A stretch of 64,000 bases of DNA from Mesostigma viride (Eukaryota > Streptophyta > Mesostigmatophyceae > Mesostigmatales > Mesostigmataceae): assembly GCA_009746045.1 (NCBI GenBank), contig RPFO01000167.1, positions 312,001 to 376,000 of the forward strand, given 5' to 3'. The translations under genes were made by a program, and so were the position numbers. Of the stretch, positions 1-64,000 are shown in pieces. Every line of letters starts with the position of its first letter. Within the stretch, counting starts at the first letter, position 1. The notes beneath the pieces were generated by a model. It was not told the origin of the DNA and searched no databases. It saw only the letters and a list, made by a program, of their open reading frames with translations.

Positions 1-97
1 TCATGTAGCACATATTCCATGATGGATGGGGTGGAGGAAGCCGCGTAATCGAACTATCCTAACTCTAAGCTATCTAGTCTAGAAAATCCTAACTACA

Positions 98-1173
98 CTA
101 ATCAAAACGCCGCCTCCGCTTGGGGGGAGGGGGCTTGCCCACAGGGTCGGGCGTGTGCGCCTTGACAATCCTCTTCCACCGCGTCTTGTCCTGCATGGCA
201 GTCCAAAGACGGGAGAGAGAGTGGATGCGGTGCTCAAACTGGGCTGGGACCACTAGGTCGTCCAGCAACATCTGGATGTAGTTCGTGACAGGTTTCCCTA
301 CCCTTTTGGGAATGCCCTCGGGGCCAGGCCAGGTCAGAATGTGGCGCCCTGGCTGGCCAAGCCGCTGGGGGCCGGCCAGACCAAGGGCGGTGTCGACCTG
401 GCTGGTGCGAGCAAGGTGTCCTACAAATGCTATCCTACGCTGCCTAATCTCGTCCGAAATACGAGCCGGCATGCCATGATACAAAGACTCTGATGACGGA
501 CGCTCGGAAAACCCTACGTTAAGGACCTGTCGGAGCATCCTGTAAACCGTGCCGTCTAGCCTAGCTGCCAGTTTGGGTGGGAGTGTCCACGCCTCGGCGC
601 CATACGTGAGCACCGTGAGGACGAGGACCTTGAAGAGCATGCGCTTGCGGTGCTCGCCCAGGCCCTTCGAGCGCCAGTAGGTGTTGAGCGAACGGAGCTT
701 GGCCCAGGCCAGGCCGATGCGGGTGTCCACATCGTCGGCAGTGTCAGGAAGCCAACTCCCCAACAGCTTGAAGCGGTCGCGGAACGGGACCTCCGTCCCG
801 TCGAGCAGGCGCGGCAGCGGTGGTGTACTGGAGGCCCCAATCACCATCGCCTCAGTTTTGACACTAATCTCCAACCCCACCGCCCGCGCCTCCAGGCCCA
901 GACAGTCCAGCCAGGTCTGAATGTGCTCGGGGCTCTCGATGAGGGTGGTGTCATCCGCATAAATCAGGTCGGCAAGGCGGTAACCAGGTCTAACCCCGCC
1001 GTGCTCTTTCACGTTAAGGATGTCCAAGCCTGGCTCGAACCCCTTAAGAGCAGTAAAGCGCGCACGTGCCCGGCGCATGACGTGATCCACGACAATAATG
1101 AACAGGTATGGGGACAGGACACAACCATGCCACACCCCGTGGTGAACCTTGGGGGAATGGTGGGGTGGTGGGC
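98..1173 (-). pseudogene. LINE-A reverse transcriptase, C-terminal half
   Basis: C-terminal half of a LINE reverse transcriptase. The palm motif GVWHGCVLSPYLF (motif B; the usual Q is H here) is followed by the catalytic YADD box (motif C), a thumb region with LTYGAEAWTL, and a segment containing GHLART. The protein ends in a basic RRRRF tail at the stop at 98. It directly continues the RT interrupted at 3173; the junction lies in the target duplication. The first codons are out of frame with motif B (a frameshift near 1150-1190), so this is a broken gene. The family is known for target-primed reverse transcription; activity is not expected from this copy. Confidence 0.85.
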
Positions 1174-1345
1174 TTCCGCAGTCCATCATCATGCTCCGCC
1201 TGCACTGAAGGCCACGAGGTAGCCATGGCTGTCGGAGCTCATAACTTTCACGTTTGAGCCCCGAATTCAGCTGTGAATATCACAATCGCTTCGTCTTTCT
1301 TAGACGCACATGCTGATATAATTTTCCGAAGCTATAACGCACTAT

Positions 1346-2727
1346 ATGGCGAATAAACGCGCCTCGACGCAACGCAGCCTGGCGGCTGCGCTCGGCAATG
1401 AAAATACGTCTGCAGCCCCGGCAGCAGATTCGCCCTCAAGCCCGGACGGCAATGGTGACACTAGTCGTGCACTGGTGGTTGCCCAGCCCCCTCACGGACT
1501 TGCCTCGCCCTCTGCATCGCCAGAGCCTAAACGTAGCCGCCCTGAGCATCCGCCCCCTGACGAGCCGGACTGGAAAGAAATAGACTTTGACGCCAAATCA
1601 GCTACATGAGTGGACACAAGGCCGCGCAAATCCCATCCAGTTTATGAACGCCGTGTTCTTCGGGTCGCGCACCTCGCTTCTTGCCCTGTGCAAGCACTTT
1701 TACGTCCAAGGCCGCATCATTATGCCTACCCGCATGGATTCCCCGTCGGATCTGTCCAGCTCAGTACTCCCGCCCCCCGGCCTTCAGCTCCTCGCCCTCT
1801 GCTGCCTCCTAGGGCACTCTGTCGCCGACATCTGGGCCCCCCCCTCCACCTCCGAAATTCGCTCCATCATCAACAACGCCATCGAACAGCACGTGACCCC
1901 CCTGGCCGCAGATGTGGCGGCCATGGGCGGCACGTTGGCTGCCGAGCTTCCCATCCTCTCCTCCACCACCACCGCCACCTCCAAGCTCCTCGCCTCCACC
2001 TCCACCACAACCGACGCCCTCACCGCCCAGCTTCTCGCCATCGACAAGCGCCTGCAGGACAATGCCATAGCCATCGAATGCTTGCAGAACACCGCCGGCA
2101 TCACTGCTCAGGCGGTGAAGGACATCGCCGCTCGGCCAGCCCCTGCTGGCCCTGCCGGCGATGCTCCTCCCATCCCGACCTGGGCGGACATGCTTAAGCA
2201 ACACGCCACCTCCACCACCTACGCCGTCGCCGCCCAGCTTAAGCAGCAGACGCTGGACCTCCGCGAGGAGGCCGAGCTCGCCAAGCGCAGCCTTAACGTC
2301 ATAGTCAAGCACTTCGACCCGCTGCAGGACGAGACCGTCCGAGACCCGTTGCCCTGGCGTTTGAGAACAAAATCCTTGTCCCCATGGCTATCACTGGTAA
2401 GGGCAAGCCGCGGGGGGTGACCCGCCTTCCCCGCTCGCGGGGTAAGGCCTGCCCCTCCCCCTTGCTCCTCACCTTTGACACCATGGCGGATAAGATGGAG
2501 TTCCTCAAGTGTCGCAAGCGGCTTGGAGGGACCGCCTACACGCTGGACGACGACTTGACCTTGATGCAGCAACAACGGCGACGGGAGTTATGGCCGACCT
2601 ACCTCCAGCTTCGGCAGACGGCGGGGCAGAAGCCGGTCTACTGGAAGGGGGCGGACATCTACGTCGCCCACAAGCCCTGGCGGCAGGCGACCCCTGCCGC
2701 CCCAGCCACCCCAGCCACCCCAGCCTA
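1346..2727 (+). pseudogene. ORF1-like nucleic-acid-binding protein of the retroelement
   Basis: Three overlapping frames read through as one ORF1-like protein. An N-terminal low-complexity part (from ATG 1346, with a K/R-P patch KRSRPEH) stops at 1609. The middle part (about 1587-2420) is Ala/Thr-rich and helical, with probable coiled-coil heptads (LLAIDKRLQDNAIAIECLQ) and ends with a KRSLNVIVKHF strand. The C-terminal part (2384-2727) contains LDDDLTLMQQQRRRELWP and PVYWKGADIYV, resembling the C-terminal domain of LINE ORF1 proteins. A Pro/Ala tail ends at the stop at 2725-2727. Two frameshifts break it. Similar C-terminal pieces occur at 5765-6043 (minus), 20836-21001 and 23163-23262. Confidence 0.65.
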
Positions 2728-3161
2728 GGGAATATATAGCAGTAGTGTAGACTAGAAAGCTTAGTGACGTGGCCATGTATGCCTACGTGATGGGCCCACA
2801 CCCGCCCTTGCAATAGCCGTATAGCAATTTCGAGTCATGCTTTGCCCATGCAGGGAGTTACTCCCTGCTGAGAGGCCATGTGTACCCTAGCTATAGCCTA
2901 GCCATATACCTTCCACCCCATATGTCATGCAGGCCTCATCTAGGCCCTCTCCTCAAGCCCCCCCTGGGTGCCTGTGCTTGTTTAGGAGGCATGAACCATC
3001 ATGGAGGTGCAGGTGCACCTTGTGCACCCAGAGCAGGTGATAGTTGTACATCCTACACCTGCAGGTTGTCGCCCTGATTGTATTACAAACCCATAGATGC
3101 CCCTTTCTCAGGGCTATGTGTTACATATGCTCCCCACGGAGCTATGATTTTAATTAATTAA
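2728..3161 (+). other. Retroelement 3' UTR with terminal hairpin and TTAA tail
   Basis: Non-coding 3' region of the ORF1-only element. It contains short self-complementary stretches and ends with a 5-bp stem hairpin at 3129-3142, then about 20 bp of TTAA-type sequence. The hairpin and tail recur in other LINE 3' ends of this window, so they are the likely recognition signal for the reverse transcriptase. Confidence 0.6.
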
Positions 3162-3172
3162 TTCCGCAGTCC

Positions 3173-5298
3173 GCACTACTGCCTGTGAGCCCTCATACAG
3201 TCGGCGAATGGCAGCAATAAACGCAGGTGGCACTCGATCCAGAGCTAGGATGGCCCAAAGAGCCTCCCAGAGGACCGTGTCAAAGGCCTTGATATAGTCA
3301 ACAAAAATGAAGACCAGCGGCAAACTGTCAGGGGGAAGGCGGCGACGCACCTCCTCCATCAACCGGCGCGCGACAAACACAGCCATGACAGTGACAGTTA
3401 CGACCACGACGGAAACCCATCTGAGACTCACCCAGGTGTGGGTCCAGCGCGGCGCGGAGCCTGTGCAGCATCATGCGCATGAAGACCTTCAGCACGGCGC
3501 TCTGGAGGCAGACACCCCTGTAGTTACCGGGGTCAGCAGCAGAGCCCTTCTTGTACAGCATGACGCGGATGGCCGTGACTCTGCCACTCAGCAGGCGGAG
3601 GCTCGTCAGAAAGCAGAACACGGTTGCAGAACGCCAGCAGAAGATCCCTAACCGCCGGATCAGGGGTCTTCAGCAGCTCAGCAGAAAGGTGGTCGGCACC
3701 GACCGCCGCATCGTACCGCAGGCGAGCAAGGGCGCTGTCCAATTCCTTCAAAGTGAAGGGGGGGACGACGTCGTCAGTGGCAAGGCAGCCCTCCTGCAAG
3801 GCGGGGACTTGGTACGGTCCGCGGCCGAGGAGGGGGGCGCTGGCGGCGGCGGGGGTCCGGCAACCCCGAGGCGGGCGGCCGTCGCGGGGTGAAGCGGCGG
3901 GGGGGGGCGCGAGCCCCACCGGTCAAGGAAACATTGTGGGCCAACCAGCGGTCAAGGCTGACCGGCGCCGTGCCGTCCCCCGTGTGCTCCACCGGGGTGC
4001 GCTGCCGCCGGCCGCCGAGCCGGTCGAGGTGGTACCACATGTCCTTGCCCTGGTTGCGAGCCTGGCAGGCCTTGGCATCCGCGATGCACTGGGCCGCCTC
4101 CGCGTCCTGAGCGTGCTCGTAGGCCTCCATGAGGGCGGCCTTGAGCACTGGTTTCTGCAGCGGGTCCCGGTTACGCTTGAGGCGGTGCCGGGCGGCCAAG
4201 ACCTTGGGGTCCTGGCGGTAGAGCGGGCCGGGGCGGCGGCGGGGCATGGCCGGCAGGTGCCGGGCCGCCAGCAACGGGGCACGGGCCGCAAAGCCCGCAA
4301 AAATGGCGGCGTTGGGGGCACCCTTGTCCAGCTCGTCGACGTCCGCCCGGGCGCCCAGGGCCGACAGGTACTCCCGTCGGCACCGGTTCCGCTCGTGTTC
4401 GGCGTCCGTCCAGTCCTCAGGATCTCCCTTGACCGGACGTAGAGCAGACCAGTCAGGGCGGACCACGGCTGGGGCGCGGCGCACGGGGACGTGGTGAACC
4501 GGAGCCGAATGGTCGCGCGCACCAACCGGTGGTCAGAGCACACCGTGGCCGGCGTGTCAAACACTCGGGTGTCCAGGACCGAGGTGCACCTTGACTGCCG
4601 TACCACCACGTAGTCCAAACAGGCCTGACGGCCGTTAGGGCCACGAAAAGTGACCAAGTCCTGTGAGGGACGTTGGAAGTGGCAGTTGACAGCAACCATC
4701 CCGCTATCCCGCAAAAAGGCATAAAACAGGGGAGTGTTGTCGTTAGCAGTAGTGTCAGCAGGCGCAAAGCGACTCAGTGCCAGCAGTGCCCACGGGGAGC
4801 ATGGCATTGGCGTCGAGCAGCATAACCAAAAAGTGGCGGGCCGGAGTGACCCCCTCAAGGCTATGCAAGGACTCGAAGAACTCCTTGCGTTCCGACTCAG
4901 GTAGACCACTATGGGGTGCATAGCCCACCCCGACCGTGAGGTGGTGTTTAGACCGCCCCTCGATGGAGGTGAAATGTGCTACCATAAGGCGTGGTGTTAG
5001 AAACTTAAGCATACTGAGGCTAGCAACTGCCAACGGCGAACACAAAACACCAACACCACCTTGGCCTGGCGTCCCACTTCCAGCGAAGTAGAAACGCCAA
5101 CCGCCTGCAAGGCGGTTAGTGCTCACCGTGCCAAATGGCACCTGGCGACGGTGCTCCTGCACGCCTACTGAACGGAATAGATACACGATGTGCAATGCAA
5201 AATGCGACAAGCTCCTCTACCCGGCAGCTATGGTCGTCATCTGCTAGCAATGTGCGTGTGTTGAAAGTGGCAAGGGCCAAGGATGCCTGCTGGCCCAC
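3173..5298 (-). pseudogene. LINE-A endonuclease and RT N-terminal half
   Basis: Continuation of LINE-A upstream of the nested insertion. From the 5' end: an APE-type endonuclease start (ATFNTRTL), its catalytic Glu in VGVQEHR, the GVGVL strand, LLDANAML (Asp and Asn of the active site) and SDHRLV near the domain end (about 4510-4550). A 300-residue linker follows. The RT finger region (DAAVGADHLSAELLK, then LYKKGSAADPGNYRGVCL) and motif A (FIFVDYIKAFDTV) come next. At least four frameshifts separate these blocks. Reading stops in RRLYEGSQAVVRTAE at the insertion point. EN-RT elements of this type insert by nicking the target and priming on the exposed end. Confidence 0.85.
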
Positions 5299-5603
5299 CA
5301 GGGGAGAACGGCGATGGATGATGGGGGTGGATGCGGCGGGGGGTGGAGGTGGGGGTGGAACGGAGGGGGGAAGCCGGAAGCGGAGGAAGTAGTGCTTTTC
5401 ATCGCATTGATTTTGTCCTGCAGGCGTAGGATGCGAGCCTGCAGGCCGCCTGCTCTCGGGGTATTCGGGGATGCTTGCGCAACGCAGAGGCGTAGAAAAT
5501 CTAGCATGCGTTGGGTGTTGCTAATCTGGCTGCTGAGAGCTGTCGTTCTAGCCCGAGATACCGGGACCACCATGTGTCTCAGTCGACTGGTAGGTCGATG
5601 CAT
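5244..5603 (-). pseudogene. LINE-A 5' segment, coiled coil and Pro-rich
   Basis: Reading frame just upstream of, and overlapping, the endonuclease in another frame. It contains a short probable coiled coil (RMLDFLRLC ... ARILRLQDKINAMKS) and a His/Pro-rich stretch at its end. It probably represents the N-terminal extension of the EN-RT protein; a shift near 5300-5340 separates it from the endonuclease. No homologous family is recognised. Confidence 0.4.
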
Positions 5604-5636
5604 GGTAGTGGAACGGGGGACTATTTAGAGGCTGTC

Positions 5637-6043
5637 CCCGAAGCCTGTTAGCCGCGAGCCGACGAGTGGGTTTGTCTACCTACTGGTAACCACCAGGGGC
5701 AGCACGCTTCTCACCACGAGACTCACTACGAGACTCTGCACCCGTGGTGTTAATCTCAACACCGTCAAAGGAGGCAACCCAGCGACCATCCGACCTCAGA
5801 CGCATCTGCACACGCTTCCCCCCCCGTACGTACCCCTCCCGGATGGCCACAACCTTCGCGTGATTCCAGAGCTTGCTCCTTGCCGCCAGCAGCCTGTGCA
5901 GGGGTGTAGTCCTCGTCCATGCTGATGGGGCTGCCCTTGAGCAGGCGACGGGCGCCCATGACCCGTTTCTGGTCGTTCACGTTGGCCATGGTGACCAAAA
6001 CCAGGCCAGCTGGGCCTGCATGGCAGGCGAATGGCCCTTTCAA
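5637..6043 (-). pseudogene. ORF1 C-terminal fragment of a LINE
   Basis: The readable part is 5765-6043. It contains MANVNDQKRVMGARRLLKG followed by SPISMDEDYTPAQ, which matches the pattern of LINE ORF1 C-terminal domains (an Asp/Glu-rich turn, then 'D-x-T-P' before a basic helix), as in 2384-2727. It lies upstream of the LINE-A endonuclease in the same orientation, so it may be LINE-A ORF1, truncated at about 6045 by a Penelope-like fragment. 5637-5764 shows no further coding signal. Confidence 0.45.
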
Positions 6044-6059
6044 TGGTCACGTGATCCCG

Positions 6060-6550
6060 CAGCTGCAGTGTCCCCCAAGAACGTTAGCCATGCCATGATT
6101 CCAAACGTCCAAGAACTGCACACGGTGCAAAGGCAAAAATCCGGAGGACAGCCGACTTTCAAATGTGCGGCGGGTTCAACCAAAAGCCCGCGTATGCCAA
6201 AAAACATCGCGTTGCTGCAGCGACGCGACGATGTGGACAACGAATCCAGTGCCAAGCTCGGAACGGCTGCAAAGGAGATCTGGCATCACAGGGTTCAGAT
6301 GTGCCGAGATACTACTACGCGATCCAGCCGGTCCACGACCTGTTTATAGAGCTTGTGCCAAGGGGCAGCACCGAACAGATGTGGGTGACGTTGCAAAAAA
6401 CACCGGACTTGACGGAGCATAATGTCTCGGTCATAGTCTTTGACCAACAAACGATGCAAGAGTTCAACAAGAGTCGTGATGAAATCGACACGATAAGAAC
6501 AAAGACGGGAAAAACGATGCAACTGACTAAGACGGCAACACCATATTTAT
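6060..6550 (-). mobile_element. Penelope-like element, 3' fragment
   Basis: Inverted partial copy of the element at 31374-32830. The minus strand reads HRFSRLCSYRVDFITTLVE and LLRQVRCFLQRHP, the C-terminal part of the RT, then the shared 3' region. It lacks a 12-bp stretch present in the other copy near 32523-32536. It is truncated at both ends by LINE material. Confidence 0.65.
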
Positions 6551-7263
6551 TGCTGCCAATGATTCGCCGGCTGTATGAGGGTTCACAGGCAGTAGTGCGG
6601 ACTGCGGAAGGCACCACCCCACCATTCCCCTTTCCAGCGCCTGGCACGCTTTACGCCAATACAGGGCCCTGTGGCCGGCGCAAGCCCTTGGGCAAGCTAG
6701 AGAAACAGGACCTGGTTTAAAAGGTCCTGGTCCTCCCTGTTCTTACGTACGGGGCCGAGACGTGGACCCTTGCCGCCGACCTTGCCAAAAAGCTGGACGG
6801 GGTGGTCACCAACATGCTGCGGTCAATATTCCGTATGGGATACGCTGCTGATGTCCGCAAGGTATACCTCACTGAGGCATGCCACTTATCACCAGCACCA
6901 TCAAGCAGAGGCGCCTGCAGCTACTAGGGCAAGTTTAGCTCGCACCAACCGGGTAGGCACCTCACGTGGCCCCTCCGCAGGGCTGCGACCCGGCGCTCAG
7001 CCGAGCAGGCACCTCCTCACGTGGGCCGGGCCCAGCCAGGCTAGACGCCGCAAGGCCCGCACCTTCAAAGAGCAGCTCGTAGAGGACACGGGGGGCCTAG
7101 GACTCTCCGTGATTTGGAAAAAGATTATGGACAAGGCCAAGTGGGCTCAGGTGTTTGCACACGTGGGAAGCATGCTAGACAAGACCCCTAGGGTCGCGAG
7201 CACCATAGATATAGAGTAGGATTGTTTTTGTGTTACCTAGATAGATTAGACCGGTAGGGTTGC
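6551..7263 (+). mobile_element. LINE-C fragment, internally deleted RT
   Basis: Plus-strand LINE fragment. An RT piece ending IRRLYEGSQAVVRTAEG is joined directly to a C-terminal piece (TLYANTGPCGRRKPLGKLE, then LPVLTYGAETWTL), so motifs B and C (GVWQGC..., YADD) are missing: an internal deletion. A stop replaces Phe after EKQDL (6718-6720). The second half is close to the LINE at 42191-42971. It ends in a 3' UTR that leads into the CATC microsatellite. Confidence 0.75.
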
Positions 7264-7409
7264 GTGTACCCACCCACCCATCCATCCATCCATCCATCCA
7301 TCCATCCATCCATCCATCCATCCATCCATCCATCCATCCATCCATCCATCCATCCATCCATCCATCCATCCATCCATCCGGCCATCCATCGATCCATCCA
7401 TCCATCCAA
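7264..7409 (+). repeat. (CATC)n microsatellite
   Basis: About 33 near-perfect CATC repeats with a few substitutions at the end (ggcc, cgat). It lies in the 3' UTR of the LINE-C fragment; the related copy at 42191-42971 has only four repeats at the same place (about 42897-42913), so this array expanded after insertion. Confidence 0.95.
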
Positions 7410-7410
7410 C

Positions 7411-7660
7411 ATCATGCAGGCCTTCTAGGCGCCCGGCCCTCTCCTCAAGCCGCCCTGTGTGCTTGTGCTTGTTTAGGAGGCATGAACCATCATGGCGGTG
7501 CAGGTGCACCTTGTGCACCCAGAGCAGGTGATAGTTGTACATCCTACACCTGCAGGTTGTCGCCCTGATTGTATTACAAACCCATAGATGCCCCTTTCTC
7601 AGGGCTATGTGTTACATATGCTCCCCACGGAGCTATGATTTTAATTAATTAATTAATTAA
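7411..7660 (+). mobile_element. 3' end of ORF1-only retroelement (second copy)
   Basis: Nearly identical to 2930-3161, including the hairpin GCTCC-CCAC-GGAGC at 7620-7633 and a longer TTAA tail (to 7660). No coding sequence. Confidence 0.8.
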
Positions 7661-8093
7661 CAAGTCCTCAGTGGGAGGGGAATGATGTAAGCTATCTAGG
7701 TCCTAGTTACAGGGTTGTGGGCACCGCAGCCCGAATCGCTATGAATGCCATACACGGTCACACGCGGAGCCCCCACAGACTTGGGGGTGGTCTCCTTCAT
7801 CACTACTTGCCATCTATCCTTGCGTACCATCTGCCTCCATTAATTAATTAATTTATAGACACGTGACTGCGTCACGTGAGCATAAGTCCTCAGTGGGAGG
7901 GGAACATGGGATGGAATGGATTGTGTAAGCTATCTAGGTCCTAGTTACAGGGGTGTGGGCACCGCGGCCCGAATCGCTATGAATGCCATACGCGCGGTCA
8001 CACGCGGAGCCCCCACAGGCTTGGGGGTGGTCTCCTTCATCACTACTTGCCATCTATCCTTGCGCACCATCTGCCTCCATTAAAAAAAAAAAA
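7661..8093 (-). repeat. Two tandem LINE 3'-end copies
   Basis: Two roughly 200-bp copies of one non-coding 3' end in minus orientation (about 7661-7850 and 7885-8080). Each contains the block 'aagtcctcagtgggagggga' and a conserved 'gggcaccgc-gcccgaatcg' region. Between them lies CACGTGAC-TGC-GTCACGTG (7860-7878) preceded by a TTAA tail. The same 3' end occurs in plus orientation at 21681-21935. Confidence 0.65.
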
Positions 8094-8557
8094 TTAAAAT
8101 TATAACATGCCTCCGTGGGGAGATCATGTAGCACATATTCCATGATGGATGGGGTGGAGGAGGAAGCCGCGTGATCGAACTATCCTCCATCTGCCTCCAT
8201 ATTACAGACAAGCCAGGAGGCTGCCCGGGTGTGAGCCCGTCACGTCTAGTGTAGCACATGTCCATGCCGAGTCTATCACGAAAAGTCCACGGGTGGCGGC
8301 CCTGCCGCGCGCGGCCTGGGGCACGCCAGGTGAGGACATATCGCCCAGGCTGGGCGGGCTTAATTGGTGCCAGCTCAGTAGTCTATCTGATGTGTCTACC
8401 TGATCTGTGCGGGCCAGGTGCCCGGCTAGGCCCAGGCGCCTGTGCCTAAGAATGTGGGAAACATAGGGCAAATCAGCGTAAAAATCCTCATTACTTTTGT
8501 GCAAACCAAAGGGGATGTTAAGGGCCTTGCGCAGCATCTTGGTGATGTTGCCGTCGA
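8094..8557 (-). mobile_element. LINE-B 3' fragment
   Basis: 5'-truncated minus-strand LINE. It encodes the RT C-terminus (MLRKALNIPFGL, LRHRRLGLAGHLARTDQVD) matching the plus-strand copy at 19440-20840. Its last 80 bp (8094-8185) match the LINE-A 3' end and finish in an A/T-rich tail, so two 3' ends are joined here. Confidence 0.75.
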
Positions 8558-8576
8558 GTCGTTGAGAAGTTTCATC

Positions 8577-8915
8577 ATATCCATAATTTCATCATAGCCA
8601 TAATTTCAATGCACAAGGATACACATTTCCATCACCATTCATCTTCATCATCCTGAACGACTCGAACACGCGGACAAGATAACGGCAGGCTCGAGCTACC
8701 ATGGTCCGGATTCTCCCGATTTCTGGCCTGCGCTGGTTGTCTCCTTGATATCCAGCCATGATTTCAATGAATAAGGATACACATTTCCATCTCCATTCAT
8801 ATTCATCATCCTGAATGACGCGAAAACGCGGAAAATATAATGGCAGGTTCGAGTTATCCTATGGTCCGGATTCTCCTGGTTTCTTGGCTGCGCTGGTTGT
8901 CTCTCCTTGATATCC
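8577..8915 (+). repeat. Short interspersed retroposon, two tandem copies
   Basis: Two consecutive copies of a roughly 165-bp sequence (from 'ccataatttcaatg' to 'ggttgtctccttgat'). Further copies: 21936-22056 (minus), 24502-24668, 33026-33184 and a 31-bp remnant at 43230-43260 with an 11-bp target duplication, which shows it moves by retroposition and that its 3' end is near CTCCTTGA. No ORF. The second copy marks the start of the large duplication. Confidence 0.7.
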
Positions 8916-9493
8916 CTCTTTCCAACTCCAAATTTCAATTCAATTTGGAGCCATGTTTTCACCGATTCCCTGCAACAGGAGCGCATGCACAGACAGCCAC
9001 TCCTTGGGGAAGTGCAATCCCAAGTGCAGATAGCAAGTATTATCACAATTTCTCACTCAAACCATGGTTGCTTGCAAATGTGGGTTTCTCTTGAAACATG
9101 TTTCTTAATAAATTAAAGAATTATTCAACAGTCACGAGCAGCCTGCAAAGTAAGACGAGTAAAGGGCTATATAAACCTCAGTTGACAGCCCAGATTGCCT
9201 AAAAAATACAGAGCTGTACATATGTGTTTGGCGATGCTCGTAAAGAGGCACTATGTTGTGGGTGTTATGCCCCACCTACGGTGTAGCAAGCTGCCAGACT
9301 ACGCAAATATACAAGTCGCAGTGTGTGTTTCACTAAGCAGCGGCCATCCCTAACCACTGCCAGCAAAAGGGTTTCCTCCTATCCTCTTCTATTCACAATA
9401 CAGCACAATCTAACTATTTCTTCCCAGGCCACTGGGAGAGCTGCCAGTATTCCCGCCACCGCCTTCAGAAAGTCAAGCAGGGCCACCTAGCAT
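8916..9493. other. 3' flank of the LCIB-like gene, no gene seen
   Basis: No coding signal on either strand. The first 200 bp and the 300 bp before the stop codon are conserved with 24670-24870 and 25850-26214. It probably contains the gene's 3' UTR on the minus strand; I could not place a polyadenylation signal with confidence. Confidence 0.5.
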
Positions 9494-12400
9494 TTAAAAG
9501 CCATCCGCCTCGGCGTTGCCCAGCAACTCGATCTGGCGTGGCGCAAGCGACGGCGTGCGAATGATGTCAATATCCTTGCGGACACCGTTGATGACAGCGT
9601 ACGCCGAGCAGGGCGCGACGACCTCCAGGCTGACCTTGTCGTTCTCGCTGGCCCAGTTGTGGATCTGGATGCCCGTGATGACCGCGTAGTCCGCCTTCTT
9701 GATGTCGACCGCCTGCATGATCAGGTTCTCCAGGTCCTCGGTGATCATGCGCTCAGCGATCTTGGTGATGCCGACAAGGTCCAGGTCCGCCACGTCCTTG
9801 CCCTCGCGGATGGTGGCGCGCGCCAGGCGCTGCTTGAGGATTGAGTACTCCGGGTCCTTGGCGTTGTGGGTGCCGACTGCCATCTCGCCGAGCGCCATGG
9901 GGCCGACGGCCTTGATCTCGCCCAACGAGGCGATCAGGGCACCGCACGCGGTCGAGGGCGCGTCACGGTTGGGGCGTGGCACGCGGCCAATGTTGCCATC
10001 AGCATCCACGGCGATGTGTGGGAAGGAGAAGAAGACGTAGCGCTCGCGGCCTGAGAACTTGCAGGTCGGGGAGTGCGACAGGCCAGCCTTGAGACCGGTG
10101 ACACCGCAGGTGAGGACACCGCCGAGCCCGTTGACGTTGAACGAGGAGCCGAAGACCTTGTCGATCTTCTGCTTGAGTGGGCCGGTGATCTCATCACGGC
10201 ACAGGTTGATGCAGGCAATCGAGTTATACGACTCAAAGCCAAACTTGTGGAGGGAGATCTCGACGCGGGAGACAAAGTCCTCATAGCCCAGGAAGTAGGG
10301 GAAGTGCTTCTGGAGCATGGCAGCGCGCTCAATGTCGTTGGTGGCGGCATTGTCCTCCACCGCGACGACTGCGGGGGGTGGCACGGTGGACGCGACCTGG
10401 ATGGTCTTGCGGTCGGTCAGCAGGCGGGTGGCGACGGTCGCGCCGGCCGCGGTGGGCATGGCAAAGCGGCCGCCGGATGGGCCCTCCTTGCTCATCTTGG
10501 CGTTGCGCATGAGGGTGATCATGCGGGGGGTGAGGGCCGGCAGCGCCGACAGGTCCATCTCCTTGCGCTCGCCGTTGATCACGCAGTAGGCCTTGCCCGG
10601 CAGCACAAACTCAAAGTCGTGGCGGTCCTTGTTGCCACCCTCCAGCAGCTCCTTCTCATTAGCCTCAGCCTCCCACGCGTGGATCTGGATGCCCGTGATG
10701 ACCGCATAGTCGGCCTTGGAGCTGTGGTGGGGAACAGAAAAAGAGAGAGGAAAGTAGGGCCAGGTGGCGTGAGGAGGTCAGCACATGGGAGGAGGCATTC
10801 ATGGAGCAAGCTACTATCACTTTATTCATTATGAACTGGACTATTTTTTACGAAGGGAACTATCAGCTGATGATGAAGGATTGCAAGGCAAGATTGGAAA
10901 GAAAACATGAAGAGCTCTCTTCCACCCTGGCCATGCGGTACAATGTGCACAGTTGAACTCAAAGCATGGACAAGTGACACCAGAAAACAGAGCAGAGACT
11001 CAAAAAGGGGGAAAACACTCACGTGTCGACGGCGTCCATGATCAGGTCCTCCAGGTCATGCGTGATGCGCTCCTCGGCCGCGGCCGTGAACTTGACCAGG
11101 TCGACGTCGGCCGGGTTCATGCCCTTGGCCTTGAGGGTGCGCGCCATGCGGGCGCGGCAAATGGAGAACTCACAGTCGTGTGGCTCGTGCACGCCCTTGA
11201 CCTTGCACTCGGGCTCCACACCATTGGCCTTGATCGTGCCCAGCGCGCCGATCATGGCACCGCACGCGGTGGACTCCTGGCCACGGCCCGGGCGGTGGAT
11301 GGCGCCCACCTTGCCGGACGAGTCGATGGCAATGTGGGGGAAGGAGAAGAAGACGTAACGCTCACGGCCGCCCAGGACGGGGGAGTGGGAGATGCCGGCC
11401 TTGACACCGGTCACACCGCAGGTGAGCATGCCGCCCAGACCGTTGACCATGAACGAGGAACCGAAGACATCCTCAACCGCCTCACGCATCGGCTCGCAGA
11501 CCTCATCACGGCACACGTTCAGGCAGGCGATCGTGTTCTCGCCCACAAACCCGTTCTCAAACAGGGCGACCTCCGCACGGGAGATGAAGTCCTCCAGGTT
11601 GGTTGCGCCGGGGTAGTACTTGCCGACCACCGCGGTACGGTCGGCCAGGGCCTCCTCAAAGGTGCGCGTAATGTTGTTAGCCTCCACGACCTTCTGGGCC
11701 TTGTTGAGGATGTCCGCCTCGCGCTGGATGAGTGCGACCGGACGCGCTGTGGAGCTGCGCGACTTGGAGAGCATGGTCCAGCCCACGGTGGCCAGGGACC
11801 CGCCGACGGCCAGGGGCAGCGCGGTTGGGGCCAGGCGGGAGACGGTGGAGGACAGCTCGCCCGCATTCAGGCCCGCGGCCGCGATCAGGGGCAGCACAGC
11901 GCCCGCCTTCTGCAGCTGGGCACCCATGGAGGCATCAGGGGCACCGTGGGCCAGGCGGCTGAGGCTCTCATCGATGGCAGCGCCCATGGCTGGATTTGGG
12001 CAGGGGGCGGGGGGCAGCAGAACAAGGGAGCAAGGGAACATGGTGGCCGAGGACATGTCAGTGTGGCTGGTCATGGTGGGGAGATGGGCTGATACTGATC
12101 AAGAAAAGAAGGCTGCATCGTGGTAGATCAGCAAGCTAAGACAGGGTAGTCGGGCTGATTAATTAAAGCCAGCTGTCACTGTCAAGCTACCAAGGGCCAC
12201 GCCTTGAAGGGAACCGGAAACAGAAAGCCTGACGAACAGGGGAGCAGACTTACAGGACGGGATGGTCGCCGCGTTGGCCATCTGGGCAGCGCTGGAGACG
12301 ATCGCAGCCGCGAGCACGAGGATCGTGCCCAGGTTCAGGCCCGCCGAGGAGGTGCCTGGGGCGGCAGCGGGGACCATGCCGACGGAGCTCATCAGGTTGC

Positions 12401-12623
12401 GGAGGGGGGCCTCGAACCCGCGCAGCAGCGAGATGGAGGACAGCTCCATGACCGCGTTGGCGGCCTCCTCTTTAGGGGAGGCAGAGAAGTCATTCGTTGA
12501 CTTGGGAGCCAGGCATGCGACCACAGGGGCACGGGCGGGGACTGGCTTGAGACCAGGGACACCACGGCCCAGCTTCTTTCCTTGGCTCAGGCTGCTGTGT
12601 GTGGGCACGGGGCGCAGCAGCAT
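9494..12623 (-). CDS. LCIB-like tandem theta-carbonic anhydrase, plastid-targeted
   Basis: Three exons: 12254-12623, 11023-11989, 9494-10721. Donors are gtaagt and gtgagt; acceptors end in cag. The 2,565-nt join keeps one frame and gives 854 residues. Exon 1 encodes an N-terminal region with Ser/Ala/Arg/Pro composition and an Ala-rich hydrophobic stretch (LGTILVLAAAIVSSA), as expected for a plastid transit peptide. Two LCIB domains follow (about 245-500 and 585-840). Each keeps CRDE, SHSP and STACGA, with the probable zinc ligands Cys283/His325/Cys366 and Cys620/His662/Cys705; RERYVFFSFPHIA is in both. LCIB proteins hydrate CO2/bicarbonate in the algal carbon-concentrating mechanism around the pyrenoid. 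Chlamydomonas LCIB has one domain, so this is a tandem form. Copy 2 at 26215-29337 is broken. Family confident; activity inferred. Confidence 0.88.
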
Positions 12624-12639
12624 CGGGAGAGATAGGGAA

Positions 12640-13420
12640 CGATGACTTTCAGTAATTGCGCACTGACGGGAGCGGAAGGTTGCTTACGGAACGAAGCCAT
12701 CCCGATCTAATTTCGAGCGGCTCACTCCCATGTATCTGGGGAGGGATAAGCATTCACTGCACACTTCATGGTGCGACGGCCAAAGGCTATCATTGCAGAA
12801 ATTGCTGCCGAAACCACCAGCGGGCGCGCCCAGCAGCCAGGCACAGTACACCAAGAAGAGAGGGCGCATCGTACCTAGCGGATTGGAACGAGGCGACCTT
12901 CAGCTGGCTTCCAGTCAAGAAGGAAGAGGTAAGAGACGCCATTGTTTCTAAGCGGAGGTGGAGGTGGGATGGGTGGGATTGAGCCTGGGAAGAGCTTGGG
13001 GTGGGCGAGCCTAGACTGCATCAGGTGCGGAATGCTGGGCCTTATTGTACCCTCGACCAACTTGCATCCTGACCAACGGTTCCGCATTATATTGACGTTA
13101 TCCAATTTTCGGCATGGGGCTTTGGAGGTGCGCGTAGGTCCATAACGATTATTCGGTCGTTATGTTTTTAAAACTGATGCCGGAGGCCGGTGCTAGGCTG
13201 TGTAGGGCACAAATCGGGCAGGAAAAACTGCCTTGTAAACCCACTTGGCGACATGGGAGCAACCGTTTAGCTCCTCGACGGCCCAGCTTTTCTAGGCGCA
13301 TCTGCTACGAAAATCGGTTACAGACTTACAGCTGTAGTTCAATATTGTGCTAACTGCTAAGCCTGAAGCTATTAAACGCAAAAATAATACGGTACAAGAT
13401 TAAACGCAAAAATAATATTG
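12640..13420 (+). other. 5' flank of LCIB-like gene; possible divergent exon
   Basis: Upstream region, conserved with 29360-30100. It may hold the LCIB promoter and a divergent transcript: 12800-12929 is open, codes for a Pro/Lys/Arg-rich peptide (PKPPAGAPSSQAQYTKKRGR) and ends in an excellent donor (GAAGAG|gtaagag). Copy 2 keeps the donor but has a small insertion after 'cagaaatt'. No partner exon was found, so this could be a truncated gene or chance. Confidence 0.25.
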
Positions 13421-13716
13421 GCAAAAATTAGGGTTGGGTCCACGAGTACTAAGTCCACGAGTACAAAAGGCGAGTACCGAGTAGTGAGTACTACTCACTA
13501 CTCGGTACTCGCCTTTTTTTTGGAGCCCGAGTACTACTCGTTACTCGTACTCGCCTACTTTTTTGAGCTCGAGTACTACTCGTTACTCGTACTCGCCTAC
13601 TTTTTTTTGGACGAGTACTACTCGTTACTCGTACTCGCCTTCTTTTTCTGAGCCCGAGTAGTACTCGGTACTCGTACTCGCCGACTTTTTTAAGCCTGAG
13701 TAGTACTCGGTACTCG

Positions 13717-16294
13717 TACACCGTCCGCATTGGAAGTTTGTTATCAAGTAACGTGCGTTGTAACTTTCACGTTAAAACTTTCGTCGGCGGAGCCCATTTT
13801 CGGAAGAACAGTCTAGTTAGTATTGCCCCGCCACCCCGCGCCACGCCACGCCGCCGCCCCCCCCCCCCCCGTTAGGAGCGATAACCACCCAGGCAGATGA
13901 GGTGAAGTTGGAGAAGGATGGTCATAAACTCCGTGACAGTAGGTGCTTTGCTTTTAAAAAATAAAATTAATTAAATAAAGTAACGTGCGTTGTAACTATC
14001 ACGTTAAAATAAATGTTAACGTGCGTTGTAACTTTCACGTCAAATTCAATTATAACATTGGGAGGACATGTAGCACATATCAGTCCGTCAGTTCCATGGA
14101 CAGGTGGGGGTCATGGATACTGTAGCGGAGCCGCGAAAAAAACTACCTACAAAATCCTAGCTAAACTAATGTAACCTACGCCCCTGCCGCCTGGTAACAG
14201 TTTAGTCAGGCTCATCCTGTCCTATGACGTGCACGATTGTTATCCGCGTTTAATGATCCGTGACTCCCCAACGGGAGCACTTTAATTAATTAACGGGAGC
14301 ACGAGTGTAATTAATTAGTTATCCGCGTTTGCTGTCTCTTTTCCTAAGTAGTGTCGGGCTCCTTGCTATAGATTTAATAATCCGGTCGGACAGTGTGCAC
14401 CGGCCCACCCATCCATTCACCGGCCCCGGGGGTGAATACCACGTGACTACCCACCAGGACTGAGCACGAGTTCAATTATTTAATTCATTGTGACGTGGAA
14501 CGAGAAGGACCAACTGAAGTCCGACACCAATTGGGCGTAGTGTCAGTTAATTGTGAGTTGACTAGCCTTGAAGATGACTCTAACATGGGCTTTCCCTATA
14601 TGCACTGGGATCAATTGAGATTGACACCCTCTTGTCTACCGCTGATGCATAATTGAATCAAGGCAGGTTGTTAATTCAACAAACCTGGGAATGAATTGAA
14701 GGATGGTAACGAAGCAAAAGAAGACATTGTATTATCAATAGACTTGCATGTCACCTTTGAGCCTGAGAAGTTGCAAATTCCAGCAGCATTTTCCCTAACT
14801 AACTCAATGCTGGGAATGAAAAAAAGGATGGTAACGAAGCAAAAGAAGACATTGAATGCGCGGATGGCACAACGCACCGTTCTGCGGGAGGCTCGGTATA
14901 TTTTAAACGGAAAATGTGAGCTCAAGGTGCGTGGTACATGGCCCGCGCGCGGAGGGCCTGGCGAAGGGGCCACGGTACCGGCGAATATACGCGGGTAGTT
15001 GGAAATCCAGGCGCGCGATAGCGGATGGCCTGAATGAAACGCAATCCCGACATGCCATAAAGAATGCATTACAAAATGCGATGCGGTCATGAGCAGCACG
15101 AAGGAAGACGCACATCAATTGATGACAGCACGTGAAGAGAGCTGCAACCCTTCAGGAACCCTATAATCTTGATGTTAGTCAGGGCGCCCAAGGCAACATA
15201 TCGGACATATCGGATTCAGCGCACCTGTAGATGCGAGTCAAATAGACGTGCCGCCGGACCGGACGCTCATGGACACATAAGAAATGAAATGATGAATGCC
15301 TCTCAACATTCTCATCTGATGAATTGCCGATGAAGTCCGATTGCTATCGCATGCAGCCTGTGCAGACGAATTCAATGGCATGCAGCCTTGGCGGAAGCGA
15401 TGGGTGGGCAGGGTAGGGTATTTTTTTTTCTTATGGCTTCGCTTCCGAAGCTTCGCTCTAGGGTAGGATGACACCTTCGTGACGGGCGAGCCGGAGTGCG
15501 GACCTGGACGCAGGCTTGACAGCGAATCTGGGAATCTGGGCTTTGGCGCATGCTAGCCGTTTGCAGAAAATACAACTAGCCGTTTGCAGAAAATACAACT
15601 AGCCGTTTGTCCGAAATTCGGTTGATGGTCTACTCGCCGGTTGAAGTTTCCCAAAAAACTGGACCTTTTTCTACTGACCGTACCACTACAGCCGCAGATG
15701 CAAAAACTTTAAACAAAGATCCACCGTCGGCTAAGTTTCCTCCAATGGTAACGCTAATCGTGCATCCCCCTTCTCACGCACCTCTCCAACTAAATTGGCT
15801 TCGCCCTTTCTTCGAACCTTTGGTTCTTCCGAAAATGGGCTCCGCCGGATTATGGGTCAATTTTTGCCGTATTTGCATTACGAATAACCCTGGATTGTTT
15901 GTTGGGGAGCCAGTCAGAGTCCCGGGTTTTTATTATTTAATTAAAACCTTTTGTTTGTTTGTTTGTCCTACAGCCGTTCAAGGCACATGGGTACTTATTT
16001 AATTAATAAATTTCTTTTGTTTGTTTGGTAGATATCGTACACGCCGCCCCCAATTCGGCCGGCAATCCGGCCCGGCGGCCCCCCTTCGGCGGCCATAGGC
16101 TAGAGTCAGTGGAGGTCAGTGATACCCAGAGCCCACATGAGTTAATTAATTAATTTTGTTTGTTTGTTTGTTGAGTCCAGTCCTCAGCCCCCGGAGTTAA
16201 TTAATTAATTTTCTTTTGTTTTTTTTATGGTTTTCAGCCAGAACATTTTCCAGAAGCTAATTATTTAGTTAGAACTTCCAATGCGGACGGTGTA
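13717..16294. mobile_element. Nested TIR element, TACACC termini
   Basis: 2,578 bp inside the hAT element, with perfect 22-bp inverted repeats that begin TACACCGTCCGCATTGGAAG (13717-13738 / 16273-16294). CTCG flanks both ends, but the host sequence is itself CTCG-rich, so a 4-bp duplication is uncertain. The interior holds a LINE 3' end in reverse (about 14040-14170), TTAA-tailed fragments (14270-14330) and a second inverted pair (13783-13808 / 15824-15849). No transposase recognised. Confidence 0.65.
14670..14860 (+). repeat. Duplicated 38-bp motif
   Basis: The block 'ggatggtaacgaagcaaaag' and its flanks occur twice (about 14690-14727 and 14813-14853). It lies in the interior of the nested element, with no gene around it. 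Confidence 0.5.
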
Positions 16295-16806
16295 CTCGCT
16301 GCCCAAAATCCAGCGTGGACCCAACCCTAGTGCTGCCGGCCATTAATATTTGTTGTCTCTTTTCATAAAGTATTGTTATTTTCAGAAAGTATATATATAT
16401 TTGGCTCGTTACTTCATAGTTTTTTTTGTAAATTTTAGGGAAATTATATCAGCCAATAGTATCGCAGGTACTCGAGTACTACTCGAGTACTACTCGTTAC
16501 TCGTACTCGCCTTCTTTTTCTGAGCCCGAGTAGTACTCGGTACTCGCACTCGCCTATTTTTTTGAGCTCGAGTACTACTCGCTACTCGTACTCGCCGGCT
16601 TTTTCTGAGCCCGAGTAGTACTCGGTACTCGTACTCGCCTTCTTTTTCTGAGCCCGAGTAGTACTTACTCGGTACTCGTACTCGCCGACTTTTTTTAGCC
16701 TGAGTAGTACTCGGTACTCGTACTCGCTGCCCAAAATCCAGCGTGGACCCAACCCTAGCAAAAATAGCACCACGCACAATCTGATATATTTTTCCCGAAG
16801 ACTTTG

Positions 16807-17290
16807 TACACCCTCTGCACTGATAGGTTTACTAAATAATTTTGAGGCTGGGCGCCGACCACCTGCAAACGATAAATAAAGCAAAAGATTTTCAAATAAC
16901 TAATTCCCTAGGGGTGAGTGTACTCCCCTGTAGTTTTTCTAGCTACAAAACAAACAAAGAAAGTGTAAATAAATATTCTTTGACTGCCAAAAGCGCCTCT
17001 TGAGGTCTTTCTCTGTTGTAAAAACAAAGAAACATTAAATCAATAAAAAGAGACAAAATTAATGTGCTTTTACTGGCGGTAAGAGCGGTGCAGCCGGCTT
17101 GGTTATACAAAACAAACAAAGAATTATTAAACTGCGTGGCCAGTTCAACGGTTGTTCGGTAAACAAACAAACAAAATTAAATAATTGAACGGCCACAGTA
17201 GCACTTGCAACCAATAAAACGCTATTGTCTAATTCCAAATGGTCTTTCGGCTGTACCGAATTACAATGCGGACCTGATGCGGAGGGTGTA
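16807..17290. mobile_element. 484-bp MITE-like element, TACACC termini
   Basis: Absent from copy 2 of the duplication (near 30140). Ends TACACCCTCTGCA / TGCGGAGGGTGTA form 13-bp inverted repeats with one mismatch and match the first 13 bases of the nested element at 13717 with one mismatch, so both belong to one family. No clear target duplication. No ORF. Confidence 0.6.
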
Positions 17291-17316
17291 ACGCAATATT
17301 AATTAATTTCAGGGGA

Positions 17317-19290
17317 CGTGGCGCGCCGAATATTTTCCGAGCCAAAAAATTTGCGGCACCGTCCGTACGGTGTATACCGGGTAATGTGTGCCCGGACCGC
17401 TCAACCCTCGCGGAGGTGGCCATGGCGGCGTGCCTTAGGCAATATTAATCGACATGGCATGGTAAAAGCTAGCAAAACTGCACGAATTCCGCAGAAGATT
17501 AGTTGATGACCACTTTCCATTGCGGAAAGTTTACGGTTTGCAATATCGCTAATATATAATTTCTCGAACGGCTACGGGCGCGGCGGGGGTCCAGGATATA
17601 AGTTCTCTTGCGGATAATGAAATTTAATGCGGGTTTACGGCAGCGATTGTGAGGCAACGTAGGCTCTGAAGAGAGATTATGAAGCTAACTTAATGGTGTT
17701 GTCGAGTTTGTGCCGAAGCTTCCCGGTTTCTTTTACATTGCCGGCATTCAAGGTAAGAACCTACGCACGGCGCGGCCTTAACGCATGCATATGTCGCCTT
17801 CGACGTATTCACGGAAGGCGCACCTTCCTTGTTCGCCTATAATGGATGATGTCTTTAATTGTTTGCGCTTGCGTGCCAGTTTATGCACCAAACATTTCCA
17901 CGCAGGCAGGTGCATTAACGTCGGCCTTTCGCCTTTTTTTCGGGCAGTTTCCCTGCAGCAGGAAGCGCTCCATTTCTTTCGGTTGCTTCGTCAGATTCCT
18001 AGCTATTTCGTACGATTTCGTGTAGTTTGTGGCTGGCATGCTAAAGGCGCCGAGGTTAAGTTGTTGGTAATGTGTTGGCATTTGTTCTCCATAATCCTTT
18101 GGACATGAGCTTGCTCTGACGCTTTGTTTTGTGCCGGATATGACACGCCTGTTTTAGTAACGACATCCGGCATATGTGCCTAGAGGCTAACAAGCTGGCA
18201 TCAGCTAAGCTAAAGAAGTTCTTAGCAAATTACCATACTGGCAAGGGAGGTGAGAGTGGTTCTTTTGCTGGCCATACTGCATGAGTGGCGTTGTATTAGA
18301 TGGTAGGTGTTTCCATTGCTTTCCTTGAGCTATAACCATGGAGACTTCCCTGCTATGTGTGCAGCGCGTAAGGCAAGCTGGATAAGATGTGAATGCTCGG
18401 CGGACTGCATGTATGATTTGCTGCCAAGTTTGCAGGCTGCAGTTGCCTCTATTGCTTGGGCAGTCTTTCTAAGGTTTTTACTGCACGTATGCTTGCTGAG
18501 TTCTTGGCATAAATTTACAATATGGTAACCTTGGGCTGAGCATAGTGCATGCTCTCTTGGTGTATGTATGCCTAGCGATGGTGTCGCTATGCCCATGCTG
18601 GCAAGGCTGGCCATGCTGAGGGCAGGGGAGGGCAGATGAGGTGCCTAGCCTTTTCTTATGTTGTGTGATCGAGTTGGGCATGTTTTTTGGCTTCTTGGAT
18701 GGAAAACGTCATGTCTAGGTGGCCTTCCACACAGAAAAGCCTCATTTAGCGTATGTTCAGGTTTTAGCTCGCAAAACCTTATAACTTGAGCTAGACTTGT
18801 CGGAATGACCTGGGACTTGGACCACAGCTATCCCCCTGTTAGCCGGATTTTCGTTTGATTTTGTGGCGTTATCTGAAGTGCTTATGACATGTTTAGTCCC
18901 AACTAATGTCCAGAAAAAAAGGGTTGTTTTGCGGGGGTCATTAGTAACTGTTCAAGGTTTCGCCATTTGCGTGATGTAAATGGCTCAGCAATTTTTACAA
19001 ACTCAGGAAACTATGGACGCTACACTTATTTTTGCTGACAAATGTGTGCATTGGGTGGGGCATACCCAGCCCTAATTAGCGTCTTTTTCTATTTATAGCA
19101 CAATATTGGTGCGGCCCTTTGGTGTATAGATGGGGGTTAGTACCCCCAACAAGTGCATGGACAACTCATGCACCAGAGATGTTATTAACTTGTGCCCCCA
19201 ATCATAATTTAGCATGGTGCAAATGGATCACAAGTGATGTTAGCATGGGCCAAATTTTGAGGGTTTTGGGGTGCCACCTTTTGGGTTGTA
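17317..19290 (+). repeat. Unclassified ~2-kb interspersed repeat (family D)
   Basis: Starts 'gacgtggcgcgccgaatat' and ends near 'ttggggtgccaccttttggg'. Relatives: 30171-31372 (near-identical, truncated), 35045-36965 (diverged, full length) and 43801-44830 (inverted 3' part). Shared marks are the 'gccgtccgtacgg' start region, 'gagttgggcatg' in the middle and a GGGGGTTAGTACCCCC-like hairpin near the 3' end. No ORF in any copy. It could be a retroelement without coding capacity. Confidence 0.65.
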
Positions 19291-19499
19291 TAGTAATTAA
19301 TTAATTAATTGCGCAATATTATGATCGACGAGCAAACGCTCGTCTGCACAACGCATGGCCTGGCGGCTGCGCTAAGCCCTGAAAATACGTTCGCAGCTCC
19401 GGCTGCAGCTTCGCCCTCCGGCCCTCACTCTAGGCTCCAACTTTGGCAATTCCAGGACAGGGTACGAATTAACATGGGTAAACATTACCCTCCAAGGGT

Positions 19500-20840
19500 A
19501 AAACACTCAAGTTGTTCATGCGCATGATCCTCAACCGCCTTCGTGCTGCTCTCGACTGTCACCTTGGGGAAAGTCAAATGGGCTTCCGTCCTGGGCGCAA
19601 CACCGTCATGGCCATCTTCGTCGCGCGCCGCCTCTTCGAGGAAATCGCTCTCATGTGCACAACCTGGTGAGTTTCCCGCCATCCTGATCTTCGTGGACTT
19701 CATCAAGGCTTTTGATTCTGTCCTCTGGGACGCTCTATGGGCTGTCCTTGCTCGGGCTCGCGTCCCCACTCCCCTGATTACCGTCATCCGCACGCTGTGT
19801 GAGGGGTCGACCACTTCGGTGCGCACTCAACACGGCATTACCCCGCCATGTCCACTGCAGACCGGCGTCTGGCAGGGTTGCGTCCTGTCGCCGTACCTGT
19901 TTATGATTGTAGTGGATTATGCTATGCGCCAGGCACGTGCTCACTTTGCTAGCATTGCAGGCCGTGCCCCTGGCCTAGTGATCACGAACGAGCTTGGAGA
20001 AGGGGGGCCGACTAACAAGCAGAATTTACTAGCTGACCTCATTTATGCCGACGACCACGCTCATCGAGAAGCCGGAGTCTGCCCAACTCAAATGGCTATC
20101 TAGATTGCCTGGCGCTCGAGGCTCGGGCGGTTGGTCTAGAAATCAGCCCCAAAACGGAGGCCCTGGCCCTCGGCATGGCAGGGCCCCCCCACACACTCCG
20201 CCTCTTAGACGACACCGAGGTCAACTACCCTACTTCAGGCCGCTTCAAGCTGCTCGGCAGTTTGGCTTCCCGACTGCGAGGACGACCTGACGACACGGAT
20301 CGGCATGGCGTGGGCGCAACTCCATGACCACCGCCGCTGGTGGAGCAACCCCGCCCTACCCCGGATCGTCAAGCGTGACCTCTTCAAGGTCGTCATTCTG
20401 ACGATCCTGACCTACGGCGCCGAGACGTGGACACTGACGCAGGAGCTGGAGCAACGACTCGACGGCAACGTCACCAAGATGCTGCGCAAGGCCCTTCACA
20501 TCCCCTTTGGTTTGCACATTAGTCATGAGGATTTGTACGCTGAGTTTGCCCTATGTCAGTTTCCCACATTCTTAGGCACAGGCCCGTGGGCCTAGTAGCC
20601 GGGCGCCTGGCCCGCACAGATCAGGTAGACACATCAGATAGACTAGTTGGCACCAAGCACGCGGGCCCAGCCTGGGCGATATGTCCTCACCTGGCGTGCC
20701 CCAGGCCGCATGCGGCAGGGCCGCGCCACCCGTGGACTTTTCGTGATAGACTCGGCATGGACATGTGCTATACACTAGGTCTACGTGACGGGCTCACACC
20801 TGGGCAGCCTCCTGGTTTGTCTGTGATATGGAGGCAGATG
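19500..20840 (+). pseudogene. LINE-B reverse transcriptase
   Basis: RT domain with all palm motifs: LRAALDCHLGESQMGFRPGR, motif A (FVDFIKAFDSV), motif B in its canonical form (GVWQGCVLSPYLF) and motif C (LIYADD). The C-terminal region (LFKVVILTILTYGAETWTL, LRHRPVGLVAGRLARTDQVD) extends to about 20840. Frameshifts occur near 19660, 20070 and 20580, and no endonuclease precedes it, so the copy is dead. It is related to the RT pieces at 98-1173 and 8094-8557. Confidence 0.85.
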
Positions 20841-21001
20841 ACGACGACCTGACGCCAGCCCAGCAGCAGCAACGCCGCGATCAGTGGCCCGACTACATCC
20901 GCCACAAGACCAACCCCGAGAAGCCCCAAGTGTACTGGCGGGGCGGGGACCTCTATGTCAACAAGAAACTGTGGAAGCCCCCCCGGGCTGCCCCGGGATA
21001 G
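20836..21001 (+). pseudogene. ORF1-like C-terminal fragment
   Basis: Reads DDDDLTPAQQQQRRDQWP, then QVYWRGGDLYV and a Pro/Ala tail to the stop at 20999-21001. It matches the C-terminal part of 2384-2727 (DDDLTLMQQQRRRELWP / PVYWKGADIYV). It is fused to the end of the LINE-B RT sequence. Confidence 0.7.
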
Positions 21002-21423
21002 AGCACTCCAGCTAGTTGTCTAGATGGGGGCAATCGATTATGGGATAGCTTAGGCATTACAGCACTTGAAACGATATTAGCGCACAGCGTTATAGTACCT
21101 TCAATTAGCTCTGGCACCTCGTGGCCATCAGCTTGCGCCTTAATTTGCCGACATCTTGAGCCCACCTCACATTTGTAGCATAAGCTATGCGTCAGCCTAC
21201 CTATGGTATTGCACTGGTTGTATTGCACCCACAGTGTTGCGCCCCGGCACCATATGCCGTGGAGAGAGCGCTCTGTGGCCTGCCCACCTGTGGGCTGCGG
21301 CAGTGAGAGAAGCTAGGGCGCCCTCCCTCCTGCTCGCTGTGTATATAGGGTTGAAGGTTCCTTTACTCTGTATTGGCACCCACGTGACGCAGTCACGTGC
21401 TTATTAATTATTAATTAATTAAT

Positions 21424-21680
21424 GGAGGCAGATCATTGGTAGAACGCGGTGGAAGAGGATTGTCAAGGCTCACACGCCCGACCCTGTGGGCAAACCACCT
21501 CCCCCCAAGCGGAGGAGGCGTTTTGATGAGTAGGGTAGTTATAGGATTTTTCTAGACTAGCTAGATTAGAGTTAGGTTAGTTCGATTACGCGGCTCCTTC
21601 CACCCCACCCATCCATCAAGGAATATGTGCTACATGATCTCCCAACGGAGGCATGTTATAATTTAATTCAATTTAATTTA
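21424..21680 (+). mobile_element. LINE-A 3' end
   Basis: Encodes only the last 35 residues of the LINE-A protein (ending in the RRRRF tail), then the 3' UTR, the hairpin CTCC-CAAC-GGAG (21639-21650) and an AATTTAATTC-type tail. It defines the 3' end missing from the copy at the left window edge. Confidence 0.8.
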
Positions 21681-21935
21681 ATCATTGGTACGCAAGGATA
21701 GATGGCAAGTATAGTGATGATGGAGACCATCCCCACGTCTGTGGGGGCTCCGCGTGTGACCGCGTATGGCATTCATAGCGATTCGGGCCGCGGTGCCCAC
21801 AACCCTGTAACTAGGACCTAGATAGCTTACACCATCCATTCCATCCCATGTCCCCCTCCCATGCACTGAGGACTTATGCTCACGTGACGCAGTCACGTGT
21901 CTATTAATAAATAATTAATACCATCAAGGATCGAG
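21681..21935 (+). mobile_element. LINE 3'-end fragment
   Basis: Plus-strand counterpart of the two copies at 7661-8093. It ends with the hairpin CACGTGAC-GCA-GTCACGTG (21881-21899) and a TTAAT-type tail. Confidence 0.65.
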
Positions 21936-22056
21936 ACAACCAGCGCAGGCCAGAAATCGTGAGAATCCGGAGGCAGAGTATAGCTCGAGGCTGCTGTTAT
22001 CTTGTCCGTGTGTTCGAGCCGTTCAGAACGATGAATATGAATGGAGATGGAAATGA
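21936..22056 (-). repeat. Short retroposon, inverted copy
   Basis: Reverse complement of the 165-bp retroposon seen at 8577-8915. Confidence 0.65.
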
Positions 22057-23711
22057 GTTTGGTGCTCATAACTTTTGACTCCGGCCATGAAATTTCATCG
22101 TGTTGGTTGCATTAGACTCGTCTTTTGAAGACGAACACGCTGATATAATTTTCTGTGCACAGCTATCGCTCAATATTACCATACTGATAGAAAATAAAAA
22201 CCATGGTATATAACGCAGGACGCCCAACACTGATATGGGAGTCGTTGAAAGATGGCGCCCGAATGGTCGTCGATGACCAATTCACCGTAGCCGAGGAACT
22301 CCTGCTGTGGGGTACAACACCAACCATAAGGGTCTAAACGTAGGCATATACATCCAAGCGTAAAAGAGAGTGGAAGGCGATGAACAACGTTCTAGCATCG
22401 GCGACTAGCCGAATCTATTCCTAGGCAAGGTATACAAGTACTAGCACTACGTGGCTGACCGACTTTACTCCTAATGAACGCATAGGATCGAGACACTTGA
22501 GGTGGAGGAGATGGAGATTTCATTGAGTGTAGGGGAAAATTATAATTTCCTTTCCTCCCCCCCTACAAAGCATCTAAGATGCTTGCCAAGAGCTGACGAG
22601 CATACAGGCCCCAACCCAAACGCGGGGCGTACAGGAATGTAAGAATAAGAGGTGACTAAAGATAAGAATGTAATCCTTTATCTGTACCAGAGTGAGAAAA
22701 GTGTGTTCGACAAGCCGGAAAAGAAGATTGAGCTATCAAGCAAGGTTGACAGCATTAATGTAAGGAATCATTGAGCTTCATACGGTAGGGGTAGAAGATG
22801 ACTGACGAACCCCACGAGGGGTCTCAACTTGGGGTCGTGTATGATAGACAGTAAAATTAAATGAGGATACATTCCAGTTTAGCATTCAAACATTAATAGG
22901 ATCAAGAATCGCAGCAAGGTACAAAAGGTGTAGAAAACAAGGACGCTAATCGTCCCACTACGTATGCCAAGACAGCAACCAGAAAACCGAATGGTAGGTA
23001 GGCCAACACCGGACCAGCAACCCTACTGGTGCCGGAACTGAAACAGCAACCCTAATGATGAAAAATTCGTAGGTTCTGAGGACAGAGTAGGTAATGTATC
23101 TATCTATGCACACAGCCCGCGGCGATGGAGTCTAACTTCGCCTGGAATGTGTCCTGGAATGCAGGCAGCCGGTGTACTGGAAGGGGGCGGCCATCTACGT
23201 CGGCCACAAGCCCTGGCAGGCGACCCCCGCGGCCCCAGCGACTCCAGACGCCCCAGCTTAGGGGAATACAGCAGCAGTAGTGTAGAATAGATAGACCGTG
23301 GCCATGTACATGTACGCCTCCTAGAGGCACTATCCCAGCTAAGCCACGCGCTTTATTTAATCATGTACATGTGTGCCTATGATGAGCCACACTCCAGATG
23401 ATGCCTAGCTTTATTTAGTTATGTTGTGCCCATGCAGGGAGTAACTCTCTGCTGAGACGCCATGCCCTAGCTTCTTTGTATAGCTATGCTGATCTTCCCC
23501 CCCATGACAGGCTCCCCCTTCGCTGGGCATAGCTTGAAGATCATGGGGATGCAAGTGCCCTGGTGCACCTAGAGCAAGGGTCCTTTACATCCCCACCCTT
23601 GCAGGAAGTAGCTTAGGATGTATGATAGGCCATATGCCCCCTCTCAAGGGCCATGTGCTACATATACTCCCAACGGAGTTATGTTACAATTCAATTCAAT
23701 TCAATTCAATG
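22057..23711 (+). mobile_element. ORF1-only retroelement, degenerate copy
   Basis: The start (22057-22205) matches the 5' UTR of the element at 1185 ('ctcataact', 'gacgaacacgctgatataat'). The end (23163-23711) matches its C-terminus and 3' UTR style, with the hairpin ACTCC-CAAC-GGAGT at 23666-23679 and an (AATTC)n tail. The middle, 22206-23160, shows no coding signal and no similarity I can see elsewhere in the window. Confidence 0.5.
23163..23262 (+). pseudogene. ORF1-like C-terminal remnant
   Basis: Reads QPVYWKGAAIYVGHKPWQ and an Ala/Pro tail ending in TAG, nearly the same as the end of the protein at 2384-2727. Confidence 0.65.
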
Positions 23712-23744
23712 CAGGCAGCACAGTATCTATAGGCGTCTAACAGG

Positions 23745-24489
23745 CGACTCAACCAATACCTGTTAAATTGTCGTCATCATTGCAGGCAGCGCCGTCTAGG
23801 TCGCGGGGTGCCAACGCCGTGTATAGATTGTTATGGAGAGCTTGATCGGGGTTCCCTAAACTAAATCCTCGATTACCATAGTTACGTCGCGGTTCTCCTC
23901 CTCCACCTCGACCCCAGGATCTGACCTGTCCTAGACTAACTAACCCGGTAGAAGAAGGAACCCTGTTCTGCATTTTGAAAGATCGTTGAACTCCCGACTC
24001 TAATGCTTTGCGATAATTGTTTCCATACTGAGCCATTGACACATTTACTTAGACATTAACTGGCAATGACGTACATCCATGGTTCGACTAGCTATAACAA
24101 GCGAATTCAAAGGTCGAACTGTCAACACAATCAAGGAAATTGCAACACCTCAATTGGCCGACAGACTCGTGTGTGCTCGGGCCAAACATGGCCCTCACCC
24201 GTACGATCACAGGTAGGTTAGATCTACGCACTCTAATGCCACGTAGAGCGGCGCTGGTCCAGACCACACAGAACGCCAACGGTCCAGGCCCTAAAGTACG
24301 TAGCGCGGCGCGACTGCACCGGCCCACAGTACTGAACAATTGACACGTCACTGGACCAGGTAACAACCGGTCAAAAGGGTCCTAACTACACGTAAGCTTA
24401 GGAAAGTCAACGGACTGTTTCGATATGACTGAGGCAACCAAGGACCTAATTTACGTCCGTAACAACAACAAAAGTCACTCGACGTAACA
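23745..24489 (-). repeat. Gypsy-type LTR fragment, inverted
   Basis: Reverse-strand relative of the LTRs at 33851 and 38281. It starts (minus) with TGTTACGTCG at 24489. It keeps the LTR-borne coding exon: ATG at 24036, reading MAQYGNNYRKAL and a Gly-rich region to a splice donor (CAG|gtattg) at 23759. Diverged but still open over 92 codons. Confidence 0.7.
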
Positions 24490-24880
24490 TCCGCTTTGAC
24501 CATATCCAGCCATAATTTCAATGAGCAAGGCTACACCTTCCCATCTCCATTCAAATTTCTCATCCTGAACTACCCTAACGCGAAAAAGATATCAGCATGC
24601 AGGCTCGAGCTACCATGGTACGGATTGTCCCGATTTCTGGCCTGCGCTAGTTGTCTCCTTGGTATCCCTCTTTCCAACTCCAAATTCAATTCAATTTCGA
24701 TTTGGAGCCATGTTTTTACCGGTTCCCTGCAACAGGAGCGCATGCACAGACAGCCATTCCTTGGGGAAGTGTAATCCCAAGTGCAGATAGCAAGTATTGT
24801 CACAATTTCTCACTCAAACCATGGTTGCTTGCAAATGTGGGTTTCTCTTGAAACATGTTTTTTAATAAATTAAAGAATTA

Positions 24881-25850
24881 TTCCCGTTTACCCCGACTAG
24901 GTTGTCCCCAGTTTACAAATTAACAAAATTAACAAATTAACGCCGGTGGAGTACCTGCGGACTGCTCGACGCGGAGTCACCGGGCTACAAGTTCCGTACT
25001 TTACCAAACTCAGCCTTAGAGGCCGCCGCACCAATTTTTACTTCTTTCCGTCACATGGCTTGCGTTGGGTTCATCGACGAGCATCGACGCTCATCGACGG
25101 TGCAATCTGACGGCGGAGAATAAGTTCGCCACAGCATAGCGCGACGCAAGGGCTAAGATCCGACAACGTGACATGCAAAGCTTTATGCCGCATCGCTAAC
25201 CGGAAATTCCGTCCAACACCGTCGTACAGTACTGCCAGTCGACCGCACCTCTGCCTCTTAACCGTCGAATGCGCAATCGATCTAGAAAGTAGAAACGTCC
25301 CCGCGACACTTCCGCGATTTCAGTACTTTCCGTCACCCTTGACAGTTTTCGTACAATACTACAAATTTACGCCAATAGAAACTCGCCTCCATACATATAT
25401 CTCGATAGAGGCGTGCGTCTTATTTAATTTCAAGGTAACTTACCTCTTAATTAATCTCGCCCCCCCGTTGTAACACCGTCCCCCGTTGTAACACCGTCCC
25501 CCCGTTGTAACACCGTCCCCCCCCCCCATAAATGCGTCCCCCCCCCGTTGTAACACCGTCCCCCCCCACGTACAGTACTTTCAACCGCAGCTCTGCCTTT
25601 TTAACCGTCGAATGCGCAATCGATCTAGAAAGTATCCGCGATTTCAGTACATGCCGTCACCCTTGACAGTTGTCGTACAATAGTACAAATTAACGCCAAT
25701 AGAAACTTGCCTCCAAACATATATCTCGATAGAGGTATGCGTCTTATTTAATTTCAAGGTACCTCTTAATTAATCTCGGCCCCCGCCTTCCGCTAATTTG
25801 CTAATTTGCTAAATTTGCTAAAAAAGAGCCAATTTTACCCCGACTATTCA
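24881..25850. mobile_element. ~970-bp insertion specific to copy 2
   Basis: Copy 1 has the empty site 'aaagaattattcaacagtc' (9113-9131). The insert starts 'cccgtttaccccgacta' and ends 'ttttaccccgacta', so 'tttaccccgacta' occurs at both ends as a direct repeat. Inside, two 220-bp direct repeats (about 25225-25470 and 25570-25790) flank a C-rich minisatellite. No ORF; class unknown. Confidence 0.6.
25461..25567 (+). repeat. C-rich minisatellite
   Basis: Five or so repeats of about 20 bp, of the type 'cccccgttgtaacaccgtc', with variable C-runs. Confidence 0.85.
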
Positions 25851-26214
25851 ACAGTCACGAGCAGCCTGCAAAATAAGACGAGTTCAGGGTTATATAAACC
25901 TCAGCTGACGGCCCAGATCGCCTAAAAAATACAAAACTGTACATGTGTTTGGCAATGCTCGTAAAGAGGCACTAAGTTGTGGGTGTTATGCCCCACCTAC
26001 GGTATAGCAAGCTGCCAGACTACGCAAATATACAAGTCGCAGTGTGTGTTTCACTAAGCAGCGGCCATCCCTAACCACTGCCAGCAAAAGGGTTTCCTCC
26101 TATCCTCTTCTATTCACAATACAGCACAATCTGACTATTTCTTCCCAGGCCACTGGGAGAGCCACCAGTATTCCCGCCACCGCCTTCAGAGAGTCAAGCA
26201 GGGCCACCTAGCAT

Positions 26215-29200
26215 TTAAAAGCCATCCGTCTCGGCGTTGCCCAGCAACTCGATCTGGCGTGGTGCAAGCGACGGCGTGCGGATGATGTCAATATCCTTGC
26301 GGACACCGTTGATGACAGCGTACGCCGAGCAGGGCGCGACGACCTCCAGGCTGACCTTGTCGTTCTCGCTGGCCCAGTTGTGGATCTGGATGCCCGTGAT
26401 GACCGCGTAGTCCGCCTTCTTGATGTCGACCGCCTGCATGATCAGGTTCTCCAGGTCCTCGGTGATCATGCGCTCAGCGATCTTGGTGATGCCGACCAGG
26501 TCCAGGTCCGCCACGTCCTTGCCCTCGCGGATGGTGGCGCGCGCCAGGCGCTGCTTGAGGATTGAGTACTCCGGGTCCTTGGCGTTGTGGGTGCCGACTG
26601 CCATCTCGCCGAGCGCAACGGGGCCGACAGCCTTGATCTCGCCCAACGAGGCGATCAGGGCACCGCACGCGGTCGAGGGCGCGTCACGGTTGGGGCGTGG
26701 CACGCGGCCAATGTTGCCATCAGCATCCACGGCGATGTGTGGGAAGGAGAAGAAGACGTAGCGCTCGCGGCCTGAGAACTTGCAGGTCGGGGAGTGCGAC
26801 AGGCCGGCCTTGAGACCGGTGACACCGCAGGTGAGGACACCGCCGAGCCCGTTGACGTTGAACGAGGAGCCGAAGACCTTGTCGATCTTCTGCTTGAGTG
26901 GGCCGGTGATCTCATCACGGCACAGGTTGATGCAGGCAATCGAGTTATACGACTCAAAGCCAAACTTGTGGAGGGAGATCTCGACGCGGGAGACAAAGTC
27001 CTCATAGCCCAGGAAGTAGGGGAAGTGCTTCTGGAGCATGGCAGCGCGCTCAATGTCGTTGGTGGCGGCATTGTCCTCCACCGCGACGACCGCGGGGGTG
27101 GCACGGTGGACGCGACCTGGATGGTCTTGCGGTCGGTCAGCAGGCGGGTGGCGACGGTCGCGCCGGCCGCGGTGGGCATGGCAAAGCGGCCGCCGGATGG
27201 GCCCTCCTTGCTCATCTTGGCGTTGCGCATGAGGGTGATCATGCGGGGGGTGAGGGCCGGCAGCGCCGACAGGTCCATCTCCTTGCGCTCGCCGTTGATC
27301 ACGCAGTAGGCCTTGCCCGGCAGCACAAACTCAAAGTCGTGGCGGTCCTTGTTGCCGCCCTCCAGCAGCTCCTTCTCATTAGCCTCAGCCTCCCACGCGT
27401 GGATCTGGATGCCCGTGATGACCGCATAGTCGGCCTTGGAGCTGTGGTGGGGAACAGAAAAAGAGAGAGGAAAGCAGGGCCAGGTGGCGTGAGGAGGTCA
27501 GCACATGGGAGGAGGCATTCATGGAGCAAGCTACTATCACTTTATTCATTATGAACTGGACTAAAACGAAGGGAACTATCAGCTGATGATGAAGGATTGC
27601 AAGGCAAGATTGGAAAGAAAACATGAAGAGCTCTCTTCCACCCTGGCCATGCGGTACAATGTGCACAGTTGAACTCAAAGCATGGACAAGTGACACCAGA
27701 AAACAGAGCAGAGACTCAAAAAGGGGGAAAACACTCACGTGTCGACGGCGTCCATGATCAGGTCCTCCAGGTCATGCGTGATGCGCTCCTCGGCCGCGGC
27801 CGTGAACTTGACCAGGTCGACGTCGGCCGGGTTCATGCCCTTGGCCTTGAGGGTGCGCGCCATGCGGGCGCGGCAAATGGAGAACTCACAGTCGTGTGGC
27901 TCGTGCACGCCCTTGACCTTGCACTCGGGCTCCACACCATTGGCTTTGATCGTGCCCAGCGCGCCGATCATGGCACCGCACGCGGTGGACTCCTGGCCAC
28001 GGCCCGGGCGGTGGATGGCGCCCACCTTGCCGGACGAGTCGATGGCAATGTGGGGGAAGGAGAAGAAGACGTAACGCTCACGGCCGCCCAGGACGGGGGA
28101 GTGGGAGATGCCGGCCTTGACACCGGTCACACCGCAGGTGAGCATGCCGCCCAGACCGTTGACCATGAACGAGGAACCGAAGACATCCTCAACCGCCTCA
28201 CGCATCGGCTCGCAGACCTCATCACGGCACACGTTCAGGCAGGCGATCGTGTTCTCGCCCACAAACCCGTTCTCAAACAGGGCGACCTCCGCGCGGGAGA
28301 TGAAGTCCTCCAGGTTGGTCGCGCCGGGGTAGTACTTGCCGACCACCGCGGTACGGTCGGCCAGGGCCTCCTCGAAGGTGCGGGTCATGTTGTTAGCCTC
28401 CACGACCTTCTGGGCCTTGTTGAGGATGTCCGCCTCGCGCTGGATGAGCGCCACCGGACGCGCGGACGAGCTGCGCGCCTTGGAGAGCATGGTCCAGCCC
28501 ACGGTGGCCAGGGACCCACCGACGGCCAGGGGCAGCACGGTTGGGGCCAGGCGGGAGACGGTGGAGGACAGCTCGCCCGCATTCAGGCCCGCGGCCGCGA
28601 TCAGGGGCAGCGCAGCGCCCGCCTTCTGCAGCTGGGCACCCATGGAGGCGTCAGGGGCGCCATGGGCCAGGTGGCCGAGGCTCTCATCGATGGCAGCGCC
28701 CATGGCTGGATTTGGGCAGGGGGCGGGGGGCAGCAGAAAAGGGAGTAAGGGAAAATGGTGGACGAGGACATGTCAGTGTGGTTGGCCGTGGTGGGGGATG
28801 GGCTGATACTGATCAAGAAAAGAAGGCTGCATCGTGGTAGATCAGCAAGCTAAGACAGGGTAGTCGGGCTGATTAATTAAAGCCAGCTGTCACTGTCAAG
28901 CTACCAAGGGCCACGCCTTGAAGGGAACCGGAAACAGAAAGCCAGACTAACAGGGGAGCAGACTTACAGGACGGGTTGGTCGCCGCGTTGGCCATCTGGG
29001 CAGCGCTGGAGACGATCGCAGCCGCGAGCACGAGGATCGTGCCCAGGTTCAGGCCCGCCGAGGGGGTGCCTGGGGCGGCAGCGGGGACCATGCCGACGGA
29101 GCTCATCAGGTTGCGGAGGGGGGCCTCGAACCCGCGCAGCAGCGAGGTGGAGGACAGCTCCATGACCGCGTTGGCGGCCTCCTCTTTAGGGGCGGCAGAC

Positions 29201-29337
29201 AAGTCATTCGTTGACTTGGGAGCCAGGCATGCGACCACAGGGGCACGGGCGGGGACTGGCTTGAGACCAGGGACACCACGGCCCAGCTTCTTTCCTTGGC
29301 TCAGGCTGCTGTGTGTGGGCACGGGGCGCAGCAGCAT
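26215..29337 (-). pseudogene. LCIB-like gene copy 2, frameshifted
   Basis: Same exon structure as the gene at 9494-12623: 28968-29337, 27739-28705 and 26215-27441, with the same donors and acceptors. Exon 3 is one base shorter: the G-run at 27094-27098 has five G where copy 1 has six (10373-10378). The first LCIB domain and transit peptide read normally, but the frame changes in the linker just before the second domain, which stays intact in the other frame from 27081. The product would be a single-domain protein plus a foreign tail. Either a recent pseudogene, a sequencing error in the homopolymer, or a functional single-domain version. Very few other coding differences, so the event is recent. 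Confidence 0.8.
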
Positions 29338-29359
29338 CGGGAGAGATAGGGAACGATGA

Positions 29360-30170
29360 CTTTCAGTAATTGCGCACTGCCGGGAGCGGAAGGTTGCTTA
29401 CGGAACGAAGCCATCCCGATCTAATTTCGAGCGGCTCACTACCAGGTATCTGGGGAGGGATAAGCATCAACTGCACACTTCATGGTGCGACGGTTGCAAG
29501 CTATCATTGCAGAAATTAAATTGCTGCCGAAACCACCAGCGGGCGCGCCCAGCAGCCAGGCACAGTACACCAAGAAGAGAGGGCGCATCGTACCTAGCGG
29601 ATTGGAACGAGGCGACCTTCAGCTGGCTTCCAGTCAAGAAGGAAGAGGTAAGAGACGCCATTGTTTCTAAGTGGCGGTGGAGGTGGGATGGGTGGGATTG
29701 AGCCTAGGAAGAACTTGTGGTGGGCGAGCTTGGACTGCATCACAAGTGGAATGCTGGGCCTTATTGTACCCTCGACCAACTTGCATCCTGACCAACGGTT
29801 CTGCATTATATTGACGTTATCCAATTTTCGGCGTTGGGCTTTGGAGGTGCGTGTAGGTCCCTAACGATTATTCGGTCGTTATGGTCCAAAACTGATGCCG
29901 GAGGCCGGTGCTGTAGAGGCTGTGCGAAGCACAAAACTGCCTTGTAACCCCACTTGGCGACATGGGAGCAACCGTTTAGCTCCTCGACGGCCCAGCTCTC
30001 TAGGCGCATCTGCTACTATAATCGGTTACAGACTTACAGCTGTAGCGCAGTATTGTGACAAGCCTAAAGCAATTACGCAAAATAATGGCAAAAATAGCAC
30101 CACGTCTTTCTAAGACGCACACGCTGATATATTTTTCCCGAAGATACTACGCAATATTATTTAATTTCAG
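29360..30170. other. 5' flank of copy 2, no gene confirmed
   Basis: Counterpart of 12640-13428 plus the empty hAT site (near 30085-30102). 30103-30158 resembles the 5' UTR of the ORF1-only element ('gacgcacacgctgatatat'). The donor-bearing open stretch (29520-29648) is conserved with copy 1. Confidence 0.5.
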
Positions 30171-31372
30171 AGGACGTGGCGCGCCGAATACTTTCCGAGC
30201 CAAAAAATTCGCGGCACCGTCCGTACGGTGTATATTGTGTGCCCGGACCGCTCAACCCTCGCGGAGGTGGCCATGGCGGCGTGCCTTAGGCAATATTAAT
30301 CGATATCCCTACATGTAAAGACCATGGCATGTAAAAAGCTAGAAAAAATGCATGAATTTCGCAGAAGATTAGTTGATGACCTCATTTCATGGCGGAAAGT
30401 TTACGGTTTGCAATATCGCTAATATATAATTTCTCGAACGGCTACGGGACGGGCGCGGGGGTCCAGGATATATATAAGTTCTCTTGCGGATAATGAAATT
30501 TAATGCGGGTTTACGGCAGCGATTGTGAGGCAACGTAGGCTCTAAAGAGAGATTATGAAGCTAACTTAATGATGTTGTCGAGTTTGTGCCGAAGCTTCCC
30601 GGTTTCTTTTACATTTCCGGCATTCAAGCTGGTACCTGAACCTATATGACGCATATGCATGATGCGCAGGCCTCATGCGCAATGATCATGATGTCGCCAT
30701 CGACGTATTCACGGAAGGCGAACCTTCCTTGTTCGCCTGGACAATGGATGATGTCTTTTATTGTTCGCGCTTGCGTGCCAGTTTAATTTATGCATCAAAC
30801 ATTTCCACGTATACGTAGGCAGGTGCCTTAACGTCGGCCTTTCGACTTAAATTCGCCTTTTTTTCGGGCACTTTCCCTGTAGGAAGCGCTCCATTTCTTT
30901 CGGTTGCTTCGTCAGATTCCTAGCGATTTCGTAAGATTTCGTGTAGTTTGTGGCTGGCATGCTAAAAAAGAGGTTCAGTTGTTGGTATACGTAATGTGTT
31001 GGCATTTGTTTTCCATATAATCCGTTGGACATGAGCTTGCTCTGACGCTTTGTTTTGTGCGGCCGGATCTGACACGCCTCTTTAATTTAGTAACGATCAC
31101 ATCCGGCATATGTGCCTAGAGGCTAACAAGCTGGCATCAGCTAAGCTAAATCTAAGTTCTTAGCAAATTACCATATTGGAAAGGAAGGTGAGAGTACTCT
31201 CACCTTCCTTTCCAGCAAAAGAACCACTAGTGGTTCTTTTGCTGGCCATACGTACTGCATGAGTGGCATTGCATTAGATCTAAGGTGTTTCCATTGCTTT
31301 CCTTGAGCAGCTATATATAACCATTGAGACTTCCCTGCTTAATGTGTGCAGCAAGGCAAGCTGGATATATAG
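30171..31372 (+). repeat. Family-D repeat, truncated copy
   Basis: Near-identical to 17317-18392, part of the duplication. Truncated at 31372. Confidence 0.75.
31177..31245. repeat. Two adjoining perfect palindromes
   Basis: 31177-31214 (19-bp arms) and 31212-31245 (17-bp arms). Copy 1 (about 18236-18271) has a simple sequence here. The insert consists of the reverse complements of its own two flanks. Confidence 0.85.
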
Positions 31373-31373
31373 A

Positions 31374-32603
31374 ATGCACAAAAATCCTGTTGCTTTGCGC
31401 ACCATTGCTGCGTCGCATTCAGCCCCACTGATGCCTCTCTCGAAACTCATCTGCCATGCTTTGAATGCTCTTCTCCCCGAAGCCCATGCATTATGGGTGG
31501 AGGTGCTGTCGAATGCCGGGTATGTTCAAATGCGTTGGTACTTGGTAGTTGGATCGTCATAGACTCAGCCCAAGTACGCCTACGCCTTGCCGCCCTTCTT
31601 AGCCGTTCTCAGACAGCAGCAGAGAAGCGTATACCTATGCCCATAGCCACCTATGATTTCACCACTCTATATACCACACTAGATTTGCACGATTTGAAAG
31701 CTCGTTTAGATAGCCTCCTCGTCTGTATGCACGTAGGCCTCACGGGCGCAACCACCTGCACGTGCGTGTTTCTCAGACCAAGCCCACGGCAACGTGGCTC
31801 TCAGGGATTGCGGCAGGTGCTATCGTGCGGGATGCTTATAATTATATTATCACGAAGGCTGACCTTGTTCATTGGATCTCTTATCTTGTTGATAACACCT
31901 TCATTTGTTTTGCGGGCAATGTATACCAACAAGCTATCGGCATCCCTATGGGCACTACTAACTAACTGTGCCGGGCTCCTTGCAAACCTCTACTATCTAC
32001 ACACTTATGAGCTTGCATTCATGGAGAATCTCACTGCCTCAAACGATGATGTTCTCATCAGGCGTTTTATCCACACGTACATGTCGATACATTGATGATG
32101 TCATTGCTTTCGACAACCCTGATTTCGCAACCCATTTGTATATCACCGCTGGTCTGCCTGGCATCTACCCGCAACCGGTCCCTCACATTAAAGCTCCCGT
32201 CGGAGGATACTCATTGCAATTACCTCGATCTTAACATTACCCATAACAAGAAGGGCTGGCGTACGGCTGTCTATGATAAGCGCAAGGATCCTAAATACCA
32301 GCAAATTCCTTTTATTCGTTACCCCGATATTCACAGTCTCCTTTCCCACACAGCAAAATATGGTGTTGTTCTTTCTCAGTTACATCGTTTTTCCCGTCTT
32401 TGTTCTTATCGTGTCGATTTCATCACGACTCTTGTTGAACTCTTGCATCGTTTATTGGTCAAAGACTACTATGACCGAGACATTCTGCTCCGTCAAGTCC
32501 GATGTTTTTTGCAACGTCACCCATGTGATGCAATGATCTGTTCGGTGCTGCCCCTTGGCACAAGCTCTACAAACAGGTCGTGGACCGGCTGGATCGCGTA
32601 GTA
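31374..32603 (+). pseudogene. Penelope-like reverse transcriptase
   Basis: Blocks in order, in alternating frames: MHKNPVALRTIAASHSAP (fingers), YDFTTLYTTLDLHDL (motif A, Asp), IGIPMGTTN (motif B), YIDDVIAFD (motif C catalytic Asp pair), NYLDLNITHNKKGW, then KYGVVLSQLHRFSRLCSYR and FLQRHP at the C-terminus. HKNP, GIPMGT and RYIDD-type boxes set this apart from the LINE RTs here and fit Penelope-like elements, probably the Naiad/Chlamys branch known in green algae (from memory of that family, not tested). At least four frameshifts: inactive. Confidence 0.65.
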
Positions 32604-32830
32604 TCTCCGCACATCTGAACCCTGTGATGCCAGATCTCCTTTGCAGCCGTTCCGAGCTTGGCACTGGATTCGTTGTCCACATCGTCGCGTCGCTGCAGCA
32701 ACACGATGTTTTCTGGCATACGCGGGCTTTTGGTTCCCGCCGCACATTTGAAAGTGCTGTCCTCCGGCTTTTTGCCTTTGCACCGTGTGCAGTTCTTGGA
32801 CGTTTGGAATCATGGCATGGCTAACGTGAT
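31374..32830 (+). mobile_element. Penelope-like retroelement, 5'-truncated
   Basis: RT-bearing element that starts inside the RT finger region, directly at the broken end of the duplication, and runs through a 3' region shared with 6060-6550 (minus). No GIY-YIG endonuclease is seen; it would lie in the missing part or be absent. Confidence 0.65.
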
Positions 32831-33025
32831 GACTGACTAGCTAGACCTTTTCAGTGGTTTTCCATTTGCGGGTATTTCCTCAACATAAATGGTGGGAGAG
32901 CGATCGCAGCAATGGTGCCGATCACCACTAGACACTCCCGGCCAGTTAGGCTCGCAACACACGCCCTGATCAAGCATGCTGTTTCCGGCCCCACCGTCTA
33001 GGTCATCTAGTCGCTCTACACGTAA

Positions 33026-33184
33026 GCCAGCCATAATTTCAATGCACAAGGATACACATTTCCATCCCCATTCATCTTCATCATCCTGAACGACTCGAAC
33101 ACGCGGACAAGACAACGGCAGGCTCGAGCTACCATGGTCCGGATTCTCCCGATTTCTGGCCTGCGCTGGTTGTCTCCTTGATAT
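33026..33184 (+). repeat. Short retroposon copy
   Basis: Close copy of 8577-8755. Between the Penelope-like element and this copy (32831-33025) I see nothing recognisable. Confidence 0.65.
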
Positions 33185-33189
33185 AGAAT

Positions 33190-33850
33190 GTGAATGCTTG
33201 TGTAACGACTAAAAATGATCATCAGCATCATCCATAGTCCAAATATGAAAGATCTTTTACCTGGGTTGCTTTCTTGAGTTACAGATCTTCAAGTATCCGA
33301 GCAACGTTGAGATGGAGATTCCACAGCACGTGATTTAGGGAACCACACCCCTTGTAGACACAAAGACAAGCTTGTGTATAGACGACCTCTGTGGAACTGA
33401 AGGCAGTCTATAGTCAAGGGGCTCTTATGAATGGACAACAAAGACAAGCTTTATTATACCATGATGGATCAAAAGCAACGTAGCAACAATGGCGACCCCA
33501 CGTCCTTGATATCGACGTGCTTGTCGAGCATGCCTCAACCTTAGCCTGAAGAGAACCAATCAGAATCATGGAACTCTAAACAAGATCTTCGTATCCATCC
33601 TAGTCACACAAAACAGAACAACACCACAAACGTCCCGGCAGAATCTGTACATGAGATCCTGAATCTGTAGTAAGCACTACAGTCCCAAAGGAGCTCGATA
33701 ACTAGTAGGTACCGACCAACAAACTATAACCCCACGTGGATCAGGCCACGACCAATGAGGGCTAGTACCAGTCGGTTGATAAAGTACAAGCTCCAAGTAC
33801 CGCCGTCTTAGAAATCTCATAACTTTCTCAATACTGATCCAAAAGTCCTC
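33190..33850. other. Non-coding stretch, nothing recognised
   Basis: AT-rich, stops in all frames, no repeat match noticed. It ends at the first base of an LTR. Confidence 0.5.
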
Positions 33851-34275
33851 TGTTACGTCGCGTAACTTTTGTTGTTGTTACGGACGTAAATTAGGTCCTG
33901 TGTTGCCTCAGCCATGAATTCCGGAACAGTTCGCTGACTTTCCTAGGCTTACGTGTAGTTAGGACCTTTTGGCCGGTCGGTACCGGGCCTTGTGACGTGG
34001 CAATTGTACAGTATGGTGGTTCGGTGCACTCGCGCCGCGCTGCGTACTTTAGAGGTGGTCCTTTTATCCTCCGTGTGAACCTTGTGGACATGCGTTGGTC
34101 CTGTAGGCAAGGGTCGATGTCGGCCCGAGCATACACGAAGGTCGGCGATCATTTATGCAGCAGTTGTCCTTCGTGAATTGCACTCGGCGTGTGTTATGAA
34201 TTCGTAACACATATTAGCTAGGGTCATGGAGTAGTAGTGTTTCCTTCGTAGTACCCAGCTGGTTTGATTCGTTGT

Positions 34276-34546
34276 ATGGCGTATTATAATAGAATGTATA
34301 AGAATGCATTGAGAACAGAGTCGTCGCGTCCCAGGTCTTTCCACAATATAGCTCCTCATCACTGGGTAACCTCACTAGTTTAGGTGAAGTCAGGCTAGGT
34401 GTTTGGGATAGAGTAGAGCCAGGGCGTAACAATTGTAGCGGAGATAGTTTAGGTGGACGCGACCATATTCCCTTGCAACGGTCGTGCACCTTATACGCCA
34501 GAGGCCTTCCGCGGCCAGGGTACAGAAGAAGACAACCTCTTGACAG
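34276..34546 (+). pseudogene. LTR-borne coding exon (first copy)
   Basis: Starts ATG, reading MAYYNRMYKNALR, and ends at a splice donor (ACAG|gtaagg). An internal frame disturbance gives stops in this copy. Counterparts: 38682-38949 and, inverted, 23760-24036. Possibly the N-terminus of the element's Gag. Confidence 0.5.
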
Positions 34547-34668
34547 GTAAGGGGCGGGTCGCCTGCAAGCTAGTTGGGTAGTGCTGCCCGATTCGGGACA
34601 CGCCCTGGGCACCTAGAAGTTAGACCTGCTCAAAGCGGATGAACTCCTCACGTAGCTAGCTTCCTTCT

Positions 34669-35015
34669 CCTTTTCCTTCTGTGTGTGCATTTCATTGCTG
34701 GGTGCTGTTTGACGTTAGTTAGTGGGTTAGACGGTTCAATTGTGCTGGTTAGGGAGACGATTAGCGTCTCGTTAGACTCCACCTCTCTTTCCGTGCATGC
34801 TGCCATTTTCCTTAGATTTTCCTGCGTGCAGAACCGTAAGCTAGCTCCTTTTCTTCCTGTGTATACACGCGTTTCCTTGGAATGTTGTTTGATTACGTTA
34901 GCTAGGATTGACGGTTCAATAGGGCTGGATAGTGGGACGATTAGCGTCTCTTTAGCCTACCCCTCTTTTCCGTGCATGCTGCTGTGTTTTCTTATATGCT
35001 TCCTCGTGCAGATCA
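34669..35015 (+). repeat. Tandem ~175-bp duplication in LTR
   Basis: Two diverged copies (about 34669-34840 and 34843-35015), each with 'gacggttcaat' and 'acgattagcgtctc'. The LTR at 38281 has one copy. Confidence 0.7.
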
Positions 35016-35044
35016 ATCTTCAGCCGGATGTTTATTTACCAATT

Positions 35045-36965
35045 AAGGTGACGGTCCCGGCGCGAATTTTTTGGCGCCGAAAAAATTCGCGGTACCCGTC
35101 CGTACCGTGAAAAAGTGGTGCACGGTGCGCGCACCACTACCGGAGCTGGCCATGGCGACGTGGTTTCAGGCAGAGTAGAAAAAGATAGCTCGCGGCATGC
35201 AGAGAAACTGTGCTAATCTTAAAGACGACAAGTTTATGATATTACTTCTCAGCGGAGTTCGCGTTTTTTGCAGTGTCGATGATTTTATTGATGACCATCG
35301 CCACGGGGGTCCAATCTGAAGTTTTCGTCGAGAGGAATAAATTAGAATGCACGCTGACGGCGGTGATTGTCAGGTTTTATGGGCTTTACCTAGCGTCAAG
35401 GATGCGTTTAAATTGTTATTGGTAAAGCTTTTAAAAAAATGCCGGGTTTCGGCAAGATTTCCTTCATGATCGGTAAGACACTCTCCAGGCTCGCGGGATG
35501 CGCGTCTTATTATTCCATGGAAGGTTGTTCTTTCCTGCGCCGCTGGGCGAAGGACAACGCCGGTAATGGTACGATCGTGTGCTCAGCGTCACCCTATGGA
35601 TGTTTCGCTTCCTTTATGGGTTATCAACGCAAGTTTTCGGCTTCTTTCCGTGCAGTTAGCGCCAGGTAGAATGCCATTCCGTGCTGCGCATCGCCAAATT
35701 CCTGGCACCTTTTAGTGGTTTTTATGTACGTTGCATGGCTGGGACGTGTCAAAGCGTGAGCCGTGGCATGCCGTCAAGTTGTCAGGGATTTGCTGAGTGG
35801 TTTCTTGGAAGGAGATTGCTAACAGCACTCAGTTTTGTGTGAATATTGACGCAGCCTTTCTTAGCAGCGGCCTCATTGTGGTTAGAGGCTCACAAGCTTG
35901 AGTTTGTTTCTTGGCAAACAATTGCGCTGGAAAGAAAGGTGGCAGTGGTTGTTCTGAGGGGCATACTGCATGGGTGGAACTGCACGTAGGTAGGGGTTAT
36001 CTTTGTCTTGTTGGCCTTTCTCCCACTAATGGGAGAGACCTAATTCATATGCTAGCAAGGCAAGGTAACCATGGTAAGAAGCCTTGGCAAGCAGCATGTA
36101 TGATACTTATGCTTTCTCTGTGGACTGTCTGTTGTTACCCTTGGTTGGGCAATTAGTGGATATGGCTTTCCAGGGTGTGTTTGAATTCGGACAGCTTGGT
36201 TTTGGGATGATGCCCACACCATGAACCTGGAATATGCATTAGAAGTGTTGGCTAGGCATGTAGAGCTACCTGCCTCATTGTTGTGCACACACGCAACAGG
36301 TTGCCCGTGTCGAGGTAAGGCAAGGGCACATGACGTGCCCAGCCACCTCCTTGTACATTGTGGTCAAATTGGGCATGGTCAGGAGCCTTTTGGATGGCAT
36401 AGGAAGTGTTAGTGTGCCTTAATACTCACTATTGCCTTCCTTAGCGTCTGCACAGGTGGCAAACTGCCAAACGCTATAACTTCTACGTTTGTACTCAGAA
36501 TGAGCTCAGATTTTGTGGCATTAATTGTCGATATGTGTAGTATTTGTGTATATCTCCCCAGGCTCTAAATATGTGTTTTTTATTTGATTTATTTTTTTCA
36601 GCCTAGAAAAGTACGGTTTTTAGGGGGAAATTAATAACTTCAATAATACTCATCATTCCGGGGCTCCAATTAGGTAGGCAACCTCACCATATACGATTTT
36701 ATATGGGAATATATTGAAACATGAGTAATTGTGCCCCCATTGTCCTAGGGGATATGCCCCTAGAGTAGCGTCTTTTGTCCGTTTTTGCGTAATACCGGTC
36801 ACTAAAAGGGGTATATACCCCCCATCAGTGGGTGGGATGGACCCCCACACATCCCATTTACATGGCAAAATCATAGTTTGGGTGCCCCAAGGCCAGCTTT
36901 GCATCTTATTCCATATTATGGTTTTGGGGGGTCTGGCATAGGACCCTCACCTTAACGAGCGCTGG
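35045..36965 (+). repeat. Family-D repeat, full-length diverged copy
   Basis: Starts with a 'ggcgcgaattttttggcgcc' region and ends near 'ggttttggggggtctgg'. It separates the first LTR from a gag fragment, so it inserted into a Gypsy-type element. Short open stretches (35439-35669, 35911-36156) look like chance. Confidence 0.6.
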
Positions 36966-37439
36966 TTTCAGGCGACCTCGGCATTTCGGTGCACTTGCTG
37001 GTTCATGTTGATTATCTAATTCGTTACTCCTCCGTCCCTTCCATGCCCTCCTGTGTTAAAAAGGATTTACCTGACAGTGTTAAAAAGGATTAAAGGGCTT
37101 ACCTTTTATTAATTAAGAGCATATTTTCTTTCTTCAGGTTCGTATTTTCTTTCTTCAGGTTCGTAACAATAAGCTACAATAATGCTTAAGTGTTTTCCTT
37201 TGTTTCCTTTTTATTTTCTCCTTGATCAGATTTTAGATTATTCTTTCCTTTTTCCTTGCTAAAGTGGTTGCCACTTCCCTTTGTTTTCTTGGTCATGCCC
37301 TTTTGATCTGATTTTATTTTCTCTTTGACCTGATTTTCTTTTATCCTTGATCTGATTTTATTTTCTCCTTGACTTGATTTTCTTGTATCCTTGATCTGAT
37401 TTTATTTTAGTCTTGAACAGATTTTTATCTTATCCTTGT

Positions 37440-38280
37440 TCAGATTTTTAACCTTTCCTCGTCCAGTGTATTTCTTTCATTTGCACATCAAACATGTCCT
37501 CTCAAACGTCTCTTGGTGGGGGTATGTCTCCTCAGGTGTTAATCCTAGTGTTCATTCTGGTACTCCTCAATTGGCTATGGGTAACAGACGTGATTCCTTG
37601 GACACTGTCCATCACTTGACTCCTCCGTCTCAGAGTGTACGTACGTTCTGACAGTACTACCTCTACTCTGTCCTTTCACCGTTCACCTATTATTCCTCCT
37701 CCTACGTTTGAGGCACGTACTATAGGTCTACTGCCCCAGCCTCTGCTATTCCTCCTGTTAATTCTGGGAATCCCTCTGTGTCTATCCCCTCTCAGGCTCC
37801 TCAGGTGTCAGCCCCTCGTAGTGTTCGTAGTCTGGCTCCTGTGGGCCCTACTGGGTATCCTACTGCCGTTCCTACACATCCTCCTGCTTCCTTGGCATAC
37901 CTTGATACGGCCTATGAGGCAGCCCAAATCCCCTCACGTGTAGCAGAGTTAGATATTAATCAGGATTTTAGCACCATGCCTCTCCATGATAAAAACTATG
38001 ATCATTTTTCCTATTCCACAATCAGAGAAGCATATACTGTTCCTCACACCTCGGGTCACCACCCTGACTCTGTGGTGCCCTCACGTCCTCTTCCTAAGAC
38101 CTATCCTGCTCCTCATAATTGGTCACTGCCTGAGACTGTATGTGCCTGTGGAAAAGAGTGGGCCTATGGATAAAACTGATCCTTCTCGTGCATCTGAGCC
38201 CCCTCCCCTTCCCACCTTTGCTAGTGTGCCTAAGTTAGATATTAGTTCCACCTCTCAGCAGCTAGTTTTTCACCTTTCTT
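37440..38280 (+). pseudogene. Gypsy-type gag fragment (first element)
   Basis: N-terminal Gag sequence, matching 40350-40831: TAYEAAQIPSRVAELDINQD, FSTMPLHDKNYDHFSYS, DKTDPSRASEPPPLPTFA. Ser/Pro-rich start, frameshifts. It is cut off precisely at 38280, where the next LTR begins. 36966-37439 before it is T-rich non-coding leader. Confidence 0.65.
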
Positions 38281-39240
38281 TGTTACGTCGCGTAACAATC
38301 TGTCACAGATAATTACGGACGTAAATTAGGTCCTTTGCCTCAGTCGTTCCTAGGTTTACGTGTAGTTTGTACCGGTGGACACTGTTGTCCCGGTACCGTG
38401 GTGCATTGGGTGCACTTGGCGTCGCGCCGCCTACTTTAGTAGTGGTCCTTATCCTTCGGGTAGAATGTAGTGGACCAGCGTGCATCTGTGCATCTGCAGG
38501 CGAGGGCCATGTCGGCCCGAGCATGCTGGACCGTTGGTGATCATTTATGCACGTTCTACCCCTTGTGTTGGCACCCGGCGTGTGTTATGAATTAACACAT
38601 ATTAGCTAGGGTCATGGCAGTGTAGTAGTGTTTCCTGAAGTCCTCTATTCATGGAATAAACGGGTTTCGGTTAAATGGCTTATGGCGTATTATAGTCGTA
38701 CTTACGTAAATGCATTGAGATCCAGCTCGTCACGTTCGTCTTTCGCACAGGGATTAACTAGAGGTGGCCTCACTAATTTAGGTAGTATTAGACCGATTAT
38801 AGGTAGAGGTGGAGGTAGAGGGCTGAGTCGTAACAATGGACTCGGAGGAATTTTAGGTAGAGAACGTGACGGAGATCCCCTGCAGCAGACGCCATTTACA
38901 ACCCTACCCTTCCGCGGCCAGGAATATGAAGCCAGCACAGCCTTGCCAGGTAATGGGCGGGTCGCCTGCAAGCTAGCTGGGTAGTGCTGCCCGATTCGGG
39001 ACACACCTAGGCTAGGAGTTAGTTAGACCTGCTCGCAGCGGAAAACCCTTCATAGATAGCTCCTTTTCCTCTTTTGGCATTAATGTTTTCATTACGTTGC
39101 TGTTTTTCGGACATAGTTAGGTTCGACTTTTTGGTTCTACGGTAGAGAGACGACTAGCGTCTCGTAGATTACACCTTTTCTGCATCTTGCCTGTTTTGTA
39201 TTTAGACGACCCTTCGCCTGACGCAGAATTCTTGAAACCG
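38281..39240 (+). repeat. Gypsy-type LTR (second copy)
   Basis: Starts TGTTACGTCGCGTAAC exactly at 38281. It contains the exon 38682-38949. The end is estimated from loss of similarity to the first LTR after 'accggatatttacgacc'. No primer-binding site identified. Confidence 0.65.
38682..38949 (+). CDS. LTR-borne coding exon (second copy)
   Basis: Open from ATG 38682: MAYYSRTYVNALRSSSSRSS, then a Gly/Arg-rich part (IGRGGGRGLSRNNG) ending LPGQ-type sequence at a donor CCAG|gtaatg. Three diverged copies keep the start, MA-Y---Y--AL and the RGGG core, and the donor position, which points to real coding use. Likely spliced to downstream exons: acceptor 'ggtttcag' before 39309, donor 'CAG|gtgagt' near 39370, and acceptor 'ccttttcttag' near 39824 before gag. 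Function unknown; the Gly/Arg region may bind RNA. Confidence 0.5.
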
Positions 39241-39499
39241 GATATTTACGACCACCTGGCGCTGGAATCCTCGTACCTGCGTGCGTCATCAATCTGGTTC
39301 GGTTTCAGACACCCTAGATCAGCTGCCTTCTCCTCATTCTCCTAGCTTGACGTCACAAGACCTACCAGGTGAGTTCTCATGAATCAACGGCGTTCTTTTA
39401 CGTCCTTCCCATTCTTCTAGCGGTAATAGTCTAGCTAAATATTACGCTAAATATTACGTAGTAATCGTGAACGCCTCATTGGTCCTCCATTTTCCTTTC

Positions 39500-39797
39500 T
39501 TGGTCCGATGCTAGGAAGATAGTGCAAAACCGTGTATACAACGTTATTAGGTATAAGAAATTTATGATCTTTGAAGAAGCTCAGCAGTTCCTTATTATAG
39601 CCCATAGTGAATCAGATCATAGGTCTACATGTACGTCCTACATGTATTCCTCATGTTCGTCCTCCCGTGGAATCTCTAGTTTTTGCTACCCCTCCTTCGT
39701 CTCCCCCTCGACGTGCTGCATCCTCCTCTAGTAGTGTAGACACTCCTCTCACCTTAGAGTTTGGTTCCCTCTCCATTACTGTTGTTAAAAAGGATTG
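39500..39797 (+). other. Possible further exon in the gag leader
   Basis: After 'ccgatgctag' a stretch reads KIVQNRVYNVIRYKKFMIFE and LIIAHSESDH, then a Ser/Pro-rich segment in a second frame ending VVKKD. The end matches 37060-37090 of the first element. Coding status uncertain. Confidence 0.3.
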
Positions 39798-39918
39798 ATT
39801 TTACTTGTTTTCCTTTTCTTAGGACATTAAAGGTTTTTCCTTTTTGCTTTCCTTGCTTTAATTCAGGTTTTTGTACTTTTCCTTATTGCAACCTTAACTG
39901 TTTTTCCTCATATTGAAC

Positions 39919-41681
39919 ATGGATCCAGTGGGTGGAGAGATGTCTCCTATACCTACCACTACTAATAATACTAATAATGCTAATAATAATAATAACAACA
40001 ACAATACTCGTGGTAATATAGACGGGACTCCTTGGAAACGGTACACCACCTCACTCCTCAAGGTAACCTGCGTACCTCACCTCCTTCCCCTACCACTAGT
40101 GGTCGTCGTCGTTCCTCTGTCACCCCTCCTACCTTTGAACAACCTATCTATGCATGTCAGATTTAGTGAAGACCCTTCTTTCACCGTGAACCAGGCCCCT
40201 GCCCCTCCTGCAACCTTGGCTCAACAACCCTCAATTAGGTCCTCACTTCCTGATAATGCTTCTAGGCCTCAATCTCATCCTGTTCCTTCCATCCCTGCTT
40301 ATTGACATTATAACATGGGTCGTAACTCTGCCCCTGTAGGCCCTTCTGGTCGCCCGGCCTAGTGCAGTTCCCTTTCATCCTCCTGCTTCTTGGTCCGGCT
40401 ACCCTGACACGGCCTACGAGGCTGCCTAGGTCCCTTCCCGCGTAGCAGAGCTAGAAGTTAATAGTGATTTCAGCACCATGCCCCTAGATGATAGAAATTA
40501 TGATCATTTTGCCTATTCCTCCCTTCGTGAACCATATACTGTCCCCTTCTCCTATGGGCACCAGCCTGAAACGGTGGCCCCCTCTAGACCCCTATCCAAA
40601 ACCTTTCCTCTCCCTTCATTCTATCCCCCTTATGTAGCAGTGGAGGACAGTGGCCCCATGGGTAGATCTGATCCTTCCCATCCTCCTAAGCCCCCTGCCC
40701 TTCCCCTCTTTGCTAACCTTCCCAAATTAGATGTCAAGTCTTCCCCTCAACAGTTTTTCACTTTTATTATGCTGCTGACTCAAAACACAGAGTCGTGGCA
40801 AAATCACAACAGATGGCGTCTCCCTGCATGATGCAGTTTTAGTCCCTCACTATCTTACTACCTGTATTACCTCTGAGCTTGCTACCCTCATTCAGTGTGA
40901 ATCCTTGGCCTCCCATGCATACCCTAACTCAGTAGCAGAATTGTTTAAGAGGTTAGAGAGTCATCTAGTTCCTCCTGATGCAGATTGGCAGGATAGATTA
41001 GCCTTTGGTACTCTTCAGCAAGGTACTAAATCGTTTAGGGAGTATATGAAAGAATTTGATGCACAGATGGTACGTATTAGGGATTTGTCGGGCGCAGAAG
41101 TACGTGCTCGTTTCCTTCAAGGCCTCAGTAGACCCTTATTATTACGCGAGGTAAAACGCCAGTTCTCTGCCTACCGTTTCACTGATCTACCCCTCAACCA
41201 TGTGCGACACCATCTCTTAAGAGTAGCAGATTTCTTCACCACCCCTTCTCTTCCTACCCCTTCCCGTATTAATAATATTAGCCTTACCCCCGAGGAGGAG
41301 AACTCCTATGTAGAAGAGCTAGATATTTGTGTTACCGACCTCTCGGCTCTGGATGTCTCTCATATTACATGCTATCATTGTAAGGAAGTAGGTCATCTTA
41401 AACGTGAGTGCCCCAAGTTCCTTTCTGGTGCTCCCCCTCATCCCGATGCTCACCCTCCTGGTACCCCTCAGCGTGCTCCTATTCGTCCCACTTCAGGACG
41501 CATTCCCTCAGCTACCCCTAGTAGGCTGAATGCTGTGCAGACAGGACCCTCAGGGTTCCCCTATGATAATCAGGCTCCTGCACCCTCTTCGCTCCCTCGT
41601 GACCCTCCAGCAGTGGCTTTTTCGCCAGGGTCTTCTTCGGGGTTAGTCCCAGTGGATGTGGGGGGGGAGGGGGAACAGTAG
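39919..41681 (+). pseudogene. Gypsy-type Gag with zinc knuckle
   Basis: Three frame blocks. 39919-40305: Thr/Asn-rich N-terminus with an AAT/AAC microsatellite. 40350-40831: TAYEAA ... FSTMPLDDRNYDHFAYSS. 40905-41681: capsid region (LFKRLESHLVPPDADWQDRL, GTKSFREYMKEFDAQM, ARFLQGLSRPLL), then one CCHC knuckle CYHCKEVGHLKREC (41371-41412) and a Pro-rich tail. Stops at about 40306, 40427 and 40832 break it. Gag forms the retrotransposon particle and binds its RNA. Confidence 0.8.
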
Positions 41682-42190
41682 GCCTGTCAGCCGGGGGTAA
41701 CCTGGACAGCTACTAGCTAAGGACCTAGGTCCTTAGCTAGTACCCCAGATAATAGTTTTTGCCTGCCTGTTTTCATAACCTCGATTTAGGAACTGAATCA
41801 TCCCTACCCTTACGTGTTCGTCCTCTTATGTTTTTAAATGGCGGGTTAACCGTCCCTCACACTGTTGTAGACCCCTTCTTGCATGCTGATGAACTCTTGA
41901 ATGTCTCCGTGTTAGTGGATAGCGGTGCGGCTAGCTCCTTTGTGAGCGAAGCCCTAGTTAGGCGTTTAGGACTAGTCCCTAGTATCCCTCACACCAACCC
42001 TGTCACTGCTCATTATGCTGATGGTCGCACCAGTCATTCCCCTGGTACGGTATCCCTTCCCCTGGTTATACAAGGACGTACTGTCAACCTTACGGCCACT
42101 ATAGGTCCTATCACTACCGCTGATGTATTATTAGGATTAGATTGGCACCAGGATAATAAGATTACTAATTATGATACTATGGTGATCTGG

Positions 42191-42971
42191 TCATCTCCCT
42201 CGCCTGGCACGCTTTACGCCAGTACCGGGCCCTGTGCCGGGCGCAAGCCCCTGGGCAAGATCGAGAAACAGGACCTGTTCAAGGTCCTCGTCCTTCCTGT
42301 CCTCACGTATGGAGCCGAGACGTGGACCCTCACCGCCGACCTGGCCCGCAAGCTGGACGGCGCGGTCACCAGCATGCTGCGTTCCATTTTCCGAGTAGGA
42401 TATGCTGCTCATGTCCGCAATGAGGACCTGTACCAGGGCATGCCCTATATCACCAGCACCATTAAGCAACGACGCCTGCAGCTAGTAGGGCACCTAGCTC
42501 GTACCAACCAGGTAGACACCTCACGTGGCCCCCCCCGCAGGATTGCGACCAGCCCAGCCTGGCCGGCACCTCCTGACGTGGGCGGGGCCCAGTGCTGTTA
42601 GACGCCGCAAGGCCCGCACCTTCAAAGAACAGCTAGTAGAGGACATGGGGGGCCTAGGCCTCTCCGTAATTTGGAAGAAGATGATGGACAAGGCCAAGTG
42701 GGCCCAGGTCATAGAGGACAACGAGCCCCCCCCAGTGGGGAAGCGCCCGCGGGTGCAATCCCGGGGGAGGCACGCCAGATAGCTCCCCTATAGGGCAGCG
42801 TGCGGCTGCCTAGATAGATGTTGTAGTTAGACTGCTGTTAGACAGATGTAGTATGTAGCCAATGTAGATAGATTAGACCGGTAGGACTGTTTGCACCCAT
42901 CCATCCATCCATCGGGGTTAATGCTCCGTGACTCCCCAACGGGAGCACGCGTCTAATTAATTAATTAACTA
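42191..42971 (+). mobile_element. LINE-C, 5'-truncated insertion
   Basis: 781 bp with perfect 12-bp target duplication ATGGTGATCTGG (42179-42190 / 42972-42983). It encodes the LINE RT C-terminus (LPVLTYGAETWTL, IKQRRLQLVGHLARTNQVD) up to a stop near 42780, then 3' UTR with four CATC repeats, hairpin CTCCC-CAAC-GGGAG (42932-42945) and a TTAA tail. It splits the Gypsy protease from its RT. Confidence 0.9.
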
Positions 42972-43229
42972 ATGGTGATCTGGTTTCCTGATAGTTCTTA
43001 CTGGGTACCGGAACGTCATTACAGAGTAGAAAATTTATCCTTGGTAGATATTACTCCTCCTACACCTGTCGATCCTCCTGTAAGACCTATACCTGAATTA
43101 GCTAATGATGAGTTGCAATCTGAACTAAAAGAATATGGATATTTACTATGTATGTTCCTTTAGCTAGAAGTACAGGAAATACCTATCCCTAATAATAGTG
43201 TGAATATAGATGTAAACACAGTAGATACC

Positions 43230-43260
43230 GATTTCTGGCCTGCGCTGGTTGTCTCCTTGA
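43230..43260 (+). mobile_element. 31-bp ultra-short retroposon insertion
   Basis: Only the last 31 bases of the short retroposon ('gatttctggcctgcgctgg...ccttga'), flanked by the perfect 11-bp duplication CAGTAGATACC (43219-43229 / 43261-43271). With the duplication it adds 42 bp, leaving the Gypsy frame open. Confidence 0.85.
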
Positions 43261-43434
43261 CAGTAGATACCATAGGGGTGGGATTTACTGAGAACGAACT
43301 AGTAAGATACAAGGCTGTGATAGACTCCTCCAAAGTTTTTGAAGAAAAGACTCCTTCTTATCCTCCTCCTCGTTCTGTTTTACACCGTGTAGTTATCAAA
43401 GACGGTGCTGTTCCTACGCATTCTCCGATGTACC

Positions 43435-43460
43435 TAATAATCTATTAATTAATTAATTAA
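43435..43460 (+). mobile_element. Tail-only LINE insertion
   Basis: 26 bp of TTAAT sequence flanked by a perfect 14-bp duplication TTCTCCGATGTACC (43421-43434 / 43461-43474). It looks like an insertion that stopped after copying only the AT-rich tail. It breaks the RT reading frame at SPMY. Confidence 0.8.
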
Positions 43461-43800
43461 TTCTCCGATGTACCGAATGGGCCCTACCGAGGAATTAAAA
43501 CAGGTTTTAGTGTCACTATTAGCTAGCAGGATTAATAGAGCCTAGTAACTCCCCCTACTCAGCTGGTGTTCTTTTAGTGCCTAAGCCAAATGGCAAGTTT
43601 CGTTTAGTTACTGATTATTATAGGAAATTAAATGATATCACCGTGAAGTCTAAATATCCTCTACCTCGTATTGATGATATATTTAATAAGGTTAAAGGTT
43701 CTACTACATGATGTTTCACCGTGTTGGATTGTGCAGATGGCTTTTGGCAGTTGCGAATAGCACCTGAGAATTGTCATAAAACTGCTTTTGCTACCCCTGG

Positions 43801-44830
43801 GGACTCGCACGTCCAAAAGCCTGACAAACCGACTTTAATGAATATCAGTTCCAGTGCACTTGGGAACCATCTAGTGATGATTGAGTACCATAAATATGAT
43901 GTTTGGACATTCATGCCACCACTTGTTGGGGGTACTACCCCCAACCACGCACCGGTGGCGAGCTAAAAATAGAAAAAGACGCTATTTATGAGATATTTTG
44001 CCCAAGACAAACCACTTATCCAAACGACCTGCCCATACATTCCTGCAGAGTTCCCCCACTTCTAAAAAATCTGGGCTATTCACATGGTCAAAATAATCAC
44101 ATTTGTTTGAGTTATTAATTTCCCCGCAAAATGGGTACTTTTTTGAGCCAAAAAAATAAATCAAATAATCAACACATCGAATGGGGTCATCCATACATGC
44201 GAATTTTCACTGAGTGGGGGGAAACACGACCCCAAAATTTGAGCTCATTCTGACAAGCGTAGCTCAAGTTATTGATTTTCCTGTGATGCCACCTGGGTAG
44301 ACGCTAAAGGAGAATTGAGCTAGTGCTGAGCCAAAATGACATCTGTTTTGCTACCCTAGACACCCAAAAACATGCCCACTTTGATCACGGAGTGTGGGGA
44401 GGATGTTCGGAGCGTCATACGCCCCACCCCTCCATCGGCACAGCCAGCCTTGTGAGTCTACCCTTGTTAACAACAAGGCTGGTACGGGACGACACGGCTG
44501 AGCAGCATATGTAATGCCTATCTCAGGCTAATAATGTGTGATTTTGTGCCAACAACCAAGTTGTTCCACCCAACAACACATTAAAAACCCTCTTCCAAAA
44601 TGCCCAACAAGCCGGACACGTGGAGGACCACACACGCAGTACTTATGTCGCGTTTGCGTGCCATATCATCCTGGACTGGTCATTACCGCTACTTGGAATG
44701 CATCCACTATCAGCAGTAATCATGTGTGAGATATGCCACCTAAAATGAGAATGAAAGGTGCGGTCCTTTATGGCACCGCCACCTTCATGACAGGCAATCC
44801 GGCCCAACCAGCCGATTCTTGAGACCATGC
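43801..44830 (-). repeat. Family-D repeat, inverted partial copy
   Basis: Reverse complement resembles 18400-19200 and 36400-36900: 'gttgggggtactacccccaac' hairpin, 'aaaaacatgcccac', 'gaaaaagacgcta'. It truncates the Gypsy RT. No ORF. Confidence 0.55.
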
Positions 44831-45202
44831 TTTATCATTAAAGCAACCAAAAGACATTTCAATTCCAATGAGATACATGACGAATTACAAAGAGTGTCGA
44901 GTTGTAATGTTGTAGTTATAAGAGCAGCTGTGAGGCCCCTTGGGTGACGCCACTGCAGGCCCCTTGTGGCGGCAGTGCGTGTGTTCCCGACCTAGTTCCT
45001 ACTGGCATTCTTGCCAACGACGACCAGGGTGCCCGAAGGCCCTGTCCCTTGTCTCGTTCTCAGTCTTACACACATTCTTAACAAAACCAATACATTGTCA
45101 TATCCGTCAGTCCATCCTCATGGCAACTGACTGCATGCAACCACTCACGGGGGCTGCTCCGGGCTGCTCGAACTATTTCACCCCATGAAGACAACAAACC
45201 AG
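44831..45202. other. Nothing recognised; ends in target site of composite palindrome
   Basis: No ORF of note or repeat match. The last five bases ACCAG (45198-45202) are the target duplication. Confidence 0.5.
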
Positions 45203-45583
45203 AGTTATTATAAATAGTGACGGAACCTTTTTGCCACTTGGCAATTAGGTCCGTCACTATTTATCCGGCGAAAACCACTCGCCGGTATCTATTCCGCGTT
45301 AAGTTCACGTGAACGTGGCGCGGAATTGATACCGGCGAGTGGTTTTCGCCGGATAAATAGTGACGGACCTAATTGCCAAGTGGCAAAAAGGTTCCGTCAC
45401 TATTTATAATAACTAAAACGTCGTAGTGTGGGGGCCGATATCTATCGTACCGCTGATGCCTACTGCAGTACCGAATCTCGCCTTAACGATATTCCAACCG
45501 GGCATATTTTCCCTTCTGGCACTTTCGTTTGGCCTTCTGGTATCAATTCCTTCCGGTATTCGGAAATACCCGTGTCACCACAG

Positions 45584-45612
45584 GGATTCGAACCCCCGAC
45601 TTACGAGGTCTT
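45584..45612 (-). other. tRNA-like 3' half in spacer 1
   Basis: Minus-strand T-arm with B-box GGTTCGAATCC (complement of 45584-45594), adjoining palindrome 2. Copy of the plus-strand feature at 45825-45863. The acceptor-like part continues to 45574. Confidence 0.55.
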
Positions 45613-45824
45613 AGTTATTATAAATAGTGACGGAACCTTTTTGCCACTTGGCAATTAGGTCCGTCACTATTTATCCGGCGAAAACCACTCGCCGGTATCA
45701 ATTCCGCGCCACGTTCACGTGAACTTAACGCGGAATAGATACCGGCGAGTGGTTTTCGCCGGATAAATAGTGACGGACCTAATTGCCAAGTGGCAAAAAG
45801 GTTCCGTCACTATTTATAATAACT

Positions 45825-45863
45825 AAGACCTCGTAAGTCGGGGGTTCGAATCCCTGTGGTGAC
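45825..45863 (+). other. tRNA-like 3' half in spacer 2
   Basis: Begins directly after TAACT of palindrome 2. T-arm with B-box GGTTCGAATCC (45843-45853) and a following 7-nt acceptor-like strand (tggtgac) plus A. No matching 5' acceptor strand (gtcacca) is in the spacer, so it is only half a tRNA. Confidence 0.55.
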
Positions 45864-46239
45864 ACGGGTATTTCCGAATACCGGAAGGAATTGATACCAG
45901 AAGGCCAAACGAAAGTGCCAGAAGGGAAAATATGCCCGGTTGGAATATCGTTACGGCGAGATTCGGTACTGCAGTAGGCATCAGCGGTACGATAGATATC
46001 GGCCCCCACACTACGACGTTTTAGTTATTATAAATAGTGACGGAACCTTTTTGCCACTTGGCAATTAGGTCCGTCACTATTTATCCGGCGAAAACCACTC
46101 GCCGGTATCAATTCCGCGCCACGTTCACGTGAACTTAACGCGGAATAGATACCGGCGAGTGGTTTTCGCCGGATAAATAGTGACGGACCTAATTGCCAAG
46201 TGGCAAAAAGGTTCCGTCACTATTTATAATAACTACCAG

Positions 46240-47479
46240 TTGTGAGGGAGAGAAACGGACGAACAACGACCACCATGGTTCGTTGCTCATCCTTCTATAC
46301 TGCTCAAAGCTCAAGCCTGGCGGCTGGCGCCACTAGCGCCACTTTAGACATCAGCCAATCATAACATTGTCTAATTTCCGGGAAGGCCCACACTAAATCA
46401 CTAATCGAAAATTACTTGGGAAATGTTGTCTCGGGCTGATGGACATGTGTGCCCCTCAATTGCGGAGTTAAATTGGATGTATAATTGAATGAAATACATT
46501 ATTACATTCCATGCATCGATGCTCGAGTCATCGCGATATCTGAATATCTTACATAATTACAGACCCATCAATTGGAAGATCAGAAAGCTCCAGTGCATCT
46601 GCTCTACGACCGGACGTCTCAATCGTACGTAGTGCTTTCGAGTTATAATTACCCTCAATGTATGTCTGGAAAATCCACGTGCAGGCAGTGTCAAATGCAT
46701 GGTATATGAACTAGTTATGTACATGTCAAGATGATGACAGTCAAGCGAGGCCATACATGTTGACGGACAAGTGAGCCTGTAGACCTACGTCGATCCCCAG
46801 TTCCTCGATGTCGTGCGCAGCCCCGATATCATCAGATTTCCAATCCCCAACGGCCGTCGGCTCCGCAAAATCCACGTTCGCGATTAAACAGTGCAACCGC
46901 GAGGGCCGTTCTAACTTGTAATCCACCTATATAATGGGCTCCGTCTCGTCACCGTGCGTTCGCATCAACAGGACAGCCACGGGTGTCGCGACGTCTCGGA
47001 CGCTGTGCACTACACGCATCATCTCGGTCATCGCAGCCGTCGAGCACGTCACAAGCATCAATTATTCTCTGGACGAATTCTCGTGACCGTGTTGATATTA
47101 ATGTCTGCCAACTTCACGACTGTGAACAGCAGCCTCACGCACGTCCGGTCCATCCGACTCCGTCAGGCGGTGTTGCGAATGGCGTCCTGCGTGCAAAAAC
47201 CAGTACATGAAGGACAATAATGTTAGCCCGTTAGACAGATTTGTCTGTGGTTCCGCTTACAGCAGTACTAATCACCCGTTACGCGGATTTCGGGCAAGTG
47301 GGTATCCTCCTACATTACATGTATCCAATTATGGACGGGAGATTTAAAATGGGAAACAAGTATCAGCGAACCCAGAATCAAGGTATCCACGCAACGGTTT
47401 TGAAGAAACGGCTATGTACATATAGACACAATGAACTGAACAAAACTTTAGTAGCTCACTCGTCGTTCACTTGTTAGTC
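46240..47479. other. Non-coding or unrecognised region
   Basis: Short open stretches only (e.g. 46954-47220) with no motif I recognise. 'ccccaacggccgtcggctcc' at about 46847 resembles the palindrome motif repeated at 47.9-48.6 kb. Confidence 0.4.
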
Positions 47480-47600
47480 GTAACGGAGGCAGTCATTCAG
47501 TCAGTTTGCAAGTTCAGTTGGCAAGTACGGAAACACACGCAAGTGCGTAACGGAGGCAGTCAGTCAGTCAGTTTGCAAGTGCAGTTGGCAAGTACGGACC
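47480..47600 (+). repeat. Two-unit tandem repeat
   Basis: Two copies of about 67 bp, each 'gtaacggaggcagtca' to 'agttggcaagtacgga'. 47601-47900 after it holds nothing recognised. Confidence 0.75.
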
Positions 47601-47904
47601 ACCAACCGCGTGTGTACGTCCATGATATCGCAATAATATAATCAAGAATAACAGGGAACGGTTAATGTATCCTTTACGCAGCTTTTTCGTTCAGGGCATG
47701 TTGAAATAACGAAAGTGGGGTCAGGTGTTCGAACCTTCCAAGTGCCGAATTTTTTACGAACCAGCGCATTCACGAACCTTGCACTGGGGACGCGGTGGAC
47801 GTGTACCATTACCCCGGCCTAATTCTAGCATTGTACACAAGGGGCGGTGGCTAGCAGTAAAGAAGGGCATCCTAGTCATAACGCTGGGCAAGTTTAAAAG
47901 CACC

Positions 47905-48725
47905 AACGGCCGTTGAGTAGGAAAAAAAAAGAGCAGGAGAAGAGCACGTCGACGTTTCAACAGCAAGACAAAAATATTGAACCCCGAGTACCAATGAAAA
48001 TGCTTTCATGCATGTCCACCCCGACGAGGCACAAATTCATGCATGCCCACCCCGACGAGGCACAAATTAATGAACGACAGATTTCTCACCCCCCCCCGGC
48101 ACATGGAACAAGTGCCATCGCACGCACACACTTTGTAGACAGGAGAGTTTCGAGAGTCCAACGGCCGTTGGCTCGGAGAAATTGACAGTACACCCGTAAA
48201 GACATTAAAATTATCACTTTGTTGTCTTATGTGTGCCGTGTCATTTCCCAAGGTCAAAAGCCGTCAACTTCTGCACCTCTTGTCCCTCCCACCCGTACGC
48301 ACTAAGCATGCCCACCTTACACTACCACATGTGGCTCTTGAGAAAACTCCCCCCGACGATGCACATGTGCCATTCACGCACACACCTTCAGACAAGGCTA
48401 TCAGTTTTTCGAAGTCCAACGGCCGTTGGCTCCGAGAAATGCTGTTACAACTCAAAATTACAATGGTGACATCCACGAGCTAGTGGTACGCCGAACAAGT
48501 GCTTGTATGACATATGGCGACTGCCCGTGAGGAAAAGTCCACCACCACACACGGTCAGTTTTTTGAGTCCAACGGCCGTTGGCTCCGAGAAATGCTGTTA
48601 CAACGCAAAATTACAATGGTGACATACATGAGCTAGTGGTACGCCGAACAAGTGCTTGTATGACATATGGCGACTGCCCGTGAGGAAAAGTCCACCACCA
48701 CACACGGACAGTTTTTTGACTCCAA
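47905..48725 (+). repeat. Repeats with CAACGGCCGTTG palindrome
   Basis: The 12-bp palindrome CAACGGCCGTTG occurs at about 47906, 48159, 48419 and 48569, usually followed by 'gctc-gagaaat'. The last two are in a 151-bp tandem duplication (about 48413-48563 / 48564-48725). A 33-bp tandem pair ('catgcccaccccgacgagg') is at 48010-48070. Short ORFs here seem accidental. 48726-49063 shows nothing further. Confidence 0.7.
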
Positions 48726-49063
48726 CGCAAGAACAGACGTAATGCACACCAAGTGACCAAGTGGCAAGATAAAGACACCCTTGCCAATCTCTACCCACAA
48801 AAACTTAGCCCCGAAATCCGTAGCCCCGAAATCCGTGATTGATTTGTACATTGTAGATGACAATGCAGCGATCACATGTATTCTGAAACCAACACGTTTT
48901 TACCTAGTTATCATGGTAACCAATTTATGGTTACCTAGTTATCCATGGCTAGAAAGTTGTAAATACACGATGTGGCCACACACGCCATAGATGAAAATCA
49001 TAACCAGATCACGCACATGATCATGGAAGGGGACTCTATTGATCTCAAAAAAGAAAGCTCAAG

Positions 49064-49120
49064 ACACCCTACACCCTACACCCTACACCCTACACCATAC
49101 ATCCTACAACCTACACCCTT
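49064..49120 (+). repeat. CCCTACA heptamer tract
   Basis: Four perfect CCCTACA units and three to four degenerate ones. It resembles plant/algal telomere heptamers (CCCTAAA) but with a C/A difference, so interstitial telomere-like at best. Confidence 0.6.
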
Positions 49121-49155
49121 AACTCTCCACCCTTAGCTTACGTGACCTTTTTTTC

Positions 49156-49224
49156 GGAGAAATGTCCGAGTGGAATGCTATGTATGGGGTAACTTTCCCA
49201 AGGGTTCGAATCCCTCTTTCTCCA
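49156..49224 (+). pseudogene. tRNA-Ser pseudogene, plastid-like
   Basis: Perfect 7-bp acceptor stem (GGAGAAA 49156-49162 / TTTCTCC 49217-49223), D-arm start TCCGAGTGGA, a GGG...CCC variable arm and a T-arm with GGTTCGAATCC (49203-49213). The text resembles plastid trnS-GGA, but about 18 nt covering the D-loop end, the 5' anticodon stem and the anticodon are missing between GAGTGG and AATGCTATGTA. It therefore cannot decode. Probably plastid DNA moved to the nucleus. Confidence 0.6.
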
Positions 49225-49334
49225 TTAGAGTTTTGTTTAGCTTCTATTCTCGTCTACACATAATTCACACGAAGTACGCTTGCAAATACTTTATTACTAT
49301 TTTGTTTGATATACTACACTAATATTATAATTGT

Positions 49335-49495
49335 TGTGTGTGTGTGTTGTTCACGTGTGCGTGTGTGTGTTGTGTGTGTTGTGTGTGTTGTGCGTGTGCG
49401 TGTGCGTGTGCGTGTGCGTGTGCGTGTGCGTGTGCGTGTGTGTGTGTGTATAATTTTTTGTTGTGTGTGTGTGTTGTGTGTTGTACGTGCAAGGT
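49335..49495 (+). repeat. (GT)n/(GTGTGC)n low-complexity tract
   Basis: GT-rich simple repeat with a run of 'gtgcgt' units leading into the 40-bp minisatellite. Confidence 0.9.
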
Positions 49496-50655
49496 GTATG
49501 TACATGTGTGTGCAGCCGGTCCTTGCGTGCGCGGTGTGTGTACGTTTCTGTGCAGCCGCCCCTTGCGTGCGCGGTGTATGTACGTGTGTGTGCATGCCGG
49601 CCCTTGCGTGCATGGTGTGTGTACGTGTGTGTGCAGCCGCCCCTTGCGTGCGCGGTGTATGTACATGTGTTTGCACTCGCCCATTGCGTGCGCGGTGTAT
49701 GTACGTGTGTGTGCAGCCGCCCCTTGCGTGCGCGGTGGATGTACGTGTGTGCGCACTCGCCCCTTGCGTGCGCGGTGTATGTACGTGTGTGTGCAGCCGC
49801 CCCTTGCGTGCGCGGTGTATGTACATGTGTGTGCATCCTTGTCCTTGCGTGCATGGTGTATGTACATGTGAGTGCCGTCGCCCCAACCGTGCATTGTGTA
49901 TGTACGTGTGTGTGCAGCCGCCCCTTGCGTGCATGGTGTATGTACATGTGTTGCATCTCCCTTGCGTGCGCGGTGTATGTACGTGTGTGTGCAGCCGCCC
50001 CTTGCGTGCGCGGTGGATGTACGTGTGTGCGCACTCGCCCCTTGCGTGCGCGGTGTATGTACGTGTGTGTGCAGCCGCCCCTTGCGTGCGCGGTGTATGT
50101 ACATGTGTGTGCATCCTTGTCCTTGCGTGCATGGTGTATGTACATGTGAGTGCCGTCGCCCCTTCCGTGCGCGGTGTATGTACGTGTGTGTGCAGCCGCC
50201 CCTTGCGTGCATGGTGTGTGTACATGTGTGTGCATCCTTGTCCTTGCGTGCATGGTGTATGTACATGTGTTGCACTCCCCCTTGCGTGCGCGGTGTATGT
50301 ACGTGTGTGTGCAGCCGCCCCTTGCGTGCATGGTGTGTGTACATGTGTGTGCATCCTTGTCCTTGCGTGCATGGTGTGTGTACATGTGTGTGCAGCCGCC
50401 CCTTGCGTGCGCGGTGGATGTACATGTGCGGGCAGTTGCCCCTTGCGTGCGCGGTGTATGTACATGTGTTTGCACTCGCCCCTTGCGTGCGCGGTGTATG
50501 TACATGTGTGTGCAGCCGCCCCTTGCGTGCATGGTGTGTGTACATGTGTGTGCATCCTTGTCCTTGCGTGCATGGTGTATGTACATGTGTTTGCACTCTC
50601 CCCTTGCGTGCGCGGTGTATGTACGTGTGTGTGCAGCCGCCCCTTGCGTGCATGG
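49496..50655 (+). repeat. 40-41 bp minisatellite, block 1
   Basis: About 29 units of 40-41 bp. Core 'ccttgcgtgcgcggtgtatg', then 'tacgtgtgtgtgcagccgcc' with variants (gtgcatccttgtcc, gtgcactcgcccc, gtgcatgccggcc). The unit has no stop codon in any of six frames, so long Cys-rich (plus) and His/Thr-rich (minus) reading frames arise by chance. Interrupted by composite element 2 within CATGG. Confidence 0.95.
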
Positions 50656-50946
50656 AGTTACGTTAAATAGTGCCGGAACCTTTTGCCGCCTGAGGCAAAT
50701 CGGTCCGTCACACTATTTTGCCCGGAATAACCACTTCCGAGCACCCAAGTTAATTCGGCCGAATTAACTTGGGTGCTCGGAAGTGGTTATTCCGGGCAAA
50801 ATAGTGTGACGGACCGATTTGCCTCAGGCGGCAAAAGGTTCCGGCACTATTTAACGTAACTAAAACCTGGCCTCGTGGAGGGGGGACGAAGAGCCCGAGA
50901 CATCCGCCTAGGCCGCTGAGCACGCACCACTAAATGCGCCGGAGCT

Positions 50947-50993
50947 GCCTCAGTGAGGATTCGAACCCCTGACCTCCAAGGTGCACAGGTTTT
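50947..50993 (-). other. tRNA-like 3' half in spacer 1 of element 2
   Basis: Minus strand, next to palindrome 2; B-box GGTTCGAATCC (complement of 50957-50967). Mirror copy of 51200-51246. Confidence 0.55.
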
Positions 50994-51199
50994 AGTTACG
51001 TTAAATAGTGCCGGAACCTTTTGCCGCCTGAGGCAAATCGGTCCGTAACACTATTTTGCCCGGAATAACCACTTCCGAGCACCCAAGTTAATTCGGCCGA
51101 ATTAACTTGGGTGCTCGGAAGTGGTTATTCCGGGCAAAATAGTGTTACGGACCGATTTGCCTCAGGCGGCAAAAGGTTCCGTCACTATTTAACGTAACT

Positions 51200-51246
51200 A
51201 AAACCTGTGCACCTTGGAGGTCAGGGGTTCGAATCCTCACTGAGGC
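51200..51246 (+). other. tRNA-like 3' half in spacer 2 of element 2
   Basis: Follows TAACT directly. B-box GGTTCGAATCC at 51226-51236, T-stem with partial pairing, then an acceptor-like strand ctgaggc and A. No 5' partner in the spacer. Confidence 0.55.
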
Positions 51247-51542
51247 AGCTCCGGCGCATTTAGTGGTGCGTGCTCAGCGGCCTAGGCGGATGTCTCGGGC
51301 TCTTCGTCCCCCCTCCACGAGGCCAGGTTTTAGTTACGTTAAATAGTGCCGGAACCTTTTGCCGCCTGAGGCAAATCGGTCCGTCACACTATTTTGCCCG
51401 GAATAACCACTTCCGAGCACCCAAGTTAATTCGGCCGAATTAACTTGGGTGCTCGGAAGTGGTTATTCCGGGCAAAATAGTGTGACGGACCGATTTGCCT
51501 CAGGCGGCAAAAGGTTCCGGCACTATTTAACGTAACTCATGG

Positions 51543-52033
51543 TGTGTGTACATGTGTGTGCATCCTTGTCCTTGCGTGCATGGTGTGTGTACATGTGTGT
51601 GCAGCCGCCCCTTGCGTGCGCGGTGGATGTACATGTGCGGGCAGTTGCCCCTTGCGTGCGCGGTGTATGTACATGTGTTTGCACTCGCCCCTTGCGTGCG
51701 CGGTGTATGTACATGTGTGTGCAGCCGCCCCTTGCGTGCATGGTGTATGTACATGTGTGTGCAGTCCCCCCGTGCGTGCGCAGTGTATGTACGTGTGTGT
51801 GCATGCCGGCCCTTGCGTGCATGGTGTGTGTACGTGTGTGTGCATGCGCCCCTTGCATGCGCGGTGTATGTACATGTGAGTGCAGCCGGCCCTTCCGTGC
51901 GCGGTGGATGTACATGTGTGGGCAGTTGCCCCTTGCGTGCGCGGTGTATGTACATGTGTTTGCACTCGCCCCTTGCGTGCGCGGTGGATGTACATGTGTG
52001 TGCAGCCGCCCCTTGCGTGCATGGTTTATGTAC
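51543..52033 (+). repeat. 40-41 bp minisatellite, block 2
   Basis: About 12 units, continuing block 1 after the insertion of composite element 2. Confidence 0.95.
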
Positions 52034-52177
52034 CCGCCGCAAATATTTCCGTGCCTCCGAGAGGATTCGAACCCGGTACCCCAGGAGCGAACGCCAATCT
52101 TAGTTAAGTAATGCAATACGCATTACTTTTGCATACTTGCAAGTATGCAAAAGTAATGCGTATTGCATTACTTAACT
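52034..52177. mobile_element. Short palindromic element 3 with tRNA-like half
   Basis: Inserted in the minisatellite ('tttatgtac' on the left, 'catgtgtgtgcag' on the right; compare the intact unit at 53440-53460). A 76-bp perfect palindrome (52102-52177) again starts AGTTA and ends TAACT, with the inner hairpin AAGTAATGC-AATAC-GCATTACTT. Left of it, 52034-52101 carries a minus-strand tRNA-like 3' half with the same B-box (complement of 52063-52073), adjoining the palindrome as in elements 1 and 2. No left palindrome and no clear target duplication, so probably a partial copy. Confidence 0.8.
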
Positions 52178-54326
52178 CATGTGTGTGCAGTCGCCCCGTG
52201 CGTGCGCAGTGGATGTACGTGTGTGTGCAGCCGCCCCTTGCGTGCGCGGTGGATGTACGTGTGTGCGCACTCCCCCCTTGCGTGCGCGGTGTATGTACGT
52301 GTGTGTGCAGCCGCCCCTTGCGTGCGCGGTGTATGTACATGTGTGTGCATCCTTGTCCTTGCGTGCATGGTGTATGTCAGTCGCCCCTTGCGTGCGCGGT
52401 GGATGTACGTGTGTGTGCAGCCGCCCCTTCCGTGCATGGTGTATGTACATGTGTTTGCACTCTCCCCTTGCGTGCGCGGTGTATGTACGTGTGTGTGCAG
52501 CCGCCCTTGCGTGCGCGGTGGATGTACGTGTGTGCGCACTCGCCCCTTGCGTGCGCGGTGTATGTACGTGTGTGTGCAGCCGCCCTTGCGTGCGCGGTGT
52601 ATGTACGTGTGTGTGCATCCTTGTCCTTGCGTGCATGGTGTATGTACATGTGAGTGCCGTCGCCCCAACCGTGCATTGTGTATGTACGTGTGTGTGCAGC
52701 CGCCCCTTGCGTGCATGGTGTGTGTACATGTGTGTGCATCCTTGTCCTTGCGTGCATGGTGTATGTACATGTGTTTGCACTCGCCCCTTGCGTGCGCGGT
52801 GTGTGTACGTGTGTGTGCAGCCGCCCCTTGCGTGCATGGTGTGTGTACATGTGTGTGCATCCTTGTCCTTGCGTGCATGGTGTGTGTACATGTGTGTGCA
52901 GCCGCCCCTTGCGTGCGCGGTGGATGTACATGTGCGGGCAGTTGCCCCTTGCGTGCGCGGTGTATGTACATGTGTTTGCACTCGCCCCTTGCGTGCGCGG
53001 TGTATGTACATGTGTGTGCAGCCGCCCCTTGCGTGCGCGGTGGATGTACATGTGCGGGCAGTTGCCCCTTGCGTGCGCGGTGTATGTACATGTGTTTGCA
53101 CTCGCCCCTTGCGTGCGCGGTGTATGTACATGTGTGTGCAGCCGCCCCTTGCGTGCATGGTGTATGTACATGTGCTTGCACTGGCCCCGTGCGTGCGCGG
53201 TGTATGTACGTGTGTGTGCAGCCGCCCCTTGCGTGCGCGGTGTATGTACGTGTGTGCGCACTCGCCCCTTGCGTGCGCGGTGTATGTACGTGTGTGTGCA
53301 GCCGCCCCTTGCGTGCGCGGTGTATGTACATGTGTGTGCATCCTTGTCCTTGCGTGCGCGGTGTATGTACATGTGTTTGCACTCGCCCCTTGCGTGCGCG
53401 GTGGATGTACATGTGTGTGCAGCCGCCCCTTGCGTGCATGGTTTATGTACATGTGTGTGCAGTCGCCCCGTGCGTGCGCAGTGGATGTACGTGTGTGTGC
53501 AGCCGCCCCGTGCGTGCATGGTGTGTGTACGTGTGTGTGCAGCAGCCCCTTGCGTGCGCGGTGTATGTACGTTTCTGTGCATGCCGGCCCTTGCGTGCAT
53601 GGTGTATGTACATGTGCTTGCACTGGCCCCTTGCGTGCGCGGTGTATGTACGTGTGTGTGCAGCCGCCCCTTGCGTGCGCGGTGTATGTACGTGTGTGCG
53701 CACTCGCCCCTTGCGTGCGCGGTGTATGTACGTGTGTGTGCAGCCGCCCCTTGCGTGCGCGGTGTATGTACATGTGTGTGCATCCTTGTCCTTGCGTGCA
53801 TGGTGTATGTCAGTCGCCCTTGCGTGCGCGGTGGATGTACATGTGTGTGCAGCCGCCCCTTGCGTGCATGGTGTGTGTACGTGTGTGTGCAGTTGCCCCT
53901 TGCGTGCGCGGTGGATGTACGTGTGTGTGCATGCCGGCAATTGCGTGCATGGTGTGTGTACGTGTGTGTGCAGCAGCCCCTTGCATGCGCGGTGTATGTA
54001 CATGTGAGTGCAGCCGGCCCTTGCGTGCGCGGTGTATGTACGTGTGTGTGCAGCCGGCCCTTGCGTGCGCGGTGTGTGTACATGTGTGTGCAGTCGCCCC
54101 TTGCGTGCGCGGTGTATGTACGTGTGTGTGCAGCCGGCCCAAGCGTGCATGGTGTGTGTACGTGTGTGCAGCCGCCCCTTGCGTGCGCGGTGTATGCCAG
54201 TGTGTGTGCATGCCGGCCCTTGCGTGCGCGGTGTATGTACGTGTGTGTGCAGCCGCCCCTTGCGTGCTTTGTGTGTGTACATGTGAGTGCAGCCGTCCCT
54301 TCCGTGCATGGTGTGTGTACGTGTGT
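52178..54326 (+). repeat. 40-41 bp minisatellite, block 3
   Basis: About 53 units with higher-order variation (series of Cys-Val-type units repeated, e.g. around 52900-53060, where an 120-bp group is duplicated exactly). No evidence of a real gene. Confidence 0.95.
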
Positions 54327-56327
54327 ATCCAATTGCTGCTTTAGTTCCATTGGAGTGAGGGGCTGCCAGAGAAACATGTTTATTACAAATACGTGTTAGG
54401 CACACGTCCAAGCCATTAGCTAACCTAAGAATCTGCAGTTTCTAAGCTAACTAGGCCACACAACAGGGGCCGAAACATCATACCAGTCATAAGGACCTGG
54501 GCCAGTCAAGAGGACCTGGTCTTTGTAACATCCTCATGGCAGCAAGGGTGGGTGGGTGGGAGCTGCAAAGAGGAGTGGTTGTTGCCCCGCCACAACCCTA
54601 AGTATCCACCGTCTACCTAGTCGTAGGTGGGGTGACGGACGCCAGCCCACTGACCAACAGGCCAGTGGCGCCGCGCCGTCCCCGGTCCACAGGACTGCCC
54701 CCGGTCCACAAAACTGGACCCGGTCCACAGTACCGTCCCGGTACCCCCCCCCCCACAACACCGTACCCCCCCCCTAGTACTGGCTACCAAGTCAGACCTG
54801 TCTACTGCGGCCTCCCCTCCCCTTTGAGACTTCCGCAGGTCATAGATAGAACGAGCGTGAGCTCACAAAATCCAATTGCTGCTTTAGTTCCATTGGAGTG
54901 AGGGGCTGCCAGAGAAACATGTTTATTACAAATACGTGTTAGGCACACGTCCAAGCCATTAGCTAACCTAAGAATCTGCAGTTTCTAAGCTAACTAGGCC
55001 ACACAACAGGGGCCGAAATATCATACCAGTCATAAGGACCTGGGCCAGTCAAGAGGACCTGGTCTTTGTAACATCCCGTACCCACTACCTGGCCACTTGG
55101 CCGCAAGCTGTCGTATGGCCCAGACTTCTCGTTGCCCCCCTTGTCCCCTGCCGCTACCAGTGCTTCCATTAAACCAGGCGGCAATACAAGGGGGAAGCCA
55201 AAAGTATCCCCGTAGGGACCCCCACTACGGGGGGGTTCTCACCCATATGGGCACTGCCCTCGGCAGCACCCCTGAAGGTTCGGCAATTCTTTGTACACCT
55301 TTCTTCACAGGCATAGCACCCCCGGCACCCCAATGACGCAGCTGCGTCTGGGATCCGCTATCGCCCCGCCCTAACATCCTTCCCCTTCCCCGCTGTGCAC
55401 CGTCAGTCCCAACAACTCGTCCCCGCTTAAATTACGCGGCACCGACCCCGCCATTCCGACCTGGCCGCCGGCCGCTGTCGCCTCACTTGAAACGAGGAAA
55501 TGCTAGGCTGTTTAGGGTGCTGCCCCCCTGGCGCTGGGGCTGCAGCCACCCCGCTCCTGTGCTGGCCTGGGGGCTCGATTCCCCCTTCTTCCCATGCTCG
55601 TATAGCGCGCTCATGCACTATTCTTGACGATATTCATTAACCAGGCCCAGCGCATTCGATACACAACGAACTTGCCTGCGGCGTATTCCCCCTCCGCCTG
55701 TAGCTGTTGCCACCCTAGCACCACGACTGCCCCGCTTTAGTTGTCCGATCAAGAGTCACTCCCGCGTCTATCCAGACCCCTCCCGCGAGCTCGGGGTGGC
55801 GAGTACAACGGGCGGGTAGAAATAAAACAATCTGGCACTGGCAGCTACCGCCTGCACTTCGAACGGCAAGTTCTTGGGGTGCTGCCGACCCCCGTCGCGC
55901 AGCCGTCATAACCTTAATTAATCCAGGCCCCCGAATAATAATTCGGAGGCCGGTAGCTGTGATTTACATTCGGCACCGCCATAGCAGTGCACACACGCCG
56001 TCAGTGGGCCGTCGACACAGCTGCAAAGAGGAGTGGTTGTTGCCCCGCCACAACCCTAAGTATCCACCGTCTACCTAGTCGTAGGTGGGGTGACGGACGC
56101 CAGCCCACTGACCAACAGGCCAGTGGCGCCGCGCCGTCCCCGGTCCACAGGACTGCCCCCGGTCCACAAAACTGGACCCGGTCCACAGTACCGTCCCCGG
56201 TACCCCCCCCCACAACACCGTACCCCCCCCCCTAGTACTGGCTACCAAGTCAGACCTGTCTACTGCGGCCTCCCCTCCCCTTTGAGACTTCCGCAGGTCA
56301 TAGATAGAACGAGCGTGAGCTCACAAA
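54327..56327 (+). repeat. Interleaved direct repeats A-B-A-B
   Basis: Repeat A (207 bp): 54327-54533 and 54870-55076. Repeat B (308 bp): 54561-54868 and 56019-56327. B contains C/G-rich 'ccccggtccacaggactgcc' blocks and homopolymer C runs. The unit lies between two minisatellite blocks. Between A2 and B2, 55077-56018 has no recognised gene. No target duplication seen. Confidence 0.85.
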
Positions 56328-57829
56328 TTGCAGTTGCCCCTTGCGTGCGCAGTCTATGTATGTGTGTGTGCATGCCGGCCCTTGCGTGCATGGTGTGTGT
56401 ACATGTGTGTGCAGCCGCCCCTTGCGTGCATGGTGGATGTACATGTGCGGGCAGTTGCCCCTTGCGTGCGCGGTGTATGTACATGTGAGTGCAGCCGCCC
56501 CTTGCGTGCGCGGTGTATGTACGTGTGTGTGCAGCCGCCCCGTGGTTGCGCGGTGGATGTACATGTGAGTGCAGCCGTCCCTTCCGTGCATGGTGTGTGT
56601 ACGTGTGTGTGCAGTTGCCCCTTGCGTGCGCAGTGTATGTACGTGTGTGTGCATGCCGGCCCTTGCGTGCATGGTGTATGTACGTGTGTGTGCAGCCGGC
56701 CCTTGCGTGCATGGTGTGTGTACATGTGAGTGCAGCCGGCCCTTGCGTGCGCGGTGTACAGTACGTGTTAATGCAGCCGCCCCTTGCGTGCGCAGTGTAT
56801 GTCCATGTGTGGGCAGTTGCCCCTTGCGTGCGCGGTGTATGTACATGTGAGTGCAGCCGGCCCTTGCGTGCGCGGTGTATGTACGTGTGTGTGCAGTCCC
56901 CCCGTGCGTGCGCGGTGTATGTACATGTGTTTGCACTCGCCCCTTGCGTGCATGGTGTGTGTACGTGTGTGTGCAGTTGCCCCTTGCGTGCGCAGTGTAT
57001 GTACGTGTGTGTGCATGCCGGCCCTTGCGTGCATGGTGTGTGTACGTGTGTGTGCAGTTGCCCCTTGCATGCGCGGTGTATGTACATGTGAGTGCAGCCG
57101 CCCCTTGCGTGCGCAGTGTATGTCCATGTGTGGGCAGTTGCCCCTTGCGTGCGCGGTGTATGTACGTGTGTGTGCAGCCGCCCCTTGCGTGCATGGTGGG
57201 TGTACATGTGAGTGCAGCCGCCCCTTGCGTGCGCGGTGTGTGTACGTGTGTGTGCAGCCGCCCCTTGCGTGCGCGGTGTATGTACGTGTGTGTGCAGCCT
57301 TCCCAAGCGTGCATGGTGTGTGTACGTGTGTGCAGCCGCCCCTTGCGTGCGCGCTGTATGCCAGTGTGTGTGCATGCCGGCCCTTGCGTGCATGGTGTGT
57401 GTAAGTGTGTGTGCAGCAGCCCCTTGCGTGCGCGGTGTAGGTACGTATGTGTGCAGCCGCCCCTGGCGTGCATGGTGTATGTATGTGTGTGTGCAGCCGC
57501 CCCTTGCGTGCGCGGTGGATGTACGTGTGTGTGCAGCCACCCCTTGCGTGCGCGGTGTATGTACATGTGAGTGCCATCGCCCCAAGCGTGCATTGTGTGT
57601 GTAAGTGTGTGTGCAGCAGCCCCTTGCGTGCGCGGTGTATGTACGTGTGTGTGCAGCCGCCCCGTGGTTGCACGGTGGATGTACATGTGAGTGGAGCCGG
57701 TCCTTGCGTGCGCGGTGTATGTACGTGTGTGTGCAGCCGCCCCTTGCGTGCGTGGTGTGTGTACATGTGAGTGCAGCCGCCCCTTGCGTGCGCGGTGTAT
57801 GTACGTGTGTGTGCAGCCGCCCCTTGAGT
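56328..57829 (+). repeat. 40-41 bp minisatellite, block 4
   Basis: About 37 units of the same family in the same orientation. Confidence 0.95.
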
Positions 57830-58700
57830 TGGATGGAGACTAGGGACGACGAACAACTGCGAAAGCTGAGAGCGAATGATGATTGTATTACAATAATACA
57901 ATGAGAGAGCAATGGAAGCTGAGAGCTCAGAATGGAACGTCTGGGCAAACTCGGGTGCTGCGGCACTCCCCAGTGCTACGCCTATATGCCTATGGCGGTG
58001 CTACCTGCAGCACACGACCAGTGGACAACTGTACACTGCAATGCCATGCGACCACGTCACTAGCAACCAGCTAAGACTCGGCCCGTCAGGCCCGGCTACA
58101 CCGGACCTGGCGGGTCGAGCTAGCACCTAGGAACAGTCTGGCACTAACCGCACATCGGTCCACATGACACCTCAGTACCGTACACCCTGCCGTACTGTAC
58201 TGAGGTGTCCCGCTCAGCCGCGGTAGGCAATACGCGGCGCGCAGGCCGGAAATCCGTGTGTCAGCCTAAGCATCTCATCTAACTCCCATTATGTTTTCCT
58301 TTCAGGTTGAAGGCTAGCGACTTCAAGCCTGACCCTGCCCAGCTAGGAGACTGACTCCAAGCTGACTGAGGTGCTGAGCAACTGACACCCATACTGCAAC
58401 ATCTGGACTGAAAAAGATGGGCCCCAGAACTCGTGCAATACTTGTGATGGCATCACGTTTAGCTCAACATGCCCGGGGAGTTCCTCCTCCTCGCGAGCTC
58501 ACAAGGGAGATAGCTATGCCTGTCTGCCTATCCAGGGAGTGCATCACCAGCCAAGAGAGCCATTGTAAAAAATGCCAAGGTAACCGTTTAAGAGGTTCCA
58601 TGTTGTTCCATCATCATCGCCCACTCAGAGAAAAATACCCAGCCAGGCTGGGTCAACTGAGCTCAGGTTACCTGCAACCTGAGGAGTGACAGTGGACAGG
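57830..58700. other. Unrecognised region with a hairpin
   Basis: No gene recognised. A hairpin 'cctcagtaccgtac...gtactgtactgagg' is at about 58152-58202. An open stretch at 58417-58689 has no known motif. 'ttttcctttcag' at about 58293 could be a splice acceptor, but no exon is supported. Confidence 0.35.
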
Positions 58701-59265
58701 TTTATTGCACCCTGCACTGTCCATGTTGTACCTGCACAACATGTGAGGACCAGCCACCCCTGCCCTGCACAGAGGGGGCTGAAGTCCGAGTGACAGGTGA
58801 CAGGACTATGACATCCTGGACCTGGCCACATTGCACCTGCACAACGTGGGAGACCAGCCACCCCTGCCCTGCACATGGGTGACTGAAGTCCTGGTGACAG
58901 GTGACAGGAATATTTCATCCTGCACCTGTGCTGAGCACGTTGTACTAGACAACATGACAGCACCCATGCCTTTACTGCCACTGAACAGTAAGGCCAGGTG
59001 GCCCAGGATATCCACAGTGAACTGGGGTCCTGGGTAACCACCTGTCAAGGGAGCTTTGACCCTCCACTTGAATGGGGGCACCTGAGCCACTGAGCTCAAG
59101 GCCATCCACCAAGGCATACGCCCTAGGGAAAAAGGTGTGAGATACATCCCATGCCCACCTATGAAGGTGTGCATAACGAAATTCCATGGTGTTGAAAAAT
59201 CAAAACAGATTTTATTGGGCATAGGGCACGCAGATGTATGAAAACAGACTCCAACCAACCCCCCT
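58701..59265 (-). repeat. Probable 3' LTR of the Copia-type element
   Basis: Lies after RNase H on the minus strand. A polypurine-like tract (minus: AAGGGGGGT, about 59262-59270) precedes a TGG start, and AATAAAA (about 59210) is a possible poly(A) signal. Contains a two-copy repeat of about 100 bp (58708-58804 / 58805-58908). The far boundary is not determined. Confidence 0.4.
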
Positions 59266-59345
59266 TGCTGGAAGCCACAACCTACCCCTTGGACCTGCCC
59301 AAGGGGTACTGGGTGACCTAGGCGGCCCTGGTGAACAGGACCCTG

Positions 59346-59897
59346 CTAGGCGTCCCCCCTATGGGGCAGGGTTGCCTGCTTGCCATAGGGGTTCATCAAG
59401 TGGTACAACAGCTGATATTGTTCAGCTGCCTGCTGAGGCACTTTAGTGAGTGCATCAGCAGCGTTGTGTTTGTCCTCCACGTGACGGGTGGACTCCCAGT
59501 AGGTGGACTCCTGTTTCAGGACCACCCAGTCAAGATCAGTGTGGACAGCATAGGGGTTAGCAAGGAAACTGAGGACTGACTGACTGTCAGTGAGCAAGTG
59601 TGCCACCACCCCAGCATTGCTGCCTGCTTGCATCTGCAACCAAACCAGCACATGATTCAAGTACCTGGCATGAAGCACTGCTGACACCACTGCCCTGCAC
59701 TCAGCAGCATTGCTGCTGACAGCCTTGCGTCTATGCAACCGGCTGTACCATGAAATGAGAGACAAGGGTGCATCATCATTCTGCACAAAATACAAGCCTG
59801 ACTCCCTTGCCTGCATCTTGGTAATCTGCCTGGACTCCATGGAACTATCCATCATAGCTTGGATGTGAATGGTTTTGTGGAGATCCAAGGAGTGCAA
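59346..59897 (-). pseudogene. Copia-type RNase H
   Basis: Contains LISWYSRLHRRKAV, SSNAAECRAVVSAV, LLTDSQSVLSF and NAADALTK: the RNase H domain usual at the end of Copia Pol, which removes RNA during reverse transcription. It is one frame away from the RT (overlap 59852-59897), so a shift separates them. Confidence 0.8.
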
Positions 59898-60790
59898 GAT
59901 AAGGGGAGGGCCTCCTGGAGAGTTTTGGTGATGGCTTTGTGACCTACTTGCATCAAGACATCATCATCAACTCTGCTAACCACAGCCAGGTGAGGTGCAC
60001 ACGTTGAGCACAACCACCCCAGCTTGCCTCTAATGGTAGGACAGGCTCCAGGTTTGATTTTTGTTTGCAAAACCTCCAAGCAGCTGTGCATGTAATCATT
60101 GGGAGAGTAGAGTGCACACACCCACTGGTTTTGATGCTGCTGGAGTTGTAACATTGTGCCACAAAATTTTATGGCAGTGGTGCCCAGCTCTACTTGCTTG
60201 CCAATCTCAAAATGCTGTGACACTTGTTGAATAAAATCATCCACAGCACGCCTTGGCCCAGCAATCAGCTGATCATCCCCATGCCACACAAAGGTGAGAA
60301 TGCCATGAGGGTGTGGGACCACAAAGAAGCAAGGGTCTATGTCATCATATCTAGCCCCTAACTTTTCAAACACAGCCTGAGCTGACATCCTGAAAATGCG
60401 AGGAGCTGATTGCAGCCCTTCAACACCTATGTTAGCTTTCAGGTACTGCTGAGGGATGTGTTTTGCCCAAACTCTGGGAGTGGAGACTACGTACACCTGA
60501 CCATGCCACACTTGTTGTGCTATCTCAGGTGAGCCTTTCAGGAAAGCCCTTTTAATGTCTGTAGCCTTACATACATAGTCATCCCCATCATTGAGATGAC
60601 CCACAAAGACAGACAGCAAGATTTTTAGGGATGTTTGCTGAATGCCTGGCGTGTACAACTCTGCCTCTGTCAGATCAGTGGTGCCCTTGAACTCTGTCAC
60701 ACAAGGTCTAGCATGAAAATGACTGACCCATCTGCTGCTGGCTTATGTTTACACACAAACTTCAGGCGCAAGTGCTTGCACCCTGCAGGC
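59852..60790 (-). pseudogene. Copia-type reverse transcriptase
   Basis: RT with KATDIKRAFLKGS (motif A region), YDDIDPCFFV, the catalytic FVWHGDDQLIAG (usual YVDD changed to HGDD) and GKLGWLCSTCAPHLA. Its N-terminus (RLKFVCKHKPAADGS) is read in the frame of the upstream protein, with a one-base shift near 60715-60725. The block is shorter than usual between motif A and motif C. Confidence 0.8.
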
Positions 60791-62153
60791 TTTTTGTCAA
60801 TAGGTGTGACAGGGGAGTATGAGAAGGACTAAGAGGATCTGGCACTACCCATTCTTCCCTGGCCTTGTTAAAGGCCTCCACCCATTTTAGGAATCCTATG
60901 TGTGTGCGACAGTCTTGCTCTATCTGTTCATAAGAAAGAGGAGACATTTTAGCCACATCATGCTTGCCCAATCCAAATGAGTTGGGATGAAGTTTTTGGT
61001 TGTGAACCAGGTCTGCCACACAGGGTTCTTGCCCTGGGGCATACTTGGGTGTAGCAAATTTTACAGAAGCAATGTTGGTGTTAAGAAGTTTTTCAAGAGA
61101 AATTTTGAAATGATTCAGATCAACACCACCCATGTCCTGGATGGATAGTCTATCACTGGATATGAGGACACCAGGGTAACAGAGAAAAGGATCCCCCAAC
61201 AAAGCATTCCCTTTATAACCTTCCAATACCTGAAAAGGAGTGGGGATACCGAGTATAGTCAACATGACCTGACCTAATACCTTGAGGGATGACTGCCCTG
61301 AGAAATCAGCCACATGGTGCCAGGGTGAAGGTTCCAAAGGCAAATGGGGCACAGCCAGGGCACTGATAATGCTGACCTGGGCTTGTGTGTCCACTGCAAC
61401 CATAAATGGGCTATTGTCATTCTGCCCAACCTTCCCCACCTTAGCTGATCCTGCAGCAGTTTGAGCTTTGGCTCTATGAGCTGCTTGTAAAATGCGAACA
61501 GCGTCTGCTAGGCTGCGTTTGGAAGGTGCAGCTAGTGGCTGAGCTATGTTCACACTTGTAGAGGTGATAGGTTGCTGATCACCTGTTTTGCCAATGTGAC
61601 CCTCTGCTGCAGGGGGCCAATCCTGCAGTGACTGCCTGCAATCATCAAGGGTGACCTGGGTGTCACAGTGGGTGTGGCTCTCACACTCACCAGTGGGTGT
61701 TCCAAACAACCACTCACTGGGCAACGCTGGGATGCCAGGCAACTGTACAGGGCTGTCGGCCAACAGCTCTTCCTCCTCTGCCACGTCTGACACAGTTGGA
61801 AAATACAATTTCATCCTGTGAGGTGAACACCTGTGAATTTTTCCCGTGTCATTGTGTTTAACTAACACTGTCCTGCCAGTGGTGTTAAACTTTAGGATGG
61901 TGGCTGGCCCATGCCAGGTACCCACCTTGCCTAGTCCCGACTCCTTGTAGAATAGGACCTGATCCCCTTCTCTGAAGGTGGGACGTGGATGCTTTGCATC
62001 CTTGACAGCTAACCTGCTAGCTGTCTGTGCTCGCTGTGCGTTGTAGAGGGCTAGTACCTCAGGTGGATAAATGCCTGCATGCAATCCATCTGGTGTAATG
62101 ACCACCCCTTGTGGGGTTTTCATGAGTGGCCTCCTGTTGAGGACTTGGCACAA
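60762..62153 (-). pseudogene. Copia-type Pol: integrase C-terminus and protease-like domain
   Basis: First part: REGDQVLFYKES, WHGPATILKFN and RCSPHRMKLYFP, an integrase C-terminal fold. A 150-residue linker follows. Then a retropepsin-like domain, VAVDTQAQVSII with the late motif ALLGDPFL. The active-site triplet is DTQ instead of DTG/DSG. It continues to RT through a region ending WVVPDPLSPSH. Order integrase-protease-RT is not that of standard Copia (protease before integrase). Confidence 0.65.
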
Positions 62154-63086
62154 CCTGGTGGACCACAGAGCTCTGTCAGCATAGACCCACTGTCAGCCAG
62201 CAGATTGCCATCTTCTTTGGCTACAAGGGTTTTAATGGACCTGATGGCCCTTTCAATAATGCCTTGCCTCTCATGATCTTCTAGCCCAGCCAGATCAATA
62301 GCCTCACACCCTGGTTCATTGGCAAGACATGTGAACTGCTGATCCAGTAACAATGCCTCCACAGGGTAGTACCTGGCCTGAGCAATCAAGAGAGCCCTGA
62401 GCAACTGTGTCTTGTCCATTCCAGGTAATGGTTCAATGGTTGTGTACCTTGACCATGCATCTTTAAGTGCCAAGTAAGATTGTCCTTTGATATGAAAGAC
62501 ATCTCCTACCACCCTGCCCTTGCTCTTAGGTGGGGTAGCTACATGCCACTTAGGGGGTTTGGGTGCATTGAACTGACAATGCTGGCAGTGGGATCTGACC
62601 ACCTGGCATGCACGTCTGAGTGCTGCCCCCCCTATTGCTGCTGCCACCACCTCTGCACTCACTTCATGCCCATAAAGGAAATGCAACTGCAAAGCAAGCT
62701 CCTGAAAACTGATCTGAGCATCCTCTGCTGGGGACACTCTGCACACCTTGGGAACCATAGATGTGAAGGTTGGTTTAGAGACATAATCTTCTGAAACCAG
62801 CTGTAGCACCTTTCCAGAACTGCTCACTGCTCTGACAGTGGGGCATGCAGATGAAAGAGGTGAAGCAGGCACACTCAAGCCAGCATGAGAGGGAGACTCA
62901 CACTTCTTGCCGTAAGGAGGCCGCTTGCAGTCCTTGGGGTCACCGTGGGGCGGCCCGTGGCACTTGTGGCACAGGACGTCCAAATGCCCCAGCTCGTCCA
63001 CGTTCTTGCGGCAGGTGGGCCGCAGGTGGTACTTCATGCCACAGCGGGTGCACCGCTGAGAAGACTTGTCCTCCTTGTCCTGCTTC

Positions 63087-63151
<65 letters not shown>

Positions 63152-64000
63152 GCTGTTGTTGTTGTTGTTGCTGGAGCTGCCCCCCTTGGAGGGAGACTGC
63201 CCCTTACCCTTGCCCTTGCCCCAGCCCCTGCCCTTGCCCTTGCCCTTGCCCTTGCCCTTGCCCTTAAACATTTGTCCCAGCAGGGACTTGACTTCTGCCA
63301 TAGTGACAGGTCTCTTGCTCCTGTCTTCCCTCTCCCTATCCTCCTCCTCCCTCTCTTCCCCCCTGACCCTCTTTACAGAGGTGCCCATGGCCCCCTGGCT
63401 AAGGGGAGCCAAGGCCAGCTTGATATAATCCAATGCCTCCTTCATGTCCTCCCAGTACTTTGCCATTCCTGTTGCAAGCATAGCGTAGGTGTTTTTGTCA
63501 AGTTTGAGTTTCTCAAGGAAGGAACGCAGCAAGAACTTGTGATCTAGCTGCTGGACATCAGGACGTGCTTTGATGGCTAGCTCATATTTCTTTGTCTCAG
63601 CCACATAGTCCACTGATGTGACCCTGTATTCCTCTACCCACCTGAATGCCCCATAGATGTCCACAGATGAGGGGGTGGAGAGGAGGTCAGTTAGCTCCTT
63701 CATGAAAGCCTCCCAAACTGCCCTAGCCTGCGTGTCCTGCCACTTGGGATACCTACGCTGGAAGACAAGAATGAGATTCTGAATCTGAGAAGAGGACTGA
63801 TGGTAGAAATCCCCCTGCATGAGAGATCCAAACCAATTCTTGACATTCAGTTCCTCCCTAGCCAGCTGCAGAGAGAGAAGTGCATGATTCCCCTGCTCCC
63901 TAGTATACCCCTCAGGCAGCCCCCTGACATTAATCCTATCCACAGGACGGTTTTCATTGTAAGTGGGCAACCTAGAGGGGGATGCAGGGGAGAGATGGTG
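62120..64000 (-). pseudogene. Copia-type Gag and integrase core, partial at window edge
   Basis: Open to the window end (64000), so the start is not seen. Order: Gag capsid region (WFGSLMQGDFY, VWEAFMKELTDLL), an acidic-basic segment, a Gly/Lys repeat (KGKGKGKGKG), a poly-Asn run from (GTT)n at about 63087-63172, a CCHC knuckle CTRCGMKYHLRPTC and a second Cys/His cluster CHKCHGPPHGDPKDC. Then integrase: HFLYGHEVSAE with CQHCQF (HHCC), GDVFHI (first Asp), LLLDQQFTC (second Asp), GIIERAIRSIKT (Glu). The frame ends at 62120, overlapping the next block, so either a programmed or a mutational shift. Confidence 0.8.
63087..63172 (-). repeat. (GTT)n / poly-Asn microsatellite in gag
   Basis: About 28 GTT units, coding for Asn on the minus strand with one Ser interruption. 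Confidence 0.95.

Follow-up and report, generated by a model that had tools for sequence, protein, structure and literature searches.

Two near-perfect palindromic elements with a five-part plan and 5-bp direct repeats in Mesostigma viride, candidates for a family of fold-back mobile DNA

Parvoviruses and AAV form inverted dimers that share a common central palindrome, with palindrome flip/flop, and a plan of palindrome, spacer, palindrome, inverted spacer and palindrome (P-S-P-S'-P) is the form of such a rolling-hairpin dimer. The elements that we describe here differ from these viruses in that they have no Rep or capsid gene, are far shorter, and show a clean 5-bp duplication on integration. 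tRNA-derived SINEs are defined by a tRNA-like segment with a B-box and by a head-to-tail layout; our elements share the B-box segment, but lack the head-to-tail layout and have palindromic ends, with 5-bp duplications in 2/2 complete copies. Helitrons have neither target duplication nor terminal inverted repeats (TIRs), both of which are present here, so that a Helitron assignment does not apply. As in TIR DNA transposons, terminal inverted repeats are found, of 516 nt and 441 nt.

In the cited account of parvoviruses and AAV, the inverted terminal repeat primes second-strand synthesis, giving a covalently closed duplex (PMC11575299). In the ODIRA 'dog bone' described in yeast, hairpin-ended linear DNA gives rise to an inverted dimer, with the hairpins retained as duplex palindromes at both junctions; this differs from the present case in that the dimer results from faulty replication at inverted repeats of the host and integrates by homology, and is not a mobile family (PMC4689423). 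Among foldback elements and long-TIR MITEs, Tm1 and Galileo are similar to our elements in their wholly or partly non-coding copies, long inverted repeats and target duplication (PMC3169594, PMC4168063), and the TIRs of Galileo take in inner sequence (PMC4168063). However, their duplications are mostly 9 bp (Tm1) and 7-8 bp (Galileo) in length, against 5 bp here, and the cited passages on both mention neither a central palindrome equal to the end palindromes nor a tRNA-like segment (PMC3169594, PMC4168063). Duplication lengths compatible with 5 bp are given for RAGL (5 bp; PMC9435367), Ginger2 (4-5 bp) and LTR-type integrases (3-6 bp; both PMC10045372) and for Polinton-like viruses (PLVs; 5-6 bp; PMC12220804). 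Transib/RAGL elements, as described for AanRAGL, combine 5-bp target duplications with TIRs, although a 13-bp element CACACCCAAACCT, with CACACCC, is present in the TIR of AanRAGL, whereas the ends here read AGTTA, without a CAC-type start (PMC9435367). We found no RAG1-like transposase among the 20 of 114 open reading frames (ORFs) scanned, and a partner could lie elsewhere.

We analysed a window of 64,000 nucleotides of Mesostigma viride (contig RPFO01000167.1, positions 312,001 to 376,000), and all coordinates below are those of the window. The first element is made up of the following features.

45198-45202, no strand: target duplication ACCAG, left of element 1, from the sequence
45203-45414, plus strand: element 1 P1, a 212-bp palindrome, 8 near-centre positions of which differ from its own reverse complement
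45415-45612, plus strand: element 1 S, 198 bp, with its right end antisense to a tRNA 3'-half-like segment and a B-box on the minus strand at 45584
45613-45824, plus strand: element 1 P2, the central palindrome, exact reverse complement of P1
45825-46022, plus strand: element 1 S', the reverse complement of S with 1 mismatch
45843-45853, plus strand: element 1 B-box GGTTCGAATCC, by consensus
46023-46234, plus strand: element 1 P3, of the same sequence as P2
46235-46239, no strand: target duplication ACCAG, right of element 1, from the sequence

Element 1 thus follows the plan P-S-P-S'-P over 1,032 bp, with three 212-bp palindromes and two inverted 198-bp spacers, as the original prediction had it. 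Its two arms (45203-45718 and 45719-46234), of 516 nt each, are 99% complementary and ungapped, and over all 1,032 bp the element and its reverse complement are 99.03% identical, which upholds the predicted near-perfect self-complementarity. Mismatched pairs are limited to five of the 516, one between S and S' (45483/45954, the single difference over 198 positions) and four in the centre of P2. P1, the exact reverse complement of the mutually identical P2 and P3, is flipped relative to both. The predicted ends and flanks can be read directly, with ACCAG preceding AGTTA on the left and following TAACT on the right, and the predicted lack of coding capacity agrees with the overlap of element 1 by none of the 114 window ORFs of at least 100 aa. 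Chance cannot produce a near-perfect palindrome of such length. As to structure, the prediction was right for element 1; it omitted the flip of P1, the hairpins inside P, the tRNA-like segment, and two further elements.

One of these, element 2, was located via tandem-repeat and BLAST output, and has the same five-part plan in a largely different sequence.

50651-50655, no strand: target duplication CATGG, left of element 2, from the sequence and in-array empty sites
50656-50861, plus strand: element 2 P1, a 206-bp perfect palindrome
50862-50993, plus strand: element 2 S, 132 bp
50994-51199, plus strand: element 2 P2, with 3 differences from P1 and P3
51200-51331, plus strand: element 2 S', the perfect reverse complement of S
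51226-51236, plus strand: element 2 B-box GGTTCGAATCC
51332-51537, plus strand: element 2 P3, of the same sequence as P1
51538-51542, no strand: target duplication CATGG, right of element 2, from in-array empty sites

With P of 206 bp and S of 132 bp, element 2 has arms of 441 nt with one mismatched pair in 441; S and S' are without difference over 132 positions, and the outer palindromes P1 and P3 are exact complements. Two of the three differences of P2 mirror each other across its arms, resembling the result of one half being copied from the other. The ends of P align to those of element 1 with 76-79% identity over 81-88 nt, falling to 67-69% over longer stretches, and BLAST with the S of element 1 as query found no match in element 2 at E values up to 1e-3. 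There is no ORF of at least 100 aa inside element 1 or 2 that might encode a parvovirus-like Rep/NS1, although ORFs of the minisatellite reach slightly into element 2.

Element 2 lies 4.4 kb from element 1, in a 40-bp minisatellite, and is flanked by CATGG on both sides. Comparing its joined flanks with the array gave 0 mismatches in 50 only when 5 nt were dropped, and 9-19 mismatches in 50 at the other 11 of the 12 trial lengths (0-11 nt); the 90-nt flank join is identical to 50289-50378 (90/90). These empty sites among the array units identify the 5-bp repeat as a target duplication. For element 1, we found no empty site within the window, the joined flanks (0-7 nt dropped) giving 16-18 mismatches in 40. 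A fixed 5-bp duplication is thus present in 2/2 complete elements, with an empty site for element 2 only, and is absent from the fragment that we call element 3. These data support the predicted insertion of the element as one unit that duplicated 5 bp of target, and the support is strong through element 2 and its in-array empty sites. Across the window there are 178 pairs of AGTTA...TAACT at distances of 40-3000 bp, and in three of these the 5-bp flanks on the two sides are the same (about 0.17 expected, 178/1024); two of the three are elements 1 and 2. The third pair, at 32378-33824, has ends that are unlike beyond the pentamers and was taken as chance. Searching the window with a profile for degraded P copies recovered only elements 1 and 2. 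Both are single units, delimited by AGTTA...TAACT and edged by a 5-bp direct repeat, and both have the form of an inverted dimer with a palindrome at its centre.

Element 3, which lies close by, is a one-sided relative (52034-52177).

52034-52101, minus strand: element 3 truncated spacer with a tRNA 3'-half-like segment, and a B-box at 52063 on the minus strand
52102-52177, minus strand: element 3 P, a 76-bp perfect palindrome AGTTA...TAACT

Read on the minus strand, its P leads into AAGAT and a tRNA 3'-half-like stretch that ends at about 52034, where the minisatellite array resumes without a 5-bp duplication and with no P on the far side. The P-arm profile of elements 1 and 2 has no match to the interior of this palindrome. 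From its sequence we read element 3 as a truncated or one-ended member of the family.

In all three elements, P (the central P in the complete ones) is followed by AARAY and then by a segment resembling a tRNA 3' half, in which the B-box is perfect. The S' of element 1 begins with AAGAC and that of element 2 with AAAAC, and in both S' the sole TTTT forms the last four bases. The motif TAACTAA[AG]A[CT] occurs nine times on both window strands, 9/9 at inner P/S junctions of elements 1 to 3. Perfect B-box matches number six in the window, two in each complete element and one each at 49203 and 52063 (minus strand). The T-loop TTCGAAT follows the junction by 20 nt in element 1, 28 nt in element 2, and 30 nt in element 3, where the T-stem is poor. 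The 20 nt of element 1 presumably place the first spacer base at tRNA position 34, with a 5-nt variable loop, and the extra 8 nt of element 2 can form what we take, on the same assumed numbering, to be a class-II-like variable arm of 13 nt (ACCT-TGG-AGGT). The Rfam tRNA model spans the P2/S' junctions of elements 1 and 2 with 17.4 and 18.3 bits, below the gathering threshold of 29, such sub-gathering matches to tRNA-type models serving only as hints of tRNA-likeness; for element 3 there was no tRNA match up to an E value of 1. ARAGORN made no call at the three segments in standard, intron or mitochondrial mode. Because of these sub-gathering scores and the lack of an ARAGORN call, the segments are tRNA-3'-half-like and not tRNA genes, with no full cloverleaf.

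A 7-bp acceptor partner of the segment lies 19 nt upstream in element 1 and 41 nt upstream in element 2, and no such partner exists within 110 nt in element 3. A tRNA 5' half inside P was accordingly dropped as a candidate, as the 7/7 partner shifts between elements 1 and 2 and is missing in element 3. The idea of a reverse-transcribed copy of a tRNA primer was likewise rejected, the discriminator A being followed by CCA in 0/3 elements. At gathering thresholds, Rfam gave no match to any known RNA or ribozyme over the whole window. The matches below gathering are mostly to microRNA-type models, which fit any hairpin, with a few sRNA and cis-regulatory models; a mascRNA-menRNA model spans the P2/S' junction with 21.7 bits, against a gathering threshold of 42.5, and an enterovirus cloverleaf match on the other strand of element 2 (15.2 bits, gathering 46) was dismissed as chance.

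The two ends of each spacer form imperfect inverted repeats, with scores as high in 7/2000 and 0/2000 shuffles. An A-box pattern (TRGYNNARNNG) fits element 1 with 0 mismatches and element 2 with 1 mismatch and is not found in element 3, against a background of 0.76 per 100 nt at no more than 1 mismatch. Divergent transcription by Pol III, outward from P2, is possible on these features.

Outside the elements, a degenerate tRNA-like sequence at 49159-49226 (GGAGAAA...TTTCTCCA), with a perfect B-box, adjoins the minisatellite, and ARAGORN calls mtRNA-His at 49156-49224 in mitochondrial mode only, with no call in standard or intron modes. With introns allowed, ARAGORN additionally calls an intron-bearing tRNA-Leu (cag) at 58964-59118 on the minus strand.

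Every P arm contains a hairpin that begins within 10 nt of the AGTTA tip, and elements 1 and 2 have a second hairpin in common, with a conserved loop [AT]AACCAC. Palindromes are accordingly nested on three levels: the arm hairpins, P, and the whole element. The two-arm alignment of elements 1 and 2 folds at -20.75 kcal/mol, an energy as low as which was reached by 0 of 1000 column shuffles (mean -3.36, SD 2.22, lowest -13.95). Three of the 19 hairpin pairs have compensatory changes between elements 1 and 2, 16 are unchanged and none is broken, a covariation that rests on two sequences. In the 38-nt arm of element 3, a 9-bp stem was found in 0/400 shuffles, and the fold energy was attained by 15/5000; the longest perfect arm stem of element 2 is weak when taken alone, being attained by 16/400 shuffles. 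As the pairing has been kept across two sequences, we suggest that single-stranded folding of P, as DNA or RNA, matters.

The interpretation towards which we lean is that these are non-autonomous elements of one structural family, mobilised by a trans-acting enzyme with a 5-bp stagger and doubled by a fold-back, rolling-hairpin-like process, the family being based on two complete elements and one fragment, all within 7 kb of one window. A transposase or integrase acting in trans would recognise the tip of P and cut the target with a 5-bp stagger. Doubling would occur by hairpin-primed copying, in which a monomer P-S-P folds at its terminal palindrome and is copied through, giving P-S-P-S'-P; in this product the outer P's would be exact complements and the central P the turn-around, and the dimer would then integrate. 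Since the spacers of the two elements show no relationship beyond the tRNA-like end, while the two copies within each element are 99.5-100% identical, the doubling either took place separately in the two lineages or is made anew in every cycle. Five of the six mismatched pairs of elements 1 and 2 lie in P2, and the outer P's are exact complements in both, an excess that is as expected if P2 is the fold-back turn-around, although four of the five P2 pairs are the standing central asymmetry of every P of element 1 and do not constitute independent evidence. The flip of P1 in element 1 and the change common to both P2 arms of element 2 also favour this reading. More speculatively, the B-box segment and the outer TTTT may allow a Pol III transcript, covering part of P2 and S', to run outward on either strand, or the tRNA 3'-half-like segment might act as a TFIIIC site only. 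Against fold-back copying, recent insertion together with gene conversion between the arms would likewise keep the arms identical.

Such conversion, or simply youth, would account for arm identity if the elements were ordinary foldback elements or MITEs, that is, TIR DNA transposons that lost their interior and whose TIRs absorbed inner sequence, so that the five-part plan is accidental. The TIRs, the 5-bp duplication and the lack of coding capacity all suit this explanation, as does the recruitment of internal sequence, with changes in length, described for the TIRs of Galileo (PMC4168063). We nevertheless regard it as rather unlikely, as two elements with unrelated spacers have in common the five-part plan, the P/S junction and the tRNA-like segment, as well as covarying hairpins in their P arms, and an accident would hardly recur in such form. 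The enzyme itself might be an rve-type integrase, with the elements as miniature relatives of a Polinton-like virus, a virophage or a Ginger-type element. The ends here are of the type 5'-AG...CT-3', as in Polintons. In the cited accounts, the TIRs of PLVs often measure several hundred bp and flanking duplications of 5-6 bp are sometimes present (PMC12220804), and duplications measure 4-5 bp in Ginger2 and 6 bp in Polinton (PMC10045372). We consider this kinship distinctly unlikely, as four exact P-derived patterns had 0 matches each in viral contigs, a search that diverged relatives would escape, and no integrase match was found among the 20/114 ORFs scanned, although a partner could lie elsewhere; since it names the enzyme, it could be compatible with the fold-back explanation.

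The perfect B-box and the single TTTT at the spacer end, together with the reverse transcriptase, gag and protease genes in the window, recall a different route, by which a Pol III RNA of SINE- or TRIM-like type is copied into a cDNA that snaps back at the palindrome, forming an inverted dimer that an LTR-type integrase inserts with a 5-bp duplication. Duplications of 3-6 bp are indeed reported for LTR elements and retroviruses (PMC10045372). This origin is very unlikely, in our assessment: P ends in AGTTA...TAACT, without TG...CA ends, a Pol III transcript stopping at TTTT would miss the outer P, and the A-box pattern is absent from element 3. By eye, moreover, we recognised neither a primer-binding site after P1 nor a poly(A) or other tail. 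Long inverted repeats are also a known product of chimera formation, and an assembly or library artefact, in the form of a fold-back read chimera, might therefore be suspected. This is extremely improbable, as exact 5-bp direct repeats flank both elements, the joined flanks of element 2 fit the array, and a chimera would not come back to the correct right flank; in addition, P2 of element 2 has 3 differences from P1 and P3, and element 1 has its S/S' difference.

We searched the window for a mobilising enzyme, and identified no transposase, Rep or integrase in a Pfam scan of 20/114 ORFs, which detected only reverse transcriptase, gag, zinc knuckle, aspartyl protease and LCIB domains. The gag, zinc-knuckle and aspartyl protease ORFs of a retrotransposon occupy 40905-42601, with a 32-bp palindrome (41711-41742) between them. 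Four ORFs were identified by Pfam as LCIB/C carbonic anhydrases. Relatives of 9494-10606 belong to green algae where organisms are named among the best 120 of 521, the best-scoring named relative among these being from Parachlorella kessleri (55% identity over 81% of the query), and the window is probably nuclear DNA of a green alga.

For relatives of the elements in other genomes, the pattern searches gave 0, 0, 6, 3, 0 and 0 matches in viral contigs and 14 in genome contigs. These 23 outside matches were taken as chance, the longest perfect palindrome arm nearby being 10 nt (range 5-10), and one of the 3 viral-contig matches to one pattern is a tRNA gene. BLAST of element 1 against the first 20 matched loci gave at best 26 nt, and there was no BLAST match in phages to elements 1 and 2, or in plasmids to element 1. 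The viral, prokaryotic, phage and plasmid collections would hardly contain a green-algal nuclear element, so that their silence says little. By title and the start of the abstract, we found no mobile family with a P-S-P-S'-P plan and a tRNA 3' half among the literature matches listed, with most subscription journals outside coverage. The element family is likely to be novel; the original prediction of an undescribed system is plausible, with no relative in these collections and no such plan in the literature matches listed.

The window contains other repeats and palindromes. A 4.3-kb segmental duplication (9122-13388 and 25845-30086) is 96.6% identical, with two LCIB/C carbonic-anhydrase ORFs per copy. 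A repeat of about 1.2 kb (copy b, 30149-31367, and 17291-18384) is 92% identical, and 13 of its 16 indels of 3-60 nt are extra sequence in copy b, several of them palindromic; the stretch at 31177-31245 reads L-rcL-rcR-R with a 3-nt overlap. At the 16 indels, palindrome arms average 4.12, compared to a null mean of 2.27 (maximum of 200 nulls 4.19), with one 19-nt arm weighing heavily, and six other repeat pairs, of 1-6 indels each, have mean arms of 1.0-2.5, near their nulls. The extra sequence in copy b has the look of insertions templated by fold-back, or of excision footprints. Two arrays of 42-43-bp units (13486-13719 and 16484-16727) contain motifs such as GAGTACTACTCG, and there is a 53-bp palindrome at 13465-13517.

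Going beyond the fold-back doubling of integrated, non-autonomous elements, we tentatively raise, as a possibility for which we hold modest expectations, a new class of eukaryotic mobile DNA: a hairpin-ended linear minireplicon, in which fold-back replication, driven by the nested palindromes, would yield inverted dimers, a Pol III or TFIIIC element would come from a captured tRNA 3' half, and the dimers would integrate with a 5-bp duplication. If true, rolling-hairpin replication would have a cellular counterpart that does without a capsid. Replicating genomes generally do not keep long perfect palindromes stably, yet two of about 1 kb, with a common architecture and unrelated spacers, stand here, with a third palindromic relative nearby. 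P is repeatedly joined to a tRNA-like 3' half, and how mobile DNA takes up pieces of tRNA is a further question. If the inverted doubling is remade in each cycle, hairpin-primed copying of a chromosomal element would be directly testable, and this would be a family that inherits structure more than sequence.
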